From positions 98,305 to 162,304 of IMG/VR virus record IMGVR_UViG_3300033146_002768: a stretch of DNA of 64,000 nucleotides. One strand, given 5' to 3'. Positions 1 through 64,000 of the stretch are shown here, piece after piece. The position numbers and the translations under genes are program-made. Source of the stretch: a virus. Numbering within the stretch: the first letter of the stretch is position 1; the number at the start of each line of letters is the position of its first letter. The notes below the pieces were generated by a model. It was given only the letters and a program-made list of their open reading frames with translations. It had not been told where the DNA came from and did no database searches.

Positions 1-2634
1 ATACAATCCAATATAAATATCAGGATCAGCAATTGTAACTTCAGTAGTTATATTTATAGTTGAGCTTGATAATTCATAATGTCCTATAACTAATCCGCCA
101 CCAGCTATATCATATACTCCACCATTATCATATTCAACCCAATCAGCAGGTACAAATGCTTGGAATAAAATATGAACAGTGCCACTTAATGGTTCAGGTA
201 CTCCAATTTGTAAATCAGCTAATGAATCATAATTACCTTGACTATCAAAGTCTTTATAATTGCCGCCAACATCTGTTGTACAATGAGCACTAGCAACTGA
301 TGAAACATCAATAATCAATAAATCAGTCACAGGGGATTTAGTTACCATAGTATCAAATCCAGCACCTGTATCCATTTGAGTTGGCCACTCTTTACCAAAG
401 TCATCAAATGCTTCTACATCAAATTGAATAATAAATTGATCATCAAATTCTATATCATCTCGAATATCCTGGCCAAAGAATATCTTAACACTTTCAACCC
501 AATAAGATGTTACATCATAAAATGCTCCAGTATCATAATCACCAACAACAGGAGTTCCACCTTCATTCCCGCCAATAATATCAACAAAATTTAATTCAAT
601 ATCAATTGATACATAATCACATATAGTTCCTATATGTAATGATTGCATATATTCACCAAGTCTAATATAGTAATCATCATCCATTTGCTCTGACGGAGGA
701 ATATCAAATGATGTGTCCATGTCCCATCTATATGCTGAGCAATAACCAGCATACCCTGGTCCAGGATATTCAATAGGTGTTGGTGGCTCTGGTGGTTCTG
801 GAGGTTTGGCAGCGTCTATTCTTTCTCTATAATCTAAATCCATTTGAGAATCAGGATCAATATCAAATACAGTTTCGAGATCATATCTATACATCAATTT
901 GCCATTATCATCATCATCGTAAATCCAGTCTAATGGCTCTGGTTCAGGTTCTGGAGGGCTTGTTGGATCATTAGCTTCTAATTCATCTAAGTAATCTTGA
1001 TCCATTTGAGTATGAGGACTTGAATCAAATGAAGCTCCAAGATCAAATCTAAATTGAGGATTACCAAATTCATCTTCATACCAGTCATCTCCAGTTGGAT
1101 CTGGTGGAGGTTCTTCTACTATAGGTTCTGGACCATCAACACCACAAAGTTGATATATCCAAGGAGTTGACCCACCAAAACCATTATTACTACAAAAATC
1201 TCCATCTAAATTTAATGGTCTAATAGCATCATGATAAAAACCTTCAATTGAAGTCATTAACCATTCATCTAAAATAACAGATTCCTCTAATGGATTTTGA
1301 ATAGCGAAAGCAGTATCCATAAAGGCAATTCTTGCTCTGTATGGTTTAAAGAAATTTATTATAGAATCTAACTCTTCTCTAAAACCAAGACCTAACATTG
1401 TTATTACTAAACTTGGAGCTTTAGAATTAATATTCAATCTAATCCAGTTATCTAATGTTCCTATTAAATAAGATACTAAATAGCTTTGATCTCCAACATT
1501 AAACCAGGAATCAATAACCGCTTTAAACTCAGGGTTCATTGTTTGTAATAAAGGTTCTGATGCTTTAATAGAATTTAAAAAGTTATTTGATAAAGGACGA
1601 GACCAGTCACTAAGTAAAGTAGCTAATCTTGTGTCTCTATCTAATCTAGAAGAAGGTCTGGTTATAAGTTGTTCATATTCATCAACTAAATCTGATAAAT
1701 GTAATGCTATAGGAGGATTTCCTTGATATTCAACAATTCCATTATAACATCCATAGTTTGTAAAAGATGTAGCAGTTGAATTTCCAAACATTTTCTCAAA
1801 AGCATATACTGCTCCTACATAAACATGTAATATAGGCAATAACATACCAAGGTTTTTTACTTGAACATTATATGGTAATTCTTGATCTAATAAATATCTA
1901 TCATATTGATCTTGAACTACTCTAAACAAAATAGTTAAAGAAATAGTAATTGTGAATAAAGAGAATATAGAACTTAAAGAATAATATGGACTCTTAGAAG
2001 GTAAATTAATTTTATTAGTTAATAATAGATTTTCTATATCAAGTTTTGATTGAAACCAGTGAGGATCTGAGCTAGTCATTTTCTCAAAGGACACATTAGA
2101 ATCAAGTAATAGAGTACTACCTGTTGCAGCAGTCCTTACTGACTCTCCTTTAAATATAATATTACCAAACTCATCCTTTTGTAGCCAATATTCAACTAAA
2201 TCAGTATCTGAAAATCCATAGTAATCTAACACATCAACTAAAGTTTCTGGTGTTCCTTTTTTCTTGTAAAAATTTACTAAATCTAAAAAGAAATTAGCTT
2301 TCGATGTTAAAGGAACTAAATCTAATCCATGAGGAAACCCAAAGCTTTTAAATAGTTCACTTAAATGTTTGTCGGGTAGTTGATGTACATCAGATGCATA
2401 TTTTTGAGTAGTAGCGATAGTTTTATGAGAAGAATACAAGTCGATTAACATAGCTCGTAATCTTCTATAATCTTCTGAGTTAAATGTTTCTTGATCTAAT
2501 ACTTGCTCAAAAAATGTAGTAGTTATTTCTTTTTCTGATGTCGCTAAAGTGGTTGTCAATTCGCTAAGACGAGAGTCAGTTGTCCCGTCTTTTAGATACT
2601 CCATTATTCTCCAAAGATCATCAATTGTAAACAC
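1..2634 (-). CDS. Tail/baseplate-like protein, C-terminus beyond window
   Basis: At least 878 residues; the C-terminus lies off the left edge. I chose the GTG at 2634 because AAGGAG sits 7 nt upstream; a TTG at 2640 is too close to it. Around residues 123-140 is NFYKKKGTPETLVDVLDYYG, which resembles the KGTP segment of P2 gpI-type tail proteins, so a baseplate role is inferred. Residues about 500-650 are rich in Pro, Glu and Asp and hold three copies of a motif like FDxxPxxQMDxDY. From about residue 800 the chain takes up the LxIGxxExLSST repeat of the two giant genes upstream. A late-type promoter lies at 2661-2677. Confidence 0.8.
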   Translation of the reverse strand, partial: MFTIDDLWRIMEYLKDGTTDSRLSELTTTLATSEKEITTTFFEQVLDQETFNSEDYRRLRAMLIDLYSSHKTIATTQKYASDVHQLPDKHLSELFKSFGFPHGLDLVPLTSKANFFLDLVNFYKKKGTPETLVDVLDYYGFSDTDLVEYWLQKDEFGNIIFKGESVRTAATGSTLLLDSNVSFEKMTSSDPHWFQSKLDIENLLLTNKINLPSKSPYYSLSSIFSLFTITISLTILFRVVQDQYDRYLLDQELPYNVQVKNLGMLLPILHVYVGAVYAFEKMFGNSTATSFTNYGCYNGIVEYQGNPPIALHLSDLVDEYEQLITRPSSRLDRDTRLATLLSDWSRPLSNNFLNSIKASEPLLQTMNPEFKAVIDSWFNVGDQSYLVSYLIGTLDNWIRLNINSKAPSLVITMLGLGFREELDSIINFFKPYRARIAFMDTAFAIQNPLEESVILDEWLMTSIEGFYHDAIRPLNLDGDFCSNNGFGGSTPWIYQLCGVDGPEPIVEEPPPDPTGDDWYEDEFGNPQFRFDLGASFDSSPHTQMDQDYLDELEANDPTSPPEPEPEPLDWIYDDDDNGKLMYRYDLETVFDIDPDSQMDLDYRERIDAAKPPEPPEPPTPIEYPGPGYAGYCSAYRWDMDTSFDIPPSEQMDDDYYIRLGEYMQSLHIGTICDYVSIDIELNFVDIIGGNEGGTPVVGDYDTGAFYDVTSYWVESVKIFFGQDIRDDIEFDDQFIIQFDVEAFDDFGKEWPTQMDTGAGFDTMVTKSPVTDLLIIDVSSVASAHCTTDVGGNYKDFDSQGNYDSLADLQIGVPEPLSGTVHILFQAFVPADWVEYDNGGVYDIAGGGLVIGHYELSSSTINITTEVTIADPDIYIGLY

Positions 2635-2660
2635 TATCAAACTCCTTTTTAATTATCTCT

Positions 2661-2677
2661 ATTTTATATTATGTTCC
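2661..2677 (-). promoter_or_regulatory. Late-type promoter box
   Basis: Minus strand reads GGAACATAATATAAAAT. It overlaps the stop codon of the giant gene ending at 2669 and lies about 27 nt before the GTG at 2634. The same GAACA-plus-TATAAA pattern recurs upstream of many minus-strand genes here. Confidence 0.6.
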
Positions 2678-5600
2678 TTTTGCAGACACATGTTCAAACA
2701 CAGTCTGAGTAAGATATGTTTCATAACATGTTTCAAGCACATTTAAAGGTGATGTGAATAAAGCACTATTGTCATATTTTGAATAATCTCCAGTTAATTT
2801 AAGTTCTAGATAAATATAAATCATTTTAGCTAATGTTGAATCTAATCTATCATAATTTATTCCAGCTAATGTAGCATTTTCTGGTTCAAGTCTATAAACT
2901 AATAATCTATCTAATAATACAATATCATGTGATTGAATATTATATAAATTGATATTGTAAACATCTGGGTCATCACCATCTGCTACATAATAACGAGCAG
3001 TATCTGGGTCTAACATTAATCTTGTTCTAATGGCATCTGGCCATGATATTCTATCTAATTCTTCTCTATATAAATATCTATATTGATTCTCTTCATATTC
3101 ATCATTAAATAACAACTCAATAAATGAGCCTGAATACATATGATCACTTGCTGGGAATGTTACTTGATGTTTATTTAATGATTTATGATTAACAACAAAG
3201 TGGTCATACCAATATTGTAAGTCAGCAGTAATTTTTCTATTAAATGTATCAATAGTCGCTGAGTCTAATTCAGCTTGTAATGTTATATGTGTTATTGTAA
3301 TAGATGAACTTAATGTTTCATTATATAATCCAAGGGTTATTTCTGTAGCTACTTCAACTCTTGCTACTGATGTACCTTCAAGGATTTCATCTTCACCCAA
3401 GTATAATGGATCAATAGTACATTCAGTACTAATAACAACAGTACTTGAAATAGAATTATCAGCATGTCCCATAGTTAATTCAGCATCAGTAATAGATGAC
3501 TGAACTACAATAGATTCAATAAACTTAATATCTAACCAAACATGTTCTGAATTAGATTCAACCCAAGGACTTGCTGTTGCTGTAAGAATTTCATCAATAC
3601 CGATAACTAAGTCAGATTCTGTATATGAAACAACTAAATTAATAGATGATGCTAATGATTCAGAAATACCTATAGTTAAGAAAGTATCGGCAATTGATTG
3701 AGCATGAATTGAACTAGTTAATGGTTCAACAACGCCAACGAAATCTAAGTCATATATATGTGAAGTAAATATAATTGAAGCAGATAATTTCTCAGCATAT
3801 TCAAGAACTATACCACCAAGAGAATCAGTACTAAGACTAATAGAGCTTGATAAGTCTTCACGTCTACCAGTAATATATTCACCAGATGCTGATGATGTAA
3901 CATCAATAGATGATGTAAGGTCTTCTTGTGACCCAACTATAAAATCAACTAATGGTATAATAGAGTCATTTACAATGGTTCCATGAAGAGCCATACCAAT
4001 ATATATATTATCACTTAGACTCGTATAAGAAGAGATATCAACTGTTGAGGTTAATATTTCAGTTATACCCACTATACTATGACCACTCGAATTAGTTTCA
4101 ATACTAATTGTACCTTCAAGTCCTGTTTCAAGACCAACTAGTAAATTAGCATCAGTTACTGAATGACTTGCAATTGTACTTGATAATAATTCAACTGCTC
4201 CAATTAATAAGACAACATCAGTATCAGCAACTGCTATAACATTAGAAGCAGACAATTCTTCAATTGTGCCTCTGAACATATATGGAGTTATAATCAATGA
4301 TTGAGCATGTGATTGTGAGAATAGAGCTGACTGATCTCCTATAAATAGATCAGCATTAGTTACATTACTTTGTATATGAACATCAGATCTAATTCCATAT
4401 TCTTTACCAAGATATATAAATCCATCAACAAATGATTCAATGAAACCACCATGAGTTAATTCAACATCAGTACCAAGCACTAATTCAGCTACATCAACAT
4501 TTGTTGTGATAATAGAAGTATGTGTAAGTTCTGTAACTGTACCAACTGATAAATCAACATTAACTATTGATTGAACTGCTACATCACTAGTTATTGAATA
4601 GATAACTTCTAATGATACATCAACATCACTGCTGATTGTATTATCACCATAGAAATCTATTGCACCTATTACTAATCCATCATTTTCAACAACTGATATA
4701 ATATCTGCTGTTCCGCTTTCAAAATGTTCAGCAACACCCAATGTCAGAGTTGACCATACTTCAGTTTCAGCAAATGCATTACCAGAGTAATCTGATCTTG
4801 TCATATGTGAAGTAGTAGAGGTTCTAACAAATATAGTACTTGAAAGGTCTGTTACAGTACCAGTACTTAAATTAGCAACAGCAATACTTTCAACATTTCC
4901 TGTTGCTTCAAGAATTTCATCAGCACCTAATGTTAATTCTGCAACTGAATCTGCTGTAATACAGAAAGCAACACTATTATAGTAACCATTGATAACTCTC
5001 AAGAATGTATTAGAAACATTTGAAATAGCTTTGTTCCATGGAGACCAAGGATCTGATGCTAAATGAACATCGTATATAATTGCTGGTATAGTTATAAATG
5101 GATTAACATTACAAATAGCACTTAATTCTTCTACAACACCCAATGTTAATTCAACATTAACATTTGAAGTTATATCATCTTGAGCTGATACTAATTCAAT
5201 TCTACCATCAACTATATTACCAGTTAAATCACTTTCAATATAAGCAGTACCTGTTAAATATTCTGGTCCAGTTAATCTTGAATCGCTAACAACTGATTGA
5301 ATGCTAATATCTGATGAAACATAAATAACAGGAGAAATTAAATCAGCATCTGTTATAGAAATTGAGAAATTAGTTGATGATACAAGTTCAGTATAACCTA
5401 TGTATAGAACAGCATCATTTGTTAATGATTGAATAGTTGAAGTACCTGTAAGTTCATCAGGAAGTCCGAGTGTAAGTTCAGCAGTATTTACATTTGATTC
5501 TGCTACATGTGTTGTAGTCCATACTTCAATTATACCATTAATATTTAGAACTGTTGCTGTTGCTGATGATGAAACTTTGTTCCATGGAGAAATATTGTCT

Positions 5601-8600
5601 GAACGTAAGTATATTGTAGGACTTGTTAAATTAGCAAATGCAAATGATCTCGCTGTTTGGATACTTCCTGATAATTCAGTAACATCACCGATAATTAAGT
5701 TAGAACTAGCAATTGATTCAATATCAATAGTAGAACTTAAGTTGGTAATCTCTCCTAAGTATAAAGTATCAGCAGAAACTATTGTAGTAATGTCAGTTGT
5801 TGCAGTAAGAGTAAGAGGTTTCTCCATACTACCTACAATATCACAAACAATCGCACAAGTTGATGTTAATTCTTCTACTCCAACCTCACCAATAGTCATT
5901 TTAGCTGCAAATGTTACTGACCATGCTAAAATACTTGCAGATAATTCCTCTGATGAACCTGTATCAAGACTTATAGCAGATACCTGTGTAGTAATAGACA
6001 TTGAACTACCACTAATTTCAACTCTACCAACAATTAATTGACCTGTTGAAGCAGTTGATATTACATCTTGTTGAGCTTCAAGTATCTCAAGAGTTCCAGG
6101 AATATTTAAGAACCCAGCAAATCCAAATTCTATATCAAGAGTTGAAGATAATTCCTCCACATGACCAATTATTAAATCTGCATCAGTTACAGAATTTGAA
6201 GCAACAGTTGATGATAATAAATCAACAGCACCAAGAATTAACTCTGCATCTGCTACATTAGAAACAACAGGAGCATCATTCTCTCCTATAAATAATTCAA
6301 TTTTGCCCATTGTTAATTCGGCATTCACTGTATTACTAACTATATTATTAGTAGAATTAAGTATATCAGGAACATCTAATAATGTAGATGCCACAATTGA
6401 AATAGTGAAATTAATTGATGATGCAACTTCAGTAATACCTGTACTCAATTCACTTGCTTCAGATGATGTTATAATATTGTCAGTTGATTCTAATATTTCA
6501 CTATCATCTGTTAGATTAGGATCTATACTAACTATACAATTTATAGTAGATGATAATACTTCCAAATTTCCTGGTACATATAACCATGTTCCTGTCGCTT
6601 TAGATTCAATATCAATAGAAGCAGTAATTGGAACAGGACCGCCAATAACAAGGTCAATAGTATTTAGAACTAAATGACCAACTACAATAGTTGATGATAA
6701 ATTCTCTTGTCCACCAAGATTTAATACATCTTCTACACTTGGTTGAATATGAATTGTTGCACTTAATACTTCTGGAGAACCAAGAGTTAACTCTGCTGGT
6801 GGAAAACTAAGAGTTGATGCATTTGTTGAAGAAAATAATTCATCAATACCTATAATCATATCAGGATTTATTGAAACATTACTTTGAATCAATGTTGAAC
6901 CTGTAACTGGTTCAGGTAGACCAAATGAAATAGGAGCTGGAGGAGTACTTAATGTAGAAATTGAAGTTGACGCTAACAACTCAACAACACCAACTATTAA
7001 GTTAGTATCATTAACAACACTTGTGATTGTTGTTGAATGAGATAATGGATTATCAATACCTAATGTTAATTCTGATGAAACATTTGAATGAATGTATTCT
7101 AAATGAGATAATTCTTCAACAACACCTAATGTTAGAGTTGCATCAGTAATTGAAATACTAAAGTTAGATGTAGCTAATAATTCAGCTTTACCAATAGTTA
7201 ATAATGATACAGAGTATGATATAATTCCAACATTACCTGATAATGGAGTATCAGCACCTAATTCTAACTCAGCATCAACATTAGAGTTTACTAAGTGAGT
7301 TGCCTCTAATATTTCATCGACTCCGATTGTCAATTCACCTGGTAGGTGAGCTTGTGTAATAGATGTAGCACCTAATACCTCTAAGATACCTAAACCTAAA
7401 TTAGAAGTTATTACTGATTGAATATATGGATGAGATGATAACTCTTCTCCTATACCTATCACTAAATCGGGTAGATTTATAACAGATACAATAGGAGTAG
7501 AATGAGCTAATTGTTCATCATTACCTAAGTATAAATCAGTTCCGACTATTGATACTATATCAATTGAAGCATCTAATTGTTCAGCAATACCAAGTAATAA
7601 GAAAGTTTCAACACTACTAACAATAATAACACCAGTAGATGCAAGAGATTCTGGTTGACCCAGAATAATATCAAGCACAACATCTGATACAGTAACAACA
7701 GTTGAAGATATTAATTCAATAACACCAACTACTAATTGGGAATCAACAATACTAACTATATTAATAGAAGCTGATAATGTTTCATCAATACCTAAAGATA
7801 ATAATCCTGTTATTGTTCCGCCTTCAATAGTAGCAACAACTGTACCACTTAAATCAACCTCAACACCAAGAATTAATTCAGATGTAACAACTGATTGTAA
7901 TATAGATGTTGATTCTAATATTTCAAGTTTACCTGTTGTTAATGAAGCATCAACTTGTGTATTACCTAAAATATAATATGTAGCTGATAATGATTCTTCT
8001 ATCCCAATAATTAAACCTGTGTCATGTACATTTGAATTAATGATATCTGAATGTTCTAACACTTCAATGATACCAAGAGTTAATAAACTATACTGTCCAC
8101 CTTTTCTTATAAAACTAATAACATTATCAGTAGCAGATAATATTTCAGTTGTACCAAATATTAATATACCACTTGTTTGTGTCTCAACATTAATAGTACT
8201 TGATAATGGTTCAATTAACCCTAAGTATAATTCAGCATCTGTTACAGAATTTGTGATAGTTGTTGAAGATAATAACTCTGATATACCAGTAGTTAAAACT
8301 CCAGCAGCAGCGGTACTAACTATACTAGAAGTAGATAATAATACTTCTTCGATTCCAAGTGTTAATATACTATAAGATTCAGTAGTTATATTAATTACTG
8401 AACTTGTTAATTCTTCTGGAAGTCCAGTTGTAATAGTTGATTCTGTATTTGTAACAATAAAGTTCTCGGGTGGATCATAATTTTCTCCAAATAAACCTAT
8501 AAATCCTGTAGGTATTATAGTATGACTTAAATTAACATCAACCCCTAAATATAATGATACAAGAGTAGTAACAGAAATTATATTATTTGTAACACTCAAA

Positions 8601-10408
8601 TTTTCTGTAACGCCTAAAGTTAATGTACCTAATGTATCACTTACAATTGTTGATATACCAGATAGTTCAGTTTCTTCACCAAGAGTTAATTCAGCAACTG
8701 CAACACTATTCTGTATTCCAACAACAGTCATCATCTCCCAAATACCAAATGAGAATATACCTTCAATATTTGATTGAATATGTAGAGATCCACTTATATC
8801 AACATCTTCACCTAATGATAATACTGCATAAGTATTAGAGATCGCAGACCCTGTTGCTGTTTGAATTTCATTGCCGCCTATATCTACTTCAGCATCAGTG
8901 ATAGTTAAACTAAGAATTGTACTTGATAATAGTTCAATGAATCCAATAGTTAATACAGAATTTTGAACTATCTCTGTGTTAACAGTAGCAGATAATTGTT
9001 CTGTTGTCCCCATCAATATAAATGCACTTGAAGAAGATTCTACATTAATAGATGATGATAACTCAGTTTCTTCACCAAGCATTAAACTAGCATCTGTTAC
9101 TGAATGAGAAGCTATAACAACTGATAAAAATTCAGTTAAACCTAAAACTAAATTGGAATCAACTGTTGAAACAATAATTGTTGAATGCTCAAGGATCTCA
9201 GCTACTCCAATATCAAGTGGTGTCTGATACACAAGTGATGTTGTATAAGAAGTGTGTCCTAATAATTCAACATGTCCTATTGTTAAATTACTCCATTCTC
9301 CACCTTTTCTAATAAAACTTTGGAAATGAGTTGATCCTGATAATGGTTCAGTGATACCAAATGTTAAGAATACACTCACTGATGATTCAGCTAATACAGT
9401 AGCGCTTAATTCTTCTGGAACACCGATATCAATAGTTGAACCAAGTATTGTTGAATTTATAGGTAATGTACTACCAAGTATTTCTATTATACCAACTGTA
9501 AATAAATTACCAACTACAGAAACAATATCTATTGATGAACTTAATGGTTCAGGTTCACCTAATGATAACACAGGAGGTACAACAACTGAATTAATTAATT
9601 GAGTATATGTTAATGCTTCATCAGCACCTAAATCTAATCCTACATCAGGTGCAACACTAATAGAAATAGTGGTTGAGGATAATAACTCATTTATCCCAAC
9701 AGTTAATAAACTAACACCATAACTATTAGAATTAATAGTAGATGATAAATCTTCAGCAACACCTAAAGTTAAAGTTGAATCTGACTCACTAGTAATTAAA
9801 GTACTACCAAATATTATTTCTTCTTTGCCCAGAATTATAAATCCTGATACAACAGGTTCTATTAAAGAGGTGGCACTTAATTCTTCTGGTATACCTATTA
9901 CTAATTGAGGAACTGATACCTCTGATTGAGCATGAGGATTCGCTAGATGATAATAAGTTGTTCCATAAAATGGATCACCAATTACTGCTGAAGTATATAT
10001 AATAGTACTTGAAACTAATTCAATGATTCCTATAGTAAGAAGAGGTTCTACATTAGAAACAATATTAACAGTACCTGATATTCCCTCAGCAACACCAAAT
10101 GTTATAAATGCATCTACGCTTGTGACTATTCCATTACTAACAGTTAATCCTTCTATTTCACCAATTTCTAAACTTACAATTCCACTTACAGATGATGTTG
10201 GTATTGTAGCCGCTATAACCTCCACGATACCTAAACTTAATAATACTTGAACGTTTGAAGATGGAGTTGAAATACCAGCAAGTACTTCAGCGGCGCCAAA
10301 AGTTAATTCAGCACCACTATCAGTACTAACATTTGAATTTACTATTGCTGGTTCAAATGAATCAACCCACTTTACATCAGACGTATTTTTAAATCCAACA
10401 TCTTTCAT
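2669..10408 (-). CDS. Giant repeat protein A, probable tail fibre or adhesin (2579 aa)
   Basis: The protein opens with FKNTSDVKW (residues 6-14), shared with giant B, and is then almost entirely tandem units of about 22-23 residues of the form LxLGxxExLSSTxxIxSxV. From the length I estimate about 100 units. The alternating hydrophobic pattern suggests beta-strands, perhaps a solenoid or trimeric fibre (inference). Residues about 2385-2579 are a non-repeat C-terminal domain rich in Tyr and Leu. The start is ATG with a weak AGGA upstream, only 32 bp from giant B, so co-transcription is likely. Its position among tail genes supports a structural role. I cannot assign it to a named family. Confidence 0.9.
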   Translation of the reverse strand: MKDVGFKNTSDVKWVDSFEPAIVNSNVSTDSGAELTFGAAEVLAGISTPSSNVQVLLSLGIVEVIAATIPTSSVSGIVSLEIGEIEGLTVSNGIVTSVDAFITFGVAEGISGTVNIVSNVEPLLTIGIIELVSSTIIYTSAVIGDPFYGTTYYHLANPHAQSEVSVPQLVIGIPEELSATSLIEPVVSGFIILGKEEIIFGSTLITSESDSTLTLGVAEDLSSTINSNSYGVSLLTVGINELLSSTTISISVAPDVGLDLGADEALTYTQLINSVVVPPVLSLGEPEPLSSSIDIVSVVGNLFTVGIIEILGSTLPINSTILGSTIDIGVPEELSATVLAESSVSVFLTFGITEPLSGSTHFQSFIRKGGEWSNLTIGHVELLGHTSYTTSLVYQTPLDIGVAEILEHSTIIVSTVDSNLVLGLTEFLSVVIASHSVTDASLMLGEETELSSSINVESSSSAFILMGTTEQLSATVNTEIVQNSVLTIGFIELLSSTILSLTITDAEVDIGGNEIQTATGSAISNTYAVLSLGEDVDISGSLHIQSNIEGIFSFGIWEMMTVVGIQNSVAVAELTLGEETELSGISTIVSDTLGTLTLGVTENLSVTNNIISVTTLVSLYLGVDVNLSHTIIPTGFIGLFGENYDPPENFIVTNTESTITTGLPEELTSSVINITTESYSILTLGIEEVLLSTSSIVSTAAAGVLTTGISELLSSTTITNSVTDAELYLGLIEPLSSTINVETQTSGILIFGTTEILSATDNVISFIRKGGQYSLLTLGIIEVLEHSDIINSNVHDTGLIIGIEESLSATYYILGNTQVDASLTTGKLEILESTSILQSVVTSELILGVEVDLSGTVVATIEGGTITGLLSLGIDETLSASINIVSIVDSQLVVGVIELISSTVVTVSDVVLDIILGQPESLASTGVIIVSSVETFLLLGIAEQLDASIDIVSIVGTDLYLGNDEQLAHSTPIVSVINLPDLVIGIGEELSSHPYIQSVITSNLGLGILEVLGATSITQAHLPGELTIGVDEILEATHLVNSNVDAELELGADTPLSGNVGIISYSVSLLTIGKAELLATSNFSISITDATLTLGVVEELSHLEYIHSNVSSELTLGIDNPLSHSTTITSVVNDTNLIVGVVELLASTSISTLSTPPAPISFGLPEPVTGSTLIQSNVSINPDMIIGIDELFSSTNASTLSFPPAELTLGSPEVLSATIHIQPSVEDVLNLGGQENLSSTIVVGHLVLNTIDLVIGGPVPITASIDIESKATGTWLYVPGNLEVLSSTINCIVSIDPNLTDDSEILESTDNIITSSEASELSTGITEVASSINFTISIVASTLLDVPDILNSTNNIVSNTVNAELTMGKIELFIGENDAPVVSNVADAELILGAVDLLSSTVASNSVTDADLIIGHVEELSSTLDIEFGFAGFLNIPGTLEILEAQQDVISTASTGQLIVGRVEISGSSMSITTQVSAISLDTGSSEELSASILAWSVTFAAKMTIGEVGVEELTSTCAIVCDIVGSMEKPLTLTATTDITTIVSADTLYLGEITNLSSTIDIESIASSNLIIGDVTELSGSIQTARSFAFANLTSPTIYLRSDNISPWNKVSSSATATVLNINGIIEVWTTTHVAESNVNTAELTLGLPDELTGTSTIQSLTNDAVLYIGYTELVSSTNFSISITDADLISPVIYVSSDISIQSVVSDSRLTGPEYLTGTAYIESDLTGNIVDGRIELVSAQDDITSNVNVELTLGVVEELSAICNVNPFITIPAIIYDVHLASDPWSPWNKAISNVSNTFLRVINGYYNSVAFCITADSVAELTLGADEILEATGNVESIAVANLSTGTVTDLSSTIFVRTSTTSHMTRSDYSGNAFAETEVWSTLTLGVAEHFESGTADIISVVENDGLVIGAIDFYGDNTISSDVDVSLEVIYSITSDVAVQSIVNVDLSVGTVTELTHTSIITTNVDVAELVLGTDVELTHGGFIESFVDGFIYLGKEYGIRSDVHIQSNVTNADLFIGDQSALFSQSHAQSLIITPYMFRGTIEELSASNVIAVADTDVVLLIGAVELLSSTIASHSVTDANLLVGLETGLEGTISIETNSSGHSIVGITEILTSTVDISSYTSLSDNIYIGMALHGTIVNDSIIPLVDFIVGSQEDLTSSIDVTSSASGEYITGRREDLSSSISLSTDSLGGIVLEYAEKLSASIIFTSHIYDLDFVGVVEPLTSSIHAQSIADTFLTIGISESLASSINLVVSYTESDLVIGIDEILTATASPWVESNSEHVWLDIKFIESIVVQSSITDAELTMGHADNSISSTVVISTECTIDPLYLGEDEILEGTSVARVEVATEITLGLYNETLSSSITITHITLQAELDSATIDTFNRKITADLQYWYDHFVVNHKSLNKHQVTFPASDHMYSGSFIELLFNDEYEENQYRYLYREELDRISWPDAIRTRLMLDPDTARYYVADGDDPDVYNINLYNIQSHDIVLLDRLLVYRLEPENATLAGINYDRLDSTLAKMIYIYLELKLTGDYSKYDNSALFTSPLNVLETCYETYLTQTVFEHVSAKGT

Positions 10409-10440
10409 ATGTTATGTCCTAAAGTAAGTTATGATTTGAA

Positions 10441-13400
10441 TTATTTTGTAAATAAACTACCTCTGTTAGCATATTCATGATTAAATTTCAGAGCACATGG
10501 AGTTCTTCCTAATAATGGAGCAATGACCATTTCACATGATGCTCCATTTCCATTCGCTGTTGTTGATTCAAGAATTTCTTCAATCCCTGCATAAATTTGT
10601 CCTATTGTCATAGAAGTAATACTTCTTGATGCTGACATAACTTCTATTAAACCAAATACTAATTCACCTGCTGTAACAGATGGAGTAATAACTGTTGATG
10701 CAAGCAATTCATCCTCACCAGTACTTAAGAATGCATTAGAACTTGTTGATGCAAAAGAGTTAGTATAAGCAGGAACAGTAGCATCTAACATTTCTATCTC
10801 ACCAATTACAACAACTGGAGATATATATCCTGCATGTTGATCTGTTACTCTTATTCTATAAATATCATATTGTGTAGTATTTGAGATATTAAATGTTCTT
10901 TTTTGTCCTTCGCCCCAATTTTGTTGGTTATTTACTATATCTAAAACAACCCAACCAGTTGCTACACTATAACCACTAAAAGTCCAATCTTCTGGAGCAT
11001 AATATTCATTATAATTTCTATCAGAAGCAACAGTATATTTAGTAATAACTGTAGGACTATCAAATTCATATTGTATCCACTGAGGTAGAGTTTCATTAGT
11101 ATCTGATCCCCATTTTGAATTAACAATATCATCAAAAGCATTTCTTGGATCACTACTTCCACCTTCTGCACCTTCATATGATGACGCAGATACATTTGCT
11201 GAATTAGTACATAAATCTTGAGGTTCTGGAGCCCATAAATCATGTTCTAAGTATTCACCGATACCTGTAGATAATGAAGCATCAGCAACTGAATGAGAAG
11301 CAATTGCTGTAGCAAGAACTTCAATAATACCCATAATCAATGGCTCACCATCAACTATTGAAACAACTGATGCTCCATCAGTTACTGCTACATATTCATA
11401 AAGTCCTAATGTTAATTCAGGAGTATGAATTTGAGACCAAATCATTTTAAATGCTGATGCGGTTTCAATAACACCAGTATCTAATGTTGAAGCATCACCC
11501 TCAGTAGTAATAACAACTCCAGCAGAACATGTTTCAGCAGCACCAGGAATATCTAAATCTCCAAGAGTTGTATTTTCTACAGCTATTGCAGTTGCTGATA
11601 ATGGTTCATCAACACCAAGAGTTATTTCTGATGTAGTTACTGCTATACCAAATCCTAATGTTGCTAATACTTCCACCAGTCCCATAGTTATACTAGCATC
11701 AGATGTAGTAGTAACATTTATAGTTGAAGTTAAATCTTCTCCGATACCAAGATTCAATAAACTTACAGGAACAATACTTTGAGCAACTTCTAATGAATGA
11801 ACATAATCTTCATTCCAAGATTTAAATGCAATCTCAGATATACGTAGATTAATTGAATCTTCACCTTCTGTAAATACAAATCTATAATATCTATAATCAT
11901 TTAAATTGACTATATCTACTACTTTCGTAGTACTATCAGGTGTCCATGATTGAGTATCAAGAATGTCCCAACTAGTAGCACCATCATCTGAACCTTCAAA
12001 TGTCCATTTAGTTGGTCTATAATCAGCTTGTTTAAAACTAAGTATATATTTTTGAATTGCTACGTCATTACCATCACCAAAGTCCCATCTCAATATATAA
12101 GGACTAAATGGATCTGCATCATAACTCGCTATCCATTCACTTGCTGCTGTATCATCAAATGCTAATGCCGGTTCATTGCCAAATTCATAATGACTAGCAA
12201 ATGCAGCTCCGCCAATTTCAGAAGTTTGATCAGCAGTATAAGTAGGACTTGATGGAGCAGTTAATGCTGTATGAGCTAATGGTTCACCTAAACCAAGAGT
12301 TAAGTTCGCTGCTACATTTGATTGACCTATTTGAGCACTACCAAGTACTTCAGATATACCAAGATCTAATAGTGATGTACTAGTAGTTGAAATAGGACCG
12401 CTAGTCGATGTCATCATTTCCATTACACCGATAGTTAAATCTTGAGAAGTAACTGACTGAGCACTAATAGAATTAATAGTTTGACTATCATAGAACATCT
12501 CAGTATTAGAATCAACATCAAAGTTAGAAGTCCAAAGAGCAGAACCTTTTGTTATTCTAAAATTATCAATATATCCATCTATACTACCACTTTGTCCACC
12601 GCCTATAAAAATAGGATCTGAATAATTATGGTTTTGATTATCAATAAAACCACTACTACCTATACCATTTATATATATTTTGGTAGTACCGCTATTTCTA
12701 ACAATAGCTATATGATTCCACTCACCTGCATTTAGAGATTCAGTTGTTAAGAAAGAATTACCACCTGGCCAACTACCAAATAAATAAATGGTTCCATTTG
12801 TATTAATATAAATACCCCATTTTCTAGTAGTATGATCTCCACTAAATGATGCATTTCTGGCACATAAAAATTGAGCTATCCAAGTATCTTTATATACTGC
12901 TAAATCAATAGTATAATCACCTGTTCCAAAATCCCAATCAGGACTATCTGGAACACTTAAATAATCACCATCACCATCAAGGTATGTACTTGAATTTCCT
13001 CTATACTTTTTACTGCTAGTTATAGCAGCGCCACCATGAGCAGTAATAGTATGAGTTCCATTCTCATCTTCAATAACACTCTCACTATCAATAAATAGAT
13101 CTCCAGTATTAGCTGCTGATATTGACCATCTAGTATGACTAATTCCTGTGGCAATACCCATTGTCGCTTCAGCTATTGCATAACTAACTGGACCATTTGT
13201 AGCACTTAAATCTTCGACAACACCTAAATTTATAAATGAATCAATAGATACTTGCCCACCATTTGTAGCACTTAATGGTTCATCAACACCAAGAGTAATT
13301 GAAGCATCTGCTGTTGAAGCTGTAATACTCGTAGAAGCTACTAACTCACTAACACCAAATATAATAGTTGATGCTTCAGCATTTGATTGAACTAAATATG

Positions 13401-16400
13401 AAGCACTTAAAGGTTCTGAACCACCTAATATAATTGAAGCATCATGTTCTGTTGAAGGATTAATAGTAGAACTTAATGGTTCAACATGACCGATAGTTAA
13501 ATCAGCATCTGATGATGAAGTAAATGTAGTACTAACACTTGCAGTTTCAACTATACCAAAACTTAAATTAGTAGTAGATGTAGTAGTTAATGGAGATGTT
13601 GCACTTAATGTTTCTCCAATACCTAATATTAATTGAGCATAAGTAACACTTTGTGTTGATCTTGATGCAGCAACAAATTCATTTTCACCAAGATTCATTT
13701 GAGCAGTACCAACACTTCCTAAAGTAGAAGTTGCTGATAATGGTTCATCAACACCAAAGCTAATGAATGCACTAGTAGATGATTGAGCAGTAATGCTAGA
13801 TGTTAACTCTTCTGTAATACCAAGAATCAAATCAGAATCAGTTACTGAATTTGAAGCAACTGTTGAAGAAACAACTTCAAGTATACCAAGTGTTAATAAT
13901 GAATTACTAGTAGTTGATATAACACCTTGAGTTGCTGCAACTACTTCACTAATCCCCATAGTTAAATCTTGTGTTGTTGTATTCTCAAATGAAATAGATG
14001 AACTCAATGGTTCACTAATACCAAGAGTTAATACAGCATCAGCAACTGAATGAGTAGCTATTGTTGATGAAGTTGATTCAACTATACCAGTTGTTAATTG
14101 ACCTGAAATAGAAGTCCATGATACACATTCATCAGTTAATACTTCTGTATGTCCAATTAATAGATCACTTGTATCTGTTGTTGTTATAGTAACTGTAGAC
14201 TCTAATGGAACTGGTCCACCCATAGTTAATTCAGCATCATCAACAACACTTTGAGCAACATGAACTGTACCAAGAATTTCATCAACACCAAGGATCATTA
14301 ATCCTACAGTAGTTGAAACAGCATAAGGATCAAGTGGACCTGATGTAAATTCATATAATGTATGACCTAATGTTTCTGGAACACCTAATGTTAATGTTGC
14401 ATCAACACTTAAAGTTAGAGCATTATCAACATCAGCTAATACTTCTGTAACACCTAAGTCAAGTAGTGAAGTACTTGTAGTTGATATAATTGCTTGTGTT
14501 GAAGATAAGTCCTCAGCAATACCTAATAATAATGTAGATAAAGTTGATGAAGTTACTATACCTCCAGTAGCAGTCATAGGTTCTGGTTGTCCAAAAATTG
14601 GAGCTAATATGTCTGCCTCAATAGTAATAGCAGCAGTAGCACTTAATATTTCATTAACACCTATTAGTAATAAACCAACTGCATTACTTCCTATTGGATA
14701 ATCTTGAGGACTATCATATAGATCTTCCCAAGCACCTTCATAACCAGTAGGAATAATTGTTCTTGATAATACTTCATCTTGACCAAAATCAATACTCCAA
14801 GTTGATACACTAGTTGTTACTTGAGCTCCAGTAGTACATGCTAAAATCTCAGCATTACCAACTTGGATTTCTCCTGCAGCTGATGCTGATGTATAAGCTA
14901 TAGTTGAAGCTAATAATTCAGTAAGACCTAATGTTAGAACACCAGTAATAGTTCCACCTTCAATAGTAGCAGGTGCTGTACCAGTTAATACTTCTGTAAT
15001 ACCAAGAATTATAATACCATTAGAAGAACTTACTGTATTAATAGTACCTGATAATGGAGTAGGAGCACCAAGAGATAACTCAGCTACTGCATTACCAACA
15101 ACTTCTTGAGTTGCAGTAAGAATTTCAGATTCACCAAGATATAATGAAGCAGTAGCAGTACCAGTAATATCTTTGGCTACATATTCATAAGGATCAAAAT
15201 CAGCAGTTGTATATCTAGAAGTACCAATGCTAATTCTAATAGCATCAATAAAAATAGAATTATTACCTGCTTCAATAATTTCACCAAACACAACAGTACT
15301 ATCAAATAAATAACCAGAATCAGCAAATACTACATGTGTAGAACTTGAATAAGTAAAGCTTTCTTGTTTACCATCAATTCTAACATATACATTATCATTA
15401 ATTCTAAATATAGTATAGTATTTCCATTCATTTAATAAAGCAGACTTAGGAATATTAAAAGATATATTGCCAGAAGTTCCAGCTCCATCATTTAATTCTA
15501 ATAACACTGTCATAATTGTAGCATTGTAACCAACAACACTCAATCTTTGATAAGCACTTCCTTTTGTTTGTTTGAATAAATAATATCCTTCAGTAACAGG
15601 ATCAAAATCACCCCCAAGATATGCACCAAATTCAATACAATAATCTTCATCGGAGAAATCTAATGAAGCATTATCTATATTACTAAGCATGCCATATCCT
15701 GTAGAAGGAGCAAGAGCATAACCTTCAAATAAAGAATAAGAACTTGTTATATAAGCAGTACCACCTATAACCATATCATGATCGTTACCACTTTCATCTA
15801 CTAATGATCCATCTCTAAAATTGAATAATGCTGTAGTAAATTCGTCTGTTACAAATGCAGGGTTATTTATAATATGAGTTAATTGTTCATCAACACCAAG
15901 AATTAATGTAGCAGTAACATCTGAAGTTGTTGCTCTTACACTTGATAGTAATTCTGCTTCACCAAGTATAGCAACACCATCAACTGATATAGTAGGCGAT
16001 GCACTAGCTTCTAATACTTCTGTAATGCCTAAGTATAAGAATGCACTACTTGCTGTCTCAAGATCAATAGATGCAGTAATTGGAGTTTCAGCACCAAGAG
16101 TTAATACTGAATCAAGAACTGTTGAAACAATTGCTCCAGTTGATGCTGTTGTTTCAACAATACCTAAAGTAATAGATGAAGTAACAGGAATAACTAAAGC
16201 AATAGTTGAACTTAAAGTTTCTGAAATACCTAAAGTGATATCAGCAGATAATGAAGCAACAGAGTAAGGTTCTGAATAAGAATCTTCTCTTGTGATTGCT
16301 TCCATATATTCTAATTCATCAATATTTAAATCTGTACCAGCTGAAAGAGCTGATAATCTAATATATCTATAACTAGTTAAATTCTTAAAGCTATATGTTC

Positions 16401-17574
16401 TTTTTTCTCCAGAAGCAAATGTTGCTTGTCCTGTTTTAGAATCTAATGTATCCCAATCACTATCATTATTTGATCCATATAGAACCCAAGTAATAGGAAA
16501 GTTAGCAGTAGCAGCATCAACTGGAGCTTGAATTGTATATTGCTCTATTTGTTTTTCATTACCATCACCAAAATCATATTTTGCCCAACCACCTTGAGAA
16601 GGACAACTCCAAGCTTCATCAAGACCGCCAGTAATATTACTAAATAGATCAGAAGCAACTCTTTCAGGATCTTGAGTAGCACTAACAGAAGCTGTACCAC
16701 TACCAGTTACATCATTACCGAATGTTAATGGATCACCAAGAATTACAGCATCAATAGTATGAGCTAATGCTTCTGGTACACCAAAATCTATTGTTGTGCC
16801 TGTAACAGTTGAGCTAATAGGATCAGTAGAACCAAGAACCTCAGCAATACCAAGACCTAATAAAGATGTATTAGTAGTAGTTATTACAACACCAGTTGTT
16901 AATGGAGTAGCAGCACCTAATTCTAAATTGCCTTCTATTGTTTCATCAATATTAGCATGAGCAGATGCAGTCATAGGTTCGAGGATACCTAATTGTAACC
17001 ATGCATCAGATGTTGAAGCATTAACTGAAGTTGAACCAAGTATTTCTAATGTTCCAAGATCTAATAAACCATTAACATCTGATTGAACTGATGCAGATGA
17101 AGTCATTAACTCGGAATAACCTAAAGTTAATAATGGACCTGCTGTAACAGATGTAGTTGTAATAGTTGAAGAAACAACTTCAACAATACCAAGACTTAAT
17201 TCAGCTCCCACGCTTGTTGTTGAGCTATTAGTTGTATCTAGTTGTTCAGCTCCACCAAAATTCATGAATGATGATGTAGTTGATTCTATTATGCCAGTAG
17301 CAGTCATAGATTCATCAACACCGAGAGTTAACTCAGCAGATGGAACGCTTAAAGTTGCTATTTCTGCAGATGCTAATACTTCTACTACCCCTAAAGCTAA
17401 CAGCGGACCAATGGTAGAAACCACATTGATATTTGCTGACAATATTTCACTTCCGCCCAAGGTAAGACTAGCATTTACACCACTTCCGCCATCGACTGCT
17501 GATTGAATTAAGAAACTATCAAAATCAGATGTCCATTTTACGTCAGCTGTATTCGTAAAGATTGTATCAGCCAT
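10441..17574 (-). CDS. Giant repeat protein B with discoidin-like and LamG-like domains (2377 aa)
   Basis: The N-terminus FTNTADVKW matches giant A, and most of the chain is the same LxLGxxExLSST repeat. Inserted in the array are three regions resembling F5/8 type C (discoidin) domains, about residues 290-435, 1780-1930 and 2120-2265, with patterns such as YDFGDGN and YRYIRLS. Two resemble concanavalin/LamG domains, about residues 580-795 and 1490-1690; the second has DFGTGDYTID and YIDNFRITKG. Such domains bind glycans in other proteins, so a receptor-binding fibre is inferred. The C-terminus has no repeat (GRTPCALKFNHEYANRGSLF). ATG at 17574 has AGGAG upstream. Confidence 0.9.
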   Translation of the reverse strand: MADTIFTNTADVKWTSDFDSFLIQSAVDGGSGVNASLTLGGSEILSANINVVSTIGPLLALGVVEVLASAEIATLSVPSAELTLGVDESMTATGIIESTTSSFMNFGGAEQLDTTNSSTTSVGAELSLGIVEVVSSTITTTSVTAGPLLTLGYSELMTSSASVQSDVNGLLDLGTLEILGSTSVNASTSDAWLQLGILEPMTASAHANIDETIEGNLELGAATPLTTGVVITTTNTSLLGLGIAEVLGSTDPISSTVTGTTIDFGVPEALAHTIDAVILGDPLTFGNDVTGSGTASVSATQDPERVASDLFSNITGGLDEAWSCPSQGGWAKYDFGDGNEKQIEQYTIQAPVDAATANFPITWVLYGSNNDSDWDTLDSKTGQATFASGEKRTYSFKNLTSYRYIRLSALSAGTDLNIDELEYMEAITREDSYSEPYSVASLSADITLGISETLSSTIALVIPVTSSITLGIVETTASTGAIVSTVLDSVLTLGAETPITASIDLETASSAFLYLGITEVLEASASPTISVDGVAILGEAELLSSVRATTSDVTATLILGVDEQLTHIINNPAFVTDEFTTALFNFRDGSLVDESGNDHDMVIGGTAYITSSYSLFEGYALAPSTGYGMLSNIDNASLDFSDEDYCIEFGAYLGGDFDPVTEGYYLFKQTKGSAYQRLSVVGYNATIMTVLLELNDGAGTSGNISFNIPKSALLNEWKYYTIFRINDNVYVRIDGKQESFTYSSSTHVVFADSGYLFDSTVVFGEIIEAGNNSIFIDAIRISIGTSRYTTADFDPYEYVAKDITGTATASLYLGESEILTATQEVVGNAVAELSLGAPTPLSGTINTVSSSNGIIILGITEVLTGTAPATIEGGTITGVLTLGLTELLASTIAYTSASAAGEIQVGNAEILACTTGAQVTTSVSTWSIDFGQDEVLSRTIIPTGYEGAWEDLYDSPQDYPIGSNAVGLLLIGVNEILSATAAITIEADILAPIFGQPEPMTATGGIVTSSTLSTLLLGIAEDLSSTQAIISTTSTSLLDLGVTEVLADVDNALTLSVDATLTLGVPETLGHTLYEFTSGPLDPYAVSTTVGLMILGVDEILGTVHVAQSVVDDAELTMGGPVPLESTVTITTTDTSDLLIGHTEVLTDECVSWTSISGQLTTGIVESTSSTIATHSVADAVLTLGISEPLSSSISFENTTTQDLTMGISEVVAATQGVISTTSNSLLTLGILEVVSSTVASNSVTDSDLILGITEELTSSITAQSSTSAFISFGVDEPLSATSTLGSVGTAQMNLGENEFVAASRSTQSVTYAQLILGIGETLSATSPLTTTSTTNLSFGIVETASVSTTFTSSSDADLTIGHVEPLSSTINPSTEHDASIILGGSEPLSASYLVQSNAEASTIIFGVSELVASTSITASTADASITLGVDEPLSATNGGQVSIDSFINLGVVEDLSATNGPVSYAIAEATMGIATGISHTRWSISAANTGDLFIDSESVIEDENGTHTITAHGGAAITSSKKYRGNSSTYLDGDGDYLSVPDSPDWDFGTGDYTIDLAVYKDTWIAQFLCARNASFSGDHTTRKWGIYINTNGTIYLFGSWPGGNSFLTTESLNAGEWNHIAIVRNSGTTKIYINGIGSSGFIDNQNHNYSDPIFIGGGQSGSIDGYIDNFRITKGSALWTSNFDVDSNTEMFYDSQTINSISAQSVTSQDLTIGVMEMMTSTSGPISTTSTSLLDLGISEVLGSAQIGQSNVAANLTLGLGEPLAHTALTAPSSPTYTADQTSEIGGAAFASHYEFGNEPALAFDDTAASEWIASYDADPFSPYILRWDFGDGNDVAIQKYILSFKQADYRPTKWTFEGSDDGATSWDILDTQSWTPDSTTKVVDIVNLNDYRYYRFVFTEGEDSINLRISEIAFKSWNEDYVHSLEVAQSIVPVSLLNLGIGEDLTSTINVTTTSDASITMGLVEVLATLGFGIAVTTSEITLGVDEPLSATAIAVENTTLGDLDIPGAAETCSAGVVITTEGDASTLDTGVIETASAFKMIWSQIHTPELTLGLYEYVAVTDGASVVSIVDGEPLIMGIIEVLATAIASHSVADASLSTGIGEYLEHDLWAPEPQDLCTNSANVSASSYEGAEGGSSDPRNAFDDIVNSKWGSDTNETLPQWIQYEFDSPTVITKYTVASDRNYNEYYAPEDWTFSGYSVATGWVVLDIVNNQQNWGEGQKRTFNISNTTQYDIYRIRVTDQHAGYISPVVVIGEIEMLDATVPAYTNSFASTSSNAFLSTGEDELLASTVITPSVTAGELVFGLIEVMSASRSITSMTIGQIYAGIEEILESTTANGNGASCEMVIAPLLGRTPCALKFNHEYANRGSLFTK

Positions 17575-17587
17575 ATTATTTTATCTC

Positions 17588-17968
17588 CTATCTACCAACA
17601 GAATATCCGCATCTACTGTTATTTTTTATAAAATTATTTGTTTGGAATGGTAGGTCTTTTTTAAGTGTTTCTGTAAATACAGTAAACGAGTGGAGGTACG
17701 GTCTATTATCTACCATAGGAGGACCATGGATTTGTATTGAAGTTCCAATACAGTTATTGATAGAAATAGAATCGTAGTCAGATCTAATAACTATTATTAA
17801 ATCTGACTCGATTACTATAGTATTTACAGGTTGAACTTTTAATGTCACAGTTGCTGTTGCACCAAATGACATTATTAGAGCAAACCCAGAAGGTGTGCTC
17901 ACTGACTTAACGGAAGAACCTCCAGACATTGAAAGTCTGTTAGTTTTTCTAATAATTAAGTCAGTCAT
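17588..17968 (-). CDS. Unrecognised small structural-region protein (126 aa)
   Basis: I do not recognise it. It starts with ATG 5 nt after GGAGG and ends in TAG 13 bp before giant B. The sequence is Ser/Thr/Val-rich with alternating hydrophobic residues up to about residue 75, consistent with beta structure, and then a more polar C-terminus (NNFIKNNSRCGYSVG). Its place between fibre genes, in the same direction and tightly spaced, suggests a small virion or fibre-associated protein. Confidence 0.7.
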   Translation of the reverse strand: MTDLIIRKTNRLSMSGGSSVKSVSTPSGFALIMSFGATATVTLKVQPVNTIVIESDLIIVIRSDYDSISINNCIGTSIQIHGPPMVDNRPYLHSFTVFTETLKKDLPFQTNNFIKNNSRCGYSVGR

Positions 17969-17991
17969 TATACCTCCACTTTATTTCTTGA

Positions 17992-18801
17992 TTATGCGTA
18001 AGTTGCAGTTGCTGCTGAACCACCACCGATTATCCAAGTATTAGCTCCATCAGAAATAAGGACTGCAGAATCATATTCATTAGTCATAGTGATAGTTGTT
18101 TCAGCTTGAATAGTTTGTGATCCATAACATGCAAGTGTTAAAGTATTTGAAGATGATTTCTTGATGATTCTTATAATATCTTTAGTTGAAGCATCTGGCA
18201 ATGTTAATGTAATATTACCGCCTGCACAATCACCAATTACTGTATCATCAATAGCAAGTATAGTATAAGCTTCAGTCTTAGTTACAACACCAAGATCAGC
18301 TAACTTAATTTTTACATTAGCTCCATCAGGTTCTGTTGATACTCTTCCATTGCCTGTAATACCAAATGCATGTGATACAGGAATAACAGCAGTCCCATCA
18401 GTCCCAATTGATTTAGGTACTGAATCTTTCAATTCTAATGAACCAGCACCAACAATAAAATCATCAGTACTAAATAAATCATCTATTGTATCTAAAGCTT
18501 TTTGAACATCATCATCATTAGCATCAAGGATACCAGCAAATGTTGAAACATCTAATGAAGTATCAGCACCTCTACTTGAAATTAAAATCCATCTCTTGTT
18601 GCCAGCGTTATTATCAGGAGCAATCAAAGCAGGTGAACTTTCAGTACCACCACTTGATTCATCTAAATTATAAATGTAAGCTCCAGTTGAAGTAAAAACA
18701 ATAGCTGCATCATCTTGGTTTAAATCACCACCATCTATTGAATCTAAAGCTCCAGTTCCTCCGCCAACTAAAGCGACAGCTCCGTATACATAATTTGCCA
18801 T
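17992..18801 (-). CDS. Tail-fibre-like protein (269 aa)
   Basis: The first 75 or so residues (MANYVYGAVALVGGGTGALD, then IYNLDESSG and NKRWILIS) closely match the N-terminus of the next gene at 18908-20380. This suggests a common attachment domain. The rest is Ser/Thr/Ala/Gly-rich with beta character and ends in a domain with ILAIDDTVIGDCAGGNITLT, a pattern seen in phage fibre tips and structural proteins. ATG at 18801 follows AAGGGG. A late-type promoter lies about 33-50 nt upstream. Confidence 0.75.
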   Translation of the reverse strand: MANYVYGAVALVGGGTGALDSIDGGDLNQDDAAIVFTSTGAYIYNLDESSGGTESSPALIAPDNNAGNKRWILISSRGADTSLDVSTFAGILDANDDDVQKALDTIDDLFSTDDFIVGAGSLELKDSVPKSIGTDGTAVIPVSHAFGITGNGRVSTEPDGANVKIKLADLGVVTKTEAYTILAIDDTVIGDCAGGNITLTLPDASTKDIIRIIKKSSSNTLTLACYGSQTIQAETTITMTNEYDSAVLISDGANTWIIGGGSAATATYA

Positions 18802-18833
18802 AGCTTTACCCCTTTATATTTTATTAATATCTA

Positions 18834-18852
18834 TTATATTTTTAATTTGTTC
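18834..18852 (-). promoter_or_regulatory. Late-type promoter box
   Basis: Minus strand reads GAACAAATTAAAAATATAA, about 33 nt before the ATG at 18801. The TATAAA part is less exact than at other sites. Confidence 0.45.
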
Positions 18853-18907
18853 TAAAATTCTTCATGCCTTAGTTTCTTATTAGCATTTGATTAAGTCAGT
18901 TTGCAAC

Positions 18908-20380
18908 TTAAATTGCACACATGACTAATTTTTCAGAAGGATCTAATTCAGTATGCATTGCAATCCCAATTTTATAAAGAAGTTCTAGTTCACCAACTGC
19001 TTGTCTGGCACAACCAGCACCTGCTGATACAATTGGCATACCTTTTTGAACCTGACCAATGATTCTTACAGGAACTTTTCCTTTAAGACCAACAATAACA
19101 CTATTTCCTAAGTCAGCATCCATTAAATAAGCAGCAGTTTTAGAAACAATGCCGATTACATTACTTGCTTTATCATCTAAACACATTTGTGATTCATATT
19201 CTCCATATATGCAAGCATTGATAACAGTTCCAACTGGTAAATTAACATCTGAATTAGTATAACGTTCAGCAATATCAGCATATCTAGCAGTAGTACATGT
19301 TGCTGTTATAACATTAGCACTAAAGTCGCCACTAGCATCTCTTTTTACAATTGTACTAGCAGTATTAGCATTTGTTGCACCATCAACTAAAGATGTTCTT
19401 GAATCAGTTAAGTTATTTTCAGTTCTAACATATGTAGCACCATTAGCAACATCATCTTGTGTTAATACAACAGTACCAGTATCACCATTAACACTTTGAA
19501 CTGGTGCTTCAGTAGCAGAAGCTAACGATGTAAAGTCAGCCATAGTTCCAGCTACACCATCATTTTTCATATATGTTATTTCTTCATCTAATCTAACTAC
19601 AACATCACCTTCTTGTGTAGTCAATGCTAACATAGCAGTTTCATCTGCCGCTGTTTGAACTGATACAATAGCAATTGGTGGCAATACTGAACTTGGAATA
19701 GTACCAGTAGTTAAATTAGATGCATTAGATGCATATCCTTCAACAAATGATTTAGTTGTAAGATCTGAATTAACTTGTGGTTCTCCTGATCCTGTAACTA
19801 CTTCACCATTAATATCAATATCATTTGTGAAGTTAATAGCATTACCATCACCTGATATAATATTAATACCAGCACCTATTGAAACAGTACTTTTCATTTG
19901 AAGTTGTCCAGTGCCAGACGCTAAAAATTCAACATCTCCAGTACCAGTAGTTTTAAACTGTAAATTTTGATCTACATCAGCACTAACAACAATAGTACCT
20001 GAGTCATCTTGTAAAACCTTTTGTCCATTAACATATAATGAACCAGGTCCAACATATACATCTTTCCATGTTAACTCAGCGCTACCAATTGATCTTGTAT
20101 TATCAATATCTGGTAATATATCGCCTGCTACATCTAAAAACATTTTTGTACTACTCGATACTAACAACCATCTCTTTGAATCAGGATTATTATCTGGAGT
20201 AATTACATCAGGAGAACTTTCAGAAGCTCCAGAAGTTGAATCTAATGTATAGATGTAAGTATCACCACTTGTGAATACTATTGCACCATCTCCGTTTTCT
20301 AAACTATAACCATCAATTGAATCCAGAGCATTAGCGCCGCCTCCAGTTAAACTAAAAAGTCCATATATTTTAGCTGCCAT
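18908..20380 (-). CDS. Tail-fibre-like protein with shared N-terminal domain (490 aa)
   Basis: The N-terminus (MAAKIYGLFSLTGGGANALD, then IYTLDSTSG and SKRWLLVS) parallels the 269-aa neighbour. The middle resembles collar/fibre sequence, including VQSVNGDTGTVVLTQDDV, common before phage fibre tips. The C-terminal ~100 residues hold DIAERYTNSDVNLPVGTV followed by GIVSKTAAYLM, VGLKGKVPVRI and GQVQKGMPIVS. This is a domain I know from fibre/structural proteins of T4-like phages. ATG at 20380 is preceded by AGGAG. A terminator and a late promoter separate it from the gene upstream. Confidence 0.82.
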   Translation of the reverse strand: MAAKIYGLFSLTGGGANALDSIDGYSLENGDGAIVFTSGDTYIYTLDSTSGASESSPDVITPDNNPDSKRWLLVSSSTKMFLDVAGDILPDIDNTRSIGSAELTWKDVYVGPGSLYVNGQKVLQDDSGTIVVSADVDQNLQFKTTGTGDVEFLASGTGQLQMKSTVSIGAGINIISGDGNAINFTNDIDINGEVVTGSGEPQVNSDLTTKSFVEGYASNASNLTTGTIPSSVLPPIAIVSVQTAADETAMLALTTQEGDVVVRLDEEITYMKNDGVAGTMADFTSLASATEAPVQSVNGDTGTVVLTQDDVANGATYVRTENNLTDSRTSLVDGATNANTASTIVKRDASGDFSANVITATCTTARYADIAERYTNSDVNLPVGTVINACIYGEYESQMCLDDKASNVIGIVSKTAAYLMDADLGNSVIVGLKGKVPVRIIGQVQKGMPIVSAGAGCARQAVGELELLYKIGIAMHTELDPSEKLVMCAI

Positions 20381-20423
20381 GAGTTTTCTCCTATATTAGA
20401 AAATTTATTTTCAGTGGATACCT

Positions 20424-20440
20424 TTATTTTTAATTTGTTC
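20424..20440 (-). promoter_or_regulatory. Late-type promoter box
   Basis: Minus strand reads GAACAAATTAAAAATAA, about 45 nt before the ATG at 20380 and just after the terminator of the preceding gene. Confidence 0.5.
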
Positions 20441-20476
20441 TAATTTCTAGTAAGTTTAAGTATGAATTTACCGACG

Positions 20477-20515
20477 GAAAAAACTCCCTTAATAAAATTA
20501 ATTATTAAGGGAGTT
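20477..20515 (-). terminator. Rho-independent terminator
   Basis: A 13-bp inverted repeat (AACTCCCTTAATA / TATTAAGGGAGTT) with an 8-nt loop is followed on the minus strand by six T. It ends the transcript of the gene at 20550-21332. Confidence 0.85.
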
Positions 20516-20549
20516 AAATCTATTCTATAACTATTTTTAATCCGTAGGA

Positions 20550-21332
20550 TTAATCCATAGTAATATCTAATGCACCGTCTGCGAAGGAAGGTGTATCATT
20601 TTGACCTATATTTCTAGCATTGTCAAGCGCTCCGTAGAAAAGCATATTACCAGCAGTAGAAGCATCCCACATTGCAAAGTGAGTTACTGTACCCCATGCT
20701 GCAGAAGCTTGAGGGAATGTAATAGCGCCATCATTCTCAGTGGCACCACCACTTGAAGTATCCCAAGAGTCTTGATTAACTCTAGCATAGTTATCGCCAG
20801 AATGTTCGCTGAAACCTGAACCATCATCAGTAGGATTAGCTTTAGATAATGATACATAAATACTTGCTGTTGTGTCATATGCAGTGTTACCAAAGATATG
20901 ATCAAGAACTGCATTTGCTAAGAATGTAGCAATACCACCAGTATTAAATGATACGTCAATAGCACCATCTTGGAAAGATGCATTATCACCAGCACCAATA
21001 GTCTTAGATGCAGACAATGCGCCATGTGCAATCATATTTCCTGCGCTTGATGCGTCAGAAATAAAGAAATGAGTAATAGTTCCCCAAGAACCACTTGCTT
21101 CTGGAAATGAAATAGTTCCAGTATTTTCAGTTGCTCTAGAAGCTGCTGTATCCCAAGCTGCATGACTTACTCTTGCATAACCATTTCCAGTTGGTTCTGC
21201 AATTCCAGATGCATCATCTGTAGGATCTGCAGTTGAAAGTGCTACATAAAGTGATGCTGGCTGTGTCCAATCGCCTGTTTTTAATACGTGATCCAGGACT
21301 TCGTCTTCTACATAATTTGATAGTGAACCCAT
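20550..21332 (-). CDS. Duplicated-domain phage structural protein (260 aa)
   Basis: The protein is two tandem copies of a domain of about 125 residues. Each copy has a V-L-D-H-x-x-x-x start, an A-D/N-P-T-D-D segment, GYARV or NYARV, ISFPEAS or ITFPQAS, WGT-V/I-THF and a GAL-D/S ending. This matches a common small phage tail-fibre/decoration type that usually occurs as one copy. ATG at 21332 lies 8 nt after GGAGG. It has its own late-type promoter and its own terminator, so high expression as a virion component is likely (inference). Confidence 0.8.
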   Translation of the reverse strand: MGSLSNYVEDEVLDHVLKTGDWTQPASLYVALSTADPTDDASGIAEPTGNGYARVSHAAWDTAASRATENTGTISFPEASGSWGTITHFFISDASSAGNMIAHGALSASKTIGAGDNASFQDGAIDVSFNTGGIATFLANAVLDHIFGNTAYDTTASIYVSLSKANPTDDGSGFSEHSGDNYARVNQDSWDTSSGGATENDGAITFPQASAAWGTVTHFAMWDASTAGNMLFYGALDNARNIGQNDTPSFADGALDITMD

Positions 21333-21389
21333 GGTAGATTCCTCCTTAGTTTTTAATTAAACAATATAACAAAGATTAAAATATTTACC

Positions 21390-21403
21390 TTTAAAATATG
21401 TTC
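21390..21403 (-). promoter_or_regulatory. Late-type promoter box
   Basis: Minus strand reads GAACATATTTTAAA, about 58 nt before the ATG at 21332. The leader contains an AT-rich stretch and then AAGGAGG. Confidence 0.5.
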
Positions 21404-21445
21404 TATTTTCGGAACCTGTTTAGATGCTAATTCTCTACAAAAAAA

Positions 21446-22012
21446 TCAGTTTGTTTCTGGACATTTTAAACAGTCAGTAGTAGATAACATGTCTAAGCAG
21501 TGGACAAACATTGTATCAGGATAAAAGTTTCTAAAGTCGAAATTCTTTTTATCTCCAACATCACTACTCCATTGTCCGCTATGAAATCTTGCTGCTTCAA
21601 CCATTATACAAACTTCTTCATCTGACATATATTTTCTAAATGTTTGAAAATTGTTTCCAAGTAACTCACCTATTAGATGATCGTGTTCCCCAGTAGTATG
21701 TTTAAGTTCGCCATGCTCTCCATATTTTAATCTGTCATGTAATCCAATACTGAATAATATTGAATCACCTCTACTAGTTTTTAATTTAATATTAAGCATT
21801 CTAAATATTTTTATACCAGAGTATATCATTTCATATGTATGCTCTGCTATACTATGAACTCTTCCATCTTCTCTCTTATGGTATTTACCACCACTTGATG
21901 CAGGTCTATTCCATATATCAGGAATCATTGAATCAATCCCCTTCCATAGTTCATACCCTCTCTCAGTCATATTCTTTTCCATTAGATCATAAATCTTCTC
22001 TTTAAAATTCAA
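21446..22012 (-). CDS. HD-domain phosphohydrolase-like protein (188 aa)
   Basis: Histidine/aspartate motifs appear in HD-superfamily order: SIAEHTYEM, then IGLHDRLKYGEHG, then HTTGEHDHLIGELL, then EAARFHSGQW and a late FVHCLDMLS. HD enzymes hydrolyse phosphate esters of nucleotides or cyclic nucleotides; the substrate cannot be read from sequence. The start appears to be TTG at 22012 after GGAAGGAAG; an in-frame ATG lies ten codons in. It is the last gene of a cassette with a macro-domain protein, a metacaspase and a HAD phosphatase, so nucleotide metabolism or counter-defence is possible. Confidence 0.68.
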   Translation of the reverse strand: MNFKEKIYDLMEKNMTERGYELWKGIDSMIPDIWNRPASSGGKYHKREDGRVHSIAEHTYEMIYSGIKIFRMLNIKLKTSRGDSILFSIGLHDRLKYGEHGELKHTTGEHDHLIGELLGNNFQTFRKYMSDEEVCIMVEAARFHSGQWSSDVGDKKNFDFRNFYPDTMFVHCLDMLSTTDCLKCPETN

Positions 22013-22076
22013 TTTACTTCCTTCCTTCCATTATAAAACGTTTTACCATATATATTAAATACTATAAGCTTTGCTT

Positions 22077-22532
22077 TTAGATAGAGCAAACGGTCGCTAA
22101 TCTATCACCAAGAGCATTGTTGATAACCTTTTTAATTTCTTTCCAATCCCCACCTGCAAGACCACAGCCAATTTGAGGAAGGATGATATAATAATCTGGG
22201 AAAGTTTCACATATTGATTTAATACATTTATATATAGCATCTGAATCAACATGAACTTTATCCCAACCATATTTAAATTGTGTATAACAATTAGCTATTA
22301 TAAGTTTACTATTTATTTGAGCATAAGAAAAGGTACCTAACTTTGATCTATCATTAAATTTAGTTTCCTTATCCTTATCAGCTATAACAGGATATTTATT
22401 TCTTAGGTATAATGCTATACCTCCACCCATAGTATGAAAGCAATTACAACCATGTAAGACTATAACCTTAGTTGTTTTCAAATACTCTTCCGCAGTATAA
22501 ATAATATCTTCAATTCGTTCTTCATTAATCAT
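22077..22532 (-). CDS. Macro-domain protein (151 aa)
   Basis: The ADP-ribose-binding macro fold is shown by VIVLHGCNCFHTMGGGIA near residues 23-40, by the KLGTFSYAQI strand, and by ILPQIGCGLAGGDW near the C-terminus. The layout is closest to Poa1p/ADP-ribose 1''-phosphatase-type or de-ADP-ribosylating members. The length is normal for a single macro domain. Its Shine-Dalgarno site (AGGAAAATAAACT) lies in the last codons of the metacaspase gene, so the two are translationally linked. Acting on ADP-ribose, its phosphates or ADP-ribosylated macromolecules is established for the family; a role against host NAD-based defence is inference. Confidence 0.85.
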   Translation of the reverse strand: MINEERIEDIIYTAEEYLKTTKVIVLHGCNCFHTMGGGIALYLRNKYPVIADKDKETKFNDRSKLGTFSYAQINSKLIIANCYTQFKYGWDKVHVDSDAIYKCIKSICETFPDYYIILPQIGCGLAGGDWKEIKKVINNALGDRLATVCSI

Positions 22533-22535
22533 AGT

Positions 22536-23543
22536 TTATTTTCCTAGTATTGTTCTTCCTTTAATTAAATCATCATTACCACTTAACTGAGGTCGTTGAG
22601 AATATCCACCAGCATTCAATATTGAAATAATCTCAGCATGAATAGTAGCCCAATTAGCATTAGGATTTTCTTTCATTGCTCTCATTAGACTATAAGATAA
22701 AGCACCTTGCCATATTCCTTTAATATAAGCATCAGCAGAAGTCTGGTCATCTCTACATCCTGATAACAATACATGATCTTGATCTTTCTCTAATGCTTTA
22801 CCTATCTTATTAACTGGAAGACTTAAGTTATTACTTCTTATTAAAATATCAATAGGAGGTTTAATATATCTCTCTTTTGGAGTATGATCTGATAGTTCAG
22901 TGAATGATAAACTTTTTGACATTGAACCACTATGACATGCATCACAAACAAATGTTAAGAATACACCATCAGCTTTATTTTTGAATAGTCCGCTAATTAA
23001 ATCATCAGTGAATGGATCATCCCAATCTAAATCGCTTGGGCATATTATCTCATCTAACTGATCTTCAAGTTCATCATTATTTCTATCTCTTATTTGTGAA
23101 CCATGACCAGAGTAATGTAGGAATAGTTCATCACCAGATATGTCATGACTTAATAACCATTCAATCCTTTCAAATATATTATCACTAGTAGCTCTAAAGT
23201 CAGTAAGCATTCTAATATTATCTGGAGGAAAGTCATAGTCCTCAGTTAATATCTTATACATTTGCTCAGCATCATTAACACAACCATTTAAGTTGGCATT
23301 AAGAGTTGGATCATATTTATTAATCCCAATAATTACTGCAAACTTAGAAGCTTTACGTTTGGTAGTATCAACTAAATCTTCAAGTTCATCTGATATATCA
23401 TCATCTAACAATTCTTCTATCTCTTCATCACTAATGAAATCATCTGGTTCAACATTAGCAGTTGTTTCATCAATAACCTCTGGTGGTATACTTGCTGGTT
23501 TAATTCCAAACAAACTAAATAACCAAGTCCAAAAAGCTTTCAT
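22536..23543 (-). CDS. Metacaspase-like cysteine protease (335 aa)
   Basis: A peptidase C14 domain covers residues about 66-335: KFAVIIGINKYD, NGCVNDAEQM, the catalytic His in HYSGHGSQ (His147) and the catalytic Cys in CDACHSGS (Cys203). Both catalytic residues are present. Metacaspases cut after Arg or Lys. Residues 1-12 are hydrophobic (FWTWLFSLFG) and may insert in a membrane; residues 25-60 are strongly acidic. I chose ATG at 23543, 9 nt after AAGGAG and just past the HAD stop; an earlier in-frame ATG would overlap the HAD gene by 50 nt. Phage-borne metacaspases are unusual; the target is unknown. Confidence 0.85.
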   Translation of the reverse strand: MKAFWTWLFSLFGIKPASIPPEVIDETTANVEPDDFISDEEIEELLDDDISDELEDLVDTTKRKASKFAVIIGINKYDPTLNANLNGCVNDAEQMYKILTEDYDFPPDNIRMLTDFRATSDNIFERIEWLLSHDISGDELFLHYSGHGSQIRDRNNDELEDQLDEIICPSDLDWDDPFTDDLISGLFKNKADGVFLTFVCDACHSGSMSKSLSFTELSDHTPKERYIKPPIDILIRSNNLSLPVNKIGKALEKDQDHVLLSGCRDDQTSADAYIKGIWQGALSYSLMRAMKENPNANWATIHAEIISILNAGGYSQRPQLSGNDDLIKGRTILGK

Positions 23544-23544
23544 A

Positions 23545-23937
23545 TTATTCATCTCCTTCATATATTTGTTGAAGTTTAAATGTTGCTTCATCAACCCAAT
23601 CTTCTAATATACTTTCATCTCCTATTATTTTGCCAGTATTCTTTTCAACTTGAATAGCTCTATCGTCATAGAATCTAGCCATGTCAGGAGTTTTAATATT
23701 AGATATTTCTAAATCTTCAAGACCATGTTTCTTTAACCATTCTACTATCTCTGGTATATTATCAGGATCATCTGCTCTTGCTGTAAAAATAACAATTCTA
23801 ATTCCTTCATCAATCCACATCTTCACTCTTTCCATCATTGATGGAATAACTGGACCAACTGATCTATCATTCTTCCATCCACTATACGATGCTAAAGTAC
23901 CATCAAGATCAACAGCATAACATATATCATTATTCAT
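23545..23937 (-). CDS. HAD-family phosphatase (130 aa)
   Basis: HAD motifs are complete: AVDLDGTLA (nucleophile Asp10, Asp12), IVIFTARADD for motif II, a Lys in NIKTPDMARFYDD, and the DDRA acidic pair. The family dephosphorylates small phosphate esters or the 3'-phosphate of nucleic acids; which applies here cannot be decided. It is short, with essentially no cap domain, which favours a large or polymeric substrate (inference). ATG follows AAGGAG. Its stop codon is one base before the metacaspase start. Confidence 0.82.
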   Translation of the reverse strand: MNNDICYAVDLDGTLASYSGWKNDRSVGPVIPSMMERVKMWIDEGIRIVIFTARADDPDNIPEIVEWLKKHGLEDLEISNIKTPDMARFYDDRAIQVEKNTGKIIGDESILEDWVDEATFKLQQIYEGDE

Positions 23938-23948
23938 GTTTAAACTCC

Positions 23949-24308
23949 TTATTTATCATCCTTGCGTCTATTATGTAATAGTAACTTATCTTTTAAATTA
24001 ATGACTCTTGATGATCTCCATGATTTAGTCGGAACTCTAATATGACCACAGTCAGTCTCAACAGTAATAGTAAAGATAGACATTGTTTCTATTCTTCCTT
24101 TCTTACCATATATTTCAACTGGACTTCCTATCGCTAAATGTTTATCTAATCTAAATTGAATATAACCTGCTAAAGCTTCTGCTACTATTTTTAACAATAA
24201 TAACACAGTAGCACCTACAATGAATGTTATTACTAACTCTGTTATATTAGTCTTTAGTATTTGATCTAAAGCATTTATTATATCATCTGGTTTTGCTATA
24301 CCTGCCAT
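23949..24308 (-). CDS. Miniature MscS-like membrane protein (119 aa)
   Basis: One long hydrophobic helix at about residues 22-50 (LVITFIVGATVLLLLKIVAE) is followed by a beta domain like that of MscS channels: LAIGSPVEIYGKKGRIETMS, then FTITVETDCGHIRVPTKSW. Normal MscS has at least three membrane helices and a larger C-terminal cage, so this is a minimal form. It may modulate a host channel, form a small pore or act in lysis; none is shown. ATG follows AAGGAG; the HAD gene follows 11 bp downstream. Confidence 0.6.
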   Translation of the reverse strand: MAGIAKPDDIINALDQILKTNITELVITFIVGATVLLLLKIVAEALAGYIQFRLDKHLAIGSPVEIYGKKGRIETMSIFTITVETDCGHIRVPTKSWRSSRVINLKDKLLLHNRRKDDK

Positions 24309-24320
24309 ATCATTACTCCT

Positions 24321-25268
24321 TTAAAATGGAATCTGTATACTAGCACCCCATACTGTTGTTGATTCTTCATCTATCCCAATAAATGGACCAAAGAATAGAT
24401 TCTCCATTAATGGTAAAGGTTTACCTATATTGTATTCAACAGGAGATAAGTACATATATCTATTATCGCTATTCGCTCCAAACCCTACACCTAACATTCT
24501 CCAATCCATATCACCCTCAGTCTTTCCATAACTAAAGAATGATACTTCAAGAGAAGGAAACAATTCACTCCCCATACTCATACCTAAAGATAATCTTGGA
24601 TTAAACATAAATGATTTCTCTTGAGGTGGCTTCTCAACCCAATCAACACTAGCAATTTCAACAGGGAATTTCTTACCTCTATCTGCTTCAAATATCTCAC
24701 TAGTTAAATAACTCTCAACATAAGCATCTTTTCTACCACCTGATTCTTTATCTTCACCAAGAGCTATTTTAGTATGTATCTTTAAAGGATAAGTTCCAGA
24801 TGTCCATTTCTCAGCACCTTCAATGTTAGGACTATACATTGCCCAACCCCACGGCATCTCTGAACCATCTGACATTTGTTTTCGTATGACTGTCTCAACA
24901 TAATCTTTAGTGCTATCCTGTGTATCTTTATAAACATTACCTATCTGTTCACTAAAGTCTTGTTTAAGATTAGCTATTACTGCACCAAAGGCAATAATCT
25001 CTTGATTCCTTGCTTTAGCTTGATCTTTAATCTCTTGTCTTAACCCTTTAATTTGAGTTTGAAGTAATTCATTATTAAACTCCACTCTCTTACTAACAAT
25101 ATCTCCAGCATTTGATAGTCTAATCATCTGCTCATTGTATAGAAGTTCTTTAGCTCCAAAATATCCAATAACTGCTTTAGCCATTGGAGCACCTACGACA
25201 AACACACCTATACATAAAGCTACCAAAGAGGCAGACTTTAATGCTATCCATACTTTTTCAAATGGCAT
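24321..25268 (-). CDS. Membrane-anchored coiled-coil protein with barrel-like C-terminus (315 aa)
   Basis: I chose ATG at 25268 (MPFEKVWIAL) because GAGGAG lies 7 nt upstream. Residues about 10-35 form one hydrophobic segment. Residues about 45-105 are Gln/Lys/Glu-rich and likely coiled coil. From about residue 195 alternating strands appear (FNPRLSLGMSMG, MLGVGFGANS, WGASIQIPF), ending in Phe like many outer-membrane beta-barrel proteins. An inner-membrane anchor, periplasmic coil and outer-membrane-like end would suit a spanin-like lysis protein, but this is inference. The 41-residue periplasmic-looking middle carries no enzyme motif I know. Confidence 0.6.
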   Translation of the reverse strand: MPFEKVWIALKSASLVALCIGVFVVGAPMAKAVIGYFGAKELLYNEQMIRLSNAGDIVSKRVEFNNELLQTQIKGLRQEIKDQAKARNQEIIAFGAVIANLKQDFSEQIGNVYKDTQDSTKDYVETVIRKQMSDGSEMPWGWAMYSPNIEGAEKWTSGTYPLKIHTKIALGEDKESGGRKDAYVESYLTSEIFEADRGKKFPVEIASVDWVEKPPQEKSFMFNPRLSLGMSMGSELFPSLEVSFFSYGKTEGDMDWRMLGVGFGANSDNRYMYLSPVEYNIGKPLPLMENLFFGPFIGIDEESTTVWGASIQIPF

Positions 25269-25288
25269 AATATTTCTCCTCACTTATT

Positions 25289-25301
25289 TTATAGTTTGTT
25301 C
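25289..25301 (-). promoter_or_regulatory. Late-type promoter box
   Basis: Minus strand reads GAACAAACTATAAAATAAGTGAGGAG; the box ends about 20 nt before the ATG at 25268. It probably drives the 25268-to-21446 cassette. Confidence 0.6.
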
Positions 25302-25360
25302 TGTATATGTTTATTATAATAGTTCTATATATATTAATTCTAAAGAGCAAGTATTTGTAT

Positions 25361-25672
25361 TTAATCAGTCTTAATTACTTTAAGATGATTAGTTTTTGGT
25401 GGTTTCTTTAATTCCTCCGACTGTATCATTTTAGCTTTAGTTGAATTTTTCACAAAGGAAAGAGTATCAACTATAGTCTTATGACAAACTATAAGTCGAG
25501 CATCTAATTCAGTCCAACCAACTTTGGAAGCAATTGATCTAACTCCACTAATTGAAGACTCTAAGGTTCTCATATGAGACACAAAGATCTTTAATTGTTC
25601 AGCTTTATTACTAACCTCTTTCTTTATTTCATTAGGAGATTTGCTTCCGCCTTGTATAACTTTAAAAGTCAT
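25361..25672 (-). CDS. Unrecognised protein (103 aa)
   Basis: No family recognised. A helical, Lys/Ser-rich protein without Cys clusters or membrane segments; it contains the run GWTELDARLIVCHKTIVDTL. ATG follows GGGGGT and a late-type promoter lies 15-35 nt upstream, so it is probably made with the late genes. Confidence 0.6.
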   Translation of the reverse strand: MTFKVIQGGSKSPNEIKKEVSNKAEQLKIFVSHMRTLESSISGVRSIASKVGWTELDARLIVCHKTIVDTLSFVKNSTKAKMIQSEELKKPPKTNHLKVIKTD

Positions 25673-25686
25673 TTAAACCCCCATTT

Positions 25687-25707
25687 ATATATTTATTAAT
25701 ATGTTCC
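25687..25707 (-). promoter_or_regulatory. Late-type promoter box
   Basis: Minus strand reads GGAACATATTAATAAATATAT, about 15 nt before the ATG at 25672. It is divergent from the plus-strand gene at 25732. Confidence 0.55.
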
Positions 25708-25731
25708 AAAAATTTAAAGGAGAAACTCATT

Positions 25732-25959
25732 ATGAGTGAAAACATTAGCTCAATCGGAGCTACAGGAAAACATCCATTCTCAGAGATAACTGAGTGTTGG
25801 AATTGTGAAACATTTATTGATAGGACTGTTGAAGAACCTGACGGTCCTTTCTATGGTTGTGTATGTCCTAAATGTAAAGAGTCTTTGAGAACTCATCCAG
25901 AGTATGGTGAAGGCAAAGAGAAAGACTTAGCACTGGAGGGATGGAAATGCTTACCATAA
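25732..25959 (+). CDS. Small zinc-ribbon-like protein (75 aa)
   Basis: First gene of a plus-strand operon. Four cysteines lie in a ribbon-like order (ECWNCE near residue 22 and CVCPKCKE near residue 45), suggesting a bound zinc. The remainder is polar and acidic with no other motif. ATG follows AAAGGAG. I did not find the early-type promoter block seen before other plus-strand operons. Confidence 0.65.
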   Translation: MSENISSIGATGKHPFSEITECWNCETFIDRTVEEPDGPFYGCVCPKCKESLRTHPEYGEGKEKDLALEGWKCLP

Positions 25960-26066
25960 ATTGTGGCAAATACATTTTACTTATAGAACATCCTGATAGA
26001 ATACTATTGTTTATGATAGTATTCTTTATACTATTAGGATTAATATACTGGAGGACAACAAAATGA
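25947..26066 (+). CDS. Small membrane protein (39 aa)
   Basis: The ORF overlaps the end of the zinc-ribbon gene by 13 nt and starts after GGAGGG. Residues about 19-34 are hydrophobic (ILLFMIVFFILLGLIY), one membrane helix. Its TGA overlaps the next ATG (ATGA), typical of coupled phage genes. Confidence 0.5.
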   Translation: MLTINCGKYILLIEHPDRILLFMIVFFILLGLIYWRTTK

Positions 26067-26164
26067 AACTAAGATACATATTTCTAATCTTTGTAGTACT
26101 GGTTATCTTTATGCTCTTATGGGGTGAAGCAGATTTCACAACAGGAGTATGGTGGTTAAAATGA
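26063..26164 (+). CDS. Small membrane protein (33 aa)
   Basis: ATG 7 nt after GGAGG and overlapping the previous stop. Residues about 5-20 are hydrophobic (YIFLIFVVLVIFMLLW). The stop overlaps the next start as ATGA. The chained overlaps support translation of the whole series. Confidence 0.5.
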   Translation: MKLRYIFLIFVVLVIFMLLWGEADFTTGVWWLK

Positions 26165-26523
26165 AAGACAATACTCAAGTAGCAACTCGACAAGAATTAA
26201 TCAATTGGGTTAAGGATAAAGTAAAGGTTGAGTTGAGAAAAGAGATGGGGTTATCACCGACGGGTATTATGAGAACTCCGGTAGATAAAACAATACCTCA
26301 TAAACTTGCTGAGGAAATATCAGCATTTTATAATACTCCTGAAAGAAGAGATAAGATTAAACAAGAGATAATACGTGGTGAGAATAAGAAGAAACAATCA
26401 CGTAAGGTTAAACAAACTAAAAGGAGTGTTAACTCTGAAGCATCAGAGGCTATAAAGAATAATGCTAATTCAATTAAAGGATGGTCAACATTTGTTTCTA
26501 ATCAAAAACAAAAGAGGAGTTAA
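26161..26523 (+). CDS. Unrecognised basic protein (120 aa)
   Basis: I prefer ATG at 26161, which overlaps the previous TGA as ATGA, over ATG at 26149, which lies one base from its AGGAG. The protein is Lys/Arg-rich, with a likely N-terminal helix (TRQELINWVKDKVKVELRKE) and a very basic centre (KKKQSRKVKQTKRS), so nucleic-acid binding is possible. No family recognised. Confidence 0.6.
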   Translation: MKDNTQVATRQELINWVKDKVKVELRKEMGLSPTGIMRTPVDKTIPHKLAEEISAFYNTPERRDKIKQEIIRGENKKKQSRKVKQTKRSVNSEASEAIKNNANSIKGWSTFVSNQKQKRS

Positions 26524-26528
26524 GTTAT

Positions 26529-26717
26529 ATGACTAATGTAAATATAATCAAAGAGAAAGAGAATGATCTAGTTGAATTAAAACTTAAGATTGAAAAAACA
26601 AAAAAGACTCTTGACACTCTCAAATTCACGGAAGTTAGTTATGCCAAAGCATTAAAACAATTAGAATTAATATGTGAACATTTGGAGTTAGAGTATAACA
26701 CATTAAAGAAAGGTTAA
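26529..26717 (+). CDS. Small coiled-coil protein (62 aa)
   Basis: Nearly the whole chain is a heptad-like Lys/Glu/Leu helix (ENDLVELKLKIEKTKKTLDT). It sits five bases after the previous stop and three before the sigma-like gene. Function unknown. Confidence 0.6.
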   Translation: MTNVNIIKEKENDLVELKLKIEKTKKTLDTLKFTEVSYAKALKQLELICEHLELEYNTLKKG

Positions 26718-26720
26718 TGG

Positions 26721-27338
26721 ATGAAAGACTATCGAGTTAAGATAACAATTAAAAACAATAAGTTATTATCAGCTATTGAAGAACTTGGTTATACTTCAGT
26801 TATAAAATTCAGTGAAGTTGTAGGTATAAGTCCAGGTTCTATCTATGAGTTGTTAAACATGAAGAAGGGAGCGTATAGTTTAGCAACTAATAAACTAAGA
26901 CCTGTTGTTGAATCATTGTGTTTATTCTTAGGTAAATCTATTGAGGATATATTTCCAGTAGATAATATAGATAAACCTTTAAAGACTAATCATGTTATGT
27001 TAGAAATGGATAAACCTCAAGTAGGTCATTTATTAACTAATAGTGAATCCATTAATCCTTTAAAACTATTAGAGGATAAAGAACAACTTAATCTAATAAC
27101 TAAATGTTTAAATCAACTTGACCCAAGACATGCAGAGTGTATAAGATTAAGGTTTGGTTTAGGTTGTGAACCTCATACTTATAAAAGAATTGGAGAACTA
27201 ATTCCAAGAGATGAGAGGAGTTATAGAGGTGAAGGTGCTTTAACAACTGAAAGGACCAGACAAATAATGCTTACTGCTATGAGGAAGCTAAGATATAAAG
27301 TCTATGTTGCTAATAATAAAGAAGGTCAACGTTATTAA
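26721..27338 (+). CDS. HTH plus sigma-70 region-4-like regulator (205 aa)
   Basis: Residues about 14-45 resemble an XRE-type helix-turn-helix (VIKFSEVVGISPGSIYELLN). Residues about 130-197 match sigma-70 region 4: CLNQLDPRHAECIRLRFGLG, then TYKRIGELIPRDE and TTERTRQIMLTAMRKLRYK, the usual recognition-helix position. Regions 2 and 3 are missing, so it cannot be a full sigma factor. It may redirect host RNA polymerase to one of the phage promoter classes or act as an anti- or co-sigma. It lies in a short plus-strand operon, which fits early or middle expression. Confidence 0.75.
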   Translation: MKDYRVKITIKNNKLLSAIEELGYTSVIKFSEVVGISPGSIYELLNMKKGAYSLATNKLRPVVESLCLFLGKSIEDIFPVDNIDKPLKTNHVMLEMDKPQVGHLLTNSESINPLKLLEDKEQLNLITKCLNQLDPRHAECIRLRFGLGCEPHTYKRIGELIPRDERSYRGEGALTTERTRQIMLTAMRKLRYKVYVANNKEGQRY

Positions 27339-27348
27339 AGGAGTTTGT

Positions 27349-27432
27349 ATGAAAGCCTCTAAGAAGAAAATAAAACAACAAACGAATCAATGGGGTAAAG
27401 AGTCTCTGGAAAGTAATGAGAGACTCTACTAA
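27349..27432 (+). CDS. Very small basic protein (27 aa)
   Basis: Starts 5 nt after AAAGGAG, eleven bases after the sigma-like gene. Lys/Gln-rich (MKASKKKIKQQTNQWGKESL). Accepted mainly for its ribosome binding site and position. Confidence 0.4.
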   Translation: MKASKKKIKQQTNQWGKESLESNERLY

Positions 27433-27523
27433 AAACTCTGTCAAGAATATAAGTAATGATGATAGAGATCTTAAAAACTTTGATGTTGACTTTGATGAAA
27501 ATGAAGAAAGTGCATGTTATTAA
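27416..27523 (+). CDS. Possible very small acidic protein (35 aa)
   Basis: Overlaps the previous small ORF by 17 nt in another frame. Its C-terminal half is acidic (NFDVDFDENEESACY). The ribosome binding site is weak (GGA at 4-6 nt). It may be chance or one half of a frameshifted gene. Confidence 0.3.
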   Translation: MRDSTKNSVKNISNDDRDLKNFDVDFDENEESACY

Positions 27524-27530
27524 AAAGATA

Positions 27531-27577
27531 CAAAAAAAAAGGAGATGATAAATAGCTAATATCATCTCCTTTTTTTG
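27531..27577. terminator. Bidirectional rho-independent terminator
   Basis: A perfect 10-bp stem GGAGATGATA / TATCATCTCC with a 9-nt loop, flanked by an A-run on the left and seven T on the right. It separates the plus-strand sigma operon from the convergent 708-aa gene. Confidence 0.9.
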
Positions 27578-27597
27578 TAATAATTTAATGACTTTTT

Positions 27598-29724
27598 TTA
27601 AATCAAGTCATTAGTTCTAACATACTCATAGTCATTAGATAATCTTTCAATCCCTTTCTTAGTATGATACTTTCTCTTATGAGGTATCACAGCTAATTGA
27701 ATAATTCTATTATTAACAATACAATCTTCAACATCATTATAATTAAATATCAAAGCAGCAGTATCGCCTTTGACAGGTTCAGCAACAACCAGTTCATTAG
27801 TAGTAAGTCTCAGTCTTGAATCATAGACTTTACCAGACTTATAAACAATCTCAGCATTAACCTTGCCTTGTAATGCTCTAAGAGTTTTAACTCTTCTATC
27901 ATAATAATCACTATCATGTCTTCCACCTACATTACCATTACCTTCTTCAGCTTTAAAAGGATTTAATACATGGATCATCTTCTCACTATATTCAAGTGGG
28001 ACAATGATATCATATGTATTAAAGTTAAGCAAGTGTAATACTCTATCAATGGTTGTTTTATAACCAGGTTTCAAAGCATCTTTAATCTCTTGTCTATCTA
28101 ATGATGCTTGTTTAATCATATCTTCTCTTACTTTAATCGCTTGTTCCTTTTCCTTTTCTTCATCTATTGCCAATTGTTTTTGTTTCTCTTCATAGTGCAT
28201 GATACCTTTCCTCTTTCTCCCCATATATAAAGAAAGATTATCCAAACCTTCAATTTGTTTTAACTCAAACAAATCAGTTATTCTATCTTGATCTATTTTA
28301 ATCAAGACTTGATTCATAGTATCTTCATCAACATAAAAAGAATAGAGAGTCTTCTCAACTTTTTTATAGAATTTCTTTTTTTCTTCTATTGAAAATGCTA
28401 TGTTGTAAGTATTAATTTTCTCATGATAAGCGGGATGTTTAAGTGCATTCATCCCAATCACTCGACAATGCTCTTCCAAAGTAGTTACATTAACAAAAAC
28501 AGGCTTGCCTTGGAATGGATAATAAACCAACTTTTGTTCTTTTAGATATTCTCCTTTGGTATTCTCAATGTATGATATACCACATTTAGGAATACTTATA
28601 TCCTGGTTAGTCTTATGTTGTTTATACAAATCATAAACATAACTTTTATCAAGATTATTAATAATGTCCTTATATCTTCTATTCAATCCAGGAAATATAT
28701 TTACTCGATTCTTTTGAATTACATAATGTTTTTCAGCCAAATTTTGCATAAAGTCATAAAGATATTTACCTTCCATGTATGTCATAAGATTAATCAATCG
28801 TTTAAGAACGATTAGATCAACACACATTATAATAGGAGGTCTATTAGTAAGAATAGATTCAAGAAAAAACATTTGAACCATGAACAACTCTTTATTTATC
28901 TTGGGTATATCTCTATGTCTGAAATATTTTATAGCCTTCTTAGAAGTAAATACTGCATGTTGCATTTCTGGTGAAGATATATCAACAACATTAATATATC
29001 TAGAAGGTATATTATCCTCATTATGACCAACAACACCATACTTAGTTGACACTATAAGATTACAAGATAACTTAGATACTCTAGCATCATTAGGTAGTTT
29101 AAACGATTGAAATTGAGGAAGTTGAAAAAACTTGCCTTTATTATCACCCTCTTTCTTTCTACAATATAATTCATTATCATTAGGGTTATTGTATAAAGCT
29201 AACTTAACTCCTTTAATAAAGTCAAGTTTATATTTAGCTAAAGGGTTAATAAAACTAACATAATCATCATCACCTTTAATCTCTTTATTATAAAGAGCAT
29301 CTATCTTCAAATGAGGATGTTGTTCTAATAGTAATTCAGATACTTCCTGATTGATATTATCAAAACCATTAAACTTTTTAAATGTTAACATTTCTTTTTG
29401 AATAGATTTCATCTCCTCTTTTGATATAGAGCTAGCAAATTTAATTATTATATCTATATCATGCTCCGACATATTTGACTTTTTAGTTAGAGCTATCCTC
29501 CTTTCTTTATCAGTCATATTATGTGTTAATTTAATAATCTCAGCTAACATATCTTTAACTTCTGGAGTTGCTTTTTGAAATATCTTAAAAGCTTTATTAT
29601 TCATTACTTGTTTCATTCCAGAAACATTTGCTTTACTATAAACTTTACCATCTAGTTCATCAACTATTTTATTACCAGTTAATGGATTCATTAGTTTGTT
29701 TATTTTTATTTCTTTCATAACCAT
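27598..29724 (-). CDS. Large unrecognised protein under early-type promoter (708 aa)
   Basis: I do not recognise this protein. It is Lys/Ile/Asn-rich, mostly helical in look, with no Walker, HTH, nuclease or membrane motif that I can see. Residues about 505-550 form a charged helical stretch (EEKQKQLAIDEEKEKEQAIK). The last ~120 residues have more beta character with a short Gly/His/Asp segment (GNGNVGGRHDSDYYDRR). ATG at 29724 lies 7 nt after AGGGAGG. Its promoter is the ACTATATATATTA/AAAGGATTA type of the plus-strand early operons, not the late GAACA type. That points to early expression and a host-takeover or replication role (inference). Confidence 0.8.
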   Translation of the reverse strand: MVMKEIKINKLMNPLTGNKIVDELDGKVYSKANVSGMKQVMNNKAFKIFQKATPEVKDMLAEIIKLTHNMTDKERRIALTKKSNMSEHDIDIIIKFASSISKEEMKSIQKEMLTFKKFNGFDNINQEVSELLLEQHPHLKIDALYNKEIKGDDDYVSFINPLAKYKLDFIKGVKLALYNNPNDNELYCRKKEGDNKGKFFQLPQFQSFKLPNDARVSKLSCNLIVSTKYGVVGHNEDNIPSRYINVVDISSPEMQHAVFTSKKAIKYFRHRDIPKINKELFMVQMFFLESILTNRPPIIMCVDLIVLKRLINLMTYMEGKYLYDFMQNLAEKHYVIQKNRVNIFPGLNRRYKDIINNLDKSYVYDLYKQHKTNQDISIPKCGISYIENTKGEYLKEQKLVYYPFQGKPVFVNVTTLEEHCRVIGMNALKHPAYHEKINTYNIAFSIEEKKKFYKKVEKTLYSFYVDEDTMNQVLIKIDQDRITDLFELKQIEGLDNLSLYMGRKRKGIMHYEEKQKQLAIDEEKEKEQAIKVREDMIKQASLDRQEIKDALKPGYKTTIDRVLHLLNFNTYDIIVPLEYSEKMIHVLNPFKAEEGNGNVGGRHDSDYYDRRVKTLRALQGKVNAEIVYKSGKVYDSRLRLTTNELVVAEPVKGDTAALIFNYNDVEDCIVNNRIIQLAVIPHKRKYHTKKGIERLSNDYEYVRTNDLI

Positions 29725-29753
29725 AATTATTCCTCCCTTTACTTAATAAATTA

Positions 29754-29790
29754 ATAATCCTTTATACTATTACTCAGTAATATATATAGT
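29754..29790 (-). promoter_or_regulatory. Early-type promoter block
   Basis: Minus strand contains ACTATATATATTA, then 14 nt including TAATAG, then AAAGGATTAT, 30 nt before the ATG at 29724. Part of it forms an 11-bp inverted repeat with TATAAAGGATT at 29800-29810. Confidence 0.7.
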
Positions 29791-29810
29791 AGTAGTTACT
29801 ATAAAGGATT
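29756..29810. repeat. Inverted repeat around the early promoter
   Basis: AATCCTTTATA at 29756-29766 is the exact reverse complement of TATAAAGGATT at 29800-29810. The right arm would place an ACTATAAAGGATT element facing the gene-free stretch to the right. Confidence 0.6.
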
Positions 29811-30243
29811 GTCAATAAACCAAACAACTTAACTCAGTTCATTTCTCATTATACTTATTTATCAAGATGTCGGATATAGTTTTAAAAAAAGAAAGGACTA
29901 GACACTAACTCACTATCAGTATATCATCTATTCGTATTAATCACATACAAGAAAACAACTAATCTAATAAGAAACATACTAATAACAATAAGATTTAAAC
30001 TAAACATAATCAATATTCAATCCAATTATATTAAAAGAGTTATAATTATTATTTAAAGAGTATTATTTAAAGAGTATTATTAATAAGAGTATAAGGTATT
30101 AAGGATATAATAACATAAGGTCATTATGATTTCAAGGGGGATGTTTATTGTAATAGTATGTATGAAGTATAGTTAGTGGGTTATAAGCAGGTTGTAAGTA
30201 AGTTGAATATAGATTATGTTTTCATTTGTATAGTAACTGAGCT

Positions 30244-30337
30244 GAGTATATGTATAGATGAGGGAAGTATATGTATAGATGATGGAAGTATATGTATAGA
30301 TGATGGAAGTATATGTATAGATGATGGAAGTAAGAGG
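30244..30337 (+). repeat. 21-bp tandem repeat, four copies
   Basis: Unit AAGTATATGTATAGATGATGG. Copies two to four are identical (30265-30327), the first (30244-30264) differs at two or three bases, and a truncated unit with a spaced partial copy follows. The period is a multiple of three but I see no convincing gene here. Confidence 0.9.
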
Positions 30338-30455
30338 AAGTATATGTCTTGAGTTCGTTTCTCAACGTCCATTTTATAGTTCTCACGGTCTAGTCCGAGT
30401 CCCAAATAAAATTCCGGACGCCATCCAACCAACAATCCATATTAATCTAAAACAT

Positions 30456-30485
30456 TCTATGTTTGCCTATGCACAAACGTATAGA
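30456..30485. other. Hairpin in the gene-free region
   Basis: TCTATGTTTG pairs with CAAAC-GT-ATAGA (two-base bulge) across an 8-nt loop. No T-run follows, so a terminator is unlikely. Confidence 0.45.
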
Positions 30486-30602
30486 TTAAACTACATAATC
30501 CACTTAGAGTATTGCTATATGTATTAAACACAATCTATACATATTTATCCCTATCCAGCATGAAATATAATGACAAATAATTAATTCATTATAACTAAGT
30601 TT

Positions 30603-30638
30603 ACTATATATATTAAAGTTTATAAGATAAAGGATTAT
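30603..30638 (+). promoter_or_regulatory. Early-type promoter block
   Basis: ACTATATATATTA, 13 nt including TATAAG, then AAAGGATTAT. It precedes the plus-strand operon beginning near 30673. Confidence 0.7.
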
Positions 30639-30672
30639 CACTAATATAAACTTATAATGTAAGGAGACTATT

Positions 30673-30900
30673 ATAAATAAAACATACTTAACAGATACAT
30701 TATCTGTTAAACTACATTTGACTAATGGGAAAATTGTATTGTGTAATATAAATATTTTTGGTTATGATAAACTATCATTATTTCTTGATAAAAATGACAA
30801 AGATTTGCGTTGTCAGAATGCTTCATATGATAGCGGGGAAGCACAATTTATTATTGTACCAAGAAGGAATGTTTTGTTTTATGTACCAGTAGAAGAATAA
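30673..30900 (+). CDS. Small protein with apparent non-AUG (AUA) start (75 aa)
   Basis: The coding frame continues upstream of the first standard start codon (TTG 30718) to AAGGAG at 30661-30666. Six bases after it comes ATA-AAT-AAA-ACA, giving (M)NKTYLTDTLSVKLHLTNGK. An AUU at 30670 is the other candidate. Starting at the TTG would discard a well-placed ribosome binding site and leave the gene without one. The protein is beta-like with no known motif. It is the first gene after an early-type promoter. Confidence 0.5.
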   Translation: MNKTYLTDTLSVKLHLTNGKIVLCNINIFGYDKLSLFLDKNDKDLRCQNASYDSGEAQFIIVPRRNVLFYVPVEE

Positions 30901-30927
30901 CTTTATAAAATAAGGAGAATAATTATT

Positions 30928-31113
30928 ATGGAAAAAATAATACTAACTGAAGAAGATAAAATGTTTATGAAAAAGAAAGAGGAAGAACTTATCAAAAAAG
31001 CTGATTTTTACAACATGGTATATTGTTTCACTAATATGAATTGTTGTGAAAAGTTTAAACAATGTATTAGTGAAATGCATGAGGATATGCAAAATGGAAA
31101 TTTTTTCATTTAG
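30928..31113 (+). CDS. Unrecognised small protein (61 aa)
   Basis: ATG ten bases after AAGGAG. Charged helical N-terminus (TEEDKMFMKKKEEELIKKAD), then three Cys (MNCCEKFKQC). No family recognised. Confidence 0.6.
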   Translation: MEKIILTEEDKMFMKKKEEELIKKADFYNMVYCFTNMNCCEKFKQCISEMHEDMQNGNFFI

Positions 31114-31122
31114 GAGGTAATA

Positions 31123-31197
31123 ATGAAATACATAACATTAAAAGATATATGTAGGAATGATTTTTATAGAGATAGGGTTACTGCTTTAATTTATTAA
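31123..31197 (+). CDS. Very small protein (24 aa)
   Basis: ATG 6 nt after AGGAGG in the same operon. Sequence begins MKYITLKDICRND. Accepted for its strong ribosome binding site. Confidence 0.4.
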   Translation: MKYITLKDICRNDFYRDRVTALIY

Positions 31198-31210
31198 GAA
31201 GGAGAATCTT

Positions 31211-31288
31211 ATGAGGAAGCCATATAAGAAGATGGATGGCTTGATAGTTTTTATATTATATGTAGCATATCAATCCATTTCTTTATAA
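31211..31288 (+). CDS. Very small membrane protein (25 aa)
   Basis: ATG 6 nt after AAGGAG. Residues about 10-25 are hydrophobic (GLIVFILYVAYQSISL), one possible membrane helix. Last gene before the terminator at 31306. Confidence 0.4.
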   Translation: MRKPYKKMDGLIVFILYVAYQSISL

Positions 31289-31305
31289 TATTTAATATGT
31301 AAGTG

Positions 31306-31360
31306 AATGAGTATAGGGGATATATGAGTATTAGTATATATCCCCCTACTCATTTTTTTT
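31306..31360. terminator. Bidirectional rho-independent terminator
   Basis: Long stem AATGAGTA-AGGGGATATAT / ATATATCCCC-TACTCATT (one bulge) followed by eight T. It ends the plus-strand operon; the minus gene ends at 31363. Confidence 0.85.
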
Positions 31361-31362
31361 GT

Positions 31363-31644
31363 CTATTTTTTAATTGGGTTATTGACTAACTCGTATATAT
31401 CCATTATCAATTTGTCATAATCAATGTTAGATGATTGTTTAGCCTTACCTCTACTCAGTATATAAGACACAACCCCTGCTATAGTCATGAGACTACCTGA
31501 GATATTGTTTATATATGCTAGCATAGTATTAGACTCAAAGTTTGTTATGACACCAAAGAGTATAAGTAACCCAAAGAACGCTGAGCATATCATTGCCCAG
31601 AACTCTGTTGTCTTCCATCCTGGTTTAACATAGTTATTGTCCAT
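31363..31644 (-). CDS. Two-helix membrane protein, holin-like (93 aa)
   Basis: It opens with a polar VKPGWKTTEFW, which I know as a common start of phage holin-type or small membrane proteins. Then come two hydrophobic segments, about residues 15-35 (FFGLLILFGVITN) and 43-63 (SGSLMTIAGVVSYILSRG), and a charged tail. Size and topology fit a class II holin, but it lies far from the M15 endolysin, so this is only a candidate. Confidence 0.55.
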   Translation of the reverse strand: MDNNYVKPGWKTTEFWAMICSAFFGLLILFGVITNFESNTMLAYINNISGSLMTIAGVVSYILSRGKAKQSSNIDYDKLIMDIYELVNNPIKK

Positions 31645-31978
31645 GATTTAATCCTTTTTATTGTTTAGATTTTATATTAGTATTAGTTAATGTATATGTT
31701 TAAAATGGTGTCTGAGGGTGTCTGCGCTCAGAAAATCTTACTTGTAGGGGCGGTGATGGTTACTAGTGATCTAACTTCTTTATTTATCAAAGGGTATGTT
31801 GGTTGTTATCTATCTCGGGATTGCTTTTTACTATCTCCCTCTTAGCTAAAACAAGGACAGCAACCCCGAGTTATATATTTTTTACAATTTTACCCCTATA
31901 TAGGATTCCATTTCGTAATACTTTATTCCACTCTATATGTACCTGCTATATAAATACCGTTGCAAAAAAATAAAATAC
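31645..31978. other. Gene-free region with a structured element
   Basis: About 330 bp without a credible gene. It contains a CTGAG/CTCAG mini-hairpin near 31710-31730 and a longer stem at 31814-31870. No late or early promoter box was found. Confidence 0.5.
31814..31870. other. Stem-loop, possible non-coding RNA
   Basis: CTCGGG-A-TTGCT pairs with AGCAA-C-CCCGAG (11 pairs with one mismatch) around a loop of about 33 nt. It is notably GC-rich for this genome. The plus strand continues with a T-rich run. It does not fold as a tRNA. Confidence 0.4.
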
Positions 31979-32182
31979 TCAAAAATTGACCTTTACAAAA
32001 GGATTTAAAAGAGATACTAGTTTATATACTATTAAACTAGTCCATAAACTAAGAAAAATAGTTATAATCAAGCTAAACGTTCCAAAACTTATCATGCAGC
32101 CAATACCTATTCCAACTATAACAATACTAACTACCCAAAACAAAAACCAATAACAATCACTGTCGCTAACTTTTTTCTCCAT
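31979..32182 (-). CDS. Two-helix membrane protein (67 aa)
   Basis: ATG at 32182 follows AGGA at about 9 nt; a GTG at 32188 overlaps that site. Two hydrophobic stretches (FLFWVVSIVIVGIGIG and FSLIITIFLSLWTSLIVYKL). The start overlaps the stop of the gene upstream. Function unknown. Confidence 0.55.
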   Translation of the reverse strand: MEKKVSDSDCYWFLFWVVSIVIVGIGIGCMISFGTFSLIITIFLSLWTSLIVYKLVSLLNPFVKVNF

Positions 32183-32184
32183 AA

Positions 32185-32490
32185 TCACACTTCCTCATAC
32201 AAACATTTAGATTTATTAATACAACGCAACCCAGGTAATACTCTTCCCCAACCATCAGTTACTATTTGATATTTACTATTAAGATAACCATAACCAAACT
32301 TAGGTCTTGAATTAGCTTTAGGTTTATCACTATTATCCCAACTAAAACCTACTCTTGAAATAGACTTAGATACATAGTCTACCATATCCTTATATTCAAT
32401 TTCATATTTTTCATTAAGATCTTTCTTTAATTTTTTATTTATAAATTGACACATTTTATAAGATACTGCATTGAATTGCTTCTCGGTCAT
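32185..32490 (-). CDS. Unrecognised protein (101 aa)
   Basis: ATG follows GTGGGGGA. Helical and basic N-terminal half (CQFINKKLKKDLNEKYEIEY), then Gly/Tyr-rich stretch (RPKFGYGYLNSKYQIV). No family recognised. Confidence 0.55.
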   Translation of the reverse strand: MTEKQFNAVSYKMCQFINKKLKKDLNEKYEIEYKDMVDYVSKSISRVGFSWDNSDKPKANSRPKFGYGYLNSKYQIVTDGWGRVLPGLRCINKSKCLYEEV

Positions 32491-32527
32491 TCCCCCACAT
32501 AATCGCCATTCTCTTATTCTCCTTTTA

Positions 32528-32785
32528 TTATATACTCATCTTCCTCTGAAGTTTAAACTTTTTCTTTTTAGCAGTAATTAATGCTCTTTGAGCTTTTGAT
32601 GAATTACCTTTAGTCTTTATATGATTGACTATTTTATTTATATGATTATCAAGCTTACTTAGTTTATGATTATTATCAGGTGGTAAACGAGAAGCTTTTA
32701 TATCTTGTCTAATATTTGCTTGTTTAGAAGATACAGGCGCTCTCTTTTTTTCATTTAAATAATTTAAATATTTATCAACTCTCAT
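32528..32785 (-). CDS. Small basic protein with T4-like capsid-targeting N-terminus (85 aa)
   Basis: N-terminus MRVDKYLNYLNE ends in LNE at residues 10-12, matching the LxE cleavage site of T4 prohead protease on packaged proteins. Four neighbours start in the same way (YLxxLxE). The remainder is strongly basic (AKKKKFKLQRK) as expected of a DNA-associated internal head protein. Packaging and injection are inferred from the pattern, not shown. Confidence 0.65.
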   Translation of the reverse strand: MRVDKYLNYLNEKKRAPVSSKQANIRQDIKASRLPPDNNHKLSKLDNHINKIVNHIKTKGNSSKAQRALITAKKKKFKLQRKMSI

Positions 32786-32993
32786 AAGATATGTCCTTTT
32801 TATTAATACTTTGTAACAATGATCTATAACACCATCTAGGTAAATAGTAAAATACTCCGCTAATAAGCATCCAGATTAATGTAAACCCTAAGCATATAAA
32901 TTCAAGTATAGCCATCATAAATGATAATAGACCAATCATAAAAGCTATACATAAAGGTATTATTATTATTAGTAATGATAGTAATTCACTTAA
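32775..32993 (-). CDS. Membrane protein with unclear, possibly non-AUG start (about 72 aa)
   Basis: The frame runs from just after AAGGAG (33000-33005 region) with no ATG, GTG or TTG until the ATG at 32939. The codon six bases after the site is TTA (32993). From there the product is hydrophobic (LLSLLIIIIPLCIAFMIGLL, then LGFTLIWMLISGVFYYL). The stop overlaps the next gene by 11 nt. A start at 32939 gives 54 aa but no ribosome binding site. Coordinates use the longer form. Confidence 0.4.
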   Translation of the reverse strand, partial: LSELLSLLIIIIPLCIAFMIGLLSFMMAILEFICLGFTLIWMLISGVFYYLPRWCYRSLLQSINKKDISYES

Positions 32994-33006
32994 TGTATTC
33001 TCCTTT

Positions 33007-33020
33007 TTATATTATGTTAC
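33007..33020 (-). promoter_or_regulatory. Late-type promoter box (variant)
   Basis: Minus strand reads GTAACATAATATAA followed directly by AAAGGAG. It differs from the GAACA form by one base. Confidence 0.45.
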
Positions 33021-33045
33021 TTTTAATATAAATAGTTTCTATAAT

Positions 33046-33246
33046 CTATCTTTGTACTTTAGTTTGTTTTTGTATCATTGATGCATTCATTTTCTTTTTC
33101 TTCATAGCATCCATTTGTCTTTTTTTCATACGAGCTTTATTGATATCAGCTGCAAGACCTCGAGCAGTATTAATAGCAGATAGTCCTGTTTGTACAGCAG
33201 CTATCCCTATTTCATTTAAGCTTTTAATTATTTGTTTTTTGTCCAT
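33046..33246 (-). CDS. Small basic protein with capsid-targeting-like N-terminus (66 aa)
   Basis: MDKKQIIKSLNE ends in LNE at residues 10-12. The body has an Ala/Ile-rich helix (AAVQTGLSAINTARGLAADI) and a very basic tail (KARMKKRQMDAMKKKKMN). N-terminus nearly matches those at 33259 and 37044. ATG 9 nt after AGGAG. Confidence 0.65.
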   Translation of the reverse strand: MDKKQIIKSLNEIGIAAVQTGLSAINTARGLAADINKARMKKRQMDAMKKKKMNASMIQKQTKVQR

Positions 33247-33258
33247 AACATAGTACTC

Positions 33259-33498
33259 CTAAATTTTATTTTTATGCTTAGTTTGTTTTGTAGAAGCTGC
33301 TGCTATTTTTAAATTTCTTTTCTTTTCTCGTCTAGCAGCCATTTTTGCTTTTTGTCTTTTTATATCTTCTGGTCCCATTCCCATAGTTGCTGCTCCTATA
33401 GAACCGATAAATTGAACTACTTTATTATTTCTAAATTTCTCTAATCTTTCGCCTTCCATAATTTTATTTATATCTTTAATAATTTTTAATTTATCCAT
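33259..33498 (-). CDS. Small basic protein with capsid-targeting-like N-terminus (79 aa)
   Basis: MDKLKIIKDINKIME: the MDxxxII start is shared with two neighbours and an IxE lies at residues 13-15. The body is Lys/Arg/Ala-rich (QKAKMAARREKKRNLKIAAA) with a short Gly/Met-rich segment (GSIGAATMGMGP). It is the first gene after a late-type promoter. Confidence 0.6.
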   Translation of the reverse strand: MDKLKIIKDINKIMEGERLEKFRNNKVVQFIGSIGAATMGMGPEDIKRQKAKMAARREKKRNLKIAAASTKQTKHKNKI

Positions 33499-33519
33499 AA
33501 CATTATCCTTATTTATATT

Positions 33520-33543
33520 TATTAATATTTATTAATATGTTCC
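33520..33543 (-). promoter_or_regulatory. Late-type promoter box
   Basis: Minus strand reads GGAACATATTAATAAATATTAATA, 22-45 nt before the ATG at 33498. Divergent from the early-type block at 33621. Confidence 0.6.
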
Positions 33544-33620
33544 AAAAAAATTTATATATAATTAGATGCATATAACTGCTCGATCGGGCTTAAAAAATCG
33601 TATCCATTATAAGTATATTT

Positions 33621-33655
33621 ACTATATATATTATTTGGTAATAGTAAAGGATTAT
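33621..33655 (+). promoter_or_regulatory. Early-type promoter block
   Basis: ACTATATATATTA, 12 nt including TAATAG, then AAAGGATTAT, about 28 nt before the ATG at 33684. Confidence 0.75.
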
Positions 33656-33683
33656 TAATTTAATTTAATTGGAGATATAAATT

Positions 33684-33980
33684 ATGACAGAGAAATGTAC
33701 TAATCAAAATTGTGAATCTTTTTCTTTAGGTTGTGATAGAGAAATTGTTACTACCTGTGAAAATTGTGGAGAGTGTATGAACATTCCATACACTAAACCT
33801 TGGACAGTACCTAATGATCATCTTGAAAAGAGTAAAGAATGCGATGGTCAGATTTGTCCTTCATGTTATCATATCAATTATTGTGATGAAGAGATTATGA
33901 CTGATGGTCGTAATGATGTTAAATTTAATGAAAGGTCATTTAACGACGAGTGGGAAGAAAACGGAATTCTCGATAAGTAA
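33684..33980 (+). CDS. Cys-rich zinc-binding-like protein (98 aa)
   Basis: About ten cysteines in pairs (KCTNQNCES, CENCGECMN, ICPSCYHINYC) suggest one or two zinc ribbons or knuckles. The C-terminus is acidic. First gene of an early-type plus operon, ATG about 9 nt after GGAG. A regulator acting through nucleic-acid or protein contact is possible; no family recognised. Confidence 0.65.
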   Translation: MTEKCTNQNCESFSLGCDREIVTTCENCGECMNIPYTKPWTVPNDHLEKSKECDGQICPSCYHINYCDEEIMTDGRNDVKFNERSFNDEWEENGILDK

Positions 33981-33990
33981 AGGAGGATTA

Positions 33991-34164
33991 ATGGACATTA
34001 TTTTGATATATCTTTTTGGTTGTGTCATGGCTGCTTATAATGGATGGCAAATGGCTAATTGTCTTAATGAAAAAAGGTACTGGTTGGCAACTATGTTTGG
34101 TACACTTTTAGTTTTGATAGTGTATTTGAATAAAGATATTCCAACAAAATGTGGATGGTGGTAA
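33991..34164 (+). CDS. Two-helix membrane protein (57 aa)
   Basis: ATG at 33991 follows AAAGGAGG; upstream in-frame ATGs lie inside the preceding gene and lack a site. Hydrophobic segments at about residues 2-19 (IILIYLFGCVMAAYNGW) and 31-46 (LATMFGTLLVLIVYL). Confidence 0.6.
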   Translation: MDIILIYLFGCVMAAYNGWQMANCLNEKRYWLATMFGTLLVLIVYLNKDIPTKCGWW

Positions 34165-34182
34165 TAATTAAAAGGAGATAAT

Positions 34183-34596
34183 ATGAAAGAAGAAACTAAA
34201 AAAATAAGTCGCAACATTGCAATTGATGTATTTGTTGCTATGGTAGGCATTTCAATTATAGGGATTTTCTTTGTTGAAGAAAGATCCTGGATTGCAAAAT
34301 GGTGGATAAGTGTTGTTGGTATTGGATTTACTGGGTTTGTTATTTGGTTTCTGATTGGAACTTTTCTGAGTTGGAGATCTATCGGAGTTGTTGTGTTGGG
34401 TAAAGGGTATGGAATAGCAGCTTCAATTTTAGGTCTCGGAGGTGGTGTTGGAGGAGCAGCAATTTTTGGTTGTAGTTTAAATATGATTCTTAATCCAGAT
34501 CAATATATCTGGAATGTTGGAGGTATTGTTGCAACTATTGTTATTGCTATATTTGTTAGCAATGGAACAAAAGCTGCTATTGATAAACATCAATAG
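34183..34596 (+). CDS. Polytopic membrane protein (137 aa)
   Basis: Three or four hydrophobic segments: IDVFVAMVGISIIGIFF, WISVVGIGFTGFVIWFLIG, a Gly-rich stretch (AASILGLGGGVGGAAIFG) and WNVGGIVATIVIAIFV. No family recognised. ATG follows AAAGGAG. Last gene of the operon before the terminator. Confidence 0.65.
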   Translation: MKEETKKISRNIAIDVFVAMVGISIIGIFFVEERSWIAKWWISVVGIGFTGFVIWFLIGTFLSWRSIGVVVLGKGYGIAASILGLGGGVGGAAIFGCSLNMILNPDQYIWNVGGIVATIVIAIFVSNGTKAAIDKHQ

Positions 34597-34608
34597 AAAA
34601 AAGTTATT

Positions 34609-34637
34609 AAAGAGTGTTTGTAAGGCACTCTTTTTTT
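34609..34637. terminator. Rho-independent terminator
   Basis: AAAGAGTG / CACTCTTT stem with a 9-nt loop followed by a T-run. Ends the plus operon. Confidence 0.85.
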
Positions 34638-34650
34638 GTTTATATTTTCT

Positions 34651-34788
34651 TTAAACCATTATTTCACATTCAGTTTCATCTATATATTTTTTTATAAATA
34701 AACCTAATCCAAATATAATAGCAGGAATAGATCCTGGTATTAATAATATTATAAGTAATGCTTTCATTAATGTTAATAGTATAATCAT
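34651..34788 (-). CDS. Small membrane protein (45 aa)
   Basis: ATG after GAAAGGAAAATAAA. Almost entirely one hydrophobic region (ALLIILLIPGSIPAIIFGLG) followed by a charged tail. It continues the minus operon after the gene at 34807. Confidence 0.5.
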   Translation of the reverse strand: MIILLTLMKALLIILLIPGSIPAIIFGLGLFIKKYIDETECEIMV

Positions 34789-34806
34789 TTTATTTTCCTT
34801 TCTAAT

Positions 34807-35178
34807 TTATTTTATAAAATCATGTGGTGGCATTTTATCTAACTTGACATATTTAAGAGTTGATTTTTTCATATCTATTGCTTTCATTAGTCTATGATAT
34901 CCATCTAATAAAATATCTTTAGGACCAACTATAACAGGATATTTAAGTTGAGCATTTCTTATTCTTATTATATGATTCTTTAAATCAAAGTATGTATTTA
35001 AAGTCCATTCTATTTTTGTATGAAGATCTATTTTATTTATAGATAGAGTTTTTACTGGAAACCCTTTAGTTGCATCAATTAAAGTTTGAACATACCATAC
35101 TTTATTACCTTCTACATAAGTATTTTTTATTTCTAATTTTTCATTTATATATAATTTATTTAAATTTAGTTTATTCAT
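34807..35178 (-). CDS. ParB/sulfiredoxin-fold-like protein (123 aa)
   Basis: The C-terminal third has PVIVGPKDILLDGYHRLMKA, which resembles the xDGxHRxxA motif of ParB/Srx-type domains; these bind DNA or hydrolyse nucleotides. The rest of the domain is diverged and short. The first 13 residues (MNKLNLNKLYINE) end in INE and might also be a capsid-targeting sequence, but less clearly than in neighbours. ATG overlaps the preceding stop as ATGA. Confidence 0.5.
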   Translation of the reverse strand: MNKLNLNKLYINEKLEIKNTYVEGNKVWYVQTLIDATKGFPVKTLSINKIDLHTKIEWTLNTYFDLKNHIIRIRNAQLKYPVIVGPKDILLDGYHRLMKAIDMKKSTLKYVKLDKMPPHDFIK

Positions 35179-35345
35179 TTCAATAACTCCCTTATTATCC
35201 TATAACAAACTAGTCCTACAGTATATGTTCTAATTATAATATAATCCACAAAATTAAATATTATACGCATACACTTTACTATCACTGTTAAGCTGAATAT
35301 TATAATCATGACTCCTATGAGATAACTAACTAAGAAGTCAAACAT
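35175..35345 (-). CDS. Small membrane protein (56 aa)
   Basis: Hydrophobic in the N-terminal half (FLVSYLIGVMIIIFSLTVIV). Starts 4 bases after the stop of the gene upstream and ends in an ATGA overlap with the gene at 35178, both typical of coupled genes. Ribosome binding site weak (AAGG). Confidence 0.5.
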   Translation of the reverse strand: MFDFLVSYLIGVMIIIFSLTVIVKCMRIIFNFVDYIIIRTYTVGLVCYRIIRELLK

Positions 35346-35349
35346 TATA

Positions 35350-35613
35350 TTACCTTGGTCTATTATTCATAGCTCTTCTCATTTGATCACCTTTAATTTT
35401 TTGATTATCCATAGCTTGTGATCTTTGTTCTGGAGTGCTGCTATTTGATGGTTTATTATTTCTAGAATCTTTAGATGCTGCTTTAATTCCAACATATCCA
35501 ACTAATAATGTTAAAGGAATTAATACACCTGCTGAGCTTTTCCAAACTTTTTTGACTTTATCCCAAATAGCGCCCTCATTTAATTTCATTAAATAATTAT
35601 CTAATATACTCAT
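35350..35613 (-). CDS. Small protein with T4-like capsid-targeting N-terminus (87 aa)
   Basis: MSILDNYLMKLNE ends in LNE at residues 11-13, followed by GAIWDKVKKVWKSSAG and a hydrophobic segment (VLIPLTLLVGYVGIKAA), then a polar, basic tail. The WDxVKKVW stretch recurs in the frameshifted gene at 36528-37044, so the two are related. Late-type promoter at 35633-35648. Confidence 0.65.
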   Translation of the reverse strand: MSILDNYLMKLNEGAIWDKVKKVWKSSAGVLIPLTLLVGYVGIKAASKDSRNNKPSNSSTPEQRSQAMDNQKIKGDQMRRAMNNRPR

Positions 35614-35632
35614 AATTTTATTCCTTGTTTTT

Positions 35633-35648
35633 ATTTTATATTTTGTTC
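35633..35648 (-). promoter_or_regulatory. Late-type promoter box
   Basis: Minus strand reads GAACAAAATATAAAAT, 20 nt before the ATG at 35613. Confidence 0.65.
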
Positions 35649-35683
35649 TATATTTTTGGTTCCATTATAAAATTATGCCAACG

Positions 35684-35728
35684 GCAAAAAAGCAGAGTGA
35701 TATATAATATTCACTCTGCTTTTTTTTG
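35684..35728. terminator. Bidirectional rho-independent terminator
   Basis: AAAAAAGCAGAGTGA / TCACTCTGCTTTTTT stem with a 10-nt AT loop. It ends the minus gene at 35731; the T-run on either strand allows both directions. Confidence 0.85.
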
Positions 35729-35730
35729 TA

Positions 35731-36177
35731 TTAAAATTCTGATTCTGGTGCTTGTTCATCACCACTACTAGTATTAGTATCTGCTTGTTCCTCATTAGGT
35801 AATTCTGATTCTGGTGCTTGTTCATCACCACTACTAGTATTAGTATCTGCTTGTTCCTCATTAGGTAATTCAGATATTGTTCTAGCTATACCTCTTGGCG
35901 GAATTGTTCCGCTTAGTTGAGGAGATCTTAATCCAAGAGCTTGTCCTATTTCTGCACTACATTCTTCATCGCAGTCACAAGATTTTTCTTGATCCCAGTC
36001 GACGTCAAATTGTTCTTCCATTTGAGCGAGCATTGCTTTTTCTTTTTCATCACCATTAATATAATGATCAACTAAGAAATCAATAATATTTATATCAAGA
36101 AGTCTAATTCTTTCTTTTAGTCTCATCCATTTTCCTTTTTCATACCAGTCATTTACTAATTCTTTACTTAATTCCAT
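35731..36177 (-). CDS. Acidic protein with 22-residue C-terminal duplication (148 aa)
   Basis: ATG at 36177 lies 5 nt after AAGGAG; a GTG six bases earlier overlaps that site. The N-terminal half is helical and charged, with a short CDCDEEC cluster near residue 70. The C-terminus carries two exact 22-residue repeats (ELPNEEQADTNTSSGDEQ as core), acidic and low in complexity, likely disordered. No family recognised. Confidence 0.6.
   Translation of the reverse strand: MELSKELVNDWYEKGKWMRLKERIRLLDINIIDFLVDHYINGDEKEKAMLAQMEEQFDVDWDQEKSCDCDEECSAEIGQALGLRSPQLSGTIPPRGIARTISELPNEEQADTNTSSGDEQAPESELPNEEQADTNTSSGDEQAPESEF
35735..35866. repeat. Exact 66-bp tandem duplication
   Basis: Two copies, 35735-35800 and 35801-35866, identical at every base. 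Being in frame and undiverged, it is recent, unlike the old repeats in the giant genes. Confidence 0.95.
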
Positions 36178-36189
36178 GTTCACTCCTTT

Positions 36190-36372
36190 TCACTTTATTG
36201 TTTTTCTTTTTGAATAACGGTCATTTGTATTTAAATTATCTGACATACCACCGATAATATTTTGATATAATAATGTTAGAATTTTCCATATGATGTTAGT
36301 TAATGCAGCGACAACGGTTAGAAATGCCATAATAATAAATATTAAAATAAGATATATTATTAAAGAATCCAT
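36190..36372 (-). CDS. Small membrane protein (60 aa)
   Basis: N-terminal hydrophobic helix (LIIYLILIFIIMAFLTVVAA) then a second weaker segment and a basic tail (RYSKRKTIK). ATG after AAGGAGG. Function unknown. Confidence 0.55.
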   Translation of the reverse strand: MDSLIIYLILIFIIMAFLTVVAALTNIIWKILTLLYQNIIGGMSDNLNTNDRYSKRKTIK

Positions 36373-36374
36373 TA

Positions 36375-36485
36375 CTAACCTCCTTGATATTTAATAAAAG
36401 TTACAAAAAAATTACCAAACCAAATACCACATGCTGTTGATATACTAAGCATAAAAATAAAATATATTATACCTCTCCAGTCCAT
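36375..36485 (-). CDS. Very small membrane protein (36 aa)
   Basis: ATG 5 nt after AAGGA. Hydrophobic throughout (IIYFIFMLSISTACGIWFG). Its last codons contain the Shine-Dalgarno site of the gene at 36372. Confidence 0.5.
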   Translation of the reverse strand: MDWRGIIYFIFMLSISTACGIWFGNFFVTFIKYQGG

Positions 36486-36494
36486 AACTATCCT

Positions 36495-36508
36495 TTTTTA
36501 TTATGTTC
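36495..36508 (-). promoter_or_regulatory. Late-type promoter box
   Basis: Minus strand reads GAACATAATAAAAA and runs straight into AAGGA, leaving a very short leader before the ATG at 36485. Confidence 0.4.
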
Positions 36509-36527
36509 TTTTTGTATATTTTATTTT

Positions 36528-37044
36528 CTAAAAGTCATCAAAGTCTTTACTTTTTCTAATAATAGAACCAGTCTTTTGTTTTTGAGGTTCTGATTTAGTA
36601 GAAGTCTTACCACCACTAGAATTTGAACTTATTTTGGTTCCGCCCATTTTAAGACACTTAACAAATTTACCATGTCTAAATGAAGCTTGTCCACCGTTAC
36701 CACATTTAGCTCTTACTATATCACCTTTAGCTGACATTTCTTCTCTACGTTTTTTAGACTTAGCTTTAAATCTTTTCATCATTGGACTATCTTCTTTCTT
36801 TTGTTTAGGTGCAACTTTTTTATCTTTATTTCTTAATGCTAATCCAGCAGCAAGACCAGCCCCACCAGCTATTATTTTACCTTTATGATCCCCAAACTTT
36901 CTTAACAGCATCCCAAGTTTTACCTTCAATGATTTCTTCTTTCTTTTTCTTTTTCTTAACTCCATGTAATCCTTCTATACCAGGAAGTCCAGCAGCAGAA
37001 GAAACCATTTCATTTATTTTATTAATTATTTGAGAACGATCCAT
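36528..37044 (-). pseudogene. Capsid-targeted basic protein gene with a +1 frameshift
   Basis: Frame one starts at ATG 37044, 7 nt after AGGAG, and gives MDRSQIINKINE (capsid-targeting-like, INE at 10-12), a Lys-rich run, then TWDAVKKVW before TAA at 36883-36885. The next frame continues with KGKIIAGGAGLAAGLALRNK and a basic Gly/Ser/Cys-containing body to 36528. Joining at the GGGG run at 36890-36893 by dropping one base gives a smooth protein of about 171 residues that resembles the gene at 35350 (WDKVKKVW followed by a hydrophobic stretch). It may be a sequencing error, a real mutation or programmed frameshifting. An internal ATG at 36965 would give a product lacking the targeting sequence. 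Confidence 0.6.
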
Positions 37045-37061
37045 AATATATCTCCTAATAA

Positions 37062-37079
37062 GTATTTATAATATGTTCC
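37062..37079 (-). promoter_or_regulatory. Late-type promoter box
   Basis: Minus strand reads GGAACATATTATAAATAC, with an exact TATAAATA, 18 nt before the ATG at 37044. Confidence 0.7.
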
Positions 37080-37095
37080 ATTTATCATCAAAGGA

Positions 37096-37131
37096 ACTAT
37101 ATATATTACAATACATAAGAGAAAGGATTAT
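37096..37131 (+). promoter_or_regulatory. Early-type promoter block
   Basis: ACTATATATATTA, 13 nt including CATAAG, then AAAGGATTAT, 25 nt before the ATG at 37157. Divergent from the late box at 37062-37079. Confidence 0.75.
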
Positions 37132-37156
37132 TAATTTTAATTTAATGGAGTAAACT

Positions 37157-37333
37157 ATGGATAAGGAGATTTGTGAACAATGTAAAAAGAAGGCAGATGA
37201 TAGAGGTCTTTTTACTTATGCTTTTATAAGCGAAGATCTTATTAAACCGATTGAAACTAAAGAAGTATGTTTTGATTGTCGAAAAAATCTAACAGAGTTT
37301 GATGAAATGAAAAAACAATATCAAAACAATTAA
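37157..37333 (+). CDS. Small zinc-binding-like protein (58 aa)
   Basis: Two CxxC pairs, ICEQCKKK near residue 6 and VCFDCRKN near residue 42, typical of a small zinc ribbon. ATG 7 nt after GGAG. First gene after an early-type promoter. Confidence 0.65.
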   Translation: MDKEICEQCKKKADDRGLFTYAFISEDLIKPIETKEVCFDCRKNLTEFDEMKKQYQNN

Positions 37334-37343
37334 GGAGAATAAT

Positions 37344-37694
37344 ATGAAAGAACAACCATCATCAGCCCCATTTTTCGCTACGTTAGCATTTACATTTATG
37401 GTTGGATTAATTGCTGTATCATGGACTTCAACTAAACAAATAAGTCAATTAAAATATGAATCATTAATTGATAATAAAACAATCAATTCATTAACTAACG
37501 AGACTCATGAATTGAAGTCAAGAAGTCATTATTTTGAATCTCTTTTAAAAGAATCTAAAGGATCAAATGATACAATGATTGCTGATTTGATGAATTATAA
37601 ATCTCAAATTGAAAAGATGAAAGCTGAAATTGAAGAATATGAATCTGTTCAATTACAAAGTAATGAAGTTTTAAAGAAATTAATGTTGAATTAA
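37344..37694 (+). CDS. Membrane-anchored coiled-coil protein (116 aa)
   Basis: One N-terminal helix (APFFATLAFTFMVGLIAVSW) then about 85 residues of Glu/Lys/Ser-rich coiled coil. Signal-anchor topology, so the coil probably lies in the periplasm. Could be a spanin-like or envelope-acting early protein; no family recognised. Confidence 0.6.
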   Translation: MKEQPSSAPFFATLAFTFMVGLIAVSWTSTKQISQLKYESLIDNKTINSLTNETHELKSRSHYFESLLKESKGSNDTMIADLMNYKSQIEKMKAEIEEYESVQLQSNEVLKKLMLN

Positions 37695-37713
37695 AATCTA
37701 AATAATTCAATAA

Positions 37714-37742
37714 TTAAAGAGCAGTCAGAGTGCTCTTTTTTG
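37714..37742. terminator. Bidirectional rho-independent terminator
   Basis: AAAGAGCA / TGCTCTTT stem, 7-nt loop, followed by T-run. Lies between convergent genes and overlaps the end of the minus gene at 37725. Confidence 0.85.
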
Positions 37743-38168
37743 TATCTTTTTAATAATTTTAGTAGTAGAAATCCCTTTAACAATCGGAATTCTTATAGTT
37801 TTATCTTCTATTTTTTTAGGAGACCAGTCTGACCCTTTAACTAAAAAATCGGGTTTTATTTTTTCTATTAATTTTTTTGGTGTTTTTTCATTAAAAATTA
37901 CAACATGATCAACATATTTTAATGATGATAAAATTTCAGCTCTATGATCTTGATTAATAATAGGTCGTTTTTGACCTTTTATTTCTTTAATAGACGAGTC
38001 TGAGTTTAATCCAACAATTAAAAAATCGCCTAATTTTGATGCTTCTCGTAAACATTTTATATGACCTACATGTAAAATATCAAAACAACCATTCGTAAAA
38101 ACTACTCTTCTATGAAATTGTCGATAAACTTCCATGACATATTCTATTTCATCTTGAGTATTTATCAT
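37725..38168 (-). CDS. RfaE/HldE C-terminal-type adenylyltransferase (147 aa)
   Basis: Cytidylyltransferase-fold enzyme: TNGCFDILHVGHI carries the HxGH signature, followed by LIVGLNSDSSIKEIKGQKRP, DHRAEILSSLKYVD and a late KPDFLVKGSDW. These match the adenylyltransferase domain of HldE (formerly RfaE), which turns heptose-1-phosphate into ADP-heptose for LPS. The kinase half is missing; stand-alone forms (HldC or RfaE2) exist. In a phage it may supply a nucleotide-activated sugar for glycosylation or alter host LPS (inference). The start overlaps the upstream stop as ATGA. Confidence 0.85.
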   Translation of the reverse strand: MINTQDEIEYVMEVYRQFHRRVVFTNGCFDILHVGHIKCLREASKLGDFLIVGLNSDSSIKEIKGQKRPIINQDHRAEILSSLKYVDHVVIFNEKTPKKLIEKIKPDFLVKGSDWSPKKIEDKTIRIPIVKGISTTKIIKKIQKRAL

Positions 38169-38341
38169 TTCATTCCTTTATAATCACCTAAAATTCCATT
38201 AAAATATTTTTTAATTTTAGGAACTATTGGGTATCCGAAGTGAGCTGACCAATGTTCAATATTAATATAAATAATATATCCTGCCCACCAAACTATACCG
38301 ATATTAAAAATTCTTTCACCTACATCAATCCAATAATTCAT
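38165..38341 (-). CDS. Small aromatic-rich protein (58 aa)
   Basis: ATG follows AAAGGAG. Hydrophobic centre with many Trp/Tyr/Ile (IFNIGIVWWAGYIIYINIEH), probably membrane-associated. It overlaps the adenylyltransferase start, so the two are coupled. Confidence 0.55.
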   Translation of the reverse strand: MNYWIDVGERIFNIGIVWWAGYIIYINIEHWSAHFGYPIVPKIKKYFNGILGDYKGMK

Positions 38342-38351
38342 AAATTTCTCC

Positions 38352-38366
38352 TTTTATAATTTGTTC
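38352..38366 (-). promoter_or_regulatory. Late-type promoter box
   Basis: Minus strand reads GAACAAATTATAAAAGGAG; box and Shine-Dalgarno site are fused, 10-25 nt before the ATG at 38341. Confidence 0.55.
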
Positions 38367-38473
38367 TTTATATACAAAATAGTTTCTTATAATGCCTCAA
38401 CGAGCTTAAATAGCGTTTAATGAGGTTTAATAAAGTTTCGTGATAAGGAGGTTACCTTTCAATAAACATTAAA

Positions 38474-38516
38474 AATACAAAAAAATAATGTTATATTTAA
38501 TATCTTATATTATTTT
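38474..38516 (-). terminator. Possible AT-only terminator
   Basis: AAAAAATAAT / ATTATTTTTT stem around an AT-rich loop, overlapping the end of the gene at 38510. It lacks GC pairs, so it is weak. Confidence 0.4.
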
Positions 38517-38755
38517 TTTCGTTGTTTTATTAATATGTCTTGATGGTTAACTCCTTCTCTACCATTTAAAAAAACCTTCTTAACTGATCTTGTTATTACA
38601 TTTCCTTCATTACGAATTTGTTGAACGATTATTAGATTGTCTTCTTCCGCTAATGAAATTATTCTTGCTAATTTTTCAGCGGATTGATTTTTTACAGTAA
38701 GTGTTTTAATTTTTCCATCAATAGTACTAGTATCAATAACATGAATATAAATCAT
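38510..38755 (-). CDS. Unrecognised protein (81 aa)
   Basis: Alternating beta/helix pattern (YIHVIDTSTIDGKIKTLTVK, then KLARIISLAEEDNLIIV) with a basic C-terminus. ATG after AAAAGGAG. A late-type box lies about 105 nt upstream at 38859. No family recognised. Confidence 0.55.
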   Translation of the reverse strand: MIYIHVIDTSTIDGKIKTLTVKNQSAEKLARIISLAEEDNLIIVQQIRNEGNVITRSVKKVFLNGREGVNHQDILIKQRKK

Positions 38756-38858
38756 ATTAGCTCCTTTTCAATTCAGCAAAAATAATCATATAACACAACA
38801 CAATTGTTAAATAATATATATAGTTTTTTAATCTAAAATGGATAGAATTTTTTGGTCT

Positions 38859-38874
38859 AATTTATAATATGTTC
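38859..38874 (-). promoter_or_regulatory. Late-type promoter box
   Basis: Minus strand reads GAACATATTATAAATT. The leader to the ATG at 38755 is unusually long (about 105 nt) and contains a 10-codon ORF. Confidence 0.5.
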
Positions 38875-38895
38875 GGATACATTATGGTTTAAATT

Positions 38896-38930
38896 ACTAT
38901 ATATATTATTGTGTAATAGTAAAGGATTAT
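38896..38930 (+). promoter_or_regulatory. Early-type promoter block
   Basis: ACTATATATATTA, 12 nt including TAATAG, then AAAGGATTAT, about 25 nt before the ATG at 38955. Confidence 0.75.
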
Positions 38931-38954
38931 CACTTTAATTTAATGGAGGTTATT

Positions 38955-39110
38955 ATGGAAGATATGATAGTGAAGTTTATTCAAGATTATCAAATGTTGA
39001 TAGTTGGTGTAATTGCCATTGTGGCTGTAGGATTAGGATTCTATCTTTATAAAAAATCTGGCTTGTATAGCAGAAAAGTCCCCCAAGACTTATATAAAGA
39101 TATTAGGTAA
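38955..39110 (+). CDS. Small membrane protein (51 aa)
   Basis: ATG 6 nt after GGAGG. One hydrophobic helix (MLIVGVIAIVAVGLGFYLYK) with a basic C-terminal tail. First gene of an early-type plus operon. Confidence 0.6.
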   Translation: MEDMIVKFIQDYQMLIVGVIAIVAVGLGFYLYKKSGLYSRKVPQDLYKDIR

Positions 39111-39148
39111 TCTAAATGTTTTTTATAATTTAAAAAAGGAGAATAGTT

Positions 39149-40012
39149 ATGATAGATACAAGTCAAATGAGACTTGACCCTACAGATCCTGATTCTTATA
39201 GAGCTTTATATGCAGCAGTAGATAAGAATTTTGCTGAGGCAATAACAACCGTTAATGAAACTGCTATAGAACATTATAACAGATTTGTTAAGTTCGAACA
39301 ATCAGATGATGTAAAGCTTCATATTATTCATCCTCGACATGTTGATGATAGTCAACCAAAATTTAAAAAACGGAAAAATGTTTTTTATCAAGGAAAGTTG
39401 ATTATTGCTCTTGCTGTAGATGATCATATGTTAGAAGAAATGGAACGACAAAACAATGAACCTTTAGAAGAATGGTTGGAAGTTATCAGAATGGTTATTG
39501 AGGATAATATGTCATTTATTAAAAGAAAACGAGTTGCTGAATCTGATAAAGAACATCGGGTCAGAGTTAAACGGTTTCTAGGGCTTGAGTATGAAGTTAT
39601 GGAAATGATTAATAATAAATCTCGACAAAATGCCCTTGATGAAGGAATTGAATATTATAATTCAGAAGCTTCTAAGGAAGCTGCTAAGGAAGGTGTAAGA
39701 CAACATTTCAAAATAGAGGAAGAAAATAAAGAAAAAGCTTCCATACAATTAGATGTGGATAAACAAACTTATTCATATTTTATATGGGGAATAATAAGTG
39801 TTGTTGGTTTCTCATGTCTTATTTTGAATAGTTTAGGGTGGTTTCCCGTTTTTATACCATTGACGATATTTTCAACTTGTGTTATTCTTTGTTCAATTAT
39901 TGCTTTTTCAAAATCAGAAAAATCACATTTTGAGAAAATAAATAATAACAAAGCATATGAAGTTGGATTTAAAAATACCACAATGAAAATTGTTAAAGGA
40001 ATTTTTAATTAA
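39149..40012 (+). CDS. Unrecognised protein with C-terminal membrane hairpin (287 aa)
   Basis: Soluble, charged N-terminal ~205 residues, with a beta-like segment (FYQGKLIIALAVDD) and helical stretches (LDEGIEYYNSEASKEAAKEG). Two hydrophobic helices follow at about residues 212-226 and 235-252 (PVFIPLTIFSTCVILCSIIA). Both ends are therefore likely on the same side of the inner membrane. ATG after AAAAGGAG. No family recognised. Confidence 0.65.
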   Translation: MIDTSQMRLDPTDPDSYRALYAAVDKNFAEAITTVNETAIEHYNRFVKFEQSDDVKLHIIHPRHVDDSQPKFKKRKNVFYQGKLIIALAVDDHMLEEMERQNNEPLEEWLEVIRMVIEDNMSFIKRKRVAESDKEHRVRVKRFLGLEYEVMEMINNKSRQNALDEGIEYYNSEASKEAAKEGVRQHFKIEEENKEKASIQLDVDKQTYSYFIWGIISVVGFSCLILNSLGWFPVFIPLTIFSTCVILCSIIAFSKSEKSHFEKINNNKAYEVGFKNTTMKIVKGIFN

Positions 40013-40022
40013 GGAGATTGAT

Positions 40023-40175
40023 ATGAAACATGTTATAGTATTGGGTATGATTGGGATGTCTGCATTCTTTTTCTTTGGTGATGCTGAAGCGATAACAAGT
40101 ATGATGGCAACAGCATGTTGGACTGGGGGTTTAGCTGTAATGGTTATTGGATTGTTTAAAGCAATTCTTAACTAA
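40023..40175 (+). CDS. Small membrane protein (50 aa)
   Basis: I take ATG at 40023 because GGAG lies upstream (GGAGATTGAT) and earlier in-frame codons overlap the preceding gene. Signal-like N-terminus (VIVLGMIGMSAFFFFGDAEA) and a second hydrophobic segment (GLAVMVIGLFKAIL). Confidence 0.55.
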   Translation: MKHVIVLGMIGMSAFFFFGDAEAITSMMATACWTGGLAVMVIGLFKAILN

Positions 40176-40183
40176 CAAGAATT

Positions 40184-40224
40184 AAAAAGGGGGTTGCAAT
40201 ATTATTATGCAACCCCTTTTTTTT
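40184..40224. terminator. Bidirectional rho-independent terminator
   Basis: AAAAAGGGGTTGCA / TGCAACCCCTTTTT stem with one bulged G and an AT-rich loop, T-run of eight. It separates convergent genes. Confidence 0.9.
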
Positions 40225-40231
40225 GTATAAA

Positions 40232-40474
40232 TTATCTTCTAGATGCTGTTCTGGTTCTTCCAGCATATTTTTTATGTACTTTTTTTCTATAATCTTTACA
40301 TCTATCACAATATTTTTTCATCATTTTATATAATGGATCTCCACGCTTTCTAGCCATAGAAGTAGATAGTTGACCTTGAGCTCTTTTAATTTTTGTCTTT
40401 CGACTAATAGTAGCACGGGATCTTTGTTTTCGAGCTTCTTGTAACATATTTAAGTAATCATTTATATAACTCAT
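40232..40474 (-). CDS. Small basic protein with T4-like capsid-targeting N-terminus (80 aa)
   Basis: MSYINDYLNMLQE ends in LQE at residues 11-13. The rest is extremely basic (KTKIKRAQGQLSTSMARKRG, KKVHKKYAGRTRTASRR) with a CDRC pair, like a DNA-packing internal head protein. TATAAATA lies at 40493-40500, just upstream. Confidence 0.65.
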   Translation of the reverse strand: MSYINDYLNMLQEARKQRSRATISRKTKIKRAQGQLSTSMARKRGDPLYKMMKKYCDRCKDYRKKVHKKYAGRTRTASRR

Positions 40475-40485
40475 TTTTATATTCC

Positions 40486-40878
40486 TTATACGTATTTATA
40501 CATATTACAATTTAATGTTTTGTTTTGAAATTTTGCTGATCTATAACATAACGGAGTAAATTTAGTTAACCCAATAACTCCGCTGAATTTACAATTATCG
40601 CAACTTATTTTAACTGATAACTCTCCATCTATATGAGATATTATTTGTATGTTATCAGATATAAATTCATCATCACCAAATATTAAAAGAGATGCAGATG
40701 AAGTAGATATAATAATATTAGCCTCTAAATGTTCAACATAACCATATTCAATAGTACCAAAAGATTCTGAGTTAATATAAACATTTGCTGTCAAACTGGT
40801 TATTTCATGTATTTTTTCTAATGTAGAATTTATAGAAATAGTTGCATGATTATAACTAGTTAAACTTATATCAGCCAT
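40486..40878 (-). CDS. Small member of the giant-repeat family (130 aa)
   Basis: Contains about two units of the giant-protein repeat (GYVEHLEANIIISTSSAS then LLIFGDDEFISDNIQIIS) at 23-residue spacing. The C-terminus has cysteines (SCDNCKFSG, PLCYRS) and the short run GLTKFTPLCY, loosely like the end of giant B (GRTPCALKF). It may be a cap, adaptor or remnant of the repeat family. ATG after AGAGG. Confidence 0.6.
   Translation of the reverse strand: MADISLTSYNHATISINSTLEKIHEITSLTANVYINSESFGTIEYGYVEHLEANIIISTSSASLLIFGDDEFISDNIQIISHIDGELSVKISCDNCKFSGVIGLTKFTPLCYRSAKFQNKTLNCNMYKYV
40493..40500 (-). promoter_or_regulatory. T4-like late box TATAAATA
   Basis: Exact TATAAATA on the minus strand, about 19 nt before the ATG at 40474 and overlapping the end of the preceding gene. 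No GAACA element precedes it. Confidence 0.45.
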
Positions 40879-40881
40879 TTA

Positions 40882-41568
40882 TTAAACCTCTTTAATTTTA
40901 AAGTCTTTTAGTTTATCATCATATTCTACATATGTATAATTATGAATCATGTCGCCACAATTTATATATGTACAATTGTCATGAGATGATATCTTAGGAA
41001 AATGAGTATGTCCCATTACAAGATAATTACATTTATGATTGTATGCATCAATAGCTTCTATTTCAACATCTTTAAGTAATTGAGCATAATAATCTTTATT
41101 TCTTTTACTAGATAAAGATTTACCAAATAACTTTCTAAAGAATGCTTTTAAATTAATACCAAAAATTCTTTCAGTAATCCAGTGAGGTACAAATAATATT
41201 TTACCTAACCAAGAATATTTATTTACTAAATTATCAAATTGACACCCATGTATAATAAACACATCATCTAATAATAACTCACTGACAACTTTTGAATATA
41301 AGAATGTTAATCTTAAATCTACGGCATCAGGATCATGATTACCTTCTATATAATAAACATCTTTTTGAGTAGATACATCATTTATAACATTTACTATATC
41401 AGTATTTTTTCTAATTATATCATAAAAACAATCTTCCCAAATATCAAAAATATCACCATTCAAAACAATTCTATCATATTCTGAGCATTTAAGTAATTTA
41501 ATAACTTCATCTTTTTTATTAAATAAAGGACTACCTAAATGCAAATCTGAAAGAATTAATGTTTTCAT
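40882..41568 (-). CDS. LpxH-like calcineurin-type phosphoesterase (228 aa)
   Basis: All metal-binding motifs are present in order: LILSDLHLGSP, VLNGDIFDIWED, IEGNHDPD, FIIHGCQFD and VMGHTHFPK. The family includes UDP-2,3-diacylglucosamine hydrolase (LpxH) and other metallophosphoesterases; length and the insert FVPHWITERIFG fit LpxH-like proteins. The substrate is not proven; lipid A precursor, nucleotides or glycan phosphates are possible. Starts in a TAATG overlap with the upstream gene. Confidence 0.8.
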   Translation of the reverse strand: MKTLILSDLHLGSPLFNKKDEVIKLLKCSEYDRIVLNGDIFDIWEDCFYDIIRKNTDIVNVINDVSTQKDVYYIEGNHDPDAVDLRLTFLYSKVVSELLLDDVFIIHGCQFDNLVNKYSWLGKILFVPHWITERIFGINLKAFFRKLFGKSLSSKRNKDYYAQLLKDVEIEAIDAYNHKCNYLVMGHTHFPKISSHDNCTYINCGDMIHNYTYVEYDDKLKDFKIKEV

Positions 41569-41837
41569 TAGAACTCCTTAAATGGTTTATTTTTTTTACT
41601 TAAATGAATATGCCAATGAGTATCTGAATCGGAAATTGTATCGTCGATAAAAAGTCCTTTATGCTTTTCTTTAATAATTCTTAAAACTTCTTTTTTTTCA
41701 TCAGTTGATATTTTATTTCTATGTTCTTTTAAAATAATCATTGGGACAAAATGTTTATTACATTTAACTCCAAAAAATCTTTCTGTTTCCCATAGTTTCC
41801 TTTTGACTTTACACATCTTACATTTTATTCGTGCCAT
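41568..41837 (-). CDS. Small zinc-ribbon protein (89 aa)
   Basis: CKMCKVKRKLWETERFFGVKC gives three Cys near the N-terminus, and HWHIHL near the C-terminus may add metal ligands. I recall similar short phage proteins but no function. It overlaps the phosphoesterase start by one codon. Confidence 0.6.
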   Translation of the reverse strand: MARIKCKMCKVKRKLWETERFFGVKCNKHFVPMIILKEHRNKISTDEKKEVLRIIKEKHKGLFIDDTISDSDTHWHIHLSKKNKPFKEF

Positions 41838-41842
41838 TTCAC

Positions 41843-42187
41843 CTATAACCTTGATAGTTTAGTTTTCAGTTTATTGATCTCTTTAGTTAATTTAACAACT
41901 TCTTTATTAATCTTACTTATACATTTTGGTATATTTGTTGACCATTTTTGACAAGTAGTTTTGAATTTTTTAACTTCGATTATTGTTTTTCGTAATGCAT
42001 TAATCTTATATTTTATGAAACATTTTTTTCTATCAACACCTAATTTTCCTAAACAGTGTTTAGCAATTTTTTTATGTTCCATATATTTTTTATAAATTTT
42101 ACTTGCTAAAATAATAACAGGAAGAACGACAAATTCATTTAACTCCTCAGTATTTTCTTGTAAGTAATCTAAATATCTATTTATCAT
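41843..42187 (-). CDS. Basic protein with T4-like capsid-targeting N-terminus (114 aa)
   Basis: MINRYLDYLQE ends in LQE at residues 9-11. It is followed by a hydrophobic helix (FVVLPVIILASKIYKKY), a Lys/Cys-rich part and a C-terminal coiled coil (KINKEVVKLTKEINKLKTKL). Weak ribosome binding site (AAGAG). Confidence 0.6.
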   Translation of the reverse strand: MINRYLDYLQENTEELNEFVVLPVIILASKIYKKYMEHKKIAKHCLGKLGVDRKKCFIKYKINALRKTIIEVKKFKTTCQKWSTNIPKCISKINKEVVKLTKEINKLKTKLSRL

Positions 42188-42189
42188 AA

Positions 42190-43176
42190 TTAACTCTTAT
42201 TATAATGTTCGTAAGGGTTTGGTTGATCTATTCCTAATAGTTTTCTTAAAGTTAATGAAATACCTTTATCTCCATCACCACCTAATTCAATAGCTTTGTC
42301 CATCATAATTTTTTGCATCTTAGGATTTTTCATTCCTACAGATTCCATTAACATGATAGGGTCATCTGGATTAGTATGTATAACTTCTTCAACCTTTCCT
42401 GTAGTTCTAGGTATTGAAGTTCTAGGTTTAGTTCCATTTTTTAATTGATTTACTTTATCCATTATATCAGCCATACCTGTACCAAATCTTCTTTCTGTAA
42501 CAGGTTTAATTACTGGAGCAGCTTTAGGTTTAGATATAACCTTTTTTCCTTCTGTTAGACTTTTAACTCTTTTAACTAAAGAATTAACTTGTTTGAATTT
42601 ATTTTTTATTTTTTGCTCAACTAATTGTTGTCTTGTTAATGGAGATTGTTTAATATTTTTAGGTTTTAATTTAACCTCTTTAGATTCTGAAAGTGGTTCG
42701 GGATTTATAATTTCTTTTGGTTTTTGAGTTGTTACATATCCTCTTTCTTCAAGTTTTTCAAACAACATTTCTAATATTGCTTCTTTGTCTAAATTATTAG
42801 ACACTGGTTTGGAAGGTTTTAATTCAGCAACAATATCTTTTTTTCTATGTTTAGCTTCAACTCGTAAATTTTTAGCTTCAATTTTAACAGGGGTTGCTAA
42901 TTCAAACTGTCCTCCCCACGGATTAATATAAAAACCATTTCCAAAAATATCTAGTTTACACTCTACTATATCACCATCTTTCATACCTCTTGCAACTATT
43001 TCTTCTAAAGGAGGAACTTCTACAGATACTAAATCTTTTTGAATTTTAACAGGGATACCATACTCAACATCTTCGATTATAAATTTTAATGAACCCTCTA
43101 GTTCATCATAATTTACACCTTCGATAGAAACCTCAAATTGTAAGTTTCTAATCTCATCTGTATTTAGTTTTAACAT
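42190..43176 (-). CDS. Unrecognised late protein (328 aa)
   Basis: N-terminal ~110 residues are beta-rich (FIIEDVEYGIPVKIQKDLVS, GNGFYINPWGGQFEL). The middle is Lys/Pro-rich and probably extended (KAAPVIKPVTERRFG). The C-terminal ~60 residues look like a compact helical domain (GDKGISLTLRKLLGI). Position before fibre genes suggests a virion or assembly protein. No family I can name. Confidence 0.6.
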   Translation of the reverse strand: MLKLNTDEIRNLQFEVSIEGVNYDELEGSLKFIIEDVEYGIPVKIQKDLVSVEVPPLEEIVARGMKDGDIVECKLDIFGNGFYINPWGGQFELATPVKIEAKNLRVEAKHRKKDIVAELKPSKPVSNNLDKEAILEMLFEKLEERGYVTTQKPKEIINPEPLSESKEVKLKPKNIKQSPLTRQQLVEQKIKNKFKQVNSLVKRVKSLTEGKKVISKPKAAPVIKPVTERRFGTGMADIMDKVNQLKNGTKPRTSIPRTTGKVEEVIHTNPDDPIMLMESVGMKNPKMQKIMMDKAIELGGDGDKGISLTLRKLLGIDQPNPYEHYNKS

Positions 43177-43179
43177 AGT

Positions 43180-43401
43180 TTAATCCTTTTGGTCGACAAT
43201 TATTTTTACTGTCTTTACTTTAATATTATGTTCCGTTAATGGCTCTTTGCTAATTCCTTCTATATTTACATCAAGAACTCTTATTAATGGTTTTGGAACT
43301 TCATCTTCTCTTCTTGCCCATCCCGCTCCGCCACTTCCGTTCCCACCACCAACTTGAGTTGGATGAATAAAACCTTTAGTTACTAATGAAATTCCAGACA
43401 T
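43180..43401 (-). CDS. Small Gly-rich structural-region protein (73 aa)
   Basis: Gly-rich N-terminal part (PTQVGGGNGSGGAGWARRED) then a beta-like tail (IKVKTVKIIVDQ). TAATG overlap with the upstream gene. Function unknown. Confidence 0.55.
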   Translation of the reverse strand: MSGISLVTKGFIHPTQVGGGNGSGGAGWARREDEVPKPLIRVLDVNIEGISKEPLTEHNIKVKTVKIIVDQKD

Positions 43402-43916
43402 TATAGTTTCTCCATTTTATAATCAATCATTTCAATATCGTTATAATTTGCAGTCATTACGTATGTTTCAATTATATTATTATCTGTCCCAACTGAAGTA
43501 TTATCAGAGTATATTCTAACTCTTGATGATGTTAAATTATGATTAGAATCATATATAGTTTGGTCAACAGAAAAGTTCTCTTGAACTAAACCAAGAACTT
43601 TTTGGAGCATTAATGCAATACTATCAAAATCATTTGAGAAAACCTGAATTGTATTAGATTTGCCCCAAGGAAAGTATACTGGATGATAAACTACAAGCAT
43701 CCAAGTACCTACCTGATTCGGAGTAAATGAAATTCTATAATGTCCATAACCAAGTTCTATAAAGGTAGAAGATGTTGAATCAAAAACTTCACTGTCGGAA
43801 GGGTTAAATAAATGAGCACTAAACTCATCTAATGGAATATTATCTACTAGATTATTTGAAATATCTAATACTGAAAATTCCTCTTTAACAACTTCTGCTA
43901 GTTTGCCAAGAATCAT
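43401..43916 (-). CDS. Structural-region protein with Ig-like beta fold (171 aa)
   Basis: Strand pattern and the FIELGYGHYRISFTPNQVG segment resemble Ig-like or carboxypeptidase-regulatory-type modules of phage tail proteins. The C-terminus repeats a beta hairpin (VRIYSDNTSVG, ETYVMTANYND). Very compact operon context. Assigned by pattern only. Confidence 0.55.
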   Translation of the reverse strand: MILGKLAEVVKEEFSVLDISNNLVDNIPLDEFSAHLFNPSDSEVFDSTSSTFIELGYGHYRISFTPNQVGTWMLVVYHPVYFPWGKSNTIQVFSNDFDSIALMLQKVLGLVQENFSVDQTIYDSNHNLTSSRVRIYSDNTSVGTDNNIIETYVMTANYNDIEMIDYKMEKL

Positions 43917-43918
43917 TA

Positions 43919-44488
43919 TTATTTTCCTTTTTGATAATTAATTGTAAACAAAGATTTATCTAAAGTTAAATAATCATCAGGCATTATATAGTTTTCTTTT
44001 TTTCTATTCATTTTAGGTTTATCAAAAAAGTAATCAATCACCTCTGTGCATGAAAATCTAGTTGAGTCACTAAAATCAAAACTAAAATCATATTCAACGC
44101 CTTTAACATATAAATCTCTAGCCTTCTTTATTGCAGCCTTTGATATTTGTTCTTCATTACAATGGATGATTGCCACGTCATCACAGCGACAAAAGGTTAA
44201 GATATCTTGTTTATCTATTCCATCTCCTAACATATGAATAACTTTATTATTTCCCATATAGATTGCGGCATGCGTATAGTAACCAGGAATCATTAGACCA
44301 CTTAGATAATGATTATATCGTCTTAATAAAATATCTCCGGGTTGAATAATATTTATTATATCTCTTACATCTTCGCCTTTCATTTCATAAGCAGTATGCC
44401 CAAACATAATAAATGAAGGGTATTTAAATACTTGAATATTTCCGAACCATTTAATAGCTGCTTTTTTAATTTTATAAAATACACTCAT
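43919..44488 (-). CDS. YiiX/NlpC-P60-type permuted papain-like peptidase (189 aa)
   Basis: Typical order of the permuted NlpC/P60 group: PGDILLRR near residue 50, YTHAAIYMGNNKVIHM with the catalytic His, an Asp/Glu-rich middle, and FSCTEVIDYF with the catalytic Cys. These enzymes cut amide or ester bonds in peptidoglycan peptides, lipoproteins or lipids. In a tail operon it may act on the cell wall during entry or release (inference). ATG after AAGGAG. Confidence 0.78.
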   Translation of the reverse strand: MSVFYKIKKAAIKWFGNIQVFKYPSFIMFGHTAYEMKGEDVRDIINIIQPGDILLRRYNHYLSGLMIPGYYTHAAIYMGNNKVIHMLGDGIDKQDILTFCRCDDVAIIHCNEEQISKAAIKKARDLYVKGVEYDFSFDFSDSTRFSCTEVIDYFFDKPKMNRKKENYIMPDDYLTLDKSLFTINYQKGK

Positions 44489-44498
44489 ATTAAACTCC

Positions 44499-45464
44499 TT
44501 ATACTGATTTTTCTCTATGTAAACACATTAAACAAGCAACTGCCCATTTATGGTCATCAACATTACTATTTGTATCAGCTATCATTTTCAATCTCATACC
44601 ATGACCTAATCTATCAGTATCAGATGAGTTTAAACAAATAAACCCACTTCCCAATAATGGCATATGATTTAAAAATCTTGAAAAAACAATTTCAACTGAA
44701 AACATATTATAGTTTCCATTAGCGTATGGTGCTGGAGTTATATTTTCATATAACTTAGTTGTTGAATTATAATCAGCATTCCAAAATGCTGTAGGTGCTT
44801 CATTTAAATCATTATTAGGCATAAATATTAAACCATTATTTGGTTCAGTTATATCATCTACTAAATCAATTATGCCATCACCAGCTGCTGGTATAACCAT
44901 GTATCCACCATACAAATTATAATTAGTATTAGTACCAGAAACTATATTAGTAACTCTTGGTACAATTTCAACAGTTAATGAATCCATCTCACAATCTTTC
45001 CATGTCAAATAACCTTCATGTAACCAAGTTTCATTATTAACTATATTAAAATCAATATATTGTGATTCAGGATCACCTTCATTTAAATCATGTTGAATAT
45101 CAAATGGGATGCCGCCACCTACTGTATGAACATTTGAGGTATCATCACCTACTCCAGTCCACATTATTCTTAAACCTAATTTTCTAGATGTTTGATGTAC
45201 TCTTTGTTTTCCTGATATATCAGTAATAGCAGAAATAGTATGTTCTGTTATATGTCTAATACCATTTGATTTAGTTAAATCTTTATCACCATCATTAACA
45301 GTTAAGATATCTAAAGCAATTTTATTTACAACATTATCTGATTTTGCTAATTCTATATTATTACAAAAATCAATAGTATTAATAGATTCATCTGGAGGAA
45401 TTGTTATTCCTAAATCATCAATAGTTACAATTGTGTTAGTATTATTTTTAAGATATATAGTCAT
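44499..45464 (-). CDS. Fibre-like structural protein with shared N-terminal domain (321 aa)
   Basis: Residues 1-75 (VTIDDLGITIPPDESI, DKDLTKSNGIRHI) match the N-termini of the genes at 45801 and 47961, suggesting a common virion-attachment domain. The rest is beta-rich (YNLYGGYMVIPAAGDGI). It ends in CLMCLHRE. No receptor-binding motif recognised. Confidence 0.7.
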   Translation of the reverse strand: MTIYLKNNTNTIVTIDDLGITIPPDESINTIDFCNNIELAKSDNVVNKIALDILTVNDGDKDLTKSNGIRHITEHTISAITDISGKQRVHQTSRKLGLRIMWTGVGDDTSNVHTVGGGIPFDIQHDLNEGDPESQYIDFNIVNNETWLHEGYLTWKDCEMDSLTVEIVPRVTNIVSGTNTNYNLYGGYMVIPAAGDGIIDLVDDITEPNNGLIFMPNNDLNEAPTAFWNADYNSTTKLYENITPAPYANGNYNMFSVEIVFSRFLNHMPLLGSGFICLNSSDTDRLGHGMRLKMIADTNSNVDDHKWAVACLMCLHREKSV

Positions 45465-45466
45465 TA

Positions 45467-45799
45467 TTACTCCTTACTATCATCAGTATCAATAGAACCA
45501 GAATATGTATTCATAGTTTTTAACCATTCGTAGCTTTGAGAAATCATATTATTATCAACATTATTTAATATAGAAAGAGAAAAAAATAATGAGAAATTAG
45601 GGTCAGTACATTTATAAATAAATTTAGCTACTTCAGGTTTTCCATCTAATCTTGCCTGTTGATCTTTAAATATATTTACTTCAATTTTTGCATAACTATT
45701 ATCACCAGCTTTATTATAAAATTTAAATGTTTCTATTTTAATATAAGCCTCAGATAAAATTATACCATTTTCCAATTCTATTTGTTTTATTAAAGCCAT
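45467..45799 (-). CDS. Unrecognised structural-region protein (110 aa)
   Basis: Beta-like (IILSEAYIKIETFKFYNKAG), with two C-terminal helices. It sits between two fibre genes with 1-2-base spacing, so probably an accessory such as a fibre assembly factor (inference). Confidence 0.55.
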   Translation of the reverse strand: MALIKQIELENGIILSEAYIKIETFKFYNKAGDNSYAKIEVNIFKDQQARLDGKPEVAKFIYKCTDPNFSLFFSLSILNNVDNNMISQSYEWLKTMNTYSGSIDTDDSKE

Positions 45800-45800
45800 T

Positions 45801-47957
45801 TTAATCCTCTCTTATTAATTCTAATATTAACCAACATTCGTCTGTTATTGAATATGCATTACCTGACGAACCTTCTCTTACATTCATTAATTCAATATAT
45901 ATTCCAGAATCTAAATGAATTATTGTTTCAATTGAATTAGTTGCTTTATCATCAGTACTATTTCTTGAATAAGCATAACAGCTAGTTAAAATTAAATTAT
46001 TACTTCCATTAGATCTTATATATGAATGAACATTTCTTCTATTTGATTCTCCATCATAATTTACAACATATGTTAGTTTATAATATCCACTTTTAGAAGT
46101 ATATATTCTTGAATTATTTGTTGTTTTATTATGTGTAAAGATACTATCAACAATTTGTTGTTCATTAAAAGGTAATGCAACTGGCGTAGAATTATTTACA
46201 TTTATAGAATTTGAATGATGATATACAGAACATAAATTTTTAGATGCAATATTAACATTTACTTTTGATCCAGAACTTGTATCAACTTCTACATCACCTT
46301 CAAAGTTAATAATAGCAACATTAGTCATAATAGTACTATCATCTTTCTGTACTGTTACAAAATTTCCATCATCACCATCATTACCTTGTATACCTTGAGG
46401 TCCGCTTAAATTACCTATACTACTCCATGAACCAGATATTTTTTTAAATATTTCACCACTTGTTGTATTTAAATAATGATCATCGTTTTCATATAAACCA
46501 CTAGTTGGATCTATAGAACCTGAAAACCAACCATGACCATCATTCCCATCATTACCTGCAACACCAGTAAATTGTCCAAAATCATACCAAGAAGAACCAT
46601 CATACATTAATATATGTCCTGTCATATCTCCAGTAATACTAGATGGTAAATTCTGATTAGATCTATTATCATCAACAACTACTATAAAATAAACATCAGA
46701 TGAAGAAGCTCCAGAATTATCTTGTATATCAGTAACCTTAGCTTCATCTAAATCATTATATTCATCTATTGAAAATGATTCACCTCTTGGTCCTGTTGCA
46801 CCAATTGAACCAGTATCACCTTTTGCTCCTTGAAGTTTTGTTATAGTTACATGCGATAATTCTATATGTGTATTTGAAGATTCACCTTTTACTTGAACAG
46901 TAATAAAATCATTATCATTTTCTATATGAACTATTGTGTTATTATAAATTCCACCTTCATCACTTGAAGAAGGATCATTATATGAATAACTACCATCAAC
47001 TTCATCAATATTATTTATTAATATTTTAGTTTCAACTTTTCCATCATCAAGTACTAAATTATTTGTTACTAAATAATATCCACTTTCTTTACATATAATT
47101 CTGTCATTATTAGAATTATCATGTTCTAAAATATTAGAATGACTTTCAATATCAGTATAAATATATGGAATATTAGACCATGATGTTCCAGTATAAATAT
47201 GATCATCAGATCTTATTTCAGCACCTGTTGATCCAGCTTCACCACTATCTCCTTTAACACCATCCATTTTAAATATATTTAAAACAAAATCTGCATAAGC
47301 AGTTATTGGAGTAGAACCAGATGCTACTTGAAGTGTTATATAGTCACCATCATTTAAAGATATTGAAAGTGAAGTATCTTGTTGATGAGTTTCATTTTTA
47401 TATAAATTTTGTAAAACATATGAACCATCTGCAATATAATCATCATTTACTCTTATTCTTGATAAACAATCTCTGGTAGCATTGAATGATCTAGCTGTGA
47501 ATGAATAAGATATAAAATAAACACCATTCGATTTAATTAATATTCTATCTGTATTAGTATTATCATGCTCTATAACAATTGAATTATTTTCTAAATTAGT
47601 TAAATTAAAAGTAACATCTTGCCAAGATGTGGATAAAGAAATATCAGTAGTTCTTCTAACTTGTATAGCAGATAAATCACTTCCTACACCTGACCCTCCA
47701 CCATCTTCAAAGGAATCTTCATAAACAGTTTGATGATAAATATGTAACAAACTATTGGATTTTGATAAATCAGAAGTTCCATCATTAATAATAAAAGTAT
47801 CATTATTAACTAAATCTTTTAAATCATTAGAACCACTTATATCTTCAAATTCAAAAAGTTCTGATAAAATTAATTGATCATTTCCAAGAACTTCAATACC
47901 AAGGTCTTCTATAAAAATAGAAGACCCTGTAATATTTTTAACAATGACTGTTGCCAT
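45801..47957 (-). CDS. Tail fibre with collagen-like and C1q-like modules (718 aa)
   Basis: Shared N-terminal domain (VIVKNITGSSIFIEDLGIEV, then SDLSKSNSLLHI). Then three modules resembling C1q/TNF-type beta-sandwiches, each with RILIKSNGVYFISYSF, RIICKESGYYLVTNNL or SRIYTSKSGYYKLTYVV. They are separated by short collagen-like Gly-X-Y runs (GVKGDSGEAGSTGAE, GAKGDTGSIGATGPRG, GPQGIQGNDGDDG). This architecture is typical of trimeric phage fibres. ATG after GGAGATT. Confidence 0.82.
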   Translation of the reverse strand: MATVIVKNITGSSIFIEDLGIEVLGNDQLILSELFEFEDISGSNDLKDLVNNDTFIINDGTSDLSKSNSLLHIYHQTVYEDSFEDGGGSGVGSDLSAIQVRRTTDISLSTSWQDVTFNLTNLENNSIVIEHDNTNTDRILIKSNGVYFISYSFTARSFNATRDCLSRIRVNDDYIADGSYVLQNLYKNETHQQDTSLSISLNDGDYITLQVASGSTPITAYADFVLNIFKMDGVKGDSGEAGSTGAEIRSDDHIYTGTSWSNIPYIYTDIESHSNILEHDNSNNDRIICKESGYYLVTNNLVLDDGKVETKILINNIDEVDGSYSYNDPSSSDEGGIYNNTIVHIENDNDFITVQVKGESSNTHIELSHVTITKLQGAKGDTGSIGATGPRGESFSIDEYNDLDEAKVTDIQDNSGASSSDVYFIVVVDDNRSNQNLPSSITGDMTGHILMYDGSSWYDFGQFTGVAGNDGNDGHGWFSGSIDPTSGLYENDDHYLNTTSGEIFKKISGSWSSIGNLSGPQGIQGNDGDDGNFVTVQKDDSTIMTNVAIINFEGDVEVDTSSGSKVNVNIASKNLCSVYHHSNSINVNNSTPVALPFNEQQIVDSIFTHNKTTNNSRIYTSKSGYYKLTYVVNYDGESNRRNVHSYIRSNGSNNLILTSCYAYSRNSTDDKATNSIETIIHLDSGIYIELMNVREGSSGNAYSITDECWLILELIRED

Positions 47958-47960
47958 TTA

Positions 47961-49403
47961 TTATAATCTCCATGCAATTTCAATAACAATAATTGGATCA
48001 TTAACTGCTGTTGTAGCACCAATTTGACATTGAATATAATCACCACTATTTAAATCAGTATTTTTAGAAATATCTTCATTACCTATTGCTGCGGTTATAG
48101 TAAGATTTTCAATATTAGTTGCAGTATCATTTCTTCTAACATTAAATGTACATGTTCCAGAAGCATCTATTTGTCCAGCCATTGAAACAATAGTTGCTGC
48201 TCTTGCTAATCTAAGACCAGAATTATTTGAAACTAATCTAGAACCATAAAAACCTAAATATTGATTTCTTGAATTTCCTCTTCTACCGAATACTAAAAAC
48301 TGTCTTTGAACAGATAGCCATTTTGATCTATTAGAATCATAAATACAAAGTATACCGTCTTTAATATCTAGTTGACCATCAGATAAACCTGTAGTTGGTA
48401 AATTAGATTTTGGAACAATCTCAAATGAAGCTCCAGTAGATGCGCCTCTATCAATTTTAACAGAACCATCTGTTGCATTAATAAGTCTACCAGCACCAGC
48501 ACCACCTTGATCATATGCACCATCTAATGTTGTATTTCCAATATCATCTTGTAAATCACCAATAGCTGTATCAATTGCATCAACCACATTTTCTAGATCA
48601 GTTGGTGTTCCAGGTATATTAGCATATGTACCTTCAATATCTATTTCAGAACCATCATGTTTACTAGATCCACCATCAAAATGAGAAGCAAAATCAACAT
48701 CACCAATTTTAAACCATTTACTTGCTGTTGTATCATAAACATATTGTGCTGGATTTCCATCACCATCATCATTAACCATAACAGCATCATTATCAGTTGA
48801 TACACCCTCATCTGTCCATGTTTCTGTTCCTAATGTAAATGTATGAATATCTTCTGTACCATCAGCTAAATTAATAACTTTTTTACCATCAGCTATAGCA
48901 CCAAGATCAACCCATGTTGTTCCATTATATTTATAAAGTTTATCTGGACTATCATCTGTATCAATACACATATCATCAGATACAGGAGTAGCAGGTTTAC
49001 CAGAACCAATAGTAGTAACTCTTGCTAATACAGGAGACCCCCAATTTACAGATCCAAATGATGGAGCATTTACAACATTTGTCCAATCAACTTCTGCACC
49101 ACTAGAAGGTGTTGTTAATTCAGATTTAGAATAATAATCAGTTTCAAGATCATATAAATTTTCTAAACTAAGAAATTTAACACCATTTGCTGGAGATAAA
49201 TAAGTTCCTGGATTTTCAGGATCATCAACTCTTAAATCAGCAGAAGCAACTAAAGCTCTAAGATCATCTGATCCAGCTATTTCTTCATAATCAAATTGAT
49301 TACTAAAAACAATTGAATCTCCATTAGCCATTTCTACACCAAGATCTTCAATTGTTTGAATTGATCCTGAATTATTATTTATTAAAACTGTCCACATTGC
49401 CAT
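47961..49403 (-). CDS. Fibre-like structural protein with shared N-terminal domain (480 aa)
   Basis: Residues 1-80 (TVLINNNSGSIQTIEDLGVE, then YLSPANGVKFLSL) match the two other anchors. The centre has a short repeat-like fibre part (DLENVVDAIDTAIGDLQDDI). The C-terminal ~130 residues (DGILCIYDSNRSKWLSVQR) are homologous to the whole 156-aa protein encoded just upstream at 49426. ATG follows GGAGG. Confidence 0.75.
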   Translation of the reverse strand: MAMWTVLINNNSGSIQTIEDLGVEMANGDSIVFSNQFDYEEIAGSDDLRALVASADLRVDDPENPGTYLSPANGVKFLSLENLYDLETDYYSKSELTTPSSGAEVDWTNVVNAPSFGSVNWGSPVLARVTTIGSGKPATPVSDDMCIDTDDSPDKLYKYNGTTWVDLGAIADGKKVINLADGTEDIHTFTLGTETWTDEGVSTDNDAVMVNDDGDGNPAQYVYDTTASKWFKIGDVDFASHFDGGSSKHDGSEIDIEGTYANIPGTPTDLENVVDAIDTAIGDLQDDIGNTTLDGAYDQGGAGAGRLINATDGSVKIDRGASTGASFEIVPKSNLPTTGLSDGQLDIKDGILCIYDSNRSKWLSVQRQFLVFGRRGNSRNQYLGFYGSRLVSNNSGLRLARAATIVSMAGQIDASGTCTFNVRRNDTATNIENLTITAAIGNEDISKNTDLNSGDYIQCQIGATTAVNDPIIVIEIAWRL

Positions 49404-49425
49404 TTTTTAAATCCTCCTAATTAAA

Positions 49426-49896
49426 TTATCTACAAGCATATTCTATTAGTACTATTGGATAATCAACATTACCTGTTAATACTGATAAGAACAACTGTAT
49501 ATAATCACCTTTATTTATATCATAATTTAAATTATCTTCTATTATATTAGATCCACCAATTAAATTTACTGTATGTAAATTAGATGTTGAATTATTTATT
49601 CTTATATTGAATCTTGAATTTATAACAGTATTTTGTGTTTGTATTGAAATAGCCGTTATAGTAGAATTTCTTAAAACTTTATAACCATGTACATTTGAAT
49701 TAATTTTACTAGTTAATCTTAGCCATCTTTTTCCAGTTATATTTTTATGGTTAATACCAAAAGATAAATTCTCTCTAGTTACACTAAGAGTTTTACTTCT
49801 AGTACTATCTTCAAACAAAATAATTCCATCACTATTTTGTGTTAAATTAATACCAGTAGGAGAACTTGTATTTGGTCTTATAATATCTCTTAACAT
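49426..49896 (-). CDS. Stand-alone fibre C-terminal domain protein (156 aa)
   Basis: Parallels the C-terminus of the 480-aa fibre: SDGIILFEDSTRSKTLSVTR against DGILCIYDSNRSKWLSVQR, then a beta domain ending NKGDYIQLFLS and IVLIEYACR. It probably forms a fibre tip or decorates one (inference). Confidence 0.65.
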   Translation of the reverse strand: MLRDIIRPNTSSPTGINLTQNSDGIILFEDSTRSKTLSVTRENLSFGINHKNITGKRWLRLTSKINSNVHGYKVLRNSTITAISIQTQNTVINSRFNIRINNSTSNLHTVNLIGGSNIIEDNLNYDINKGDYIQLFLSVLTGNVDYPIVLIEYACR

Positions 49897-49906
49897 TTAT
49901 TATCCT

Positions 49907-50782
49907 TTATACAACATTTTTTAAAGCTTTTAAAGTAGTCTCATCTTTATCCAAAACATGTTTCCAATATGATCTAATTGAATCTATATCATCAGATGCA
50001 GAAACTTTTCTATTGTAAGGAATCCCAATACTAAATGTATATATTTGTCCATTTCTAATTCTTGAATTAAACCATTTAACATTTATAGTAGACCCAGTTC
50101 TAGTTACAATTTTATTAGTTACTTCTCTTAAAAACTTTTGATATTTTTCAGTATCATTAACTACATTTTTATGAACTATATCTAGTTTAGTAATATCTTT
50201 TTCTTTTAAGAATTGTTTCCAATTTAATCCAATCATATCTTCTTCTGAATTATATCCAAGATCTTTTCCTAATTTATAACTACATGATTTTACTTTCATA
50301 TCATCATCAAGTATTAACATATAAATATTAGTATAATCAAAAAGTTCTTTTAAACTCAACTGAAGTTTTGTTTGTTCTATTTTATGTCGTTTATAAGCTT
50401 TGGAAACTTTTAATAAAACTTTAATTCTGTTTACTAATTTATCTGTATTGAAAGGTTTTAGAATAAAATCATAAGTATATTCATATTTTTCAAAACATTC
50501 ATATTCATAGTTTTTTCCAGACATAAATAAATAAGGAATATTAAATTCATTTTTAAATAATTCATCGGCTATTTCATTTCCTTTTAATTCTGAATTTAAT
50601 TCTATATCAATAATAAATAAATTAGCTTCTGTAATTGCTGAATGCATCATCATATCATTACAACGATTAAAACTATAAATATCTACATTGGGAATTTTTT
50701 TTTCTATCATCTCTTTCAACATAGTAGTTATTTCTTTATTGTCGTCTAATATAAATATTACTTGTTTTATAACATCACTCAT
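49907..50782 (-). CDS. Response-regulator receiver plus PAS protein (291 aa)
   Basis: Residues 1-120 form a receiver domain with every key residue: acidic pair Asp13-Asp14 (IFILDDN), phospho-acceptor Asp59 (LFIIDIEL), switch Ser88 (FMSGK) and Lys109 (ILKPF). Residues about 145-260 resemble a PAS domain (IYMLILDDDMKVKSCSYKLG, GLNWKQFLKE). There is no DNA-binding or kinase output domain. A PAS-containing receiver could take phosphate from a host kinase and bind a partner. It lies among fibre and lysis genes, an unusual place. The function is not known. Confidence 0.82.
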   Translation of the reverse strand: MSDVIKQVIFILDDNKEITTMLKEMIEKKIPNVDIYSFNRCNDMMMHSAITEANLFIIDIELNSELKGNEIADELFKNEFNIPYLFMSGKNYEYECFEKYEYTYDFILKPFNTDKLVNRIKVLLKVSKAYKRHKIEQTKLQLSLKELFDYTNIYMLILDDDMKVKSCSYKLGKDLGYNSEEDMIGLNWKQFLKEKDITKLDIVHKNVVNDTEKYQKFLREVTNKIVTRTGSTINVKWFNSRIRNGQIYTFSIGIPYNRKVSASDDIDSIRSYWKHVLDKDETTLKALKNVV

Positions 50783-50811
50783 GATATACTCCTAATTTTT
50801 ATTCACTATAT

Positions 50812-51234
50812 TTATGAAACTCCTATATATTTTGCAACCGCATCTATAATATCACTTTTTGACCACATTTGTTCTAGAGCAGCAATGAGAGTGATAACAA
50901 TAACTATTAGACCACCTGAGATTCCGATTAAATGATATCTTAATTTACTATGTTCTTTAACATTATTAATACGACTTTCAGTTATAGATTTACTAATATC
51001 TGTAACTCCAGTATTACATAATGAATTATGATTAGTTAATGTTTTTATTAATGTTTCTAATTGTAAATTTACTTTTTGTTGTTCTACTGTAATATTCTTT
51101 AGATTATCAATTACTTTCTCTTGTTCTTTTACTAATACTTCCTGTCTATCATATAACTGAGTATTGTATTTGACATTATTCTCATAAGATTTCATCATTA
51201 AGAATACATCTTCTTTACTTAAAAGTTCTGCCAT
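50812..51234 (-). CDS. Coiled-coil protein with C-terminal membrane helix (140 aa)
   Basis: Long coiled coil (LVKEQEKVIDNLKNITVEQQ) and one C-terminal hydrophobic helix (LIGISGGLIVIVITLIAALE). Resembles small tail-anchored lysis or membrane-associated phage proteins; it directly follows the M15 endolysin gene in the operon, so a lysis role is plausible. Confidence 0.6.
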   Translation of the reverse strand: MAELLSKEDVFLMMKSYENNVKYNTQLYDRQEVLVKEQEKVIDNLKNITVEQQKVNLQLETLIKTLTNHNSLCNTGVTDISKSITESRINNVKEHSKLRYHLIGISGGLIVIVITLIAALEQMWSKSDIIDAVAKYIGVS

Positions 51235-51246
51235 GATAAAATTCCT

Positions 51247-51741
51247 TTATGATTGATCGTAAATGTTTAGTATATATGGCATAGAAACACTTGCATAACT
51301 ATGTCTTTTATCTTTAAGTTTTAATTTTCTAACATTTTTATTTAAACGATATGCAGCATGTACCCAACCACCAGGAAAATACTCAGCAATCAATTCTCGA
51401 TAATCTAAGTTAGTATGAATCCATTTAATAATATCAACTAACCTAATGTTTGAACTAACCGGTTCAAAATCGAGAGCTTCACCTCTAGTATGATTTGATT
51501 TTGGCGAACTACCAATAGCTTGACATAATTCTACTGATCTAAACCCTGAAGTAATTCTTATCATACCAAATTTTTCTCTTACTGGTTGAATAATATTTCC
51601 AGCGACTCTTTCAATGGATTGCCATTGTTGTTCATTAGGTATATTTCTGATACCTAATCTCATTGCAGTATCTGATTTTACAAATTCTCTATATTTAAAA
51701 TTAGGTGCCATTGGAAGTTTTTTATTTAAATCGCGTAACAT
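51247..51741 (-). CDS. M15-family peptidase, probable endolysin (164 aa)
   Basis: Zinc ligands of the M15 fold are present: SNHTRGEALDFE (His84, Asp91) and GGWVHAAY (His128), preceded by the conserved RITSGFRSVEL. Family members cut D-Ala-D-Ala or L-Ala-D-Glu bonds in peptidoglycan. No signal peptide or wall-binding domain, so release by a holin or similar protein is expected. ATG after AGGAGATATATT. Confidence 0.88.
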   Translation of the reverse strand: MLRDLNKKLPMAPNFKYREFVKSDTAMRLGIRNIPNEQQWQSIERVAGNIIQPVREKFGMIRITSGFRSVELCQAIGSSPKSNHTRGEALDFEPVSSNIRLVDIIKWIHTNLDYRELIAEYFPGGWVHAAYRLNKNVRKLKLKDKRHSYASVSMPYILNIYDQS

Positions 51742-51752
51742 AATATATCTCC

Positions 51753-51941
51753 TTAATCTAAACTACACCCAACATCTTTACCTAGTTTTGTTATTGTATA
51801 ATTTTCTGACGCAACATCGACATGAACTGGAGATATATGTTTTTTATATGTGTATAATGAACATACAAATTCCATTGGATCTGGAACAGGAATTCTATGA
51901 AATAATACTTCGTCAGTTGATGTTATTTGAATTTTTAACAT
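51753..51941 (-). CDS. Small protein like the N-terminal domain of the next protease (62 aa)
   Basis: MLKIQITSTDEV..., then PMEFVCSLYTYKKHI, parallels MIQIKINDAGFL..., PTEFICFENQVKYI, the first ~45 residues of the papain-like protease upstream. It may be a stand-alone copy of a targeting or propeptide-like domain. ATG after AAAGGAG. Confidence 0.55.
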   Translation of the reverse strand: MLKIQITSTDEVLFHRIPVPDPMEFVCSLYTYKKHISPVHVDVASENYTITKLGKDVGCSLD

Positions 51942-51961
51942 GATTTGTCTCCTTTAAAAAA

Positions 51962-52975
51962 TTATTTTTTTAACATTTCTTTGGTTACACTAAGATCTTT
52001 AATCTCCCAGGCATCCCAACAGAAATCTTTAATATAGTTATAAGGTAAATATCCATACCCATCTTGTCCCCAATTAGTTCCCCAAGAATTTTTAAATTTA
52101 AACATTCTTGTTTCTGGGTTCCATCCTACTAAACAAATAGCATGTCCACCATAACATTGATTAGGATCTTTTGGATATGGCACTACCCCATTATTTGTTG
52201 TATAAAATATTTCTAAATAACAACCAACACCAACAGGTAAAGGTCCATTATTTTTTAAAGAATTTATTATGTTTTCCGGAGTTTCAAGTCTTAAATATTC
52301 ACCACCTAATGCCCATTTGGAAACTAGAGTTGCCCAACGTTTTGGTTCACCAACATATGATTCATTGTACGGCCAAGCATTTTCAACTGGAACTCCAACT
52401 GTATTTAAAATTTTCATTGCAAATCTAATTGAGGTGCCTTCTTCATTTGGCCAGTAATCAATATCTTTACATTTGTAATACATCCATTGTTCAGATAGAT
52501 CATAGTTTTTCTTTTTTCTTTTATATTTTTTACCTTTAGAAATTTCTTCTAAATGCTCTTGTTGTTCTTGCCATTCTTTCATAGCTACAACAGCAAACCC
52601 AACACAAGACCCTAACGAACCTTGATTCTTTACTGGACTCATTTGTAAGGTATAATCAGTTGCATTAACATTAACAACTTCTCTTAAAATAGTTGAATTT
52701 AACTTTGGTGATTTATGGTCTCTGTCATCTAAATTATCTTTTACATAATTTAATATAAACCCTTCTGGAATTGATAGAATCTCTTTTTGAAAATCATCAG
52801 CTTGTTTCGCTGGATGTTTGGATATAATAGAATAATCTTTAATACCTAAAGCATCTAATTGTAAAGTTATATATTTTACTTGATTTTCAAAACATATAAA
52901 TTCAGTAGGGGTTCTTACTAATTTTTGATTAATAACTACTAAAAAACCAGCATCATTTATTTTTATTTGTATCAT
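51962..52975 (-). CDS. Papain-like (C1A) cysteine protease (337 aa)
   Basis: All four papain active-site elements are present: Gln118 and Cys124 in VKNQGSLGSCVGFA, His278 in YGGHAICLVGW, and Asn296 in FKNSWGTNWGQDGYGYL. The N-terminal ~60 residues match the small neighbour at 51753. No signal peptide is evident. It could process virion proteins, act on host proteins or attack cell-wall peptides during entry; the tail operon favours a virion or lysis role. Confidence 0.85.
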   Translation of the reverse strand: MIQIKINDAGFLVVINQKLVRTPTEFICFENQVKYITLQLDALGIKDYSIISKHPAKQADDFQKEILSIPEGFILNYVKDNLDDRDHKSPKLNSTILREVVNVNATDYTLQMSPVKNQGSLGSCVGFAVVAMKEWQEQQEHLEEISKGKKYKRKKKNYDLSEQWMYYKCKDIDYWPNEEGTSIRFAMKILNTVGVPVENAWPYNESYVGEPKRWATLVSKWALGGEYLRLETPENIINSLKNNGPLPVGVGCYLEIFYTTNNGVVPYPKDPNQCYGGHAICLVGWNPETRMFKFKNSWGTNWGQDGYGYLPYNYIKDFCWDAWEIKDLSVTKEMLKK

Positions 52976-53000
52976 ATTATCACCTCTTATAAACGCTACT

Positions 53001-53007
53001 ATTTATA
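53001..53007 (-). promoter_or_regulatory. T4-like late box TATAAAT
   Basis: TTTATAAATAG on the minus strand about 30 nt before the ATG at 52975. No GAACA element; may be chance. Confidence 0.35.
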
Positions 53008-53012
53008 AAATA

Positions 53013-53303
53013 TTAATCTCTATATATACTTCCCTTATATGATATAGATTCGTAAAGCTTAGATAGTTTAGACCCAATATCATTTTTAGATTCTTTGGCA
53101 TAACTACCAAGATTTCCTTCCAAAATATTTAACCTTTCTATAAAAGAATAAATATTATGGACTAAATTAATTTCAACTGGATCAGGATCTGGTTTACTTT
53201 CTAGTTCTTGTACTAAAGAAATCAGATGTTCAAAGGCACCTTTTGTGCCTGTTTGGTGCAGTCCTTCCAGAAACATTTTAGCTTTGTTATGGGAAGCTGA
53301 CAT
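53013..53303 (-). CDS. Unrecognised helical protein (96 aa)
   Basis: Mostly amphipathic helix (AFEHLISLVQELESKPDPDP, IYSFIERLNILEGNLG). First gene of the structural operon after its own late-type promoter. Its first residues (KAKMFLEG) contain an LE pair but not the capsid-targeting pattern. Function unknown. Confidence 0.6.
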   Translation of the reverse strand: MSASHNKAKMFLEGLHQTGTKGAFEHLISLVQELESKPDPDPVEINLVHNIYSFIERLNILEGNLGSYAKESKNDIGSKLSKLYESISYKGSIYRD

Positions 53304-53350
53304 AATTCATAATCTCCTAATTAAATCTTTATTTGTAAAATAGTAGCAGC

Positions 53351-53365
53351 ATTTTATATTTGTTC
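53351..53365 (-). promoter_or_regulatory. Late-type promoter box
   Basis: Minus strand reads GAACAAATATAAAAT, 48 nt before the ATG at 53303. It separates the tail operon from the radical SAM operon upstream; I see no terminator there. Confidence 0.6.
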
Positions 53366-53389
53366 TAAACTTTCGTTTATATTATACAC

Positions 53390-54220
53390 TCACTTTATAT
53401 CGTTTATTAATAAACCAAAGTTGTGAAAACATGCTTGACAAATGTTATTATTTTTTTCACAAGGAAATATATTATGTGTAAATAATATTTTTAAAACTAA
53501 TTTATGTAAAGGCGAAGAATCAATATCATTTGTATTACCAGCACAACAACGATATATTTTATTTTCAATTAAATCAAGCCTTGGTACTAATATAGATGAA
53601 TTACAAATTCTTTGTGATTTTTTAATTAAATCTTTATTTAAAATATTACTAAAATGTTTTATTTTATCTTTACTATTTGAATCGATATTTAAATTAATAA
53701 TTTCATATAATAATTTAATGTCACTTATAGTTAATATTAAATCTTTATCATTTCCCACATAAAATTTAATAGTAAAATTAATATGATCATTTGTTTTTAT
53801 GAATGATTTTATATATTTTAAATTTTGTTTATGAACTATAATAATATAATCAATCGGAATATCATTATCTTTTATTACATTAATTTTTGTTGGTTCATTT
53901 ATTTCTGAAATTACATGGTATGAAATATTATTAATATATGATCTAAATATTTCATGATAATTATTTTCTAAAAATGTACCATTTGTTGCTATCTCACAAG
54001 GATGATTTAATTCATTGAATATTTCTTGTAAATAATCTTTAGATAATAAACCTGGTTCACCTCCAGATAATGAGATTAATATATTAGGATTATATGTTTG
54101 AAGTAAATTAATATAGTTTTTAACTTTTTCAATTGGAGATGTTTTATTATCAACATTATCGCAATAGTTACATGACCAGTTACATTTATTTGTTATTTTT
54201 AATACTACTGATTCTATCAT
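53390..54220 (-). CDS. Radical SAM enzyme, family A copy 1 (276 aa)
   Basis: CNWSCNYC is the CX3CX2C motif binding the SAM [4Fe-4S] cluster (Cys13, 17, 20), followed by SLSGGEPGLL (about 50-60) and CEIATNGTF. A Cys-rich C-terminus (YRCCAG and CQACFHN) may bind a second cluster, as in SPASM/Twitch enzymes. It is closely similar to the next gene (54217) and more distantly to those at 57613 and 60195. The start overlaps the upstream stop as ATGA. Substrate unknown. Confidence 0.85.
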   Translation of the reverse strand: MIESVVLKITNKCNWSCNYCDNVDNKTSPIEKVKNYINLLQTYNPNILISLSGGEPGLLSKDYLQEIFNELNHPCEIATNGTFLENNYHEIFRSYINNISYHVISEINEPTKINVIKDNDIPIDYIIIVHKQNLKYIKSFIKTNDHINFTIKFYVGNDKDLILTISDIKLLYEIINLNIDSNSKDKIKHFSNILNKDLIKKSQRICNSSILVPRLDLIENKIYRCCAGNTNDIDSSPLHKLVLKILFTHNIFPCEKNNNICQACFHNFGLLINDIK

Positions 54221-55053
54221 ATTTTAGACCTACAATTCCATGCTCCATTGTAACATGAAGAGCATATTATATTAGTTTTATTTTTATGTGTAAACAAATC
54301 GTTTTTAATAAGTAATCTTAAATTTATTTTGTTAAATGTTATATTATCAATTGTATTAGAAAGTCCAGCACAACATCTAAATATCTTTTCTTTTATTAAA
54401 TCTAATCTAGGCATGTATGATATAGTATTGCAATATTCTTGAGCTTTAATAATATTATTATAATTATCTATATTACTAAAGTATTTTATTCTTTCTTTAT
54501 AATCATCAATAATATTCATATCACATATACCTTCATAATATAAAGTTGCAATACGTGATTGTGTTAATACATAATTTTGATCTGCTCCAATATAAAATCT
54601 CGGACTAAATTGTATATGACTATTTCTTTGAATGAATGGAATCACTTGGTTTATGTTTCTATTATGGATGACAAAAATATATTGTATTGGGAGATCAGTT
54701 TCTATATTATCATATATTGTATTGTCATCATTTATCTCAGGAGTTACATGATACCAAAATTCTTTTAGTTTCGATTTAAATAAGTTATGATAATCTTTTT
54801 CAAAAAATGTACCATTCGTTGCTATCTCACAAGGATTATTAATATGTTTAAATACTTGTTCTAAATACTTCTCAGATAACATACCTGGCTCACCACCTGA
54901 TAATGAAATTGTTATATATGGATTTAATGATTGTAATGAATTAATACATTCTATTAATTTATCAAGTTCTACATTTTGAGAATCAACATTATCACAATAT
55001 GAACAATCCCAATTACATTGATTTGTTACTTTTATTACCATAGTATTAATCAT
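54217..55053 (-). CDS. Radical SAM enzyme, family A copy 2 (278 aa)
   Basis: I take ATG at 55053, an ATGA overlap with the preceding stop, because it aligns with the start of its sister gene; an ATG 18 bases earlier has no ribosome binding site. CNWDCSYC (13, 17, 20), SLSGGEPGML, CEIATNGTF, and the C-terminal FRCCAG and ICSSCYN mirror copy 1. Same order, size and spacing indicate tandem duplication. Confidence 0.85.
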   Translation of the reverse strand: MINTMVIKVTNQCNWDCSYCDNVDSQNVELDKLIECINSLQSLNPYITISLSGGEPGMLSEKYLEQVFKHINNPCEIATNGTFFEKDYHNLFKSKLKEFWYHVTPEINDDNTIYDNIETDLPIQYIFVIHNRNINQVIPFIQRNSHIQFSPRFYIGADQNYVLTQSRIATLYYEGICDMNIIDDYKERIKYFSNIDNYNNIIKAQEYCNTISYMPRLDLIKEKIFRCCAGLSNTIDNITFNKINLRLLIKNDLFTHKNKTNIICSSCYNGAWNCRSKI

Positions 55054-56072
55054 AAATTTTCTTGTCTCCATTCATAAATTTTTGTTAGTGTAATAGGATC
55101 AGCATTAGTAATATCCTTAGAGCTAACATCTTCATAACTATTACAGACTTTACAATGTTCATGATCAGATAAATTTAAATAAGCATTAGAACTATATACT
55201 TCATCTAATTTCTGAATATTTAAATTTCCTATCTTTGTTTTAAAATATATATCACCAGAGCATCCACACCCTATCATAATACCTGTTGATGAAATAAAAT
55301 TTTTAGTAAGAAAGTATTGACACATCTTAGGTCTTTCTTTAACATTAGCAGTTAATTTAAAATTTTCAGACTCTAATACTTCATTACTAATTAATGATCT
55401 ACGACTACAAAAATCATCTCTTGGAAATAACATAGAATTTGTCATTCGACTAATCTGAAATAATAACTTATAAGTTTCAGATGTTATTAGTAATTTATGA
55501 TGTATTTTTGTTTTTGTATAAATAGGAATGTTTAAGTTTATATTTATATTATTATCAATTAAATATTTTAAATTATTTTTGAAATTTAAATAAAAGGTTT
55601 TTGTACTTCTGGCAAACCTTTCAAATTCAGAAAAATGTAAACCATAACAACTAATGCCTAACCAACTTATTTTTTTTAATGACAAGAGTTTATCTAAATA
55701 TTTATTATTATCAATTGTTAAATTTGTATAAAAATGATATCCATCAACATTGGGATGATTTTCTAATATATCTAATTTCTCAATAAATGTTTTATCTAAA
55801 AAAACTTCGCCATTCATTGGAGTTAATGAAAAATAAGTAAATCCAAAATCACAACATTGATTCAATATATCTTTAAACATATCAATTGACATACTCATTG
55901 ACTTCTCTGTTTTCTTTTCACCTCTTTCTTTTTGATTACAATGGATACAATTTAAATTACATATATTGATAGATTCGATTGCAATATAGTTATAAAACAT
56001 ATTTCCATTTTTAGTAAATGATTTATATCTAATATTCTTTTCTATATTAGGAAATTTTGAGAATGTAATCAT
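55050..56072 (-). CDS. Radical SAM enzyme with C-terminal Cys cluster (340 aa)
   Basis: CNLNCIHC (Cys38, 42, 45), then TPMNGEVFLD in place of a GGEP motif, and C-terminal GCGCSGDIYF plus HCKVCNSY, which suggest an auxiliary iron-sulphur cluster. The arrangement recalls SPASM-type peptide or cofactor-maturing enzymes. It differs from family A. Both starts and stops overlap neighbours. Confidence 0.82.
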   Translation of the reverse strand: MITFSKFPNIEKNIRYKSFTKNGNMFYNYIAIESINICNLNCIHCNQKERGEKKTEKSMSMSIDMFKDILNQCCDFGFTYFSLTPMNGEVFLDKTFIEKLDILENHPNVDGYHFYTNLTIDNNKYLDKLLSLKKISWLGISCYGLHFSEFERFARSTKTFYLNFKNNLKYLIDNNININLNIPIYTKTKIHHKLLITSETYKLLFQISRMTNSMLFPRDDFCSRRSLISNEVLESENFKLTANVKERPKMCQYFLTKNFISSTGIMIGCGCSGDIYFKTKIGNLNIQKLDEVYSSNAYLNLSDHEHCKVCNSYEDVSSKDITNADPITLTKIYEWRQENL

Positions 56073-57616
56073 TAGTCTTCCTTGTAGTAAGTATTTTTAT
56101 TTATTACTAATAAATCTATTTTATTATTATCTAACATTTCAAATGCATCTTCATACCAGTTAATAATTGTCTGTCCTTTTATATTAAAGCTTGTATTTAA
56201 TAAACAAGGGATACCAGTTCTTTCTTTGAATTTTTTTAATAACTTATATATAAAAATATTATCTTTTGTAATTGTTTGGATTCGTGTTGTATTGTCTATA
56301 TGTTTAACTGCTTTAAAAAGATCAGTTTTATTATACCCCACAATATTCATATAAGGAAAATCTCCTTCTATATCAAAATATTTTGAAAGGTCATCTTTCA
56401 AAATCATAATACCAAACGGTCTAAATTCTTCTCTATGTTTTACTCTTTTATTTAAAATATCTTTCATTTCTTTATTTCTTGGATCACATATTATAGATCT
56501 ATTACCTAAAGATCTTGGTCCAATTTCTATTTCACCTTGAATTAAACCAACTATTTTTTTGTTAATTAATTCATCAATAAGTTTATCTAAGTTTAATGGT
56601 TCATTAGGTTTATTTGAATTTCCATTTAATTCTGGGCCAGTTATTGGAATAGAAATTTTATTCTTATAACAATTTAGTGCAGCACCTAAACATTGTCCAA
56701 CATCACTTGGATAAGGAGTAAAATGATAATGTTCAAACATACCAGATTTTATTAATTTATAATTTAACATAACATTCAAAAAAGAACCTCCGGATAAACA
56801 TATGTTATTACTTAAGTATGAATATTTTTTAATTAAAAGAATAATCCTTTTAATCCATTCAACTTGAAATGTATAAGAAAAATCTTTTAAGTTTTTAACA
56901 CGTTTAACAATATAAGTATCAACTATATCGATTATTCTTTTATTTATTTTATCACCCATTATAAAAGGATTACTATTTAATATTAAATTAATTATATTTA
57001 AATATTTATCATTATATTTTCCATAAGAACAATATGCCATAAATTTACCAGCTACATGTCCCTTATGATTAATCCCTTCAACATATTCTGGATTTATTTT
57101 TTCTAAAACTTTAAATGATACTTTGGAAAAATGATTACCTAAAGGAAATTCAATTTTATCAATTTCTTTAATATTATTATCTTTACCATGAAAAATTCCA
57201 CCATGATTAAATTCTATTGAACCATCACTTCCTCCGTCTAAACTAATAATTAAAGAATCATTAAAATTGCTTGTATAGTATGAACTAGCTCCATGACATA
57301 AATGGTGAGAATAATATTTAACTTCTTTATATTTAATTTTTCCATTTAAAAAATATTTATCAAATAAATGTTTACTAAAAAATCTTTTTTCTTTTGCCAT
57401 TAAATAATTTGGAGAAACACAAATATAATCAAAATCATTTTCTACTTCTATTATTTTTTCAATGAATTTATTTATTATATCTTCTGTCCAATGTTTAACT
57501 TCAAAGTATTTAATCTTAAAATATTTTTCTGCCTCAAAAAAATATTTGACTTTATTATCATTTATAATAACAAACCCACAATCATGAGGAACTAAATGTA
57601 CGCCTAATATTTTCAT
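56072..57616 (-). CDS. NodU/CmcH-type carbamoyltransferase 1 (514 aa)
   Basis: The family motifs are: GVHLVPHDCGFVI at the N-terminus, YYSHHLCHGASSYYTS, SLDGGSDGS (ATP/carbamate-site region), EIGPRSLGNRSIICDPR and FRPFGIMI, with LLNTSFNIKGQTI near the end. These enzymes move the carbamoyl group from carbamoyl phosphate, via carbamoyl-AMP, to a hydroxyl of a sugar or natural product. It is somewhat shorter than NodU. Start overlaps the upstream radical SAM stop as ATGA. Confidence 0.88.
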   Translation of the reverse strand: MKILGVHLVPHDCGFVIINDNKVKYFFEAEKYFKIKYFEVKHWTEDIINKFIEKIIEVENDFDYICVSPNYLMAKEKRFFSKHLFDKYFLNGKIKYKEVKYYSHHLCHGASSYYTSNFNDSLIISLDGGSDGSIEFNHGGIFHGKDNNIKEIDKIEFPLGNHFSKVSFKVLEKINPEYVEGINHKGHVAGKFMAYCSYGKYNDKYLNIINLILNSNPFIMGDKINKRIIDIVDTYIVKRVKNLKDFSYTFQVEWIKRIILLIKKYSYLSNNICLSGGSFLNVMLNYKLIKSGMFEHYHFTPYPSDVGQCLGAALNCYKNKISIPITGPELNGNSNKPNEPLNLDKLIDELINKKIVGLIQGEIEIGPRSLGNRSIICDPRNKEMKDILNKRVKHREEFRPFGIMILKDDLSKYFDIEGDFPYMNIVGYNKTDLFKAVKHIDNTTRIQTITKDNIFIYKLLKKFKERTGIPCLLNTSFNIKGQTIINWYEDAFEMLDNNKIDLLVINKNTYYKED

Positions 57617-58494
57617 ATATATCCTCGTTCTCTTATATTACACCAGTAACTATTAAAATATCTTAAACAATCATTACATCTTATACAACTCAAATCATTA
57701 GCCGCAGAAGGGAATAAAATAAAATTCATCATCTTTAGCATATTACTTTCATTCAATTTAGCTCTATCAGAATATGTCCAACTAATAGGACATCTTAATA
57801 TCTCTTCATTTACAAAATCAAGTGTGGGGTGTATTTGAGAATTACCACATGCTTGTCTATGTAATGATAATGTTTTTTCGCTTGAACTAAATGCTTTCTT
57901 TAACATATCAAAGGTATCAGGTAATACATTATCTAACTTATAAACAGAATCATATAATTCTTTAAACTGAGATCTAGTTATTATATAATCTAAATCTCCA
58001 TCAAACTCTCCCTTTTGTAAAAATGGAATTAAGTTAAATTTCATTAAAGGATATCTCTGACATTTATTTAAAACATCTTTATAATTCTTTGCATGAACTG
58101 GTTGAAATATTTGTATTTTTTCATCGCAAATATCATGTGGTATATCTTCCTTAACTTCTATATTAGGATGATACCCAACCCAATCAATTTTATCATACCA
58201 TCTATCAAAATAACCTTTATCAATAAATAGTCCATTAGTGTTAACTCTTATTTTATGACAATCACATACTTCTTCAAATATGTATTCAAGAATATCAATA
58301 TCAACTAATCCAGGTTCTCCGCCTGTTAATGTAAACACAGGAAATAGATCATCTCTACCATTAACCATTGGAAAATATTTTTCAATTAATGATTTATTAG
58401 CTTGTTTTGGATTTACTAATTGTCCTATATCACAATAGAAGCAATCCTTATCACATTCTTCAGTTAGAAATAAAACTAGTCTATGAGCTTTCAT
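57613..58494 (-). CDS. Radical SAM enzyme, family A copy 3 (293 aa)
   Basis: CDKDCFYC (Cys14, 18, 21), TLTGGEPGLVD, KIRVNTNGLFID; C-terminal RCPISW and CIRCNDCLRYFNSYWC. It shares with the gene at 60195 the run TEE/Q-C-xxx-C-xYCDIGxL. It starts 14 bases inside the end of the upstream gene. Confidence 0.83.
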   Translation of the reverse strand: MKAHRLVLFLTEECDKDCFYCDIGQLVNPKQANKSLIEKYFPMVNGRDDLFPVFTLTGGEPGLVDIDILEYIFEEVCDCHKIRVNTNGLFIDKGYFDRWYDKIDWVGYHPNIEVKEDIPHDICDEKIQIFQPVHAKNYKDVLNKCQRYPLMKFNLIPFLQKGEFDGDLDYIITRSQFKELYDSVYKLDNVLPDTFDMLKKAFSSSEKTLSLHRQACGNSQIHPTLDFVNEEILRCPISWTYSDRAKLNESNMLKMMNFILFPSAANDLSCIRCNDCLRYFNSYWCNIRERGYI

Positions 58495-59461
58495 TTATCC
58501 ATCCTGGTATAAAATTAAATACTTTTATACACTTTTCTTTATTTGTTAATAAATCTAAATGACTCCAGAAAAATTTAGGTGTCGAATGTTCATATGCACA
58601 ATGTTTTGAAGTGCATAAAATTTTATCTGTTTTATTTATTATATCTTTATATGAATAATCTAAATTATAATTTCTATTTCTTATACTAAAACAAGGATTT
58701 ATAGAACCATCAACTTCAATTAATAAACTTCTAGTATAGGCTAAACATATAAACCCTTTAAAATTTCTATTATAAATTCTTTTATGTTTTAAAATGTATT
58801 TATCATTTTTAAAATAAACACTCTTAATAAAATCAGTTCTTAATTCTACATCATCTTTTATATCAGGATCTATTTTAGTACTTTCATATAGATTATCTCT
58901 AACAGTTTTATATACTAATAAAAAATCTGAATCATCCTTAAAAATATCTTTCATTTTATTATACTCTGAAATACATTCTTTTGATTCAATCATAAATGCT
59001 AATTCTATTGGGATATTTAAATCTCTTAATTGTTTACATTTATATATAAACTTATTAAAATTAATAAATTTTTTATGATAACTAACATACATATTAAAAT
59101 CTATATCATTCATTATATGAGCAAGTGTTTTATAAGTATGTAAATTAGCAGTAGCATTAGTTAGTAAACATAACGATGCTTTTTTAAATTTTAATACAGA
59201 GGATAAATTTTTCATGAATGGTATAAAATAAGGATATATAGTAGGTTCACCACCTGTAATTAAAATATCTAATTCTATATTGTTATCAATATCTTCAATA
59301 AAATTTAAAAATTTATTAGTTATATCATAGTCGGTTTTAATTGAGTTATCTCTTATACCACAATAATCACATTTATAATTACAATTCAATGTAAGGTGAT
59401 ATGTTATTCTTAACTTTTTAGATTCTGCATCACCATAGTATATTAAATTATCAGTTCTCAC
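58481..59461 (-). CDS. Radical SAM enzyme, family B (326 aa)
   Basis: CNYKCDYC (Cys27, 31, 34) after a 26-residue lead, then ILITGGEPTIYP, and C-terminal SINPCFSIR plus CTSKHCAYEH. The GGEPT form differs from family A. GTG start after GGAAG. Closer to the common SPASM-like layout than the other genes here. Confidence 0.82.
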   Translation of the reverse strand: MRTDNLIYYGDAESKKLRITYHLTLNCNYKCDYCGIRDNSIKTDYDITNKFLNFIEDIDNNIELDILITGGEPTIYPYFIPFMKNLSSVLKFKKASLCLLTNATANLHTYKTLAHIMNDIDFNMYVSYHKKFINFNKFIYKCKQLRDLNIPIELAFMIESKECISEYNKMKDIFKDDSDFLLVYKTVRDNLYESTKIDPDIKDDVELRTDFIKSVYFKNDKYILKHKRIYNRNFKGFICLAYTRSLLIEVDGSINPCFSIRNRNYNLDYSYKDIINKTDKILCTSKHCAYEHSTPKFFWSHLDLLTNKEKCIKVFNFIPGWINESS

Positions 59462-59471
59462 AATATCTTCC

Positions 59472-60191
59472 TTAATATAAATTTAGAATAGGTTTTTCTT
59501 TTTTATAATTTCCAAGAGCTTCTTTCCAAGTTTTAGATATATGATGTTTTGTTGTTATTACTTTATTCTTTTTAGAGTTATCTAATATGCCACAAAATTT
59601 ACATATCTTTTTTTTCTGTTGTAATATAGTTGATTGATTAATATCTTTCATTCTTTTAATTCCTATATCAAATCCAAATACTCTATCAATTGTTGCAGCA
59701 ACTCCACAAACATAAAATCCATATCTATTAAATCCTAGTCCACAATCAATTTCATTTATACATATTTCTTTATAATTATTTTTGATTTTAGAATATTCAT
59801 CGTTATCAACAGGCGCTTCAAAGAAATTAAAAAAAGGATCGGGTCCTAATTTCTTATTAGTATTTTCTAAAATAATATTTTTAGAACGATGTAATATATT
59901 TAATCTACTTGATTCTTTTACTCCATTTGTTATAACTGTAATATTTGAAGATGTATCGTTTAACATTGTTATGATATATATTAAATCATTTCTCAATGTA
60001 GGTTCGCCACCCAATAAATTTATATTAGTCCATTTAAAATTTAAATCATACGTTTCAATAACAAACTTCTCTAATTGTTTTATTGACATCTCTTCATCAC
60101 TCGGAGCTAAATCTTTACTACATGCTCTATTACAATTAAAGCAAGATAAATTACATTTTATTAATAATTCTATTTCAATATTAGTTAACAT
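59472..60191 (-). CDS. Radical SAM enzyme, short form (239 aa)
   Basis: CNLSCFNC (Cys13, 17, 20), INLLGGEPTLRND, VITNGV, then GFYVCGVAAT and KICKFCGI near the end. Short for the family, possibly a trimmed barrel. Spacing of four bases to the upstream gene. Confidence 0.8.
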   Translation of the reverse strand: MLTNIEIELLIKCNLSCFNCNRACSKDLAPSDEEMSIKQLEKFVIETYDLNFKWTNINLLGGEPTLRNDLIYIITMLNDTSSNITVITNGVKESSRLNILHRSKNIILENTNKKLGPDPFFNFFEAPVDNDEYSKIKNNYKEICINEIDCGLGFNRYGFYVCGVAATIDRVFGFDIGIKRMKDINQSTILQQKKKICKFCGILDNSKKNKVITTKHHISKTWKEALGNYKKEKPILNLY

Positions 60192-60194
60192 TAT

Positions 60195-60995
60195 TTATAC
60201 CTTTATATTATTAATAAAATGAAAGCAGGTGTTACATACATCACTATTATCAAATTTTATTTTTAACATGTCATTTAAATTATTGATTGTTAAATCTATA
60301 CTTGCTGAATTTGTATGACTACAAACACATTTTTTAATTTTACCATAAACTAAATCTATAGAAAAATCATTACTTTTCTCTCGACAAATTTTTCGATATT
60401 TTTCTTGTTTATTCCATATCATTAAAATTTTAAAAAATAAGTTTTTAGAATAAATAGTCGCATTTTTATTTTTTATAATTTTATAAATAGTTTGATAATC
60501 ATCATGATTCAATTCAAATTTAGATTGTTTTAATTTAGAATCATATGGAGATATTTCAAAAGTTATATCTTTATATCTATTTAAAAAATCATCTAACAAA
60601 TAAATATTTTGTTTATGAACTGGAAAATGATAATTTATATTTTTAATATCATATGGATTAAATTCTTCATTTATTTCAGATACTGGATGACACATTATAG
60701 TGTTGATGTATTCTTTATATTTCTTATAATATCTTTGAATAAATAATCCATTTGTATTAACATGTATATTTTTAGTTTGTAATATTTCAAATATATAATC
60801 TAAAATAGTTTCACTTAATAATCCTATTTCTCCACCAGTTAAAACAACTTTATCTATACTAGATTTATCTCTAATAATTGGTAGGTATTTTTTTAAATAT
60901 ATTAACGGAGGTTTATTGCGTTTCTTTAAATTTCCTATATCACAATATTTACATTTTCTATTACATTGTTCAGTTAAGAAAAGTGTTAGTTTCAT
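60195..60995 (-). CDS. Radical SAM enzyme, family A copy 4 (266 aa)
   Basis: CNRKCKYC (Cys11, 15, 18), VLTGGEIGLLS, HVNTNGLFIQ, with C-terminal KKCVCSH and DVCNTCFHF. The usual Pro of GGEP is Ile here. Otherwise it follows the gene at 57613. ATGA overlap with the SGNH gene upstream. Confidence 0.8.
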   Translation of the reverse strand: MKLTLFLTEQCNRKCKYCDIGNLKKRNKPPLIYLKKYLPIIRDKSSIDKVVLTGGEIGLLSETILDYIFEILQTKNIHVNTNGLFIQRYYKKYKEYINTIMCHPVSEINEEFNPYDIKNINYHFPVHKQNIYLLDDFLNRYKDITFEISPYDSKLKQSKFELNHDDYQTIYKIIKNKNATIYSKNLFFKILMIWNKQEKYRKICREKSNDFSIDLVYGKIKKCVCSHTNSASIDLTINNLNDMLKIKFDNSDVCNTCFHFINNIKV

Positions 60996-61642
60996 AATAA
61001 ATTTACCTTTTTCATTTCATCATATATTACATTTGCCCAATAATAATGACCTTCTTCAAGAGGATGATCCCACGGTGCCTTTGGAAATTTTCTTAATCTA
61101 TAAAACATATCACAATTTTTTTTATTAAAATCTAAGTAAAATTTTAAATTAATATTCTTCATAAAAATATTATCATCTTCTATATTATTAGATAAAGCAT
61201 TAAAGAAAAAATATTTTATATTTCTAGACTTTAAAAATTCTTGAAATAAAAATAATTTATAACTAAATTCAATATCGGTAGTTTTTTTATCATATATATA
61301 TTTATAAAATGATTTAGCTTTTAATTTAATTATTGAATCATTGGTACTTGTTTCATGAGAGTTATGAAGTATTTGTTTAAATTTACCTTTATACATTATT
61401 TCAAATCTATCTGGGTTTGACCAACCAATTATAATAATTAATTTTTTAGGATTATTATTTAAAATCCATTCAGTTGTTGTTCTTATTATTCTATTATTAC
61501 TACTCCCAGATTTAGCATCATTCAATATTATTGTATTTATTTTTTTTGATAAAATACCTGGCCAGCAAAATTTTTCTCTATGAAGATTTTCTTCTTTTAA
61601 TTCTTCACCATAAGTAAAACTACAACCATTAACATATATCAT
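60992..61642 (-). CDS. SGNH-hydrolase-like protein (216 aa)
   Basis: Opens with YVNGCSFTYGEEL, the block I nucleophile Ser in an NGxSxTxG context, then SGSSNNRIIRTT, IIIGWSNPDR and a C-terminal HPLEEGHYYWA with the His. Such proteins are esterases or acyl/sugar O-transferases; phage forms of this type are of unknown role. Lies between the carbamoyltransferase and radical SAM genes, so it may deacylate or acylate the same product. Confidence 0.7.
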   Translation of the reverse strand: MIYVNGCSFTYGEELKEENLHREKFCWPGILSKKINTIILNDAKSGSSNNRIIRTTTEWILNNNPKKLIIIIGWSNPDRFEIMYKGKFKQILHNSHETSTNDSIIKLKAKSFYKYIYDKKTTDIEFSYKLFLFQEFLKSRNIKYFFFNALSNNIEDDNIFMKNINLKFYLDFNKKNCDMFYRLRKFPKAPWDHPLEEGHYYWANVIYDEMKKVNLL

Positions 61643-61656
61643 TATTAAATTCCTTA

Positions 61657-61758
61657 TTTATAAATAAATGGATCTTTTTTTTTAGATTTTCTTTTTTTAA
61701 TTATATATTTAATTTCTAAAATAAAGTCTATCCATAATTCTATTATTTTTTTAATCAT
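61657..61758 (-). CDS. Possible very small basic protein (33 aa)
   Basis: Overlaps the end of the second carbamoyltransferase gene and fills the only gap in the operon. Lys/Ile-rich (IIELWIDFILEIKYIIKKRK). No good ribosome binding site; could be leader or chance. Confidence 0.3.
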
Positions 61759-63208
61759 GATTAAATACCTTTATATTGTGGTCTATTCCAAATTGGATTG
61801 CATCCGATGAATTATTTACTAATGGTTGTCCTTTAACATTTAAACTAGTATTTAATAACATTGGGCATCCAGTCTTTTTATAAAATTCATTTATTAAATT
61901 CCAATAACCAGGACTTTCTTTTTTATTAACTGTATGAACTCTTGATGTATTATCAACATGAACTATAGCAGGAAATTTATCAGGATACTTACATGTCATT
62001 ACATATTGCATGTAAGGACTTTTAGAAATAATCATATTAAAATATTCAGCGGCATATTCCTCTAATATAGATGGTGAAAAAGGTCGAAACTTTTGACGAT
62101 GTTTAATGTCGTTAATTTTATCTTTTATATTATTCCCACGAGGATCAGCTAATAAAGATCTATTACCAAATGCTCTTGGTCCAAATTCTGCTCGACCATT
62201 TGCAACTCCAACAATATTACCTTTTAACAATTCTTCTAATAAAGATTTAACTGGATAATCACCTTTAATATTATGACCAAGATAAGGTCCTTTCCAATTT
62301 AATCTTCCATTAATTAATGAAGCGGCTCCTATAGAAGACCCCGAATCACCTGGATTAGGCATTATCCAAATGTCATTAAAATATTTAGGTATTAATCTAT
62401 TAGCTAAACAATTTAAAGCAACTCCGCCACAATAAACTAAATTTTTTGAATTAGATATATGTTTAGATTGTTTAATAATATTTTCAATTACTTCTTCTGT
62501 AACTTGTTGAATTGAAGCTGCTATATCTTTTAGATAAGCTCCTTGTAGATAATCATTTGGAATTCCTTTATGACAATTTATTTTAAGTTTAAAAAATTTA
62601 TCTTTAATAAAATCCTTTTTAATTTTATCAGCATAAGATGGATACCCCCAACCAGCCATTCCCATTAAAATATATTCATCTTCATTTGGTTTTAAACCAC
62701 ATCGTTGAGAAAATGCTGAATATAATATTCCTAATGAATGAGGATAATTAACTTTTTTCAATAATTTTAAATCATCTTTATTTCCTTCCCATATACTTAA
62801 AGTAGACCATTCACCAATAGAATCTATACAAACAATAACAGCATTATCAAATGGAGAAGTAAAATAACTTGCAGCAGCATGACATTTATGATGATCCAAA
62901 TATTTAATTGGAGTTTTAGGAAAATCAAATTGTTTAAAATAATTATGAAATATATTTTTAGTTTGAAATACTTCATTATATTGACCAGCAAATAACTGTC
63001 TTGTTTTCTTTAAATATGGTTTTTCATAAAAAGCTATAACATCAGGAGTACCAAATCTTAAAGATTCATTTAATATTTCTTGGTTTAAATATAGATCATT
63101 TTTTATACCAGAATATCGTTCTGAATGAGCAGCAAATAATATTTCATTGTCGTCTATTAATGCAATTGATGCATCATGACTTAGTGCATTTATTCCTAAT
63201 ACTTTCAT
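61751..63208 (-). CDS. NodU/CmcH-type carbamoyltransferase 2 (485 aa)
   Basis: The motifs are more classical than in copy 1: GINALSHDASIALI, YLDHHKCHAAASYFTS, CIDSIGEWST, GVALNCLANR, EFGPRAFGNRSLLADPR, KFRPFSPSIL, and LLNTSLNVKGQPLV. Substrate probably a sugar or polyol hydroxyl. It differs throughout from the copy at 56072, so this is not a recent duplication. ATGA overlap with the gene upstream. Confidence 0.9.
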   Translation of the reverse strand: MKVLGINALSHDASIALIDDNEILFAAHSERYSGIKNDLYLNQEILNESLRFGTPDVIAFYEKPYLKKTRQLFAGQYNEVFQTKNIFHNYFKQFDFPKTPIKYLDHHKCHAAASYFTSPFDNAVIVCIDSIGEWSTLSIWEGNKDDLKLLKKVNYPHSLGILYSAFSQRCGLKPNEDEYILMGMAGWGYPSYADKIKKDFIKDKFFKLKINCHKGIPNDYLQGAYLKDIAASIQQVTEEVIENIIKQSKHISNSKNLVYCGGVALNCLANRLIPKYFNDIWIMPNPGDSGSSIGAASLINGRLNWKGPYLGHNIKGDYPVKSLLEELLKGNIVGVANGRAEFGPRAFGNRSLLADPRGNNIKDKINDIKHRQKFRPFSPSILEEYAAEYFNMIISKSPYMQYVMTCKYPDKFPAIVHVDNTSRVHTVNKKESPGYWNLINEFYKKTGCPMLLNTSLNVKGQPLVNNSSDAIQFGIDHNIKVFNHD

Positions 63209-64000
63209 AATATATCCATTATTAATTCATGTTCATTATAAACTAATTTATCGAGTATATCTTCTTGAGATAAATTTATGATTTGTTCTTTGTTATCATC
63301 AATGTTAAACAGTTTTAAATAGTAATGGAGTCCATCATTAAACGTTTTATTTTTTGGAGAGTAATATACAGGTTTATTTAAATAACAAAACTCAAATATT
63401 AACTTACCTATATTCTCCACAAAAATTCCTGTACATACTTCGATCCATCTTTGATATATGTATGAATTACAACCATGAGGTAATAACTTATCATTACTAA
63501 TATTTAAATGAGTTAAGTCACACCAGCTTATAATTTTTTGTTCATTAAAATAACTTTTGAATGTCCCCATATGTGCTTGTTTATTTTCATTTATATCTCT
63601 ACTAGTAACTAAATCTTTATCAATACTAGTTAATGACTTTTCAATATGATTTAATCTATTAATACTAAATTTATGATAATGAATAATAAACTTATCTACA
63701 TATTGTTCGAATCGTTTATTGCTTGGGTTACCTAGAAGTGTTATTTGATCACAAAATATATGATTCTTAATATCAAACATATCATCAATATAATTATTAT
63801 GATATGAAATATATAATTGAGAAGTATCTAATAATATTAAGTGGTTACAATATATTTTAAAATTTGTCTTCTTTAAAAATCTTAATGTATTTGTTGTTGT
63901 GATAATAGTATCCGATCTCACTTCATCAGTTACTAATCTATCAACAAATTTTTGTGGAGAATCTTGAAGATTCTTTTTAATTTGATTCATCAATGATTTA
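63205..64000 (-). CDS. Unrecognised protein, start may lie beyond the window (at least 262 aa)
   Basis: The frame stays open to the right edge; TTG 63993 and ATG 63990 are the only starts visible, with no clear ribosome binding site, so the true start may be beyond 64000. The C-terminal part (GKLIFEFCYLNKPVYYSPKN) faintly recalls the acceptor-side end of GT-B glycosyltransferases. It joins the operon through an ATGA overlap. Function unknown. Confidence 0.6.
   Translation of the reverse strand, partial: KSLMNQIKKNLQDSPQKFVDRLVTDEVRSDTIITTTNTLRFLKKTNFKIYCNHLILLDTSQLYISYHNNYIDDMFDIKNHIFCDQITLLGNPSNKRFEQYVDKFIIHYHKFSINRLNHIEKSLTSIDKDLVTSRDINENKQAHMGTFKSYFNEQKIISWCDLTHLNISNDKLLPHGCNSYIYQRWIEVCTGIFVENIGKLIFEFCYLNKPVYYSPKNKTFNDGLHYYLKLFNIDDNKEQIINLSQEDILDKLVYNEHELIMDIL

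Follow-up and report, generated by a model that had tools for sequence, protein, structure and literature searches.

Two adjoining genes of a large virus, here termed A and B, encode proteins of 2579 and 2377 amino acids that are assembled largely from short repeats, and the same unit reappears in the C-terminal part of the product of the next gene, C. What would such lengthy arrays be for, and where in the virion would they reside? The window analysed here, a stretch of 64,000 nucleotides, forms part of a 207-kb virus record (IMGVR_UViG_3300033146_002768) from an uncultured large tailed phage. On the basis of sequence comparison we propose, with a probability of roughly 0.7, that this phage has a contractile tail whose baseplate bears long fibres of beta structure, made of A, B and the tail of C. 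The proposal draws upon the observed gene order, the repeat, the homology of a domain at the end of A (the anchor domain), the optional arrays and the variable lectin-type modules. The principal features, in positions of the window, are as follows.

1 to 2634, minus strand: gene C, 1298 aa in all, its N-terminal part lying in the window from GTG 2634 and the remainder continuing to G000:C1:97042 (window joined to flank)
1 to 222, minus strand: first diverged units of C, which has 13 in the whole gene (unit profile)
1195 to 2634, minus strand: conserved N-terminal ~470-480 aa of C, probably baseplate-type (P2 gpI-like; phrog_20751, Tail_P2_I, hhalign)
2669 to 10408, minus strand: gene A, 2579 aa, comprising an N-terminal signature, a ~100-unit array and a conserved C-terminal anchor domain (open reading frame, unit profile)
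2672 to 3241, minus strand: anchor domain of A, residues 2390-2579, predicted mostly helical (hmmsearch, alignment, AlphaFold2)
3284 to 10315, minus strand: array of 89 above-cut-off units in A, spanning residues 32-2375 and mostly 22 or 23 residues apart (unit profile)
10316 to 10408, minus strand: N-terminal signature of A, residues 1-31, in common with B (sequence comparison)
10441 to 17574, minus strand: gene B, 2377 aa, comprising the signature, 60 units and five inserted domains (open reading frame, Pfam, unit profile)
10540 to 17475, minus strand: interrupted repeat array of B, residues 34-2345 (unit profile)
17588 to 17968, minus strand: 126-aa protein of no family, whose gene immediately precedes B or A in relatives as well (sequence comparison)
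40486 to 40878, minus strand: 130-aa ORF with one recognisable unit, outside the tail module (profile search of the whole record)

Composition and age of the repeat

An iterated 22-column profile detected 162 units above its cut-off (89 for A, 60 for B, 13 for C), compared with mean counts of 1.06, 0.36 and 0.04, respectively, in residue-shuffled controls (~1.5 altogether). The original prediction of two neighbouring giant repeat proteins is thereby borne out: both reading frames are as it described, on the minus strand, and together hold about 150 units. Its figure of about 100 repeats in A is a fair one, given 89 units above the cut-off and an array of ~2,340 residues which, divided by 22.5, would accommodate ~103. 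The counting and alignment of all units that it called for gave a spacing of mostly 22 or 23 residues (41 intervals of 22, 25 of 23 and 5 of 24 in A; 32 of 22 and 14 of 23 in B) and the consensus (D)-A-E-L-T-L-G-I-x-E-x-L-S-S-T-I-N-I-T-S-x-V, in which Gly-7 is conserved in 98% of units, Glu-10 in 81%, Leu-12 in 73% and Leu-4 in 70%. The shared N-terminal signature reads M-x-D-x-x-F-x-N-x-x-D-V-K-W in A and B and is slightly changed in relatives, and the units expected in the C-terminal part of C are present there in diverged form. Throughout the record, the profile found no units outside A, B, C and the 130-aa ORF.

The array is degenerate, paralogous units sharing a mean pairwise identity of just 27%, and neighbouring units are no closer to one another than distant pairs. 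Orthologous units, occupying the matching position in another phage, are 42-53% identical. This excess over the paralogous value, together with the absence of any fall-off with distance, indicates an old array without recent re-copying; each unit is, by these comparisons, an old part kept individually under constraint. That the array is stable, with units maintained individually since before the phages split, suggests that array length or unit identity matters.

The repeat had been reported as belonging to no recognised family, and this judgement holds for Pfam, PHROGs, NCBIfam and PDB sequences, where only scattered weak chance matches arose. A search of A against 50,697 phage records gave no match. 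When IMG/VR was scanned with a three-unit degenerate DNA pattern, true units occurred, among the matches listed, only in contigs of this phage group and in one 105-kb contig (3300017989_002952) carrying the same array; a stricter DNA pattern run against 84,980 prokaryote species genomes returned 31 matches, none of which contained a real unit. No paper describing a 22-23-residue repeat of this kind was found in the literature. As judged from sequence, the repeat family is new to the libraries searched.

Genomic setting, gene C and the anchor domain

Genes A, B and C lie on the minus strand, separated by 32-34 nt in an operon-like arrangement. The GTG start of C at 2634 is preceded by AAGGAG, and ~1.26 kb of the gene extends beyond the window edge. 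Further to the left are genes for a sheath (PF17482), a tube-like protein, a hub-like protein (T4_baseplate) and wedge proteins of the gp25 and gp6/J types, from which it follows that the phage is contractile-tailed. A and B thus have one of the marks of tail-fibre genes, a position within the tail/baseplate module, and a matching order recurs in four related contigs (L001-L004). The order in related contigs is the 126-aa gene, B, A, C, a 276-aa gene and then the sheath gene; B is missing in L004. Relatives of the sheath occur in phiR1-37, PaBG and AR9/PBS1.

The N-terminal part of C is 68-75% identical in close relatives and 31-56% farther out. The family phrog_20751 ('virion structural protein') is matched by 22 of the 33 C relatives, and Tail_P2_I (PF09684) weakly by six of them, with a best E-value of 0.0045. 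An hhalign comparison of the C family with g234 of Yersinia phage phiR1-37, itself annotated as a virion structural protein, gave an E-value of 1.6e-6; the sheaths of the two phages are related too, and the genes upstream of g234 are short hypotheticals that include no giant repeat protein. In P2-type phages, P2 gpI and other Tail_P2_I proteins hold the tail fibres. A K-G-T-P-x-x-L motif is, by inspection, common to these proteins and C, but C is far larger, bears repeats and gave no significant match in a direct profile comparison with P2 gpI (E 0.13) or in a profile search of PDB sequences. A gpI-like baseplate role for C is likely on this sequence evidence. The C-terminal array ranges from 0 to 30 units across the clade, and in three distant homologues (L109, L110 and L112) a kelch-like array of ~44-47 residues per unit, recognised by inspection, takes its place; repeat modules of more than one kind seem to be tolerated at this C-terminal site. 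The stretch of C that separates the baseplate domain from the repeats (window ~222-1150, minus strand) contains Pro-rich linkers as well as a repeated segment with F-D-x-x-P-x-x-Q-M-D-x-D-Y.

The C-terminal ~190 residues of A are non-repetitive and 61-74% identical among close relatives. A profile of this domain, applied with hmmsearch, recovered a free-standing protein of 199-253 aa at 23 loci of more distant phages (L111, L114, L067 and L082 among them), at 22 of which its gene lies directly upstream of a C homologue, the next gene starting within a few bases. These homologues consist of the same domain without the repeat extension, and a PHROG search gave them no name or function. In a midpoint-rooted tree of the domain, all repeat-bearing versions group together among the free-standing ones with a support of 0.995, and on this tree they are one derived clade. 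Because the domain is free-standing in relatives, beside the C homologue, and because its repeat-bearing forms make up one clade, A is a conserved tail-module protein that gained a huge N-terminal array (~2,390 residues). The anchor-profile search found the extension to be missing from most of the wider clade. Where it is present, the anchor is retained while the array varies in size, from 21 units in the 1,065-aa A of L106, through 71 in L004, to 85-92 in the other complete versions.

AlphaFold2 predicts the anchor domain to be mainly helical (32 sequences; pLDDT 82.8, pTM 0.80). Foldseek comparison of this model with PDB and BFVD gave no match with E < 0.001, and a profile search of PDB sequences gave no significant match; the best VIA Z-score, 4.6, was to unrelated helical proteins, which is no proof of a new fold. 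From gene order we infer that the anchor is located at the baseplate. The end domain of A corresponds to a conserved protein, hitherto without a name, which a large group of uncultured phages encodes, in nearly all cases, beside a gpI-like protein; it serves as a practical marker for the likely site of fibre attachment in such phages.

Inserted domains, fold and function of the arrays

The repeat had been described as running throughout B. It does so to the extent of 60 units, but the array is interrupted at five places by insertions other than the repeat, and Pfam identifies four of these as F5/8C or laminin-G:

16333 to 16668, minus strand: F5/8 type C (discoidin-like) domain, residues 303-414 (Pfam PF00754; whole-protein E-value 2.2e-17)
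15175 to 15882, minus strand: insertion at residues ~565-800, laminin-G-like by inspection (unit gap 554 to 808; below the Pfam cut-off)
12550 to 12978, minus strand: Laminin_G_3 / concanavalin-A-like lectin domain, residues 1533-1675 (Pfam PF13385, 3.6e-13)
11785 to 12246, minus strand: F5/8C-like insertion, residues ~1777-1930 (one of three PF00754 stretches; bounds from the unit gap)
10786 to 11190, minus strand: F5/8C-like domain, residues 2129-2263 (phrog_17517 'tail protein', 6.1e-48)

B thus contains carbohydrate-type (host-binding) domains, F5/8C and Laminin_G_3, that exceed the Pfam cut-offs; in A alone, searches of Pfam, PHROGs and NCBIfam recognised no binding domain. The PHROG search also matched B to tail proteins. 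Relatives of B bear other sets, laminin-G only in L001 and five laminin-G stretches with F5/8C and DUF7483 in L002. Proteins that contact the host typically show such exchange of glycan-binding modules. The top match of B in the phage collection, a protein of phage DSL-LC04, has multiple laminin-G domains without the repeat and was set aside.

The units look beta-type. Hydrophobic residues cluster at the even positions (mean Kyte-Doolittle value +1.25 against -0.14), and the composition is acidic, with 12% Asp+Glu and 0.8% Lys+Arg. A structure prediction of several units had been suggested as a check; AlphaFold2, given eight units of B and an alignment of 24 natural segments, returned an all-beta model with a strand every ~11 residues, and its pLDDT of 44.7 and pTM of 0.33 leave a regular fold unconfirmed. 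Such a low-confidence monomer model would be expected of a beta fibre dependent on partner chains, and a failed monomer prediction weighs little in either direction. Triple beta-spiral shafts, of the adenovirus fibre type, are trimers of tandem beta repeats with a period of ~15 residues. Like them, the units stand in tandem, look beta-type, keep one glycine almost invariant and alternate in hydrophobicity; they differ in their period of 22-23 residues and in giving no PDB sequence match. By inference, some 100 units would span ~50 nm as a solenoid (~0.48 nm per coil) or 150-200 nm as an extended multimeric shaft.

The choice between these two architectures leads to the strongest alternative, which we consider to have perhaps one chance in four: the repeats would form a monomeric beta-solenoid with one ~22-residue coil per unit, like bacterial adhesin stalks, making A a ~50 nm rod and not a multimeric shaft. 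A length of 22-23 residues is typical of a solenoid coil, and the all-beta prediction with its strand every ~11 residues, as well as the regular alternation across the unit, would suit such a rod. However, AlphaFold2 is usually good at monomeric solenoids and here yielded a pLDDT of 45 and a pTM of 0.33 from the 24-row alignment, and the repeat matches no Pfam solenoid family and no PDB sequence.

A more doubtful alternative would make the arrays mainly spacers or shields round the tail, long acidic brushes, poor in Lys and Arg, by which the phage would stay suspended or be masked, and not receptor-binding fibres. The charge bias of the units and the want in A of a binding domain known to the three family libraries are in keeping with brushes, but the adjoining B, which carries the same repeat and signature, has lectin-type domains that vary between phages, the usual mark of host range.

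Tape measures are the least credible reading. By inspection, the likely tape measure of this phage is a 1442-aa Lys-rich protein encoded downstream of the large terminase (L014:14580-18908, plus strand, equivalent to G000:C1:72884-77212). That A and B set tail length as tape-measure-like proteins is very improbable: they are very long, repeat-built and located in the tail module, and A has 2579 aa in both the window and L001, but the composition is beta-type with almost no Lys or Arg and not helical, as is the low-confidence all-beta prediction, the length of A shifts by hundreds of residues among relatives whose sheaths are ~80% identical, the extension is lacking from most of the clade, and the Lys-rich protein is the better candidate. 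A search of the record with phrog_52, a presumed tape measure model, gave no match, which says little.

Of the original suggestion of exceptionally long fibres or tape-like assemblies, the second half therefore finds no support. Fibres are the best-supported explanation, resting on the tail/baseplate module, the anchor of A, the baseplate-type C and the glycan-binding-type domains of B. In the proposed fibre, the C-terminal domain of A and the N-terminal domain of C would seat the structure on the baseplate, and the arrays would serve as long shafts or spacers, their units adopting a repetitive beta fold that probably requires a multimer. The F5/8C and laminin-G modules of B would bind host-surface or matrix polysaccharide, and host contact would then position the tail for contraction. 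In a fuller version, for which we judge the odds about even, an undescribed beta-fibre repeat was fused by one clade of large phages onto baseplate-module proteins, on the N-terminal side of A and the C-terminal side of C, to give fibres of ~50-200 nm, a host-contact organ that replaces or accompanies ordinary tail fibres.

Related systems and other genes of the window

The Bacillus jumbo myoviruses 0305phi8-36 and Bace-11 possess curly or corkscrew fibres near the baseplate, ~187 nm in length and 220-230 nm in Bace-11 (PMC4113786). The likeness lies in a jumbo myovirus with very long fibres joined near the baseplate, the fibres of the present phage being a proposal. The two cases differ in that the proposed fibre genes of 0305phi8-36 flank the head module, whereas those described here sit in the baseplate module, and in that comparison of A with the 50,697 phage records found no sequence relation. 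By analogy, A, B and C may work like the curly-fibre system; membership in it is not claimed, for want of such a relation in the search.

A new repeat, proposed to build long protein fibres, is here tied to a fixed genomic place. The related phages also supply a natural size series, running from phages that lack the array through 21, then 34 or more, then 71, to 85-92 units, and this would allow the length of the fibres to be set against the host and the shape of the virion.

Several other genes of the window, all on the minus strand, merit description. Just past the tail genes is a caspase-like protease (22536-23594; Peptidase_C14, 6.4e-30), unusual cargo for a phage. Two short ORFs (30214-30435 and 35731-36183) contain exact internal peptide repeats (LPSSIHI; SELPNEEQADTNTSSGDEQAPE). 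A cytidylyltransferase (37725-38168) and a calcineurin-like phosphoesterase, LpxH-like by eye (40882-41568), suggest envelope or sugar-nucleotide chemistry. The phage also encodes a response-regulator receiver protein (49907-50782; 2.2e-09) and a papain-family cysteine protease (51962-52975; 4.5e-18). Lastly, the region 53390-63208 encodes several radical-SAM-type proteins (two were tested and both matched) and two carbamoyltransferases (up to 7.7e-55), and resembles a small island devoted to biosynthesis or modification.

What the first reader, a model, noticed from the sequence alone, without database searches (positions are those of the whole stretch)
32528..42187. A set of small proteins with T4-like capsid-targeting N-termini
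At least seven late-strand genes start with a 10-15 residue leader ending in LxE or IxE (LNE, LQE, INE or IME): 32528, 33046, 33259, 35350, 36528-37044, 40232, 41843, and less clearly 34807. In T4, prohead protease gp21 cuts after such motifs in proteins packed into the head and injected. The bodies here are basic and otherwise unrelated to each other, as expected of a mixed set of packaged effectors. No annotation by similarity would group them.
Basis: partly seen in the sequence, partly recalled or inferred. Interest (0 to 1): 0.8.

Follow-up and report, generated by a model that had tools for sequence, protein, structure and literature searches.

The report
T4-style packaging tags on phage cargo
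An uncultured giant phage, like its relatives, puts the same short removable address tag on many unrelated proteins; this is very probably how it loads them into its head to be shot into the host with the DNA, as phage T4 does with a few proteins.

Summary
The leaders are real and are very probably T4-type capsid-targeting propeptides. The phage (207 kb record) encodes a T4 gp21-like S77 prohead protease with all three catalytic residues aligned, and a gp23-like capsid protein. The capsid and scaffold proteins carry L-x-E sites where such a protease should cut. "LxE near the N-terminus" alone is barely above chance. The extended leader Y-L-x-x-L-[N/Q]-E is not: taken from the window and tested on 12 relatives, it starts 14 proteins and never occurs internally (expected 0.07 or less); phiKZ has none. 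Its residues fall at the spacing of the targeting and processing residues of T4 IPIII (YQEFIAE). About 20 unrelated bodies carry it across 15 genomes, including a DsrC domain, an M48 peptidase, P-loop NTPases and a rubredoxin-like domain. In one relative a near-identical RBS-plus-leader DNA stretch precedes two unrelated genes. One (40232) is a duplicate of a small capsid-operon protein, so "effector" is unproven for the window's own set. Packaging, cleavage and injection remain inferred.

The parts
32528..32785 (-). Leader gene: MRVDKYLNYLNE | basic 73-aa body (pI 11.6); leader codons 32750-32785
   Evidence: (no decoy as good in 28,484). Syntenic orthologue in L178 has a shorter leader MDKSLLNE
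33046..33246 (-). Plausible leader gene: MDKKQIIKSLNE | basic 54-aa body
   Evidence: p=0.025; leader DNA similar to those of 33259 and 36883
33259..33498 (-). Doubtful leader gene: MDKLKIIKDINKIME | basic 64-aa body; shares upstream DNA with the leader gene at C1:192969
   Evidence: p=0.065; upstream/leader DNA 75% identical to 33046 over 63 nt; promoter-RBS 88% identical over 50 nt to C1:192969
35350..35613 (-). Leader gene: MSILDNYLMKLNE | 74-aa basic body with a hydrophobic stretch; leader codons 35575-35613
   Evidence: p=2.5e-4; pI 10.8
36883..37044 (-). Plausible leader gene, interrupted: MDRSQIINKINE | MVSSAAG...KKVWGS stop
   Evidence: p=0.007; L178 orthologue MNKSEIKTKLNKVFE|MTSAAGG ends its leader with E just before the same body
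36528..36965 (-). Continuation of the 36883 body in the +1 frame (basic, Gly/Ala-rich hydrophobic stretch); the ORF's own ATG is probably not the true start
   Evidence: frame break at ..GTT TGG GGA TCA TAA; indel, decay or recoding not resolved
37063..37078 (-). Late-promoter-like element GAACATATTATAAATA just upstream of 36883-37044; a 2-mismatch copy lies about 53 bp upstream of the major capsid gene
   Evidence: (20 matches in window against 8.6 expected, none of 100 shuffles reach it)
40232..40474 (-). Leader gene: MSYINDYLNMLQE | 67-aa very basic body (net +23); paralogue of a capsid-operon gene at C1:201261-201491; leader codons 40436-40474
   Evidence: model shows leader helix 2-14, linker 15-24, helical hairpin
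41843..42187 (-). Leader gene: MINRYLDYLQE | 103-aa body with four conserved Cys; absent from the syntenic segment of L178
34807..35178 (-). Rejected member: MNKLNLNKLYINE...; conserved phage family phrog_17560, no leader motif

Best explanation
The leaders are capsid-targeting propeptides of the T4 type. Late in infection the leader, a short helix of 10-15 residues with consensus Y-L-x-x-L-x-E, binds the assembling prohead core (inferred). It so carries the attached protein inside the prohead (inferred). The phage's S77 protease then cuts after the final Glu (protease shown by sequence; cutting inferred). The freed basic body stays with the packaged DNA and enters the next host with it (inferred). 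The leader is a movable module placed on many bodies: head-core proteins such as 40232, and in relatives enzymes that probably act on the host at the start of infection.
For: (1) S77 protease in the genome, E 1.5e-12 over cut-off, and in 22 of 23 related records; His, Ser and Asp align with T4 gp21. (2) T4-like capsid protein and portal beside it. (3) All aligned clade capsid proteins keep L-[LM]-E|NSM within one residue of the mature N-terminus annotated for phiR1-37 (VMLQE|Ser87). (4) The acidic protein near the portal carries YMELLKE|S in this genome and YxxLLKE|A/S in most relatives. (5) Motif taken from the window: 14 N-terminal and 0 internal in 12 relatives, P about 1e-27; phiKZ none in 173 genes. 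(6) An unbiased comparison of N-terminal with internal LxE sites finds Y at E-6 (p 5e-8), L at E-5, Y at E-3 (p 5e-7) and A after the cut. T4 IPIII is MKTYQEFIAE|A, whose residues 4 and 7 drive targeting and 8 and 10 processing (PMC9026906). (7) About 20 unrelated bodies share the leader. (8) In G022 a 64-nt stretch, 98% identical and spanning RBS and leader, precedes two unrelated bodies. (9) Cargo is gained and lost: 33046, 33259, 35350 and 41843 are absent from the syntenic part of a 73%-identical relative. (10) Basic bodies, late-type promoters.
Against: There is no virion proteomics or N-terminal mapping, and the phage is uncultured. Some family members have altered leaders (LQKE, LQDD, FFQE, LNKVFE), so the cleavage rule is looser than LxE or some are not cut. 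33046 and 33259 lack the Tyr. Several bodies (35350, 36528, the M48 peptidase of G022) have hydrophobic stretches, so a membrane role is possible. The T4 yardstick itself scores only moderately on the clade's profile (p 0.015).
Confidence: 0.8

Rival explanations
1. The leader is a scaffold- or core-binding peptide that only docks proteins during head assembly; the proteins are assembly factors that are degraded or leave, as T4 gp67 and gp68 fragments mostly do, and are not injected effectors.
For: 40232 belongs to a family encoded between scaffold and portal genes in this genome and relatives; C1:197113 lies between protease and capsid genes; both are small and very basic.
Against: In relatives the same leader sits on enzyme-like bodies (DsrC domain, M48, P-loop, rubredoxin-like) encoded far from the head genes. 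Cargo turnover between close relatives does not fit essential assembly factors.
Confidence: 0.15
2. The leader is an amphipathic membrane or other localisation helix unrelated to packaging, and the LxE ending is incidental.
For: Several bodies have hydrophobic stretches (35350, 36528, 41843 N-terminal part, G022 M48); the leader is predicted helical in 40232.
Against: The final Glu is kept while the rest varies, the spacing fits T4 IPIII, the scaffold and capsid proteins carry the same kind of site, and a matching protease is present.
Confidence: 0.04
3. Chance: with many small genes, some N-termini will end in LxE or IxE.
For: Plain LxE/IxE is only about 1.25 times enriched at N-termini; 34807 and perhaps 33259 are explained this way.
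Against: The extended motif is about 100-fold enriched, validated on held-out genomes and absent from phiKZ.
Confidence: 0.01

Closest known systems
[quoted passage not shown]
   Same: 10-19 residue N-terminal propeptide ending in L/I-x-E, small basic bodies that differ from one another, gp21-type protease (PMC9026906); Y at E-6, bulky hydrophobic or aromatic residue often at E-3, L/I at E-2, often A after the cut
   Different: Leader consensus YLxxLxE instead of YQEFIAE; capsid proteins only about 23-26% identical to known phages; about 20 cargo families across the clade, some up to 413 aa and enzyme-like; no sequence similarity of the tested bodies to catalogued phage proteins
T4 Alt (packaged ADP-ribosyltransferase)
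   Same: Enzyme-like cargo tagged by a short propeptide that ends in a gp21 site
   Different: No Alt homologue was found; an ART-like fold in G001:92524 and G021:41471 is only my guess from a Leu-Tyr-His motif and got no database support
phiKZ/SPN3US ejection proteins
   Same: Large phages that package many proteins processed by a prohead protease
   Different: AxE-type cleavage in SPN3US and mostly long propeptides (PMC10052503); no YLxxLxE leaders in phiKZ
P1 DarB capsid-targeting N-terminus
   Same: N-terminal signal sends an anti-restriction protein into the head (PMC9024508)
   Different: A single large cargo; the 30-residue signal is not described as this motif

Membership tests
T4-type capsid-targeted internal proteins | A gp21-family (S77) prohead protease is encoded by the same phage | tested here: met
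T4-type capsid-targeted internal proteins | N-terminal propeptide of 10-19 residues ending in L/I-x-E | tested here: met
   Met for 32528, 33046, 35350, 36883, 40232, 41843; 33259 only by IME; 34807 fails the profile
T4-type capsid-targeted internal proteins | Leader residues at the positions needed for targeting in IPIII (Tyr at E-6, aromatic at E-3) | tested here: met
   Both enriched in an unbiased test; the individual genes 33046, 33259 and 36883 do not have the Tyr
T4-type capsid-targeted internal proteins | One leader shared by unrelated small basic bodies | tested here: met
T4-type capsid-targeted internal proteins | Proteins present inside virions with the leader removed | not testable with these tools
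   No virion proteomics for this uncultured phage
T4-type capsid-targeted internal proteins | Injection into the host and action there (as IPI* or Alt) | not testable with these tools
   No experiment available; bodies in the window have no recognised function
S77 prohead protease | Pfam PF03420 match over curated cut-off and conserved His/Ser/Asp | tested here: met

The most novel reading that the evidence does not exclude
This uncultured clade of large T4-related phages runs a general protein-delivery system. A transferable RBS-plus-leader cassette is moved by recombination onto almost any gene, including metabolic and redox-type proteins such as a DsrC domain without its cysteines, a rubredoxin-like domain, an M48 peptidase and P-loop enzymes. 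Each virion would then inject a changing cocktail of enzymes at the moment of infection.
Probability: 0.4. Interest if true: 0.8.

Novelty: new variant of a known kind. Interest (0 to 1): 0.64.

Why it matters
If right, a seven-residue motif reads out the injected cargo of a whole clade of uncultured giant phages directly from sequence. It would turn dozens of 'hypothetical proteins' into candidate first-minute effectors and anti-defence proteins. It also suggests that auxiliary metabolic proteins can be delivered ready-made in the virion, and it offers a new packaging tag for protein delivery.

Tried and rejected
Plain LxE/IxE counting: too weak to support the claim. Near DNA matches in cultured phages: none; tblastn of 40232 and 41843 against 50,697 phage records: none. 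Pfam and PHROG on the window bodies: nothing trustworthy. A close-relative scan with 41843 in viral contigs found none, although tblastn against fetched relatives found its family. Fold search of the 41843 and 40232 models: no hit below E 0.7. ART-like guess for G001:92524 and G021:41471: no support by Pfam, PHROG or, for G021:41471, PDB sequence, and no homologues beyond the same contigs. T4 IPI was not located in the T4 stretch fetched, so the yardstick is IPII/IPIII.

Full report
What is there. The window is C1:98305-162304 of a 207,111-bp virus record. The genome has a T4-gp23-like capsid protein (C1:194789-196240), a portal (C1:199365-201260) and an S77 prohead protease (C1:197435-198091) in one late-strand block. 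The protease aligns with T4 gp21 at LSELDHP, GFSMRG and FDAVSQPS, where T4 has LNHP, VSSRG and VDAVWGPS, so the catalytic His, Ser and Asp are kept (the naming of the triad is from my own knowledge). Twenty-three related records were found by the capsid protein, and 22 have the same protease.

The observation. All eight N-termini exist. I tested them in four ways. First, plain LxE/IxE: weak, about 1.25 times background. Second, an unbiased comparison of N-terminal with internal LxE/IxE contexts in 13 genomes: Tyr at E-6 (2.2 times, p 5e-8), Leu at E-5 (p 5e-5), Tyr at E-3 (2.3 times, p 5e-7), Gln at E-1, Ala at +1. Third, a hold-out: the motif YL..L[NQ]E taken from the window's four clear cases was counted in 12 relatives. 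It occurs in 14 N-termini and nowhere in 458,713 internal positions. Fourth, a negative control: phiKZ, a large phage outside this group, has none among 173 called genes in 197 kb. A profile trained without this genome ranks 40232, 41843, 32528, the scaffold-like protein C1:202573 and 35350 at the top. 36883 and 33046 are borderline but related to each other and to 33259 in leader DNA. 34807 is rejected. The gene calls are from a simple script that requires a Shine-Dalgarno-like site, so counts are approximate; 41843 has a weak site and was added by hand.

Why capsid targeting. In T4, IP propeptides of 10-19 residues target proteins to the prohead core and are cut by gp21 after L/I-x-E; in IPIII, residues 4 and 7 matter for targeting and 8 and 10 for processing (PMC9026906). 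T4 IPII and IPIII both read MKTYQEFIAE|A, that is Tyr at E-6, Phe at E-3, Ile at E-2. The present leaders match at E-6 and E-2, and often at E-3. The capsid proteins of the clade all keep L-[LM]-E|NSM within one residue of where phiR1-37 is annotated to have its mature N-terminus, after VMLQE. The acidic protein near the portal begins MSKRVNYMELLKE|S here and YxxLLKE|A/S in most relatives, as expected of a scaffold, though its scaffold role is inferred from charge and position. In the 40232 model the leader is a separate helix (2-14) followed by a lower-confidence linker, which would expose the cut site. A recurring GAACATATTATAAATA element, found upstream of 36883 and, with two mismatches, of the capsid gene, fits late expression.

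Modularity. Tight leaders occur on 25 sequence clusters, including the scaffold and two borderline window genes; leaving out those and two doubtful hits, about 20 remain. In G022 two neighbouring genes with unrelated bodies share a 64-nt stretch at 98% identity that covers RBS and leader, direct evidence of leader duplication. Some bodies occur elsewhere without the leader, for example M48 in G004 and the G001:128848 family in G022. In L178, a relative about 73% identical in the alignable DNA, 40232 keeps YLEYIQE|A and 32528 has MDKSLLNE|V, while 33046, 33259, 35350 and 41843 are missing from the corresponding segment. The 36883 orthologue there reads MNKSEIKTKLNKVFE|MTSAAGG against MDRSQIINKINE|MVSSAAG in the window: the leader differs in length, yet a Glu stands just before the same body in both.

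What the cargo may be. 40232 belongs to a conserved small basic family encoded between scaffold-like and portal genes in this genome (MKLFKQFFQE|VKKP..., C1:201261-201491) and others, so it looks like a duplicated head-core protein. 41843 is one of many copies of a four-cysteine domain in the clade. The other window bodies have no relatives outside near kin in the sets searched. In relatives the leader is attached to a DsrC domain (8.8e-25) in which both C-terminal cysteines are replaced, an M48 peptidase (7e-23), a desulfoferrodoxin N-terminal domain (3e-11), P-loop NTPases and DUF5661. Phage DsrC proteins without both cysteines have been reported (PMC8190135), but I saw no mention there of a packaging leader.

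Conclusion. Shown: the leader family, its modularity, the protease, and matching sites in the capsid protein and scaffold. Inferred: targeting, cutting, presence in virions, injection and host action. I did not find earlier work describing this leader in the papers searched, which cover open-licence papers only.

Noticed in passing
L140:8339-9112 (G005 C1:86335-87108): Leader MIDLYLHYLNE, about 140 aa of unknown sequence, then a DsrC domain with both redox cysteines of the C-terminal arm replaced (SLNKLAGLPNHKGI): possible packaged DsrC mimic.
   Followed up: partly
L105:8023-9297 (G022): M48 metallopeptidase with hydrophobic segments carrying the leader MLDDYLNYIQE; a relative in G004 (C1:144442) lacks the leader.
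   Followed up: partly
L106:5022-5333 and 5369-5971 (G022): Two adjacent genes with unrelated bodies share RBS plus leader DNA (64 nt, 98%): fresh leader duplication.
   Followed up: yes
window 36528-37044: Frame break inside a leader gene (TGG GGA TCA TAA, continues in +1 frame); assembly indel, decay or recoding not resolved. The L178 orthologue is also short.
   Followed up: partly
window 53390-61642 and C1:166920-173935: A dense cluster of radical-SAM-like genes (CxxxCxxC motifs) on the late strand, unusual for a phage; seen by eye only.
   Followed up: no
window 43919-44488, 51247-51741, 51962-52975: Peptidase C92 (YiiX-like), M15 peptidase and papain-like C1 protease among late genes.
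   Followed up: no
window 37725-38168: RfaE-type cytidylyltransferase-like protein (FTNGCFDILHVGH); the similar G017:186347 starts MDLLTFIKE|A, possibly leader-tagged.
   Followed up: no
L181, L182, L183: Capsid homologues (68-80%) sit in contigs binned as Thermoplasmatales, Woesearchaeota and Heimdallarchaeota MAGs. Probably misbinned phage contigs, but all three being archaeal deserves a check of the host.
   Followed up: no
window 30176-30352 and 35731-36183: Short in-frame tandem repeats (GSICIDD; SELPNEEQADTNTSSGDEQAPE).
   Followed up: no

Follow-up and report, generated by a model that had tools for sequence, protein, structure and literature searches.

A phage radical SAM operon that may mature and decorate a Cys-rich fibre protein

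What does a phage build with seven radical SAM (rSAM) enzymes, two carbamoyltransferases and an SGNH-like protein encoded side by side? We examined this locus at positions 53390-64000 of a 64,000-nucleotide stretch of viral DNA (the window, G000:98305-162304), where the GC content is 23%, against 30% in the remainder of the window. The initial annotation had described a compact minus-strand operon. All ten genes lie on the minus strand as listed below, overlapping or separated by gaps of at most 22 bases, but 108 bases between 61642 and 61751 break this packing.

53390..54220, minus: r276, rSAM of paralogue group A2, final operon gene; PF04055 E 2.6e-7; CX3CX2C at residue 13; syntenic homologue with 56% identity on contig 3300033143_004799
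54217..55071, minus: r284, rSAM of paralogue group A2; PF04055 E 5.9e-8; 52% syntenic homologue
55050..56072, minus: r340, accessory rSAM; PF04055 E 8.7e-10; weak SPASM match (PF13186 E 5.5e-4, just under cut-off); counterpart not found in the syntenic relative L070
56072..57616, minus: CT1, accessory NodU/TobZ-type O-carbamoyltransferase; PF16861 E 7e-54, PF02543 E 4.5e-23
57613..58494, minus: r293, rSAM of paralogue group A2; CX3CX2C at residue 14; PF04055 E 1.4e-4; an 81% identical homologue occupies the equivalent position in a second array operon
58481..59461, minus: r326, STM4011-like rSAM with a GTG start; PF04055 E 7e-9; NF038073 E 6.9e-15 (55 bits, under the cut-off of 200)
59472..60191, minus: r239, short accessory rSAM; CX3CX2C at residue 13; PF04055 E 3e-5
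60195..60995, minus: r266, rSAM of paralogue group A2; PF04055 E 2.9e-11; syntenic homologues in L070 (59%) and L073 (42%)
60992..61642, minus: accessory SGNH-like protein (DUF6071); PF19547 E 2.4e-16
61751..63208, minus: CT2, accessory NodU/TobZ-type O-carbamoyltransferase; PF16861 E 7.7e-55, PF02543 E 9e-46
63205..64000, minus, cut by the window end: g307, 307 aa (L001:11509-12432); weak alignment to glycosyltransferase-like proteins

Family searches upheld the enzyme assignments first proposed for these genes. The CX3CX2C motif is intact in all seven rSAMs and is followed by GGE in six, the exception being 55050-56072; five pass the Pfam Radical_SAM cut-off, while 57613-58494 and 59472-60191 give sub-cut-off matches (E 1e-4 to 3e-5). 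Both carbamoyltransferases are complete, each matching the two Pfam halves, with a Kae1-like N-terminal and a YrdC-like C-terminal domain (PF02543 and PF16861); CT1 matches the solved carbamoyltransferase 7xb6 and TobZ, and CT2 the solved novobiocin and GdmN carbamoyltransferases. The SGNH-like gene corresponds to DUF6071 (PF19547, E 2e-16).

The extent of about 11 kb, taken at first for the whole operon, did not hold. The window end cuts a co-directional run of 27 genes and 23.6 kb with 12 rSAMs, which continues about 13 kb upstream, to about G000:175306, and there encodes five further rSAMs and two Cys-array proteins. The window thus shows just the downstream half of this far longer cluster, whose upstream members, from ORFs, family searches and synteny, are:

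G000:162429-163319: g296
G000:163316-163888: NodB-like protein (weak NodB-like match)
G000:163863-164435: methyltransferase
G000:164432-165256: c2, GT-B (fold by structure prediction)
G000:165275-166174: c13, GT-like
G000:166199-166792: c1
G000:166920-168032 and 168025-169062: two rSAMs
G000:169070-169630 and 169643-170218: two Cys-array fibre genes
G000:170222-171370: R1, SPASM rSAM
G000:171381-172376: R3, rSAM
G000:172376-172804: small protein
G000:172820-173935: R0, PapB-like SPASM rSAM
G000:173946-174470 and 174482-175306: two tail-fibre-like genes

A structure search returned no PDB fold match for c1. The portal gene has close relatives; among named phages, it finds only distant PBS1/AR9-like matches.

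The two array proteins repeat the unit C-T-C-N/D-C-N-Y, and their genes lie 3 bases downstream of R1 in the same co-directional run. The Cys positions are fixed by the definition of the unit; at the free positions, among 328 units, T occurs in 242, N/D in 288, N in 295 and Y in 284, both synonymous codons being used. Across the relatives, array proteins are 125-534 aa long and their N-termini are mostly fibre-like. The Peptidase_S74 tail-fibre chaperone domain, which many of these proteins have, is fused to the array in L014, L053 and L034 and encoded by the adjacent next gene in L044 and L042; the phage of the window retains a short stub of it (SDIRLKYDIEYL), which has no Pfam match. The array protein is likely to be part of the virion. 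A tblastn search of phage records with the array protein, run with the low-complexity filter on, gave no matches.

The enzymes nearest to the array resemble peptide maturases. R0 matches the PapB ranthipeptide maturase (1e-40) and the SCIFF maturase (5e-26), although under the NCBIfam cut-offs (139.9 against 340 bits and 91.6 against 425 bits, respectively), and R1 likewise falls far under the PapB and SCIFF maturase cut-offs. Both match the QhpD model (2.4e-17 for R0, 6e-12 for R1), and the nearest solved structure to both is 5WGG, which we take to be the SCIFF maturase CteB. R1 has a full SPASM cysteine pattern, the CX3CX2C motif (C17-C21-C24) and the auxiliary-cluster cysteines (C260, C278, C322, C325, C330, C333, C360) being invariant; R0 is similar. 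No fused RRE was seen, the small partner proteins matched no relevant Pfam family, and a Pfam scan, a profile search that is weak for RREs, found no PqqD in example c3 and c5 proteins or in the 142-aa protein. A search with the single R1 sequence recovered no relatives; alignment-based searches were required to find them.

We consider it likely that the array is a substrate of these rSAMs. Alternatively, the array could form a fibre tip that binds metal or Fe-S clusters or is held together by disulphides, the rSAMs doing something else or assisting cluster loading: a Cys at every second position fits metal binding and the composition is metallothionein-like. We judge this improbable, since the intervening Asn, Thr and Tyr are conserved as in a substrate motif, dedicated SPASM maturases adjoin the array, and a Cys-rich variant, CICNSDCTCNAVCNCHNDCGCNYS, retains the same enzymes. 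The resemblance of the maturases to RiPP enzymes also raises the idea of a classical RiPP, in which the Cys-rich region is excised and released in modified form, to act for instance as a bacteriocin or signal, and the remainder serves as carrier. A papain-like peptidase gene lies directly downstream of the operon, and in two relatives, L190 and L200, the Cys-rich part is fused to a HINT-like self-processing domain. Such precursors would, however, be 125-534 aa long, most of them having a fibre-like N-terminus and an S74 chaperone or stub, and the related operons examined contain no recurring transporter or leader peptidase, which makes excision a quite improbable reading.

That the array is the substrate agrees with its association with rSAM genes. 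A degenerate DNA pattern for CNCNYxCTC, blind to rSAMs, matched 57 viral stretches; at least three rSAMs accompany 24 of the 25 records with an in-frame array but none of the 19 chance-match records (Fisher p 1e-11), the exception, L015, having no rSAM in its 43.8-kb fragment. In bacteria and archaea, 257 Gb of genome sequence yielded 8 matches to the same pattern, roughly the chance number by our own estimate, none within a Cys-rich ORF and none close to an rSAM. The reverse search, from R0/R1, retrieved 93 contigs, 61 of them with c1. A Cys-rich ORF (at least 7 Cys in 30 aa) occurs in the block preceding c1 in 55 of these 61 contigs, against 26 of 1062 background ORFs. The relatives behind these counts are statistically non-independent, several contigs being near-identical, and array loci were the main source of the c1 and R0/R1 models. 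Among 25 contigs with R0 (at least 34% identity) that the pattern scan had missed, 14 have Cys-rich ORFs, one of which (L163) is a minus-strand match unlike an array. Loci without CNY arrays were considered as a separate system and rejected as such: R1 and c1 are separated by a gene for a Cys-rich variant in most of the loci inspected. Unlike these, L185 and L121 have R1 with no Cys-rich gene after it.

How much of the gene set is conserved? The cluster recurs in dozens of uncultured phages, in the core order rSAM R0, small protein, rSAM R3/R1 (or R2), Cys-rich fibre, c1, GT-B glycosyltransferase and a variable rSAM/sugar cassette. A second contig reads R0-R3-R1-array-r370-c1-c13-c2-NodB-g307-r266-r293-r284-r276; it thus keeps four of the seven window rSAMs, in order, without the carbamoyltransferases, which are therefore accessory. 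Carbamoyltransferases are found in none of 6 relatives and in one of the 25 array-bearing records, there distant from the cluster. Checking the gene set for conservation thus gave a divided answer: the rSAM/array core recurs in diverse phages, but the carbamoyltransferases are missing from close operons. A conserved unit of carbamoyltransferases and seven rSAMs was accordingly rejected. As far as sequence goes, the genes, the array, the gene order, their association and their recurrence in diverse phages are established.

The pathway first proposed, leading to a carbamoylated product, needs the same revision. The pathway is still best read as modifying a virion component, and the carbamoyltransferases, with the neighbouring GT-B glycosyltransferases and NodB-like protein, support sugar or glycan chemistry; a carbamoylated product is not core, since close operons lack carbamoyltransferases. 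The genes that tell most, those for the Cys-array fibres and for the adjacent SPASM rSAMs resembling ranthipeptide maturases, lie just beyond the window and were out of reach of the initial annotation. For c2, with which sequence searches of Pfam and the PDB matched nothing, the GT-B fold is seen by structure prediction: an AlphaFold2 model of a relative has this fold (pTM 0.89), and its best Foldseek hit is the O-GlcNAc transferase XcOGT (E 3e-4), with PimA and PimB' at probability 1.00 and TM-scores of only 0.40-0.55. Related operons add DegT aminotransferase, epimerase-like and amidinotransferase-like genes.

The sugar-like distal genes (carbamoyltransferases, GT-B, the weak NodB-like match) would also suit a cassette whose product is a small molecule or a glycan of the host surface, acting in serotype conversion or superinfection exclusion, with rSAMs working on sugars in an operon merely shared with the fibre. 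The DegT aminotransferase of the relatives points the same way, as do the amidinotransferase and nucleotide-sugar transferases of the module of Campylobacter phage CP220 and the host O-chain modification that the authors proposed for pelagimyophage glycosyltransferases (PMC7029224). This reading leaves unexplained why, in most related contigs, the gene for the Cys-rich fibre is directly flanked by R0 and R1, and both enzymes resemble peptide maturases, not sugar rSAMs. We find it unlikely for the cluster as a whole; restricted to the distal genes, it could still hold.

The remark in the initial annotation that Campylobacter phages carry several rSAM genes was correct, CP220 and CPt10 having 11 and 12 (PMC2853527), and the link is one of homology. 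In CP220, a cultured phage, CPT_0180 contains six array units, an R1 homologue (CPT_0184, 34%) lies four genes further on, and an R0 homologue (CPT_0023, 37%) is also present; none of the 11 virion bands identified on a gel is the array protein (PMC2853527). The interchangeable module of CP220 and CPt10 (PMC2853527) is akin to the present operon in its R0 and R1 homologues and its array; the swapped part comprises five rSAMs, an amidinotransferase and nucleotide-sugar transferases. CP220 differs in having these pieces scattered over three sites and in lacking a carbamoyltransferase. The module was published as a gene list and a 21-bp repeat, the link between array and enzymes not being made (PMC2853527). 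The 2010 paper saw in these genes a metabolic advantage at low oxygen (PMC2853527). That auxiliary metabolic genes accumulated here without relation to one another, for which that proposal and the oxygen sensitivity of rSAM enzymes speak, is very improbable given the fixed gene order and the link to the Cys array across diverse phages.

We favour, with a probability of about 60%, the reading that the operon builds and matures an unusual Cys-rich fibre, which the distal variable cassette decorates. The SPASM-type R0 and R1, with R3, would act on the Cys-rich segment of the adjoining fibre proteins. Their chemistry would most likely be thioether cross-linking of Cys sulphurs to nearby Thr, Asn or Asp, as by CteB, PapB or QhpD, a proposal to which we give slightly less than even odds. 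Cross-linking would harden the tip of a tail fibre that many relatives may fold with a Peptidase_S74 chaperone. The distal cassette (smaller rSAMs, GT-Bs, NodB-like protein, methyltransferase) would then make a phage-specific decoration and attach it to the fibre; that a glycan is so attached is plausible, if somewhat short of probable. In the phage of the window, two carbamoyltransferases and an SGNH-like protein would take part as well, and the decoration would probably be O-carbamoylated.

Why Campylobacter phages carry a dozen rSAM genes has been an open question since 2010; this reading offers an answer that can be tested, as the system is present in a cultured phage. Should the array prove to be the substrate, rSAM peptide chemistry would extend to structural proteins of viruses, and many uncultured phages would have a cross-linked, decorated fibre tip of a kind missed by sequence-based host prediction. 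Within the open-licence literature, no description of such a modification of the virion particle was found.

Among known systems, the ranthipeptide/SCIFF pathways (CteB, PapB) similarly pair a SPASM-type rSAM with an adjoining Cys-rich gene, here a presumed substrate, and their maturases are the nearest in sequence to R0 and R1. Their substrate is a short leader-bearing peptide, whereas here it would be a fibre-like multi-repeat protein, often with S74; the phage system has extra rSAMs and glycosyltransferases and scores under the family cut-offs, and we saw in it neither a fused RRE nor a leader protease or exporter. QhpD, also of the rSAM-SPASM type, introduces thioether cross-links within a whole protein. 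Its model is matched by both R0 and R1, but its target, the gamma subunit of quinohemoprotein amine dehydrogenase, belongs to a bacterial periplasmic enzyme, not a phage structural protein, and has another Cys spacing. The carbamoyltransferases of cyanophages and pelagiphages are of the same family as the window enzymes (26-39% identity), but are annotated singly (in a few records at 2-3 places), whereas two copies here lie in an rSAM operon. As in tail fibres with the Peptidase_S74 endosialidase chaperone, several relatives have S74 at the end of the array protein or following it; to our knowledge, a Cys array with dedicated rSAM genes is not part of known S74 fibre types. We tentatively propose, at less than even odds, a new type of virion maturation in which rSAM-cross-linked fibre cysteines would be combined with a decoration cassette exchangeable like bacterial O-antigen clusters.

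We located all ten minus-strand genes that the initial annotation had placed at window positions 53390-64000 and proposed as a candidate for an undescribed system. The CX3CX2C motif is kept in all seven radical SAM (rSAM) genes; each of the two carbamoyltransferases has both domains, and between them they match the TobZ, GdmN and novobiocin enzymes of solved structure; the SGNH-like gene belongs to DUF6071. The tight packing described holds, with overlaps or gaps of at most 22 bases, save for a single exception of 108 bases. The operon is, however, cut by the window end. The viral record spans 207,111 bases, of which the window is bases 98305-162304, and fetching the neighbouring sequence revealed that the co-directional run extends to about G000:175306 (whole-record coordinates). 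The full operon comprises 27 genes, 12 of them rSAMs, over 23.6 kb with gaps of at most 127 bases. GC content is 23% in the ten-gene part, 30% in the rest of the window and 34% in the array genes described below.

Operon genes upstream of the window end, nearest first
g307 and g296, no function assigned
NodB-like protein (weak match)
methyltransferase (PF13578)
c2 and c13, two glycosyltransferase-like proteins
c1, a conserved protein; next two rSAMs; next two Cys-rich proteins
rSAMs R1 and R3, a 142-aa protein, rSAM R0
two tail-fibre-like genes at the upstream end (phrog_19602 matches the first)

Four more rSAM genes lie outside the operon (G000:6739-8067, 34717-35862, 60353-61393 and 95319-96062), the last resembling the PA0069 family below its cut-off (E 8e-28). 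Just downstream of the operon, the minus strand of the window encodes a papain-family cysteine protease (51962-52975; PF00112, E 4.5e-18), which could be a processing protease, and an M15 peptidase (51247-51741). A phage gene at 49907-50782 (minus strand) encodes a response-regulator receiver domain (PF00072, E 2e-9); the rest of it looks PAS-like by eye.

The two Cys-rich proteins carry array runs such as CDCNYSCTCNCNYACTCQCNYACTC. Across 41 array proteins (328 units) the unit consensus is C-T-C-(N/D)-C-N-Y, and neighbouring units are separated by at most one residue. The unit definition itself sets the Cys positions; the informative residues between them are strongly preferred (T in 242, N/D in 288, N in 295 and Y in 284 units), with both synonymous codons in use. 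In several relatives Peptidase_S74 is either fused to the array or encoded after it, which identifies these Cys-rich proteins as being of the tail-fibre type. L023:4721-7282 and L032:7389-9443 hold three or four array proteins in tandem, which differ in their N-termini and are nearly identical in their arrays, as if receptor-binding parts were diversifying on a fixed tip. About a dozen repeats of a variant, CPCNCNF, run from L140:7883 and L142:7831 onward.

A DNA pattern for CNCNYxCTC matched 57 stretches in viral contigs, and rSAM genes crowd around the matches in real arrays, not around chance matches. At least three rSAMs were found in 24/25 array records (counting L039, whose array is cut by the contig edge) versus 0/19 chance-match records, with 7.7 versus 0.65 rSAM matches per 100 kb; when only records 20-82 kb long are considered, the counts were 15/16 and 0/9. 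Across 257 Gb of genomes from bacteria and archaea there were 8 matches to the pattern, none inside a Cys-rich ORF. One array protein (L015:4720-5475) sits on a 43.8-kb fragment without any rSAM. Conversely, a profile search with R0 and R1 returned 93 viral contigs, 61 with c1. An rSAM lies directly ahead of the pre-c1 block in 59 of these 61, and the block holds a Cys-rich ORF in 55/61 versus 26/1062 other ORFs; several contigs are near-identical, so that the counts are not independent events, and some of the 26 are arrays themselves. Most of the inspected loci without the CNY array have Cys-rich variants instead, for example:

CICNSDCTCNAVCNCHNDCGCNYSDERLK running into S74-like sequence (L194; L159 alike)
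CHSNCHSNC (L146)
a Cys-rich stretch, then a HINT-like domain (L190, L200)

The last, at L190:11794-12465 and L200:11826-12485 (domain scan for L190 only), joins the stretch to a domain resembling self-processing HINT near an R1-type rSAM, possibly a self-cleaving version of the substrate.

Two gene orders recur: fibre, R0, small, R3, R1, array, c1, c2, variable cassette, the form present in this phage; and R5, R0, c5, R2, c3, array, c1, c6, c2, R4, c7, R6, R7. A second contig (3300033143_004799) matches this operon gene by gene, most genes at 51-81% identity. Of the seven rSAMs in the window, r266, r293, r284 and r276 recur there in the same order; the two carbamoyltransferases, the SGNH-like gene, r239 and r340 found no match. 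The ten genes are thus a mixture: these four rSAMs belong to a conserved operon, and the carbamoyltransferase genes are accessory. Arrays, but no carbamoyltransferase, are also present in a phage whose portal protein is 88% identical. The second contig's R1 homologue (L176:8089-9126) is broken across several reading frames, which points to either misassembly or gene decay.

Both R0 and R1 belong to the SPASM-type rSAMs, and their nearest relatives are thioether-forming peptide maturases, with scores below those families' cut-offs; CteB and PapB perform such chemistry on peptides and QhpD on a protein. Position and conservation point to the array as the rSAM substrate (probability about 0.75), most likely modified by R0, R1 and R3. 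The modification would probably be thioether cross-linking, a step we infer tentatively, and the fibre protein that carries the array is likely present in the virion. The distal genes would make and attach a variable decoration, probably carbamoylated in this phage; its attachment to the fibre as a glycan is plausible. A relative of c2 is confidently predicted to adopt a GT-B glycosyltransferase fold. The confident model of c1 matched none among known folds.

The enzyme families in the operon are already known. In the open-licence library that was searched, we found no description of a phage operon in which rSAMs resembling peptide maturases are paired with a fibre carrying Cys repeats. CP220-group Campylobacter phages encode homologues of R1 (34%) and R0 (37%), and the R1 homologue, CPT_0184, is preceded at a distance of four genes by CPT_0180. 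A 21-bp repeat in CPT_0180 was noted in 2010 as the sole intragenic repeat common to the CP220 and CPt10 genomes (PMC2853527). This repeat encodes CDCNYCT, the same array as here; the Campylobacter phage papers made no connection between array and enzymes. CP220 also has a second Cys-rich repeat protein of a different type, NCxxCxxC (L067:16839-17207). The swapped five-rSAM module of the Campylobacter phages, with its amidinotransferase and nucleotide-sugar transferases, resembles the variable cassette of this phage.
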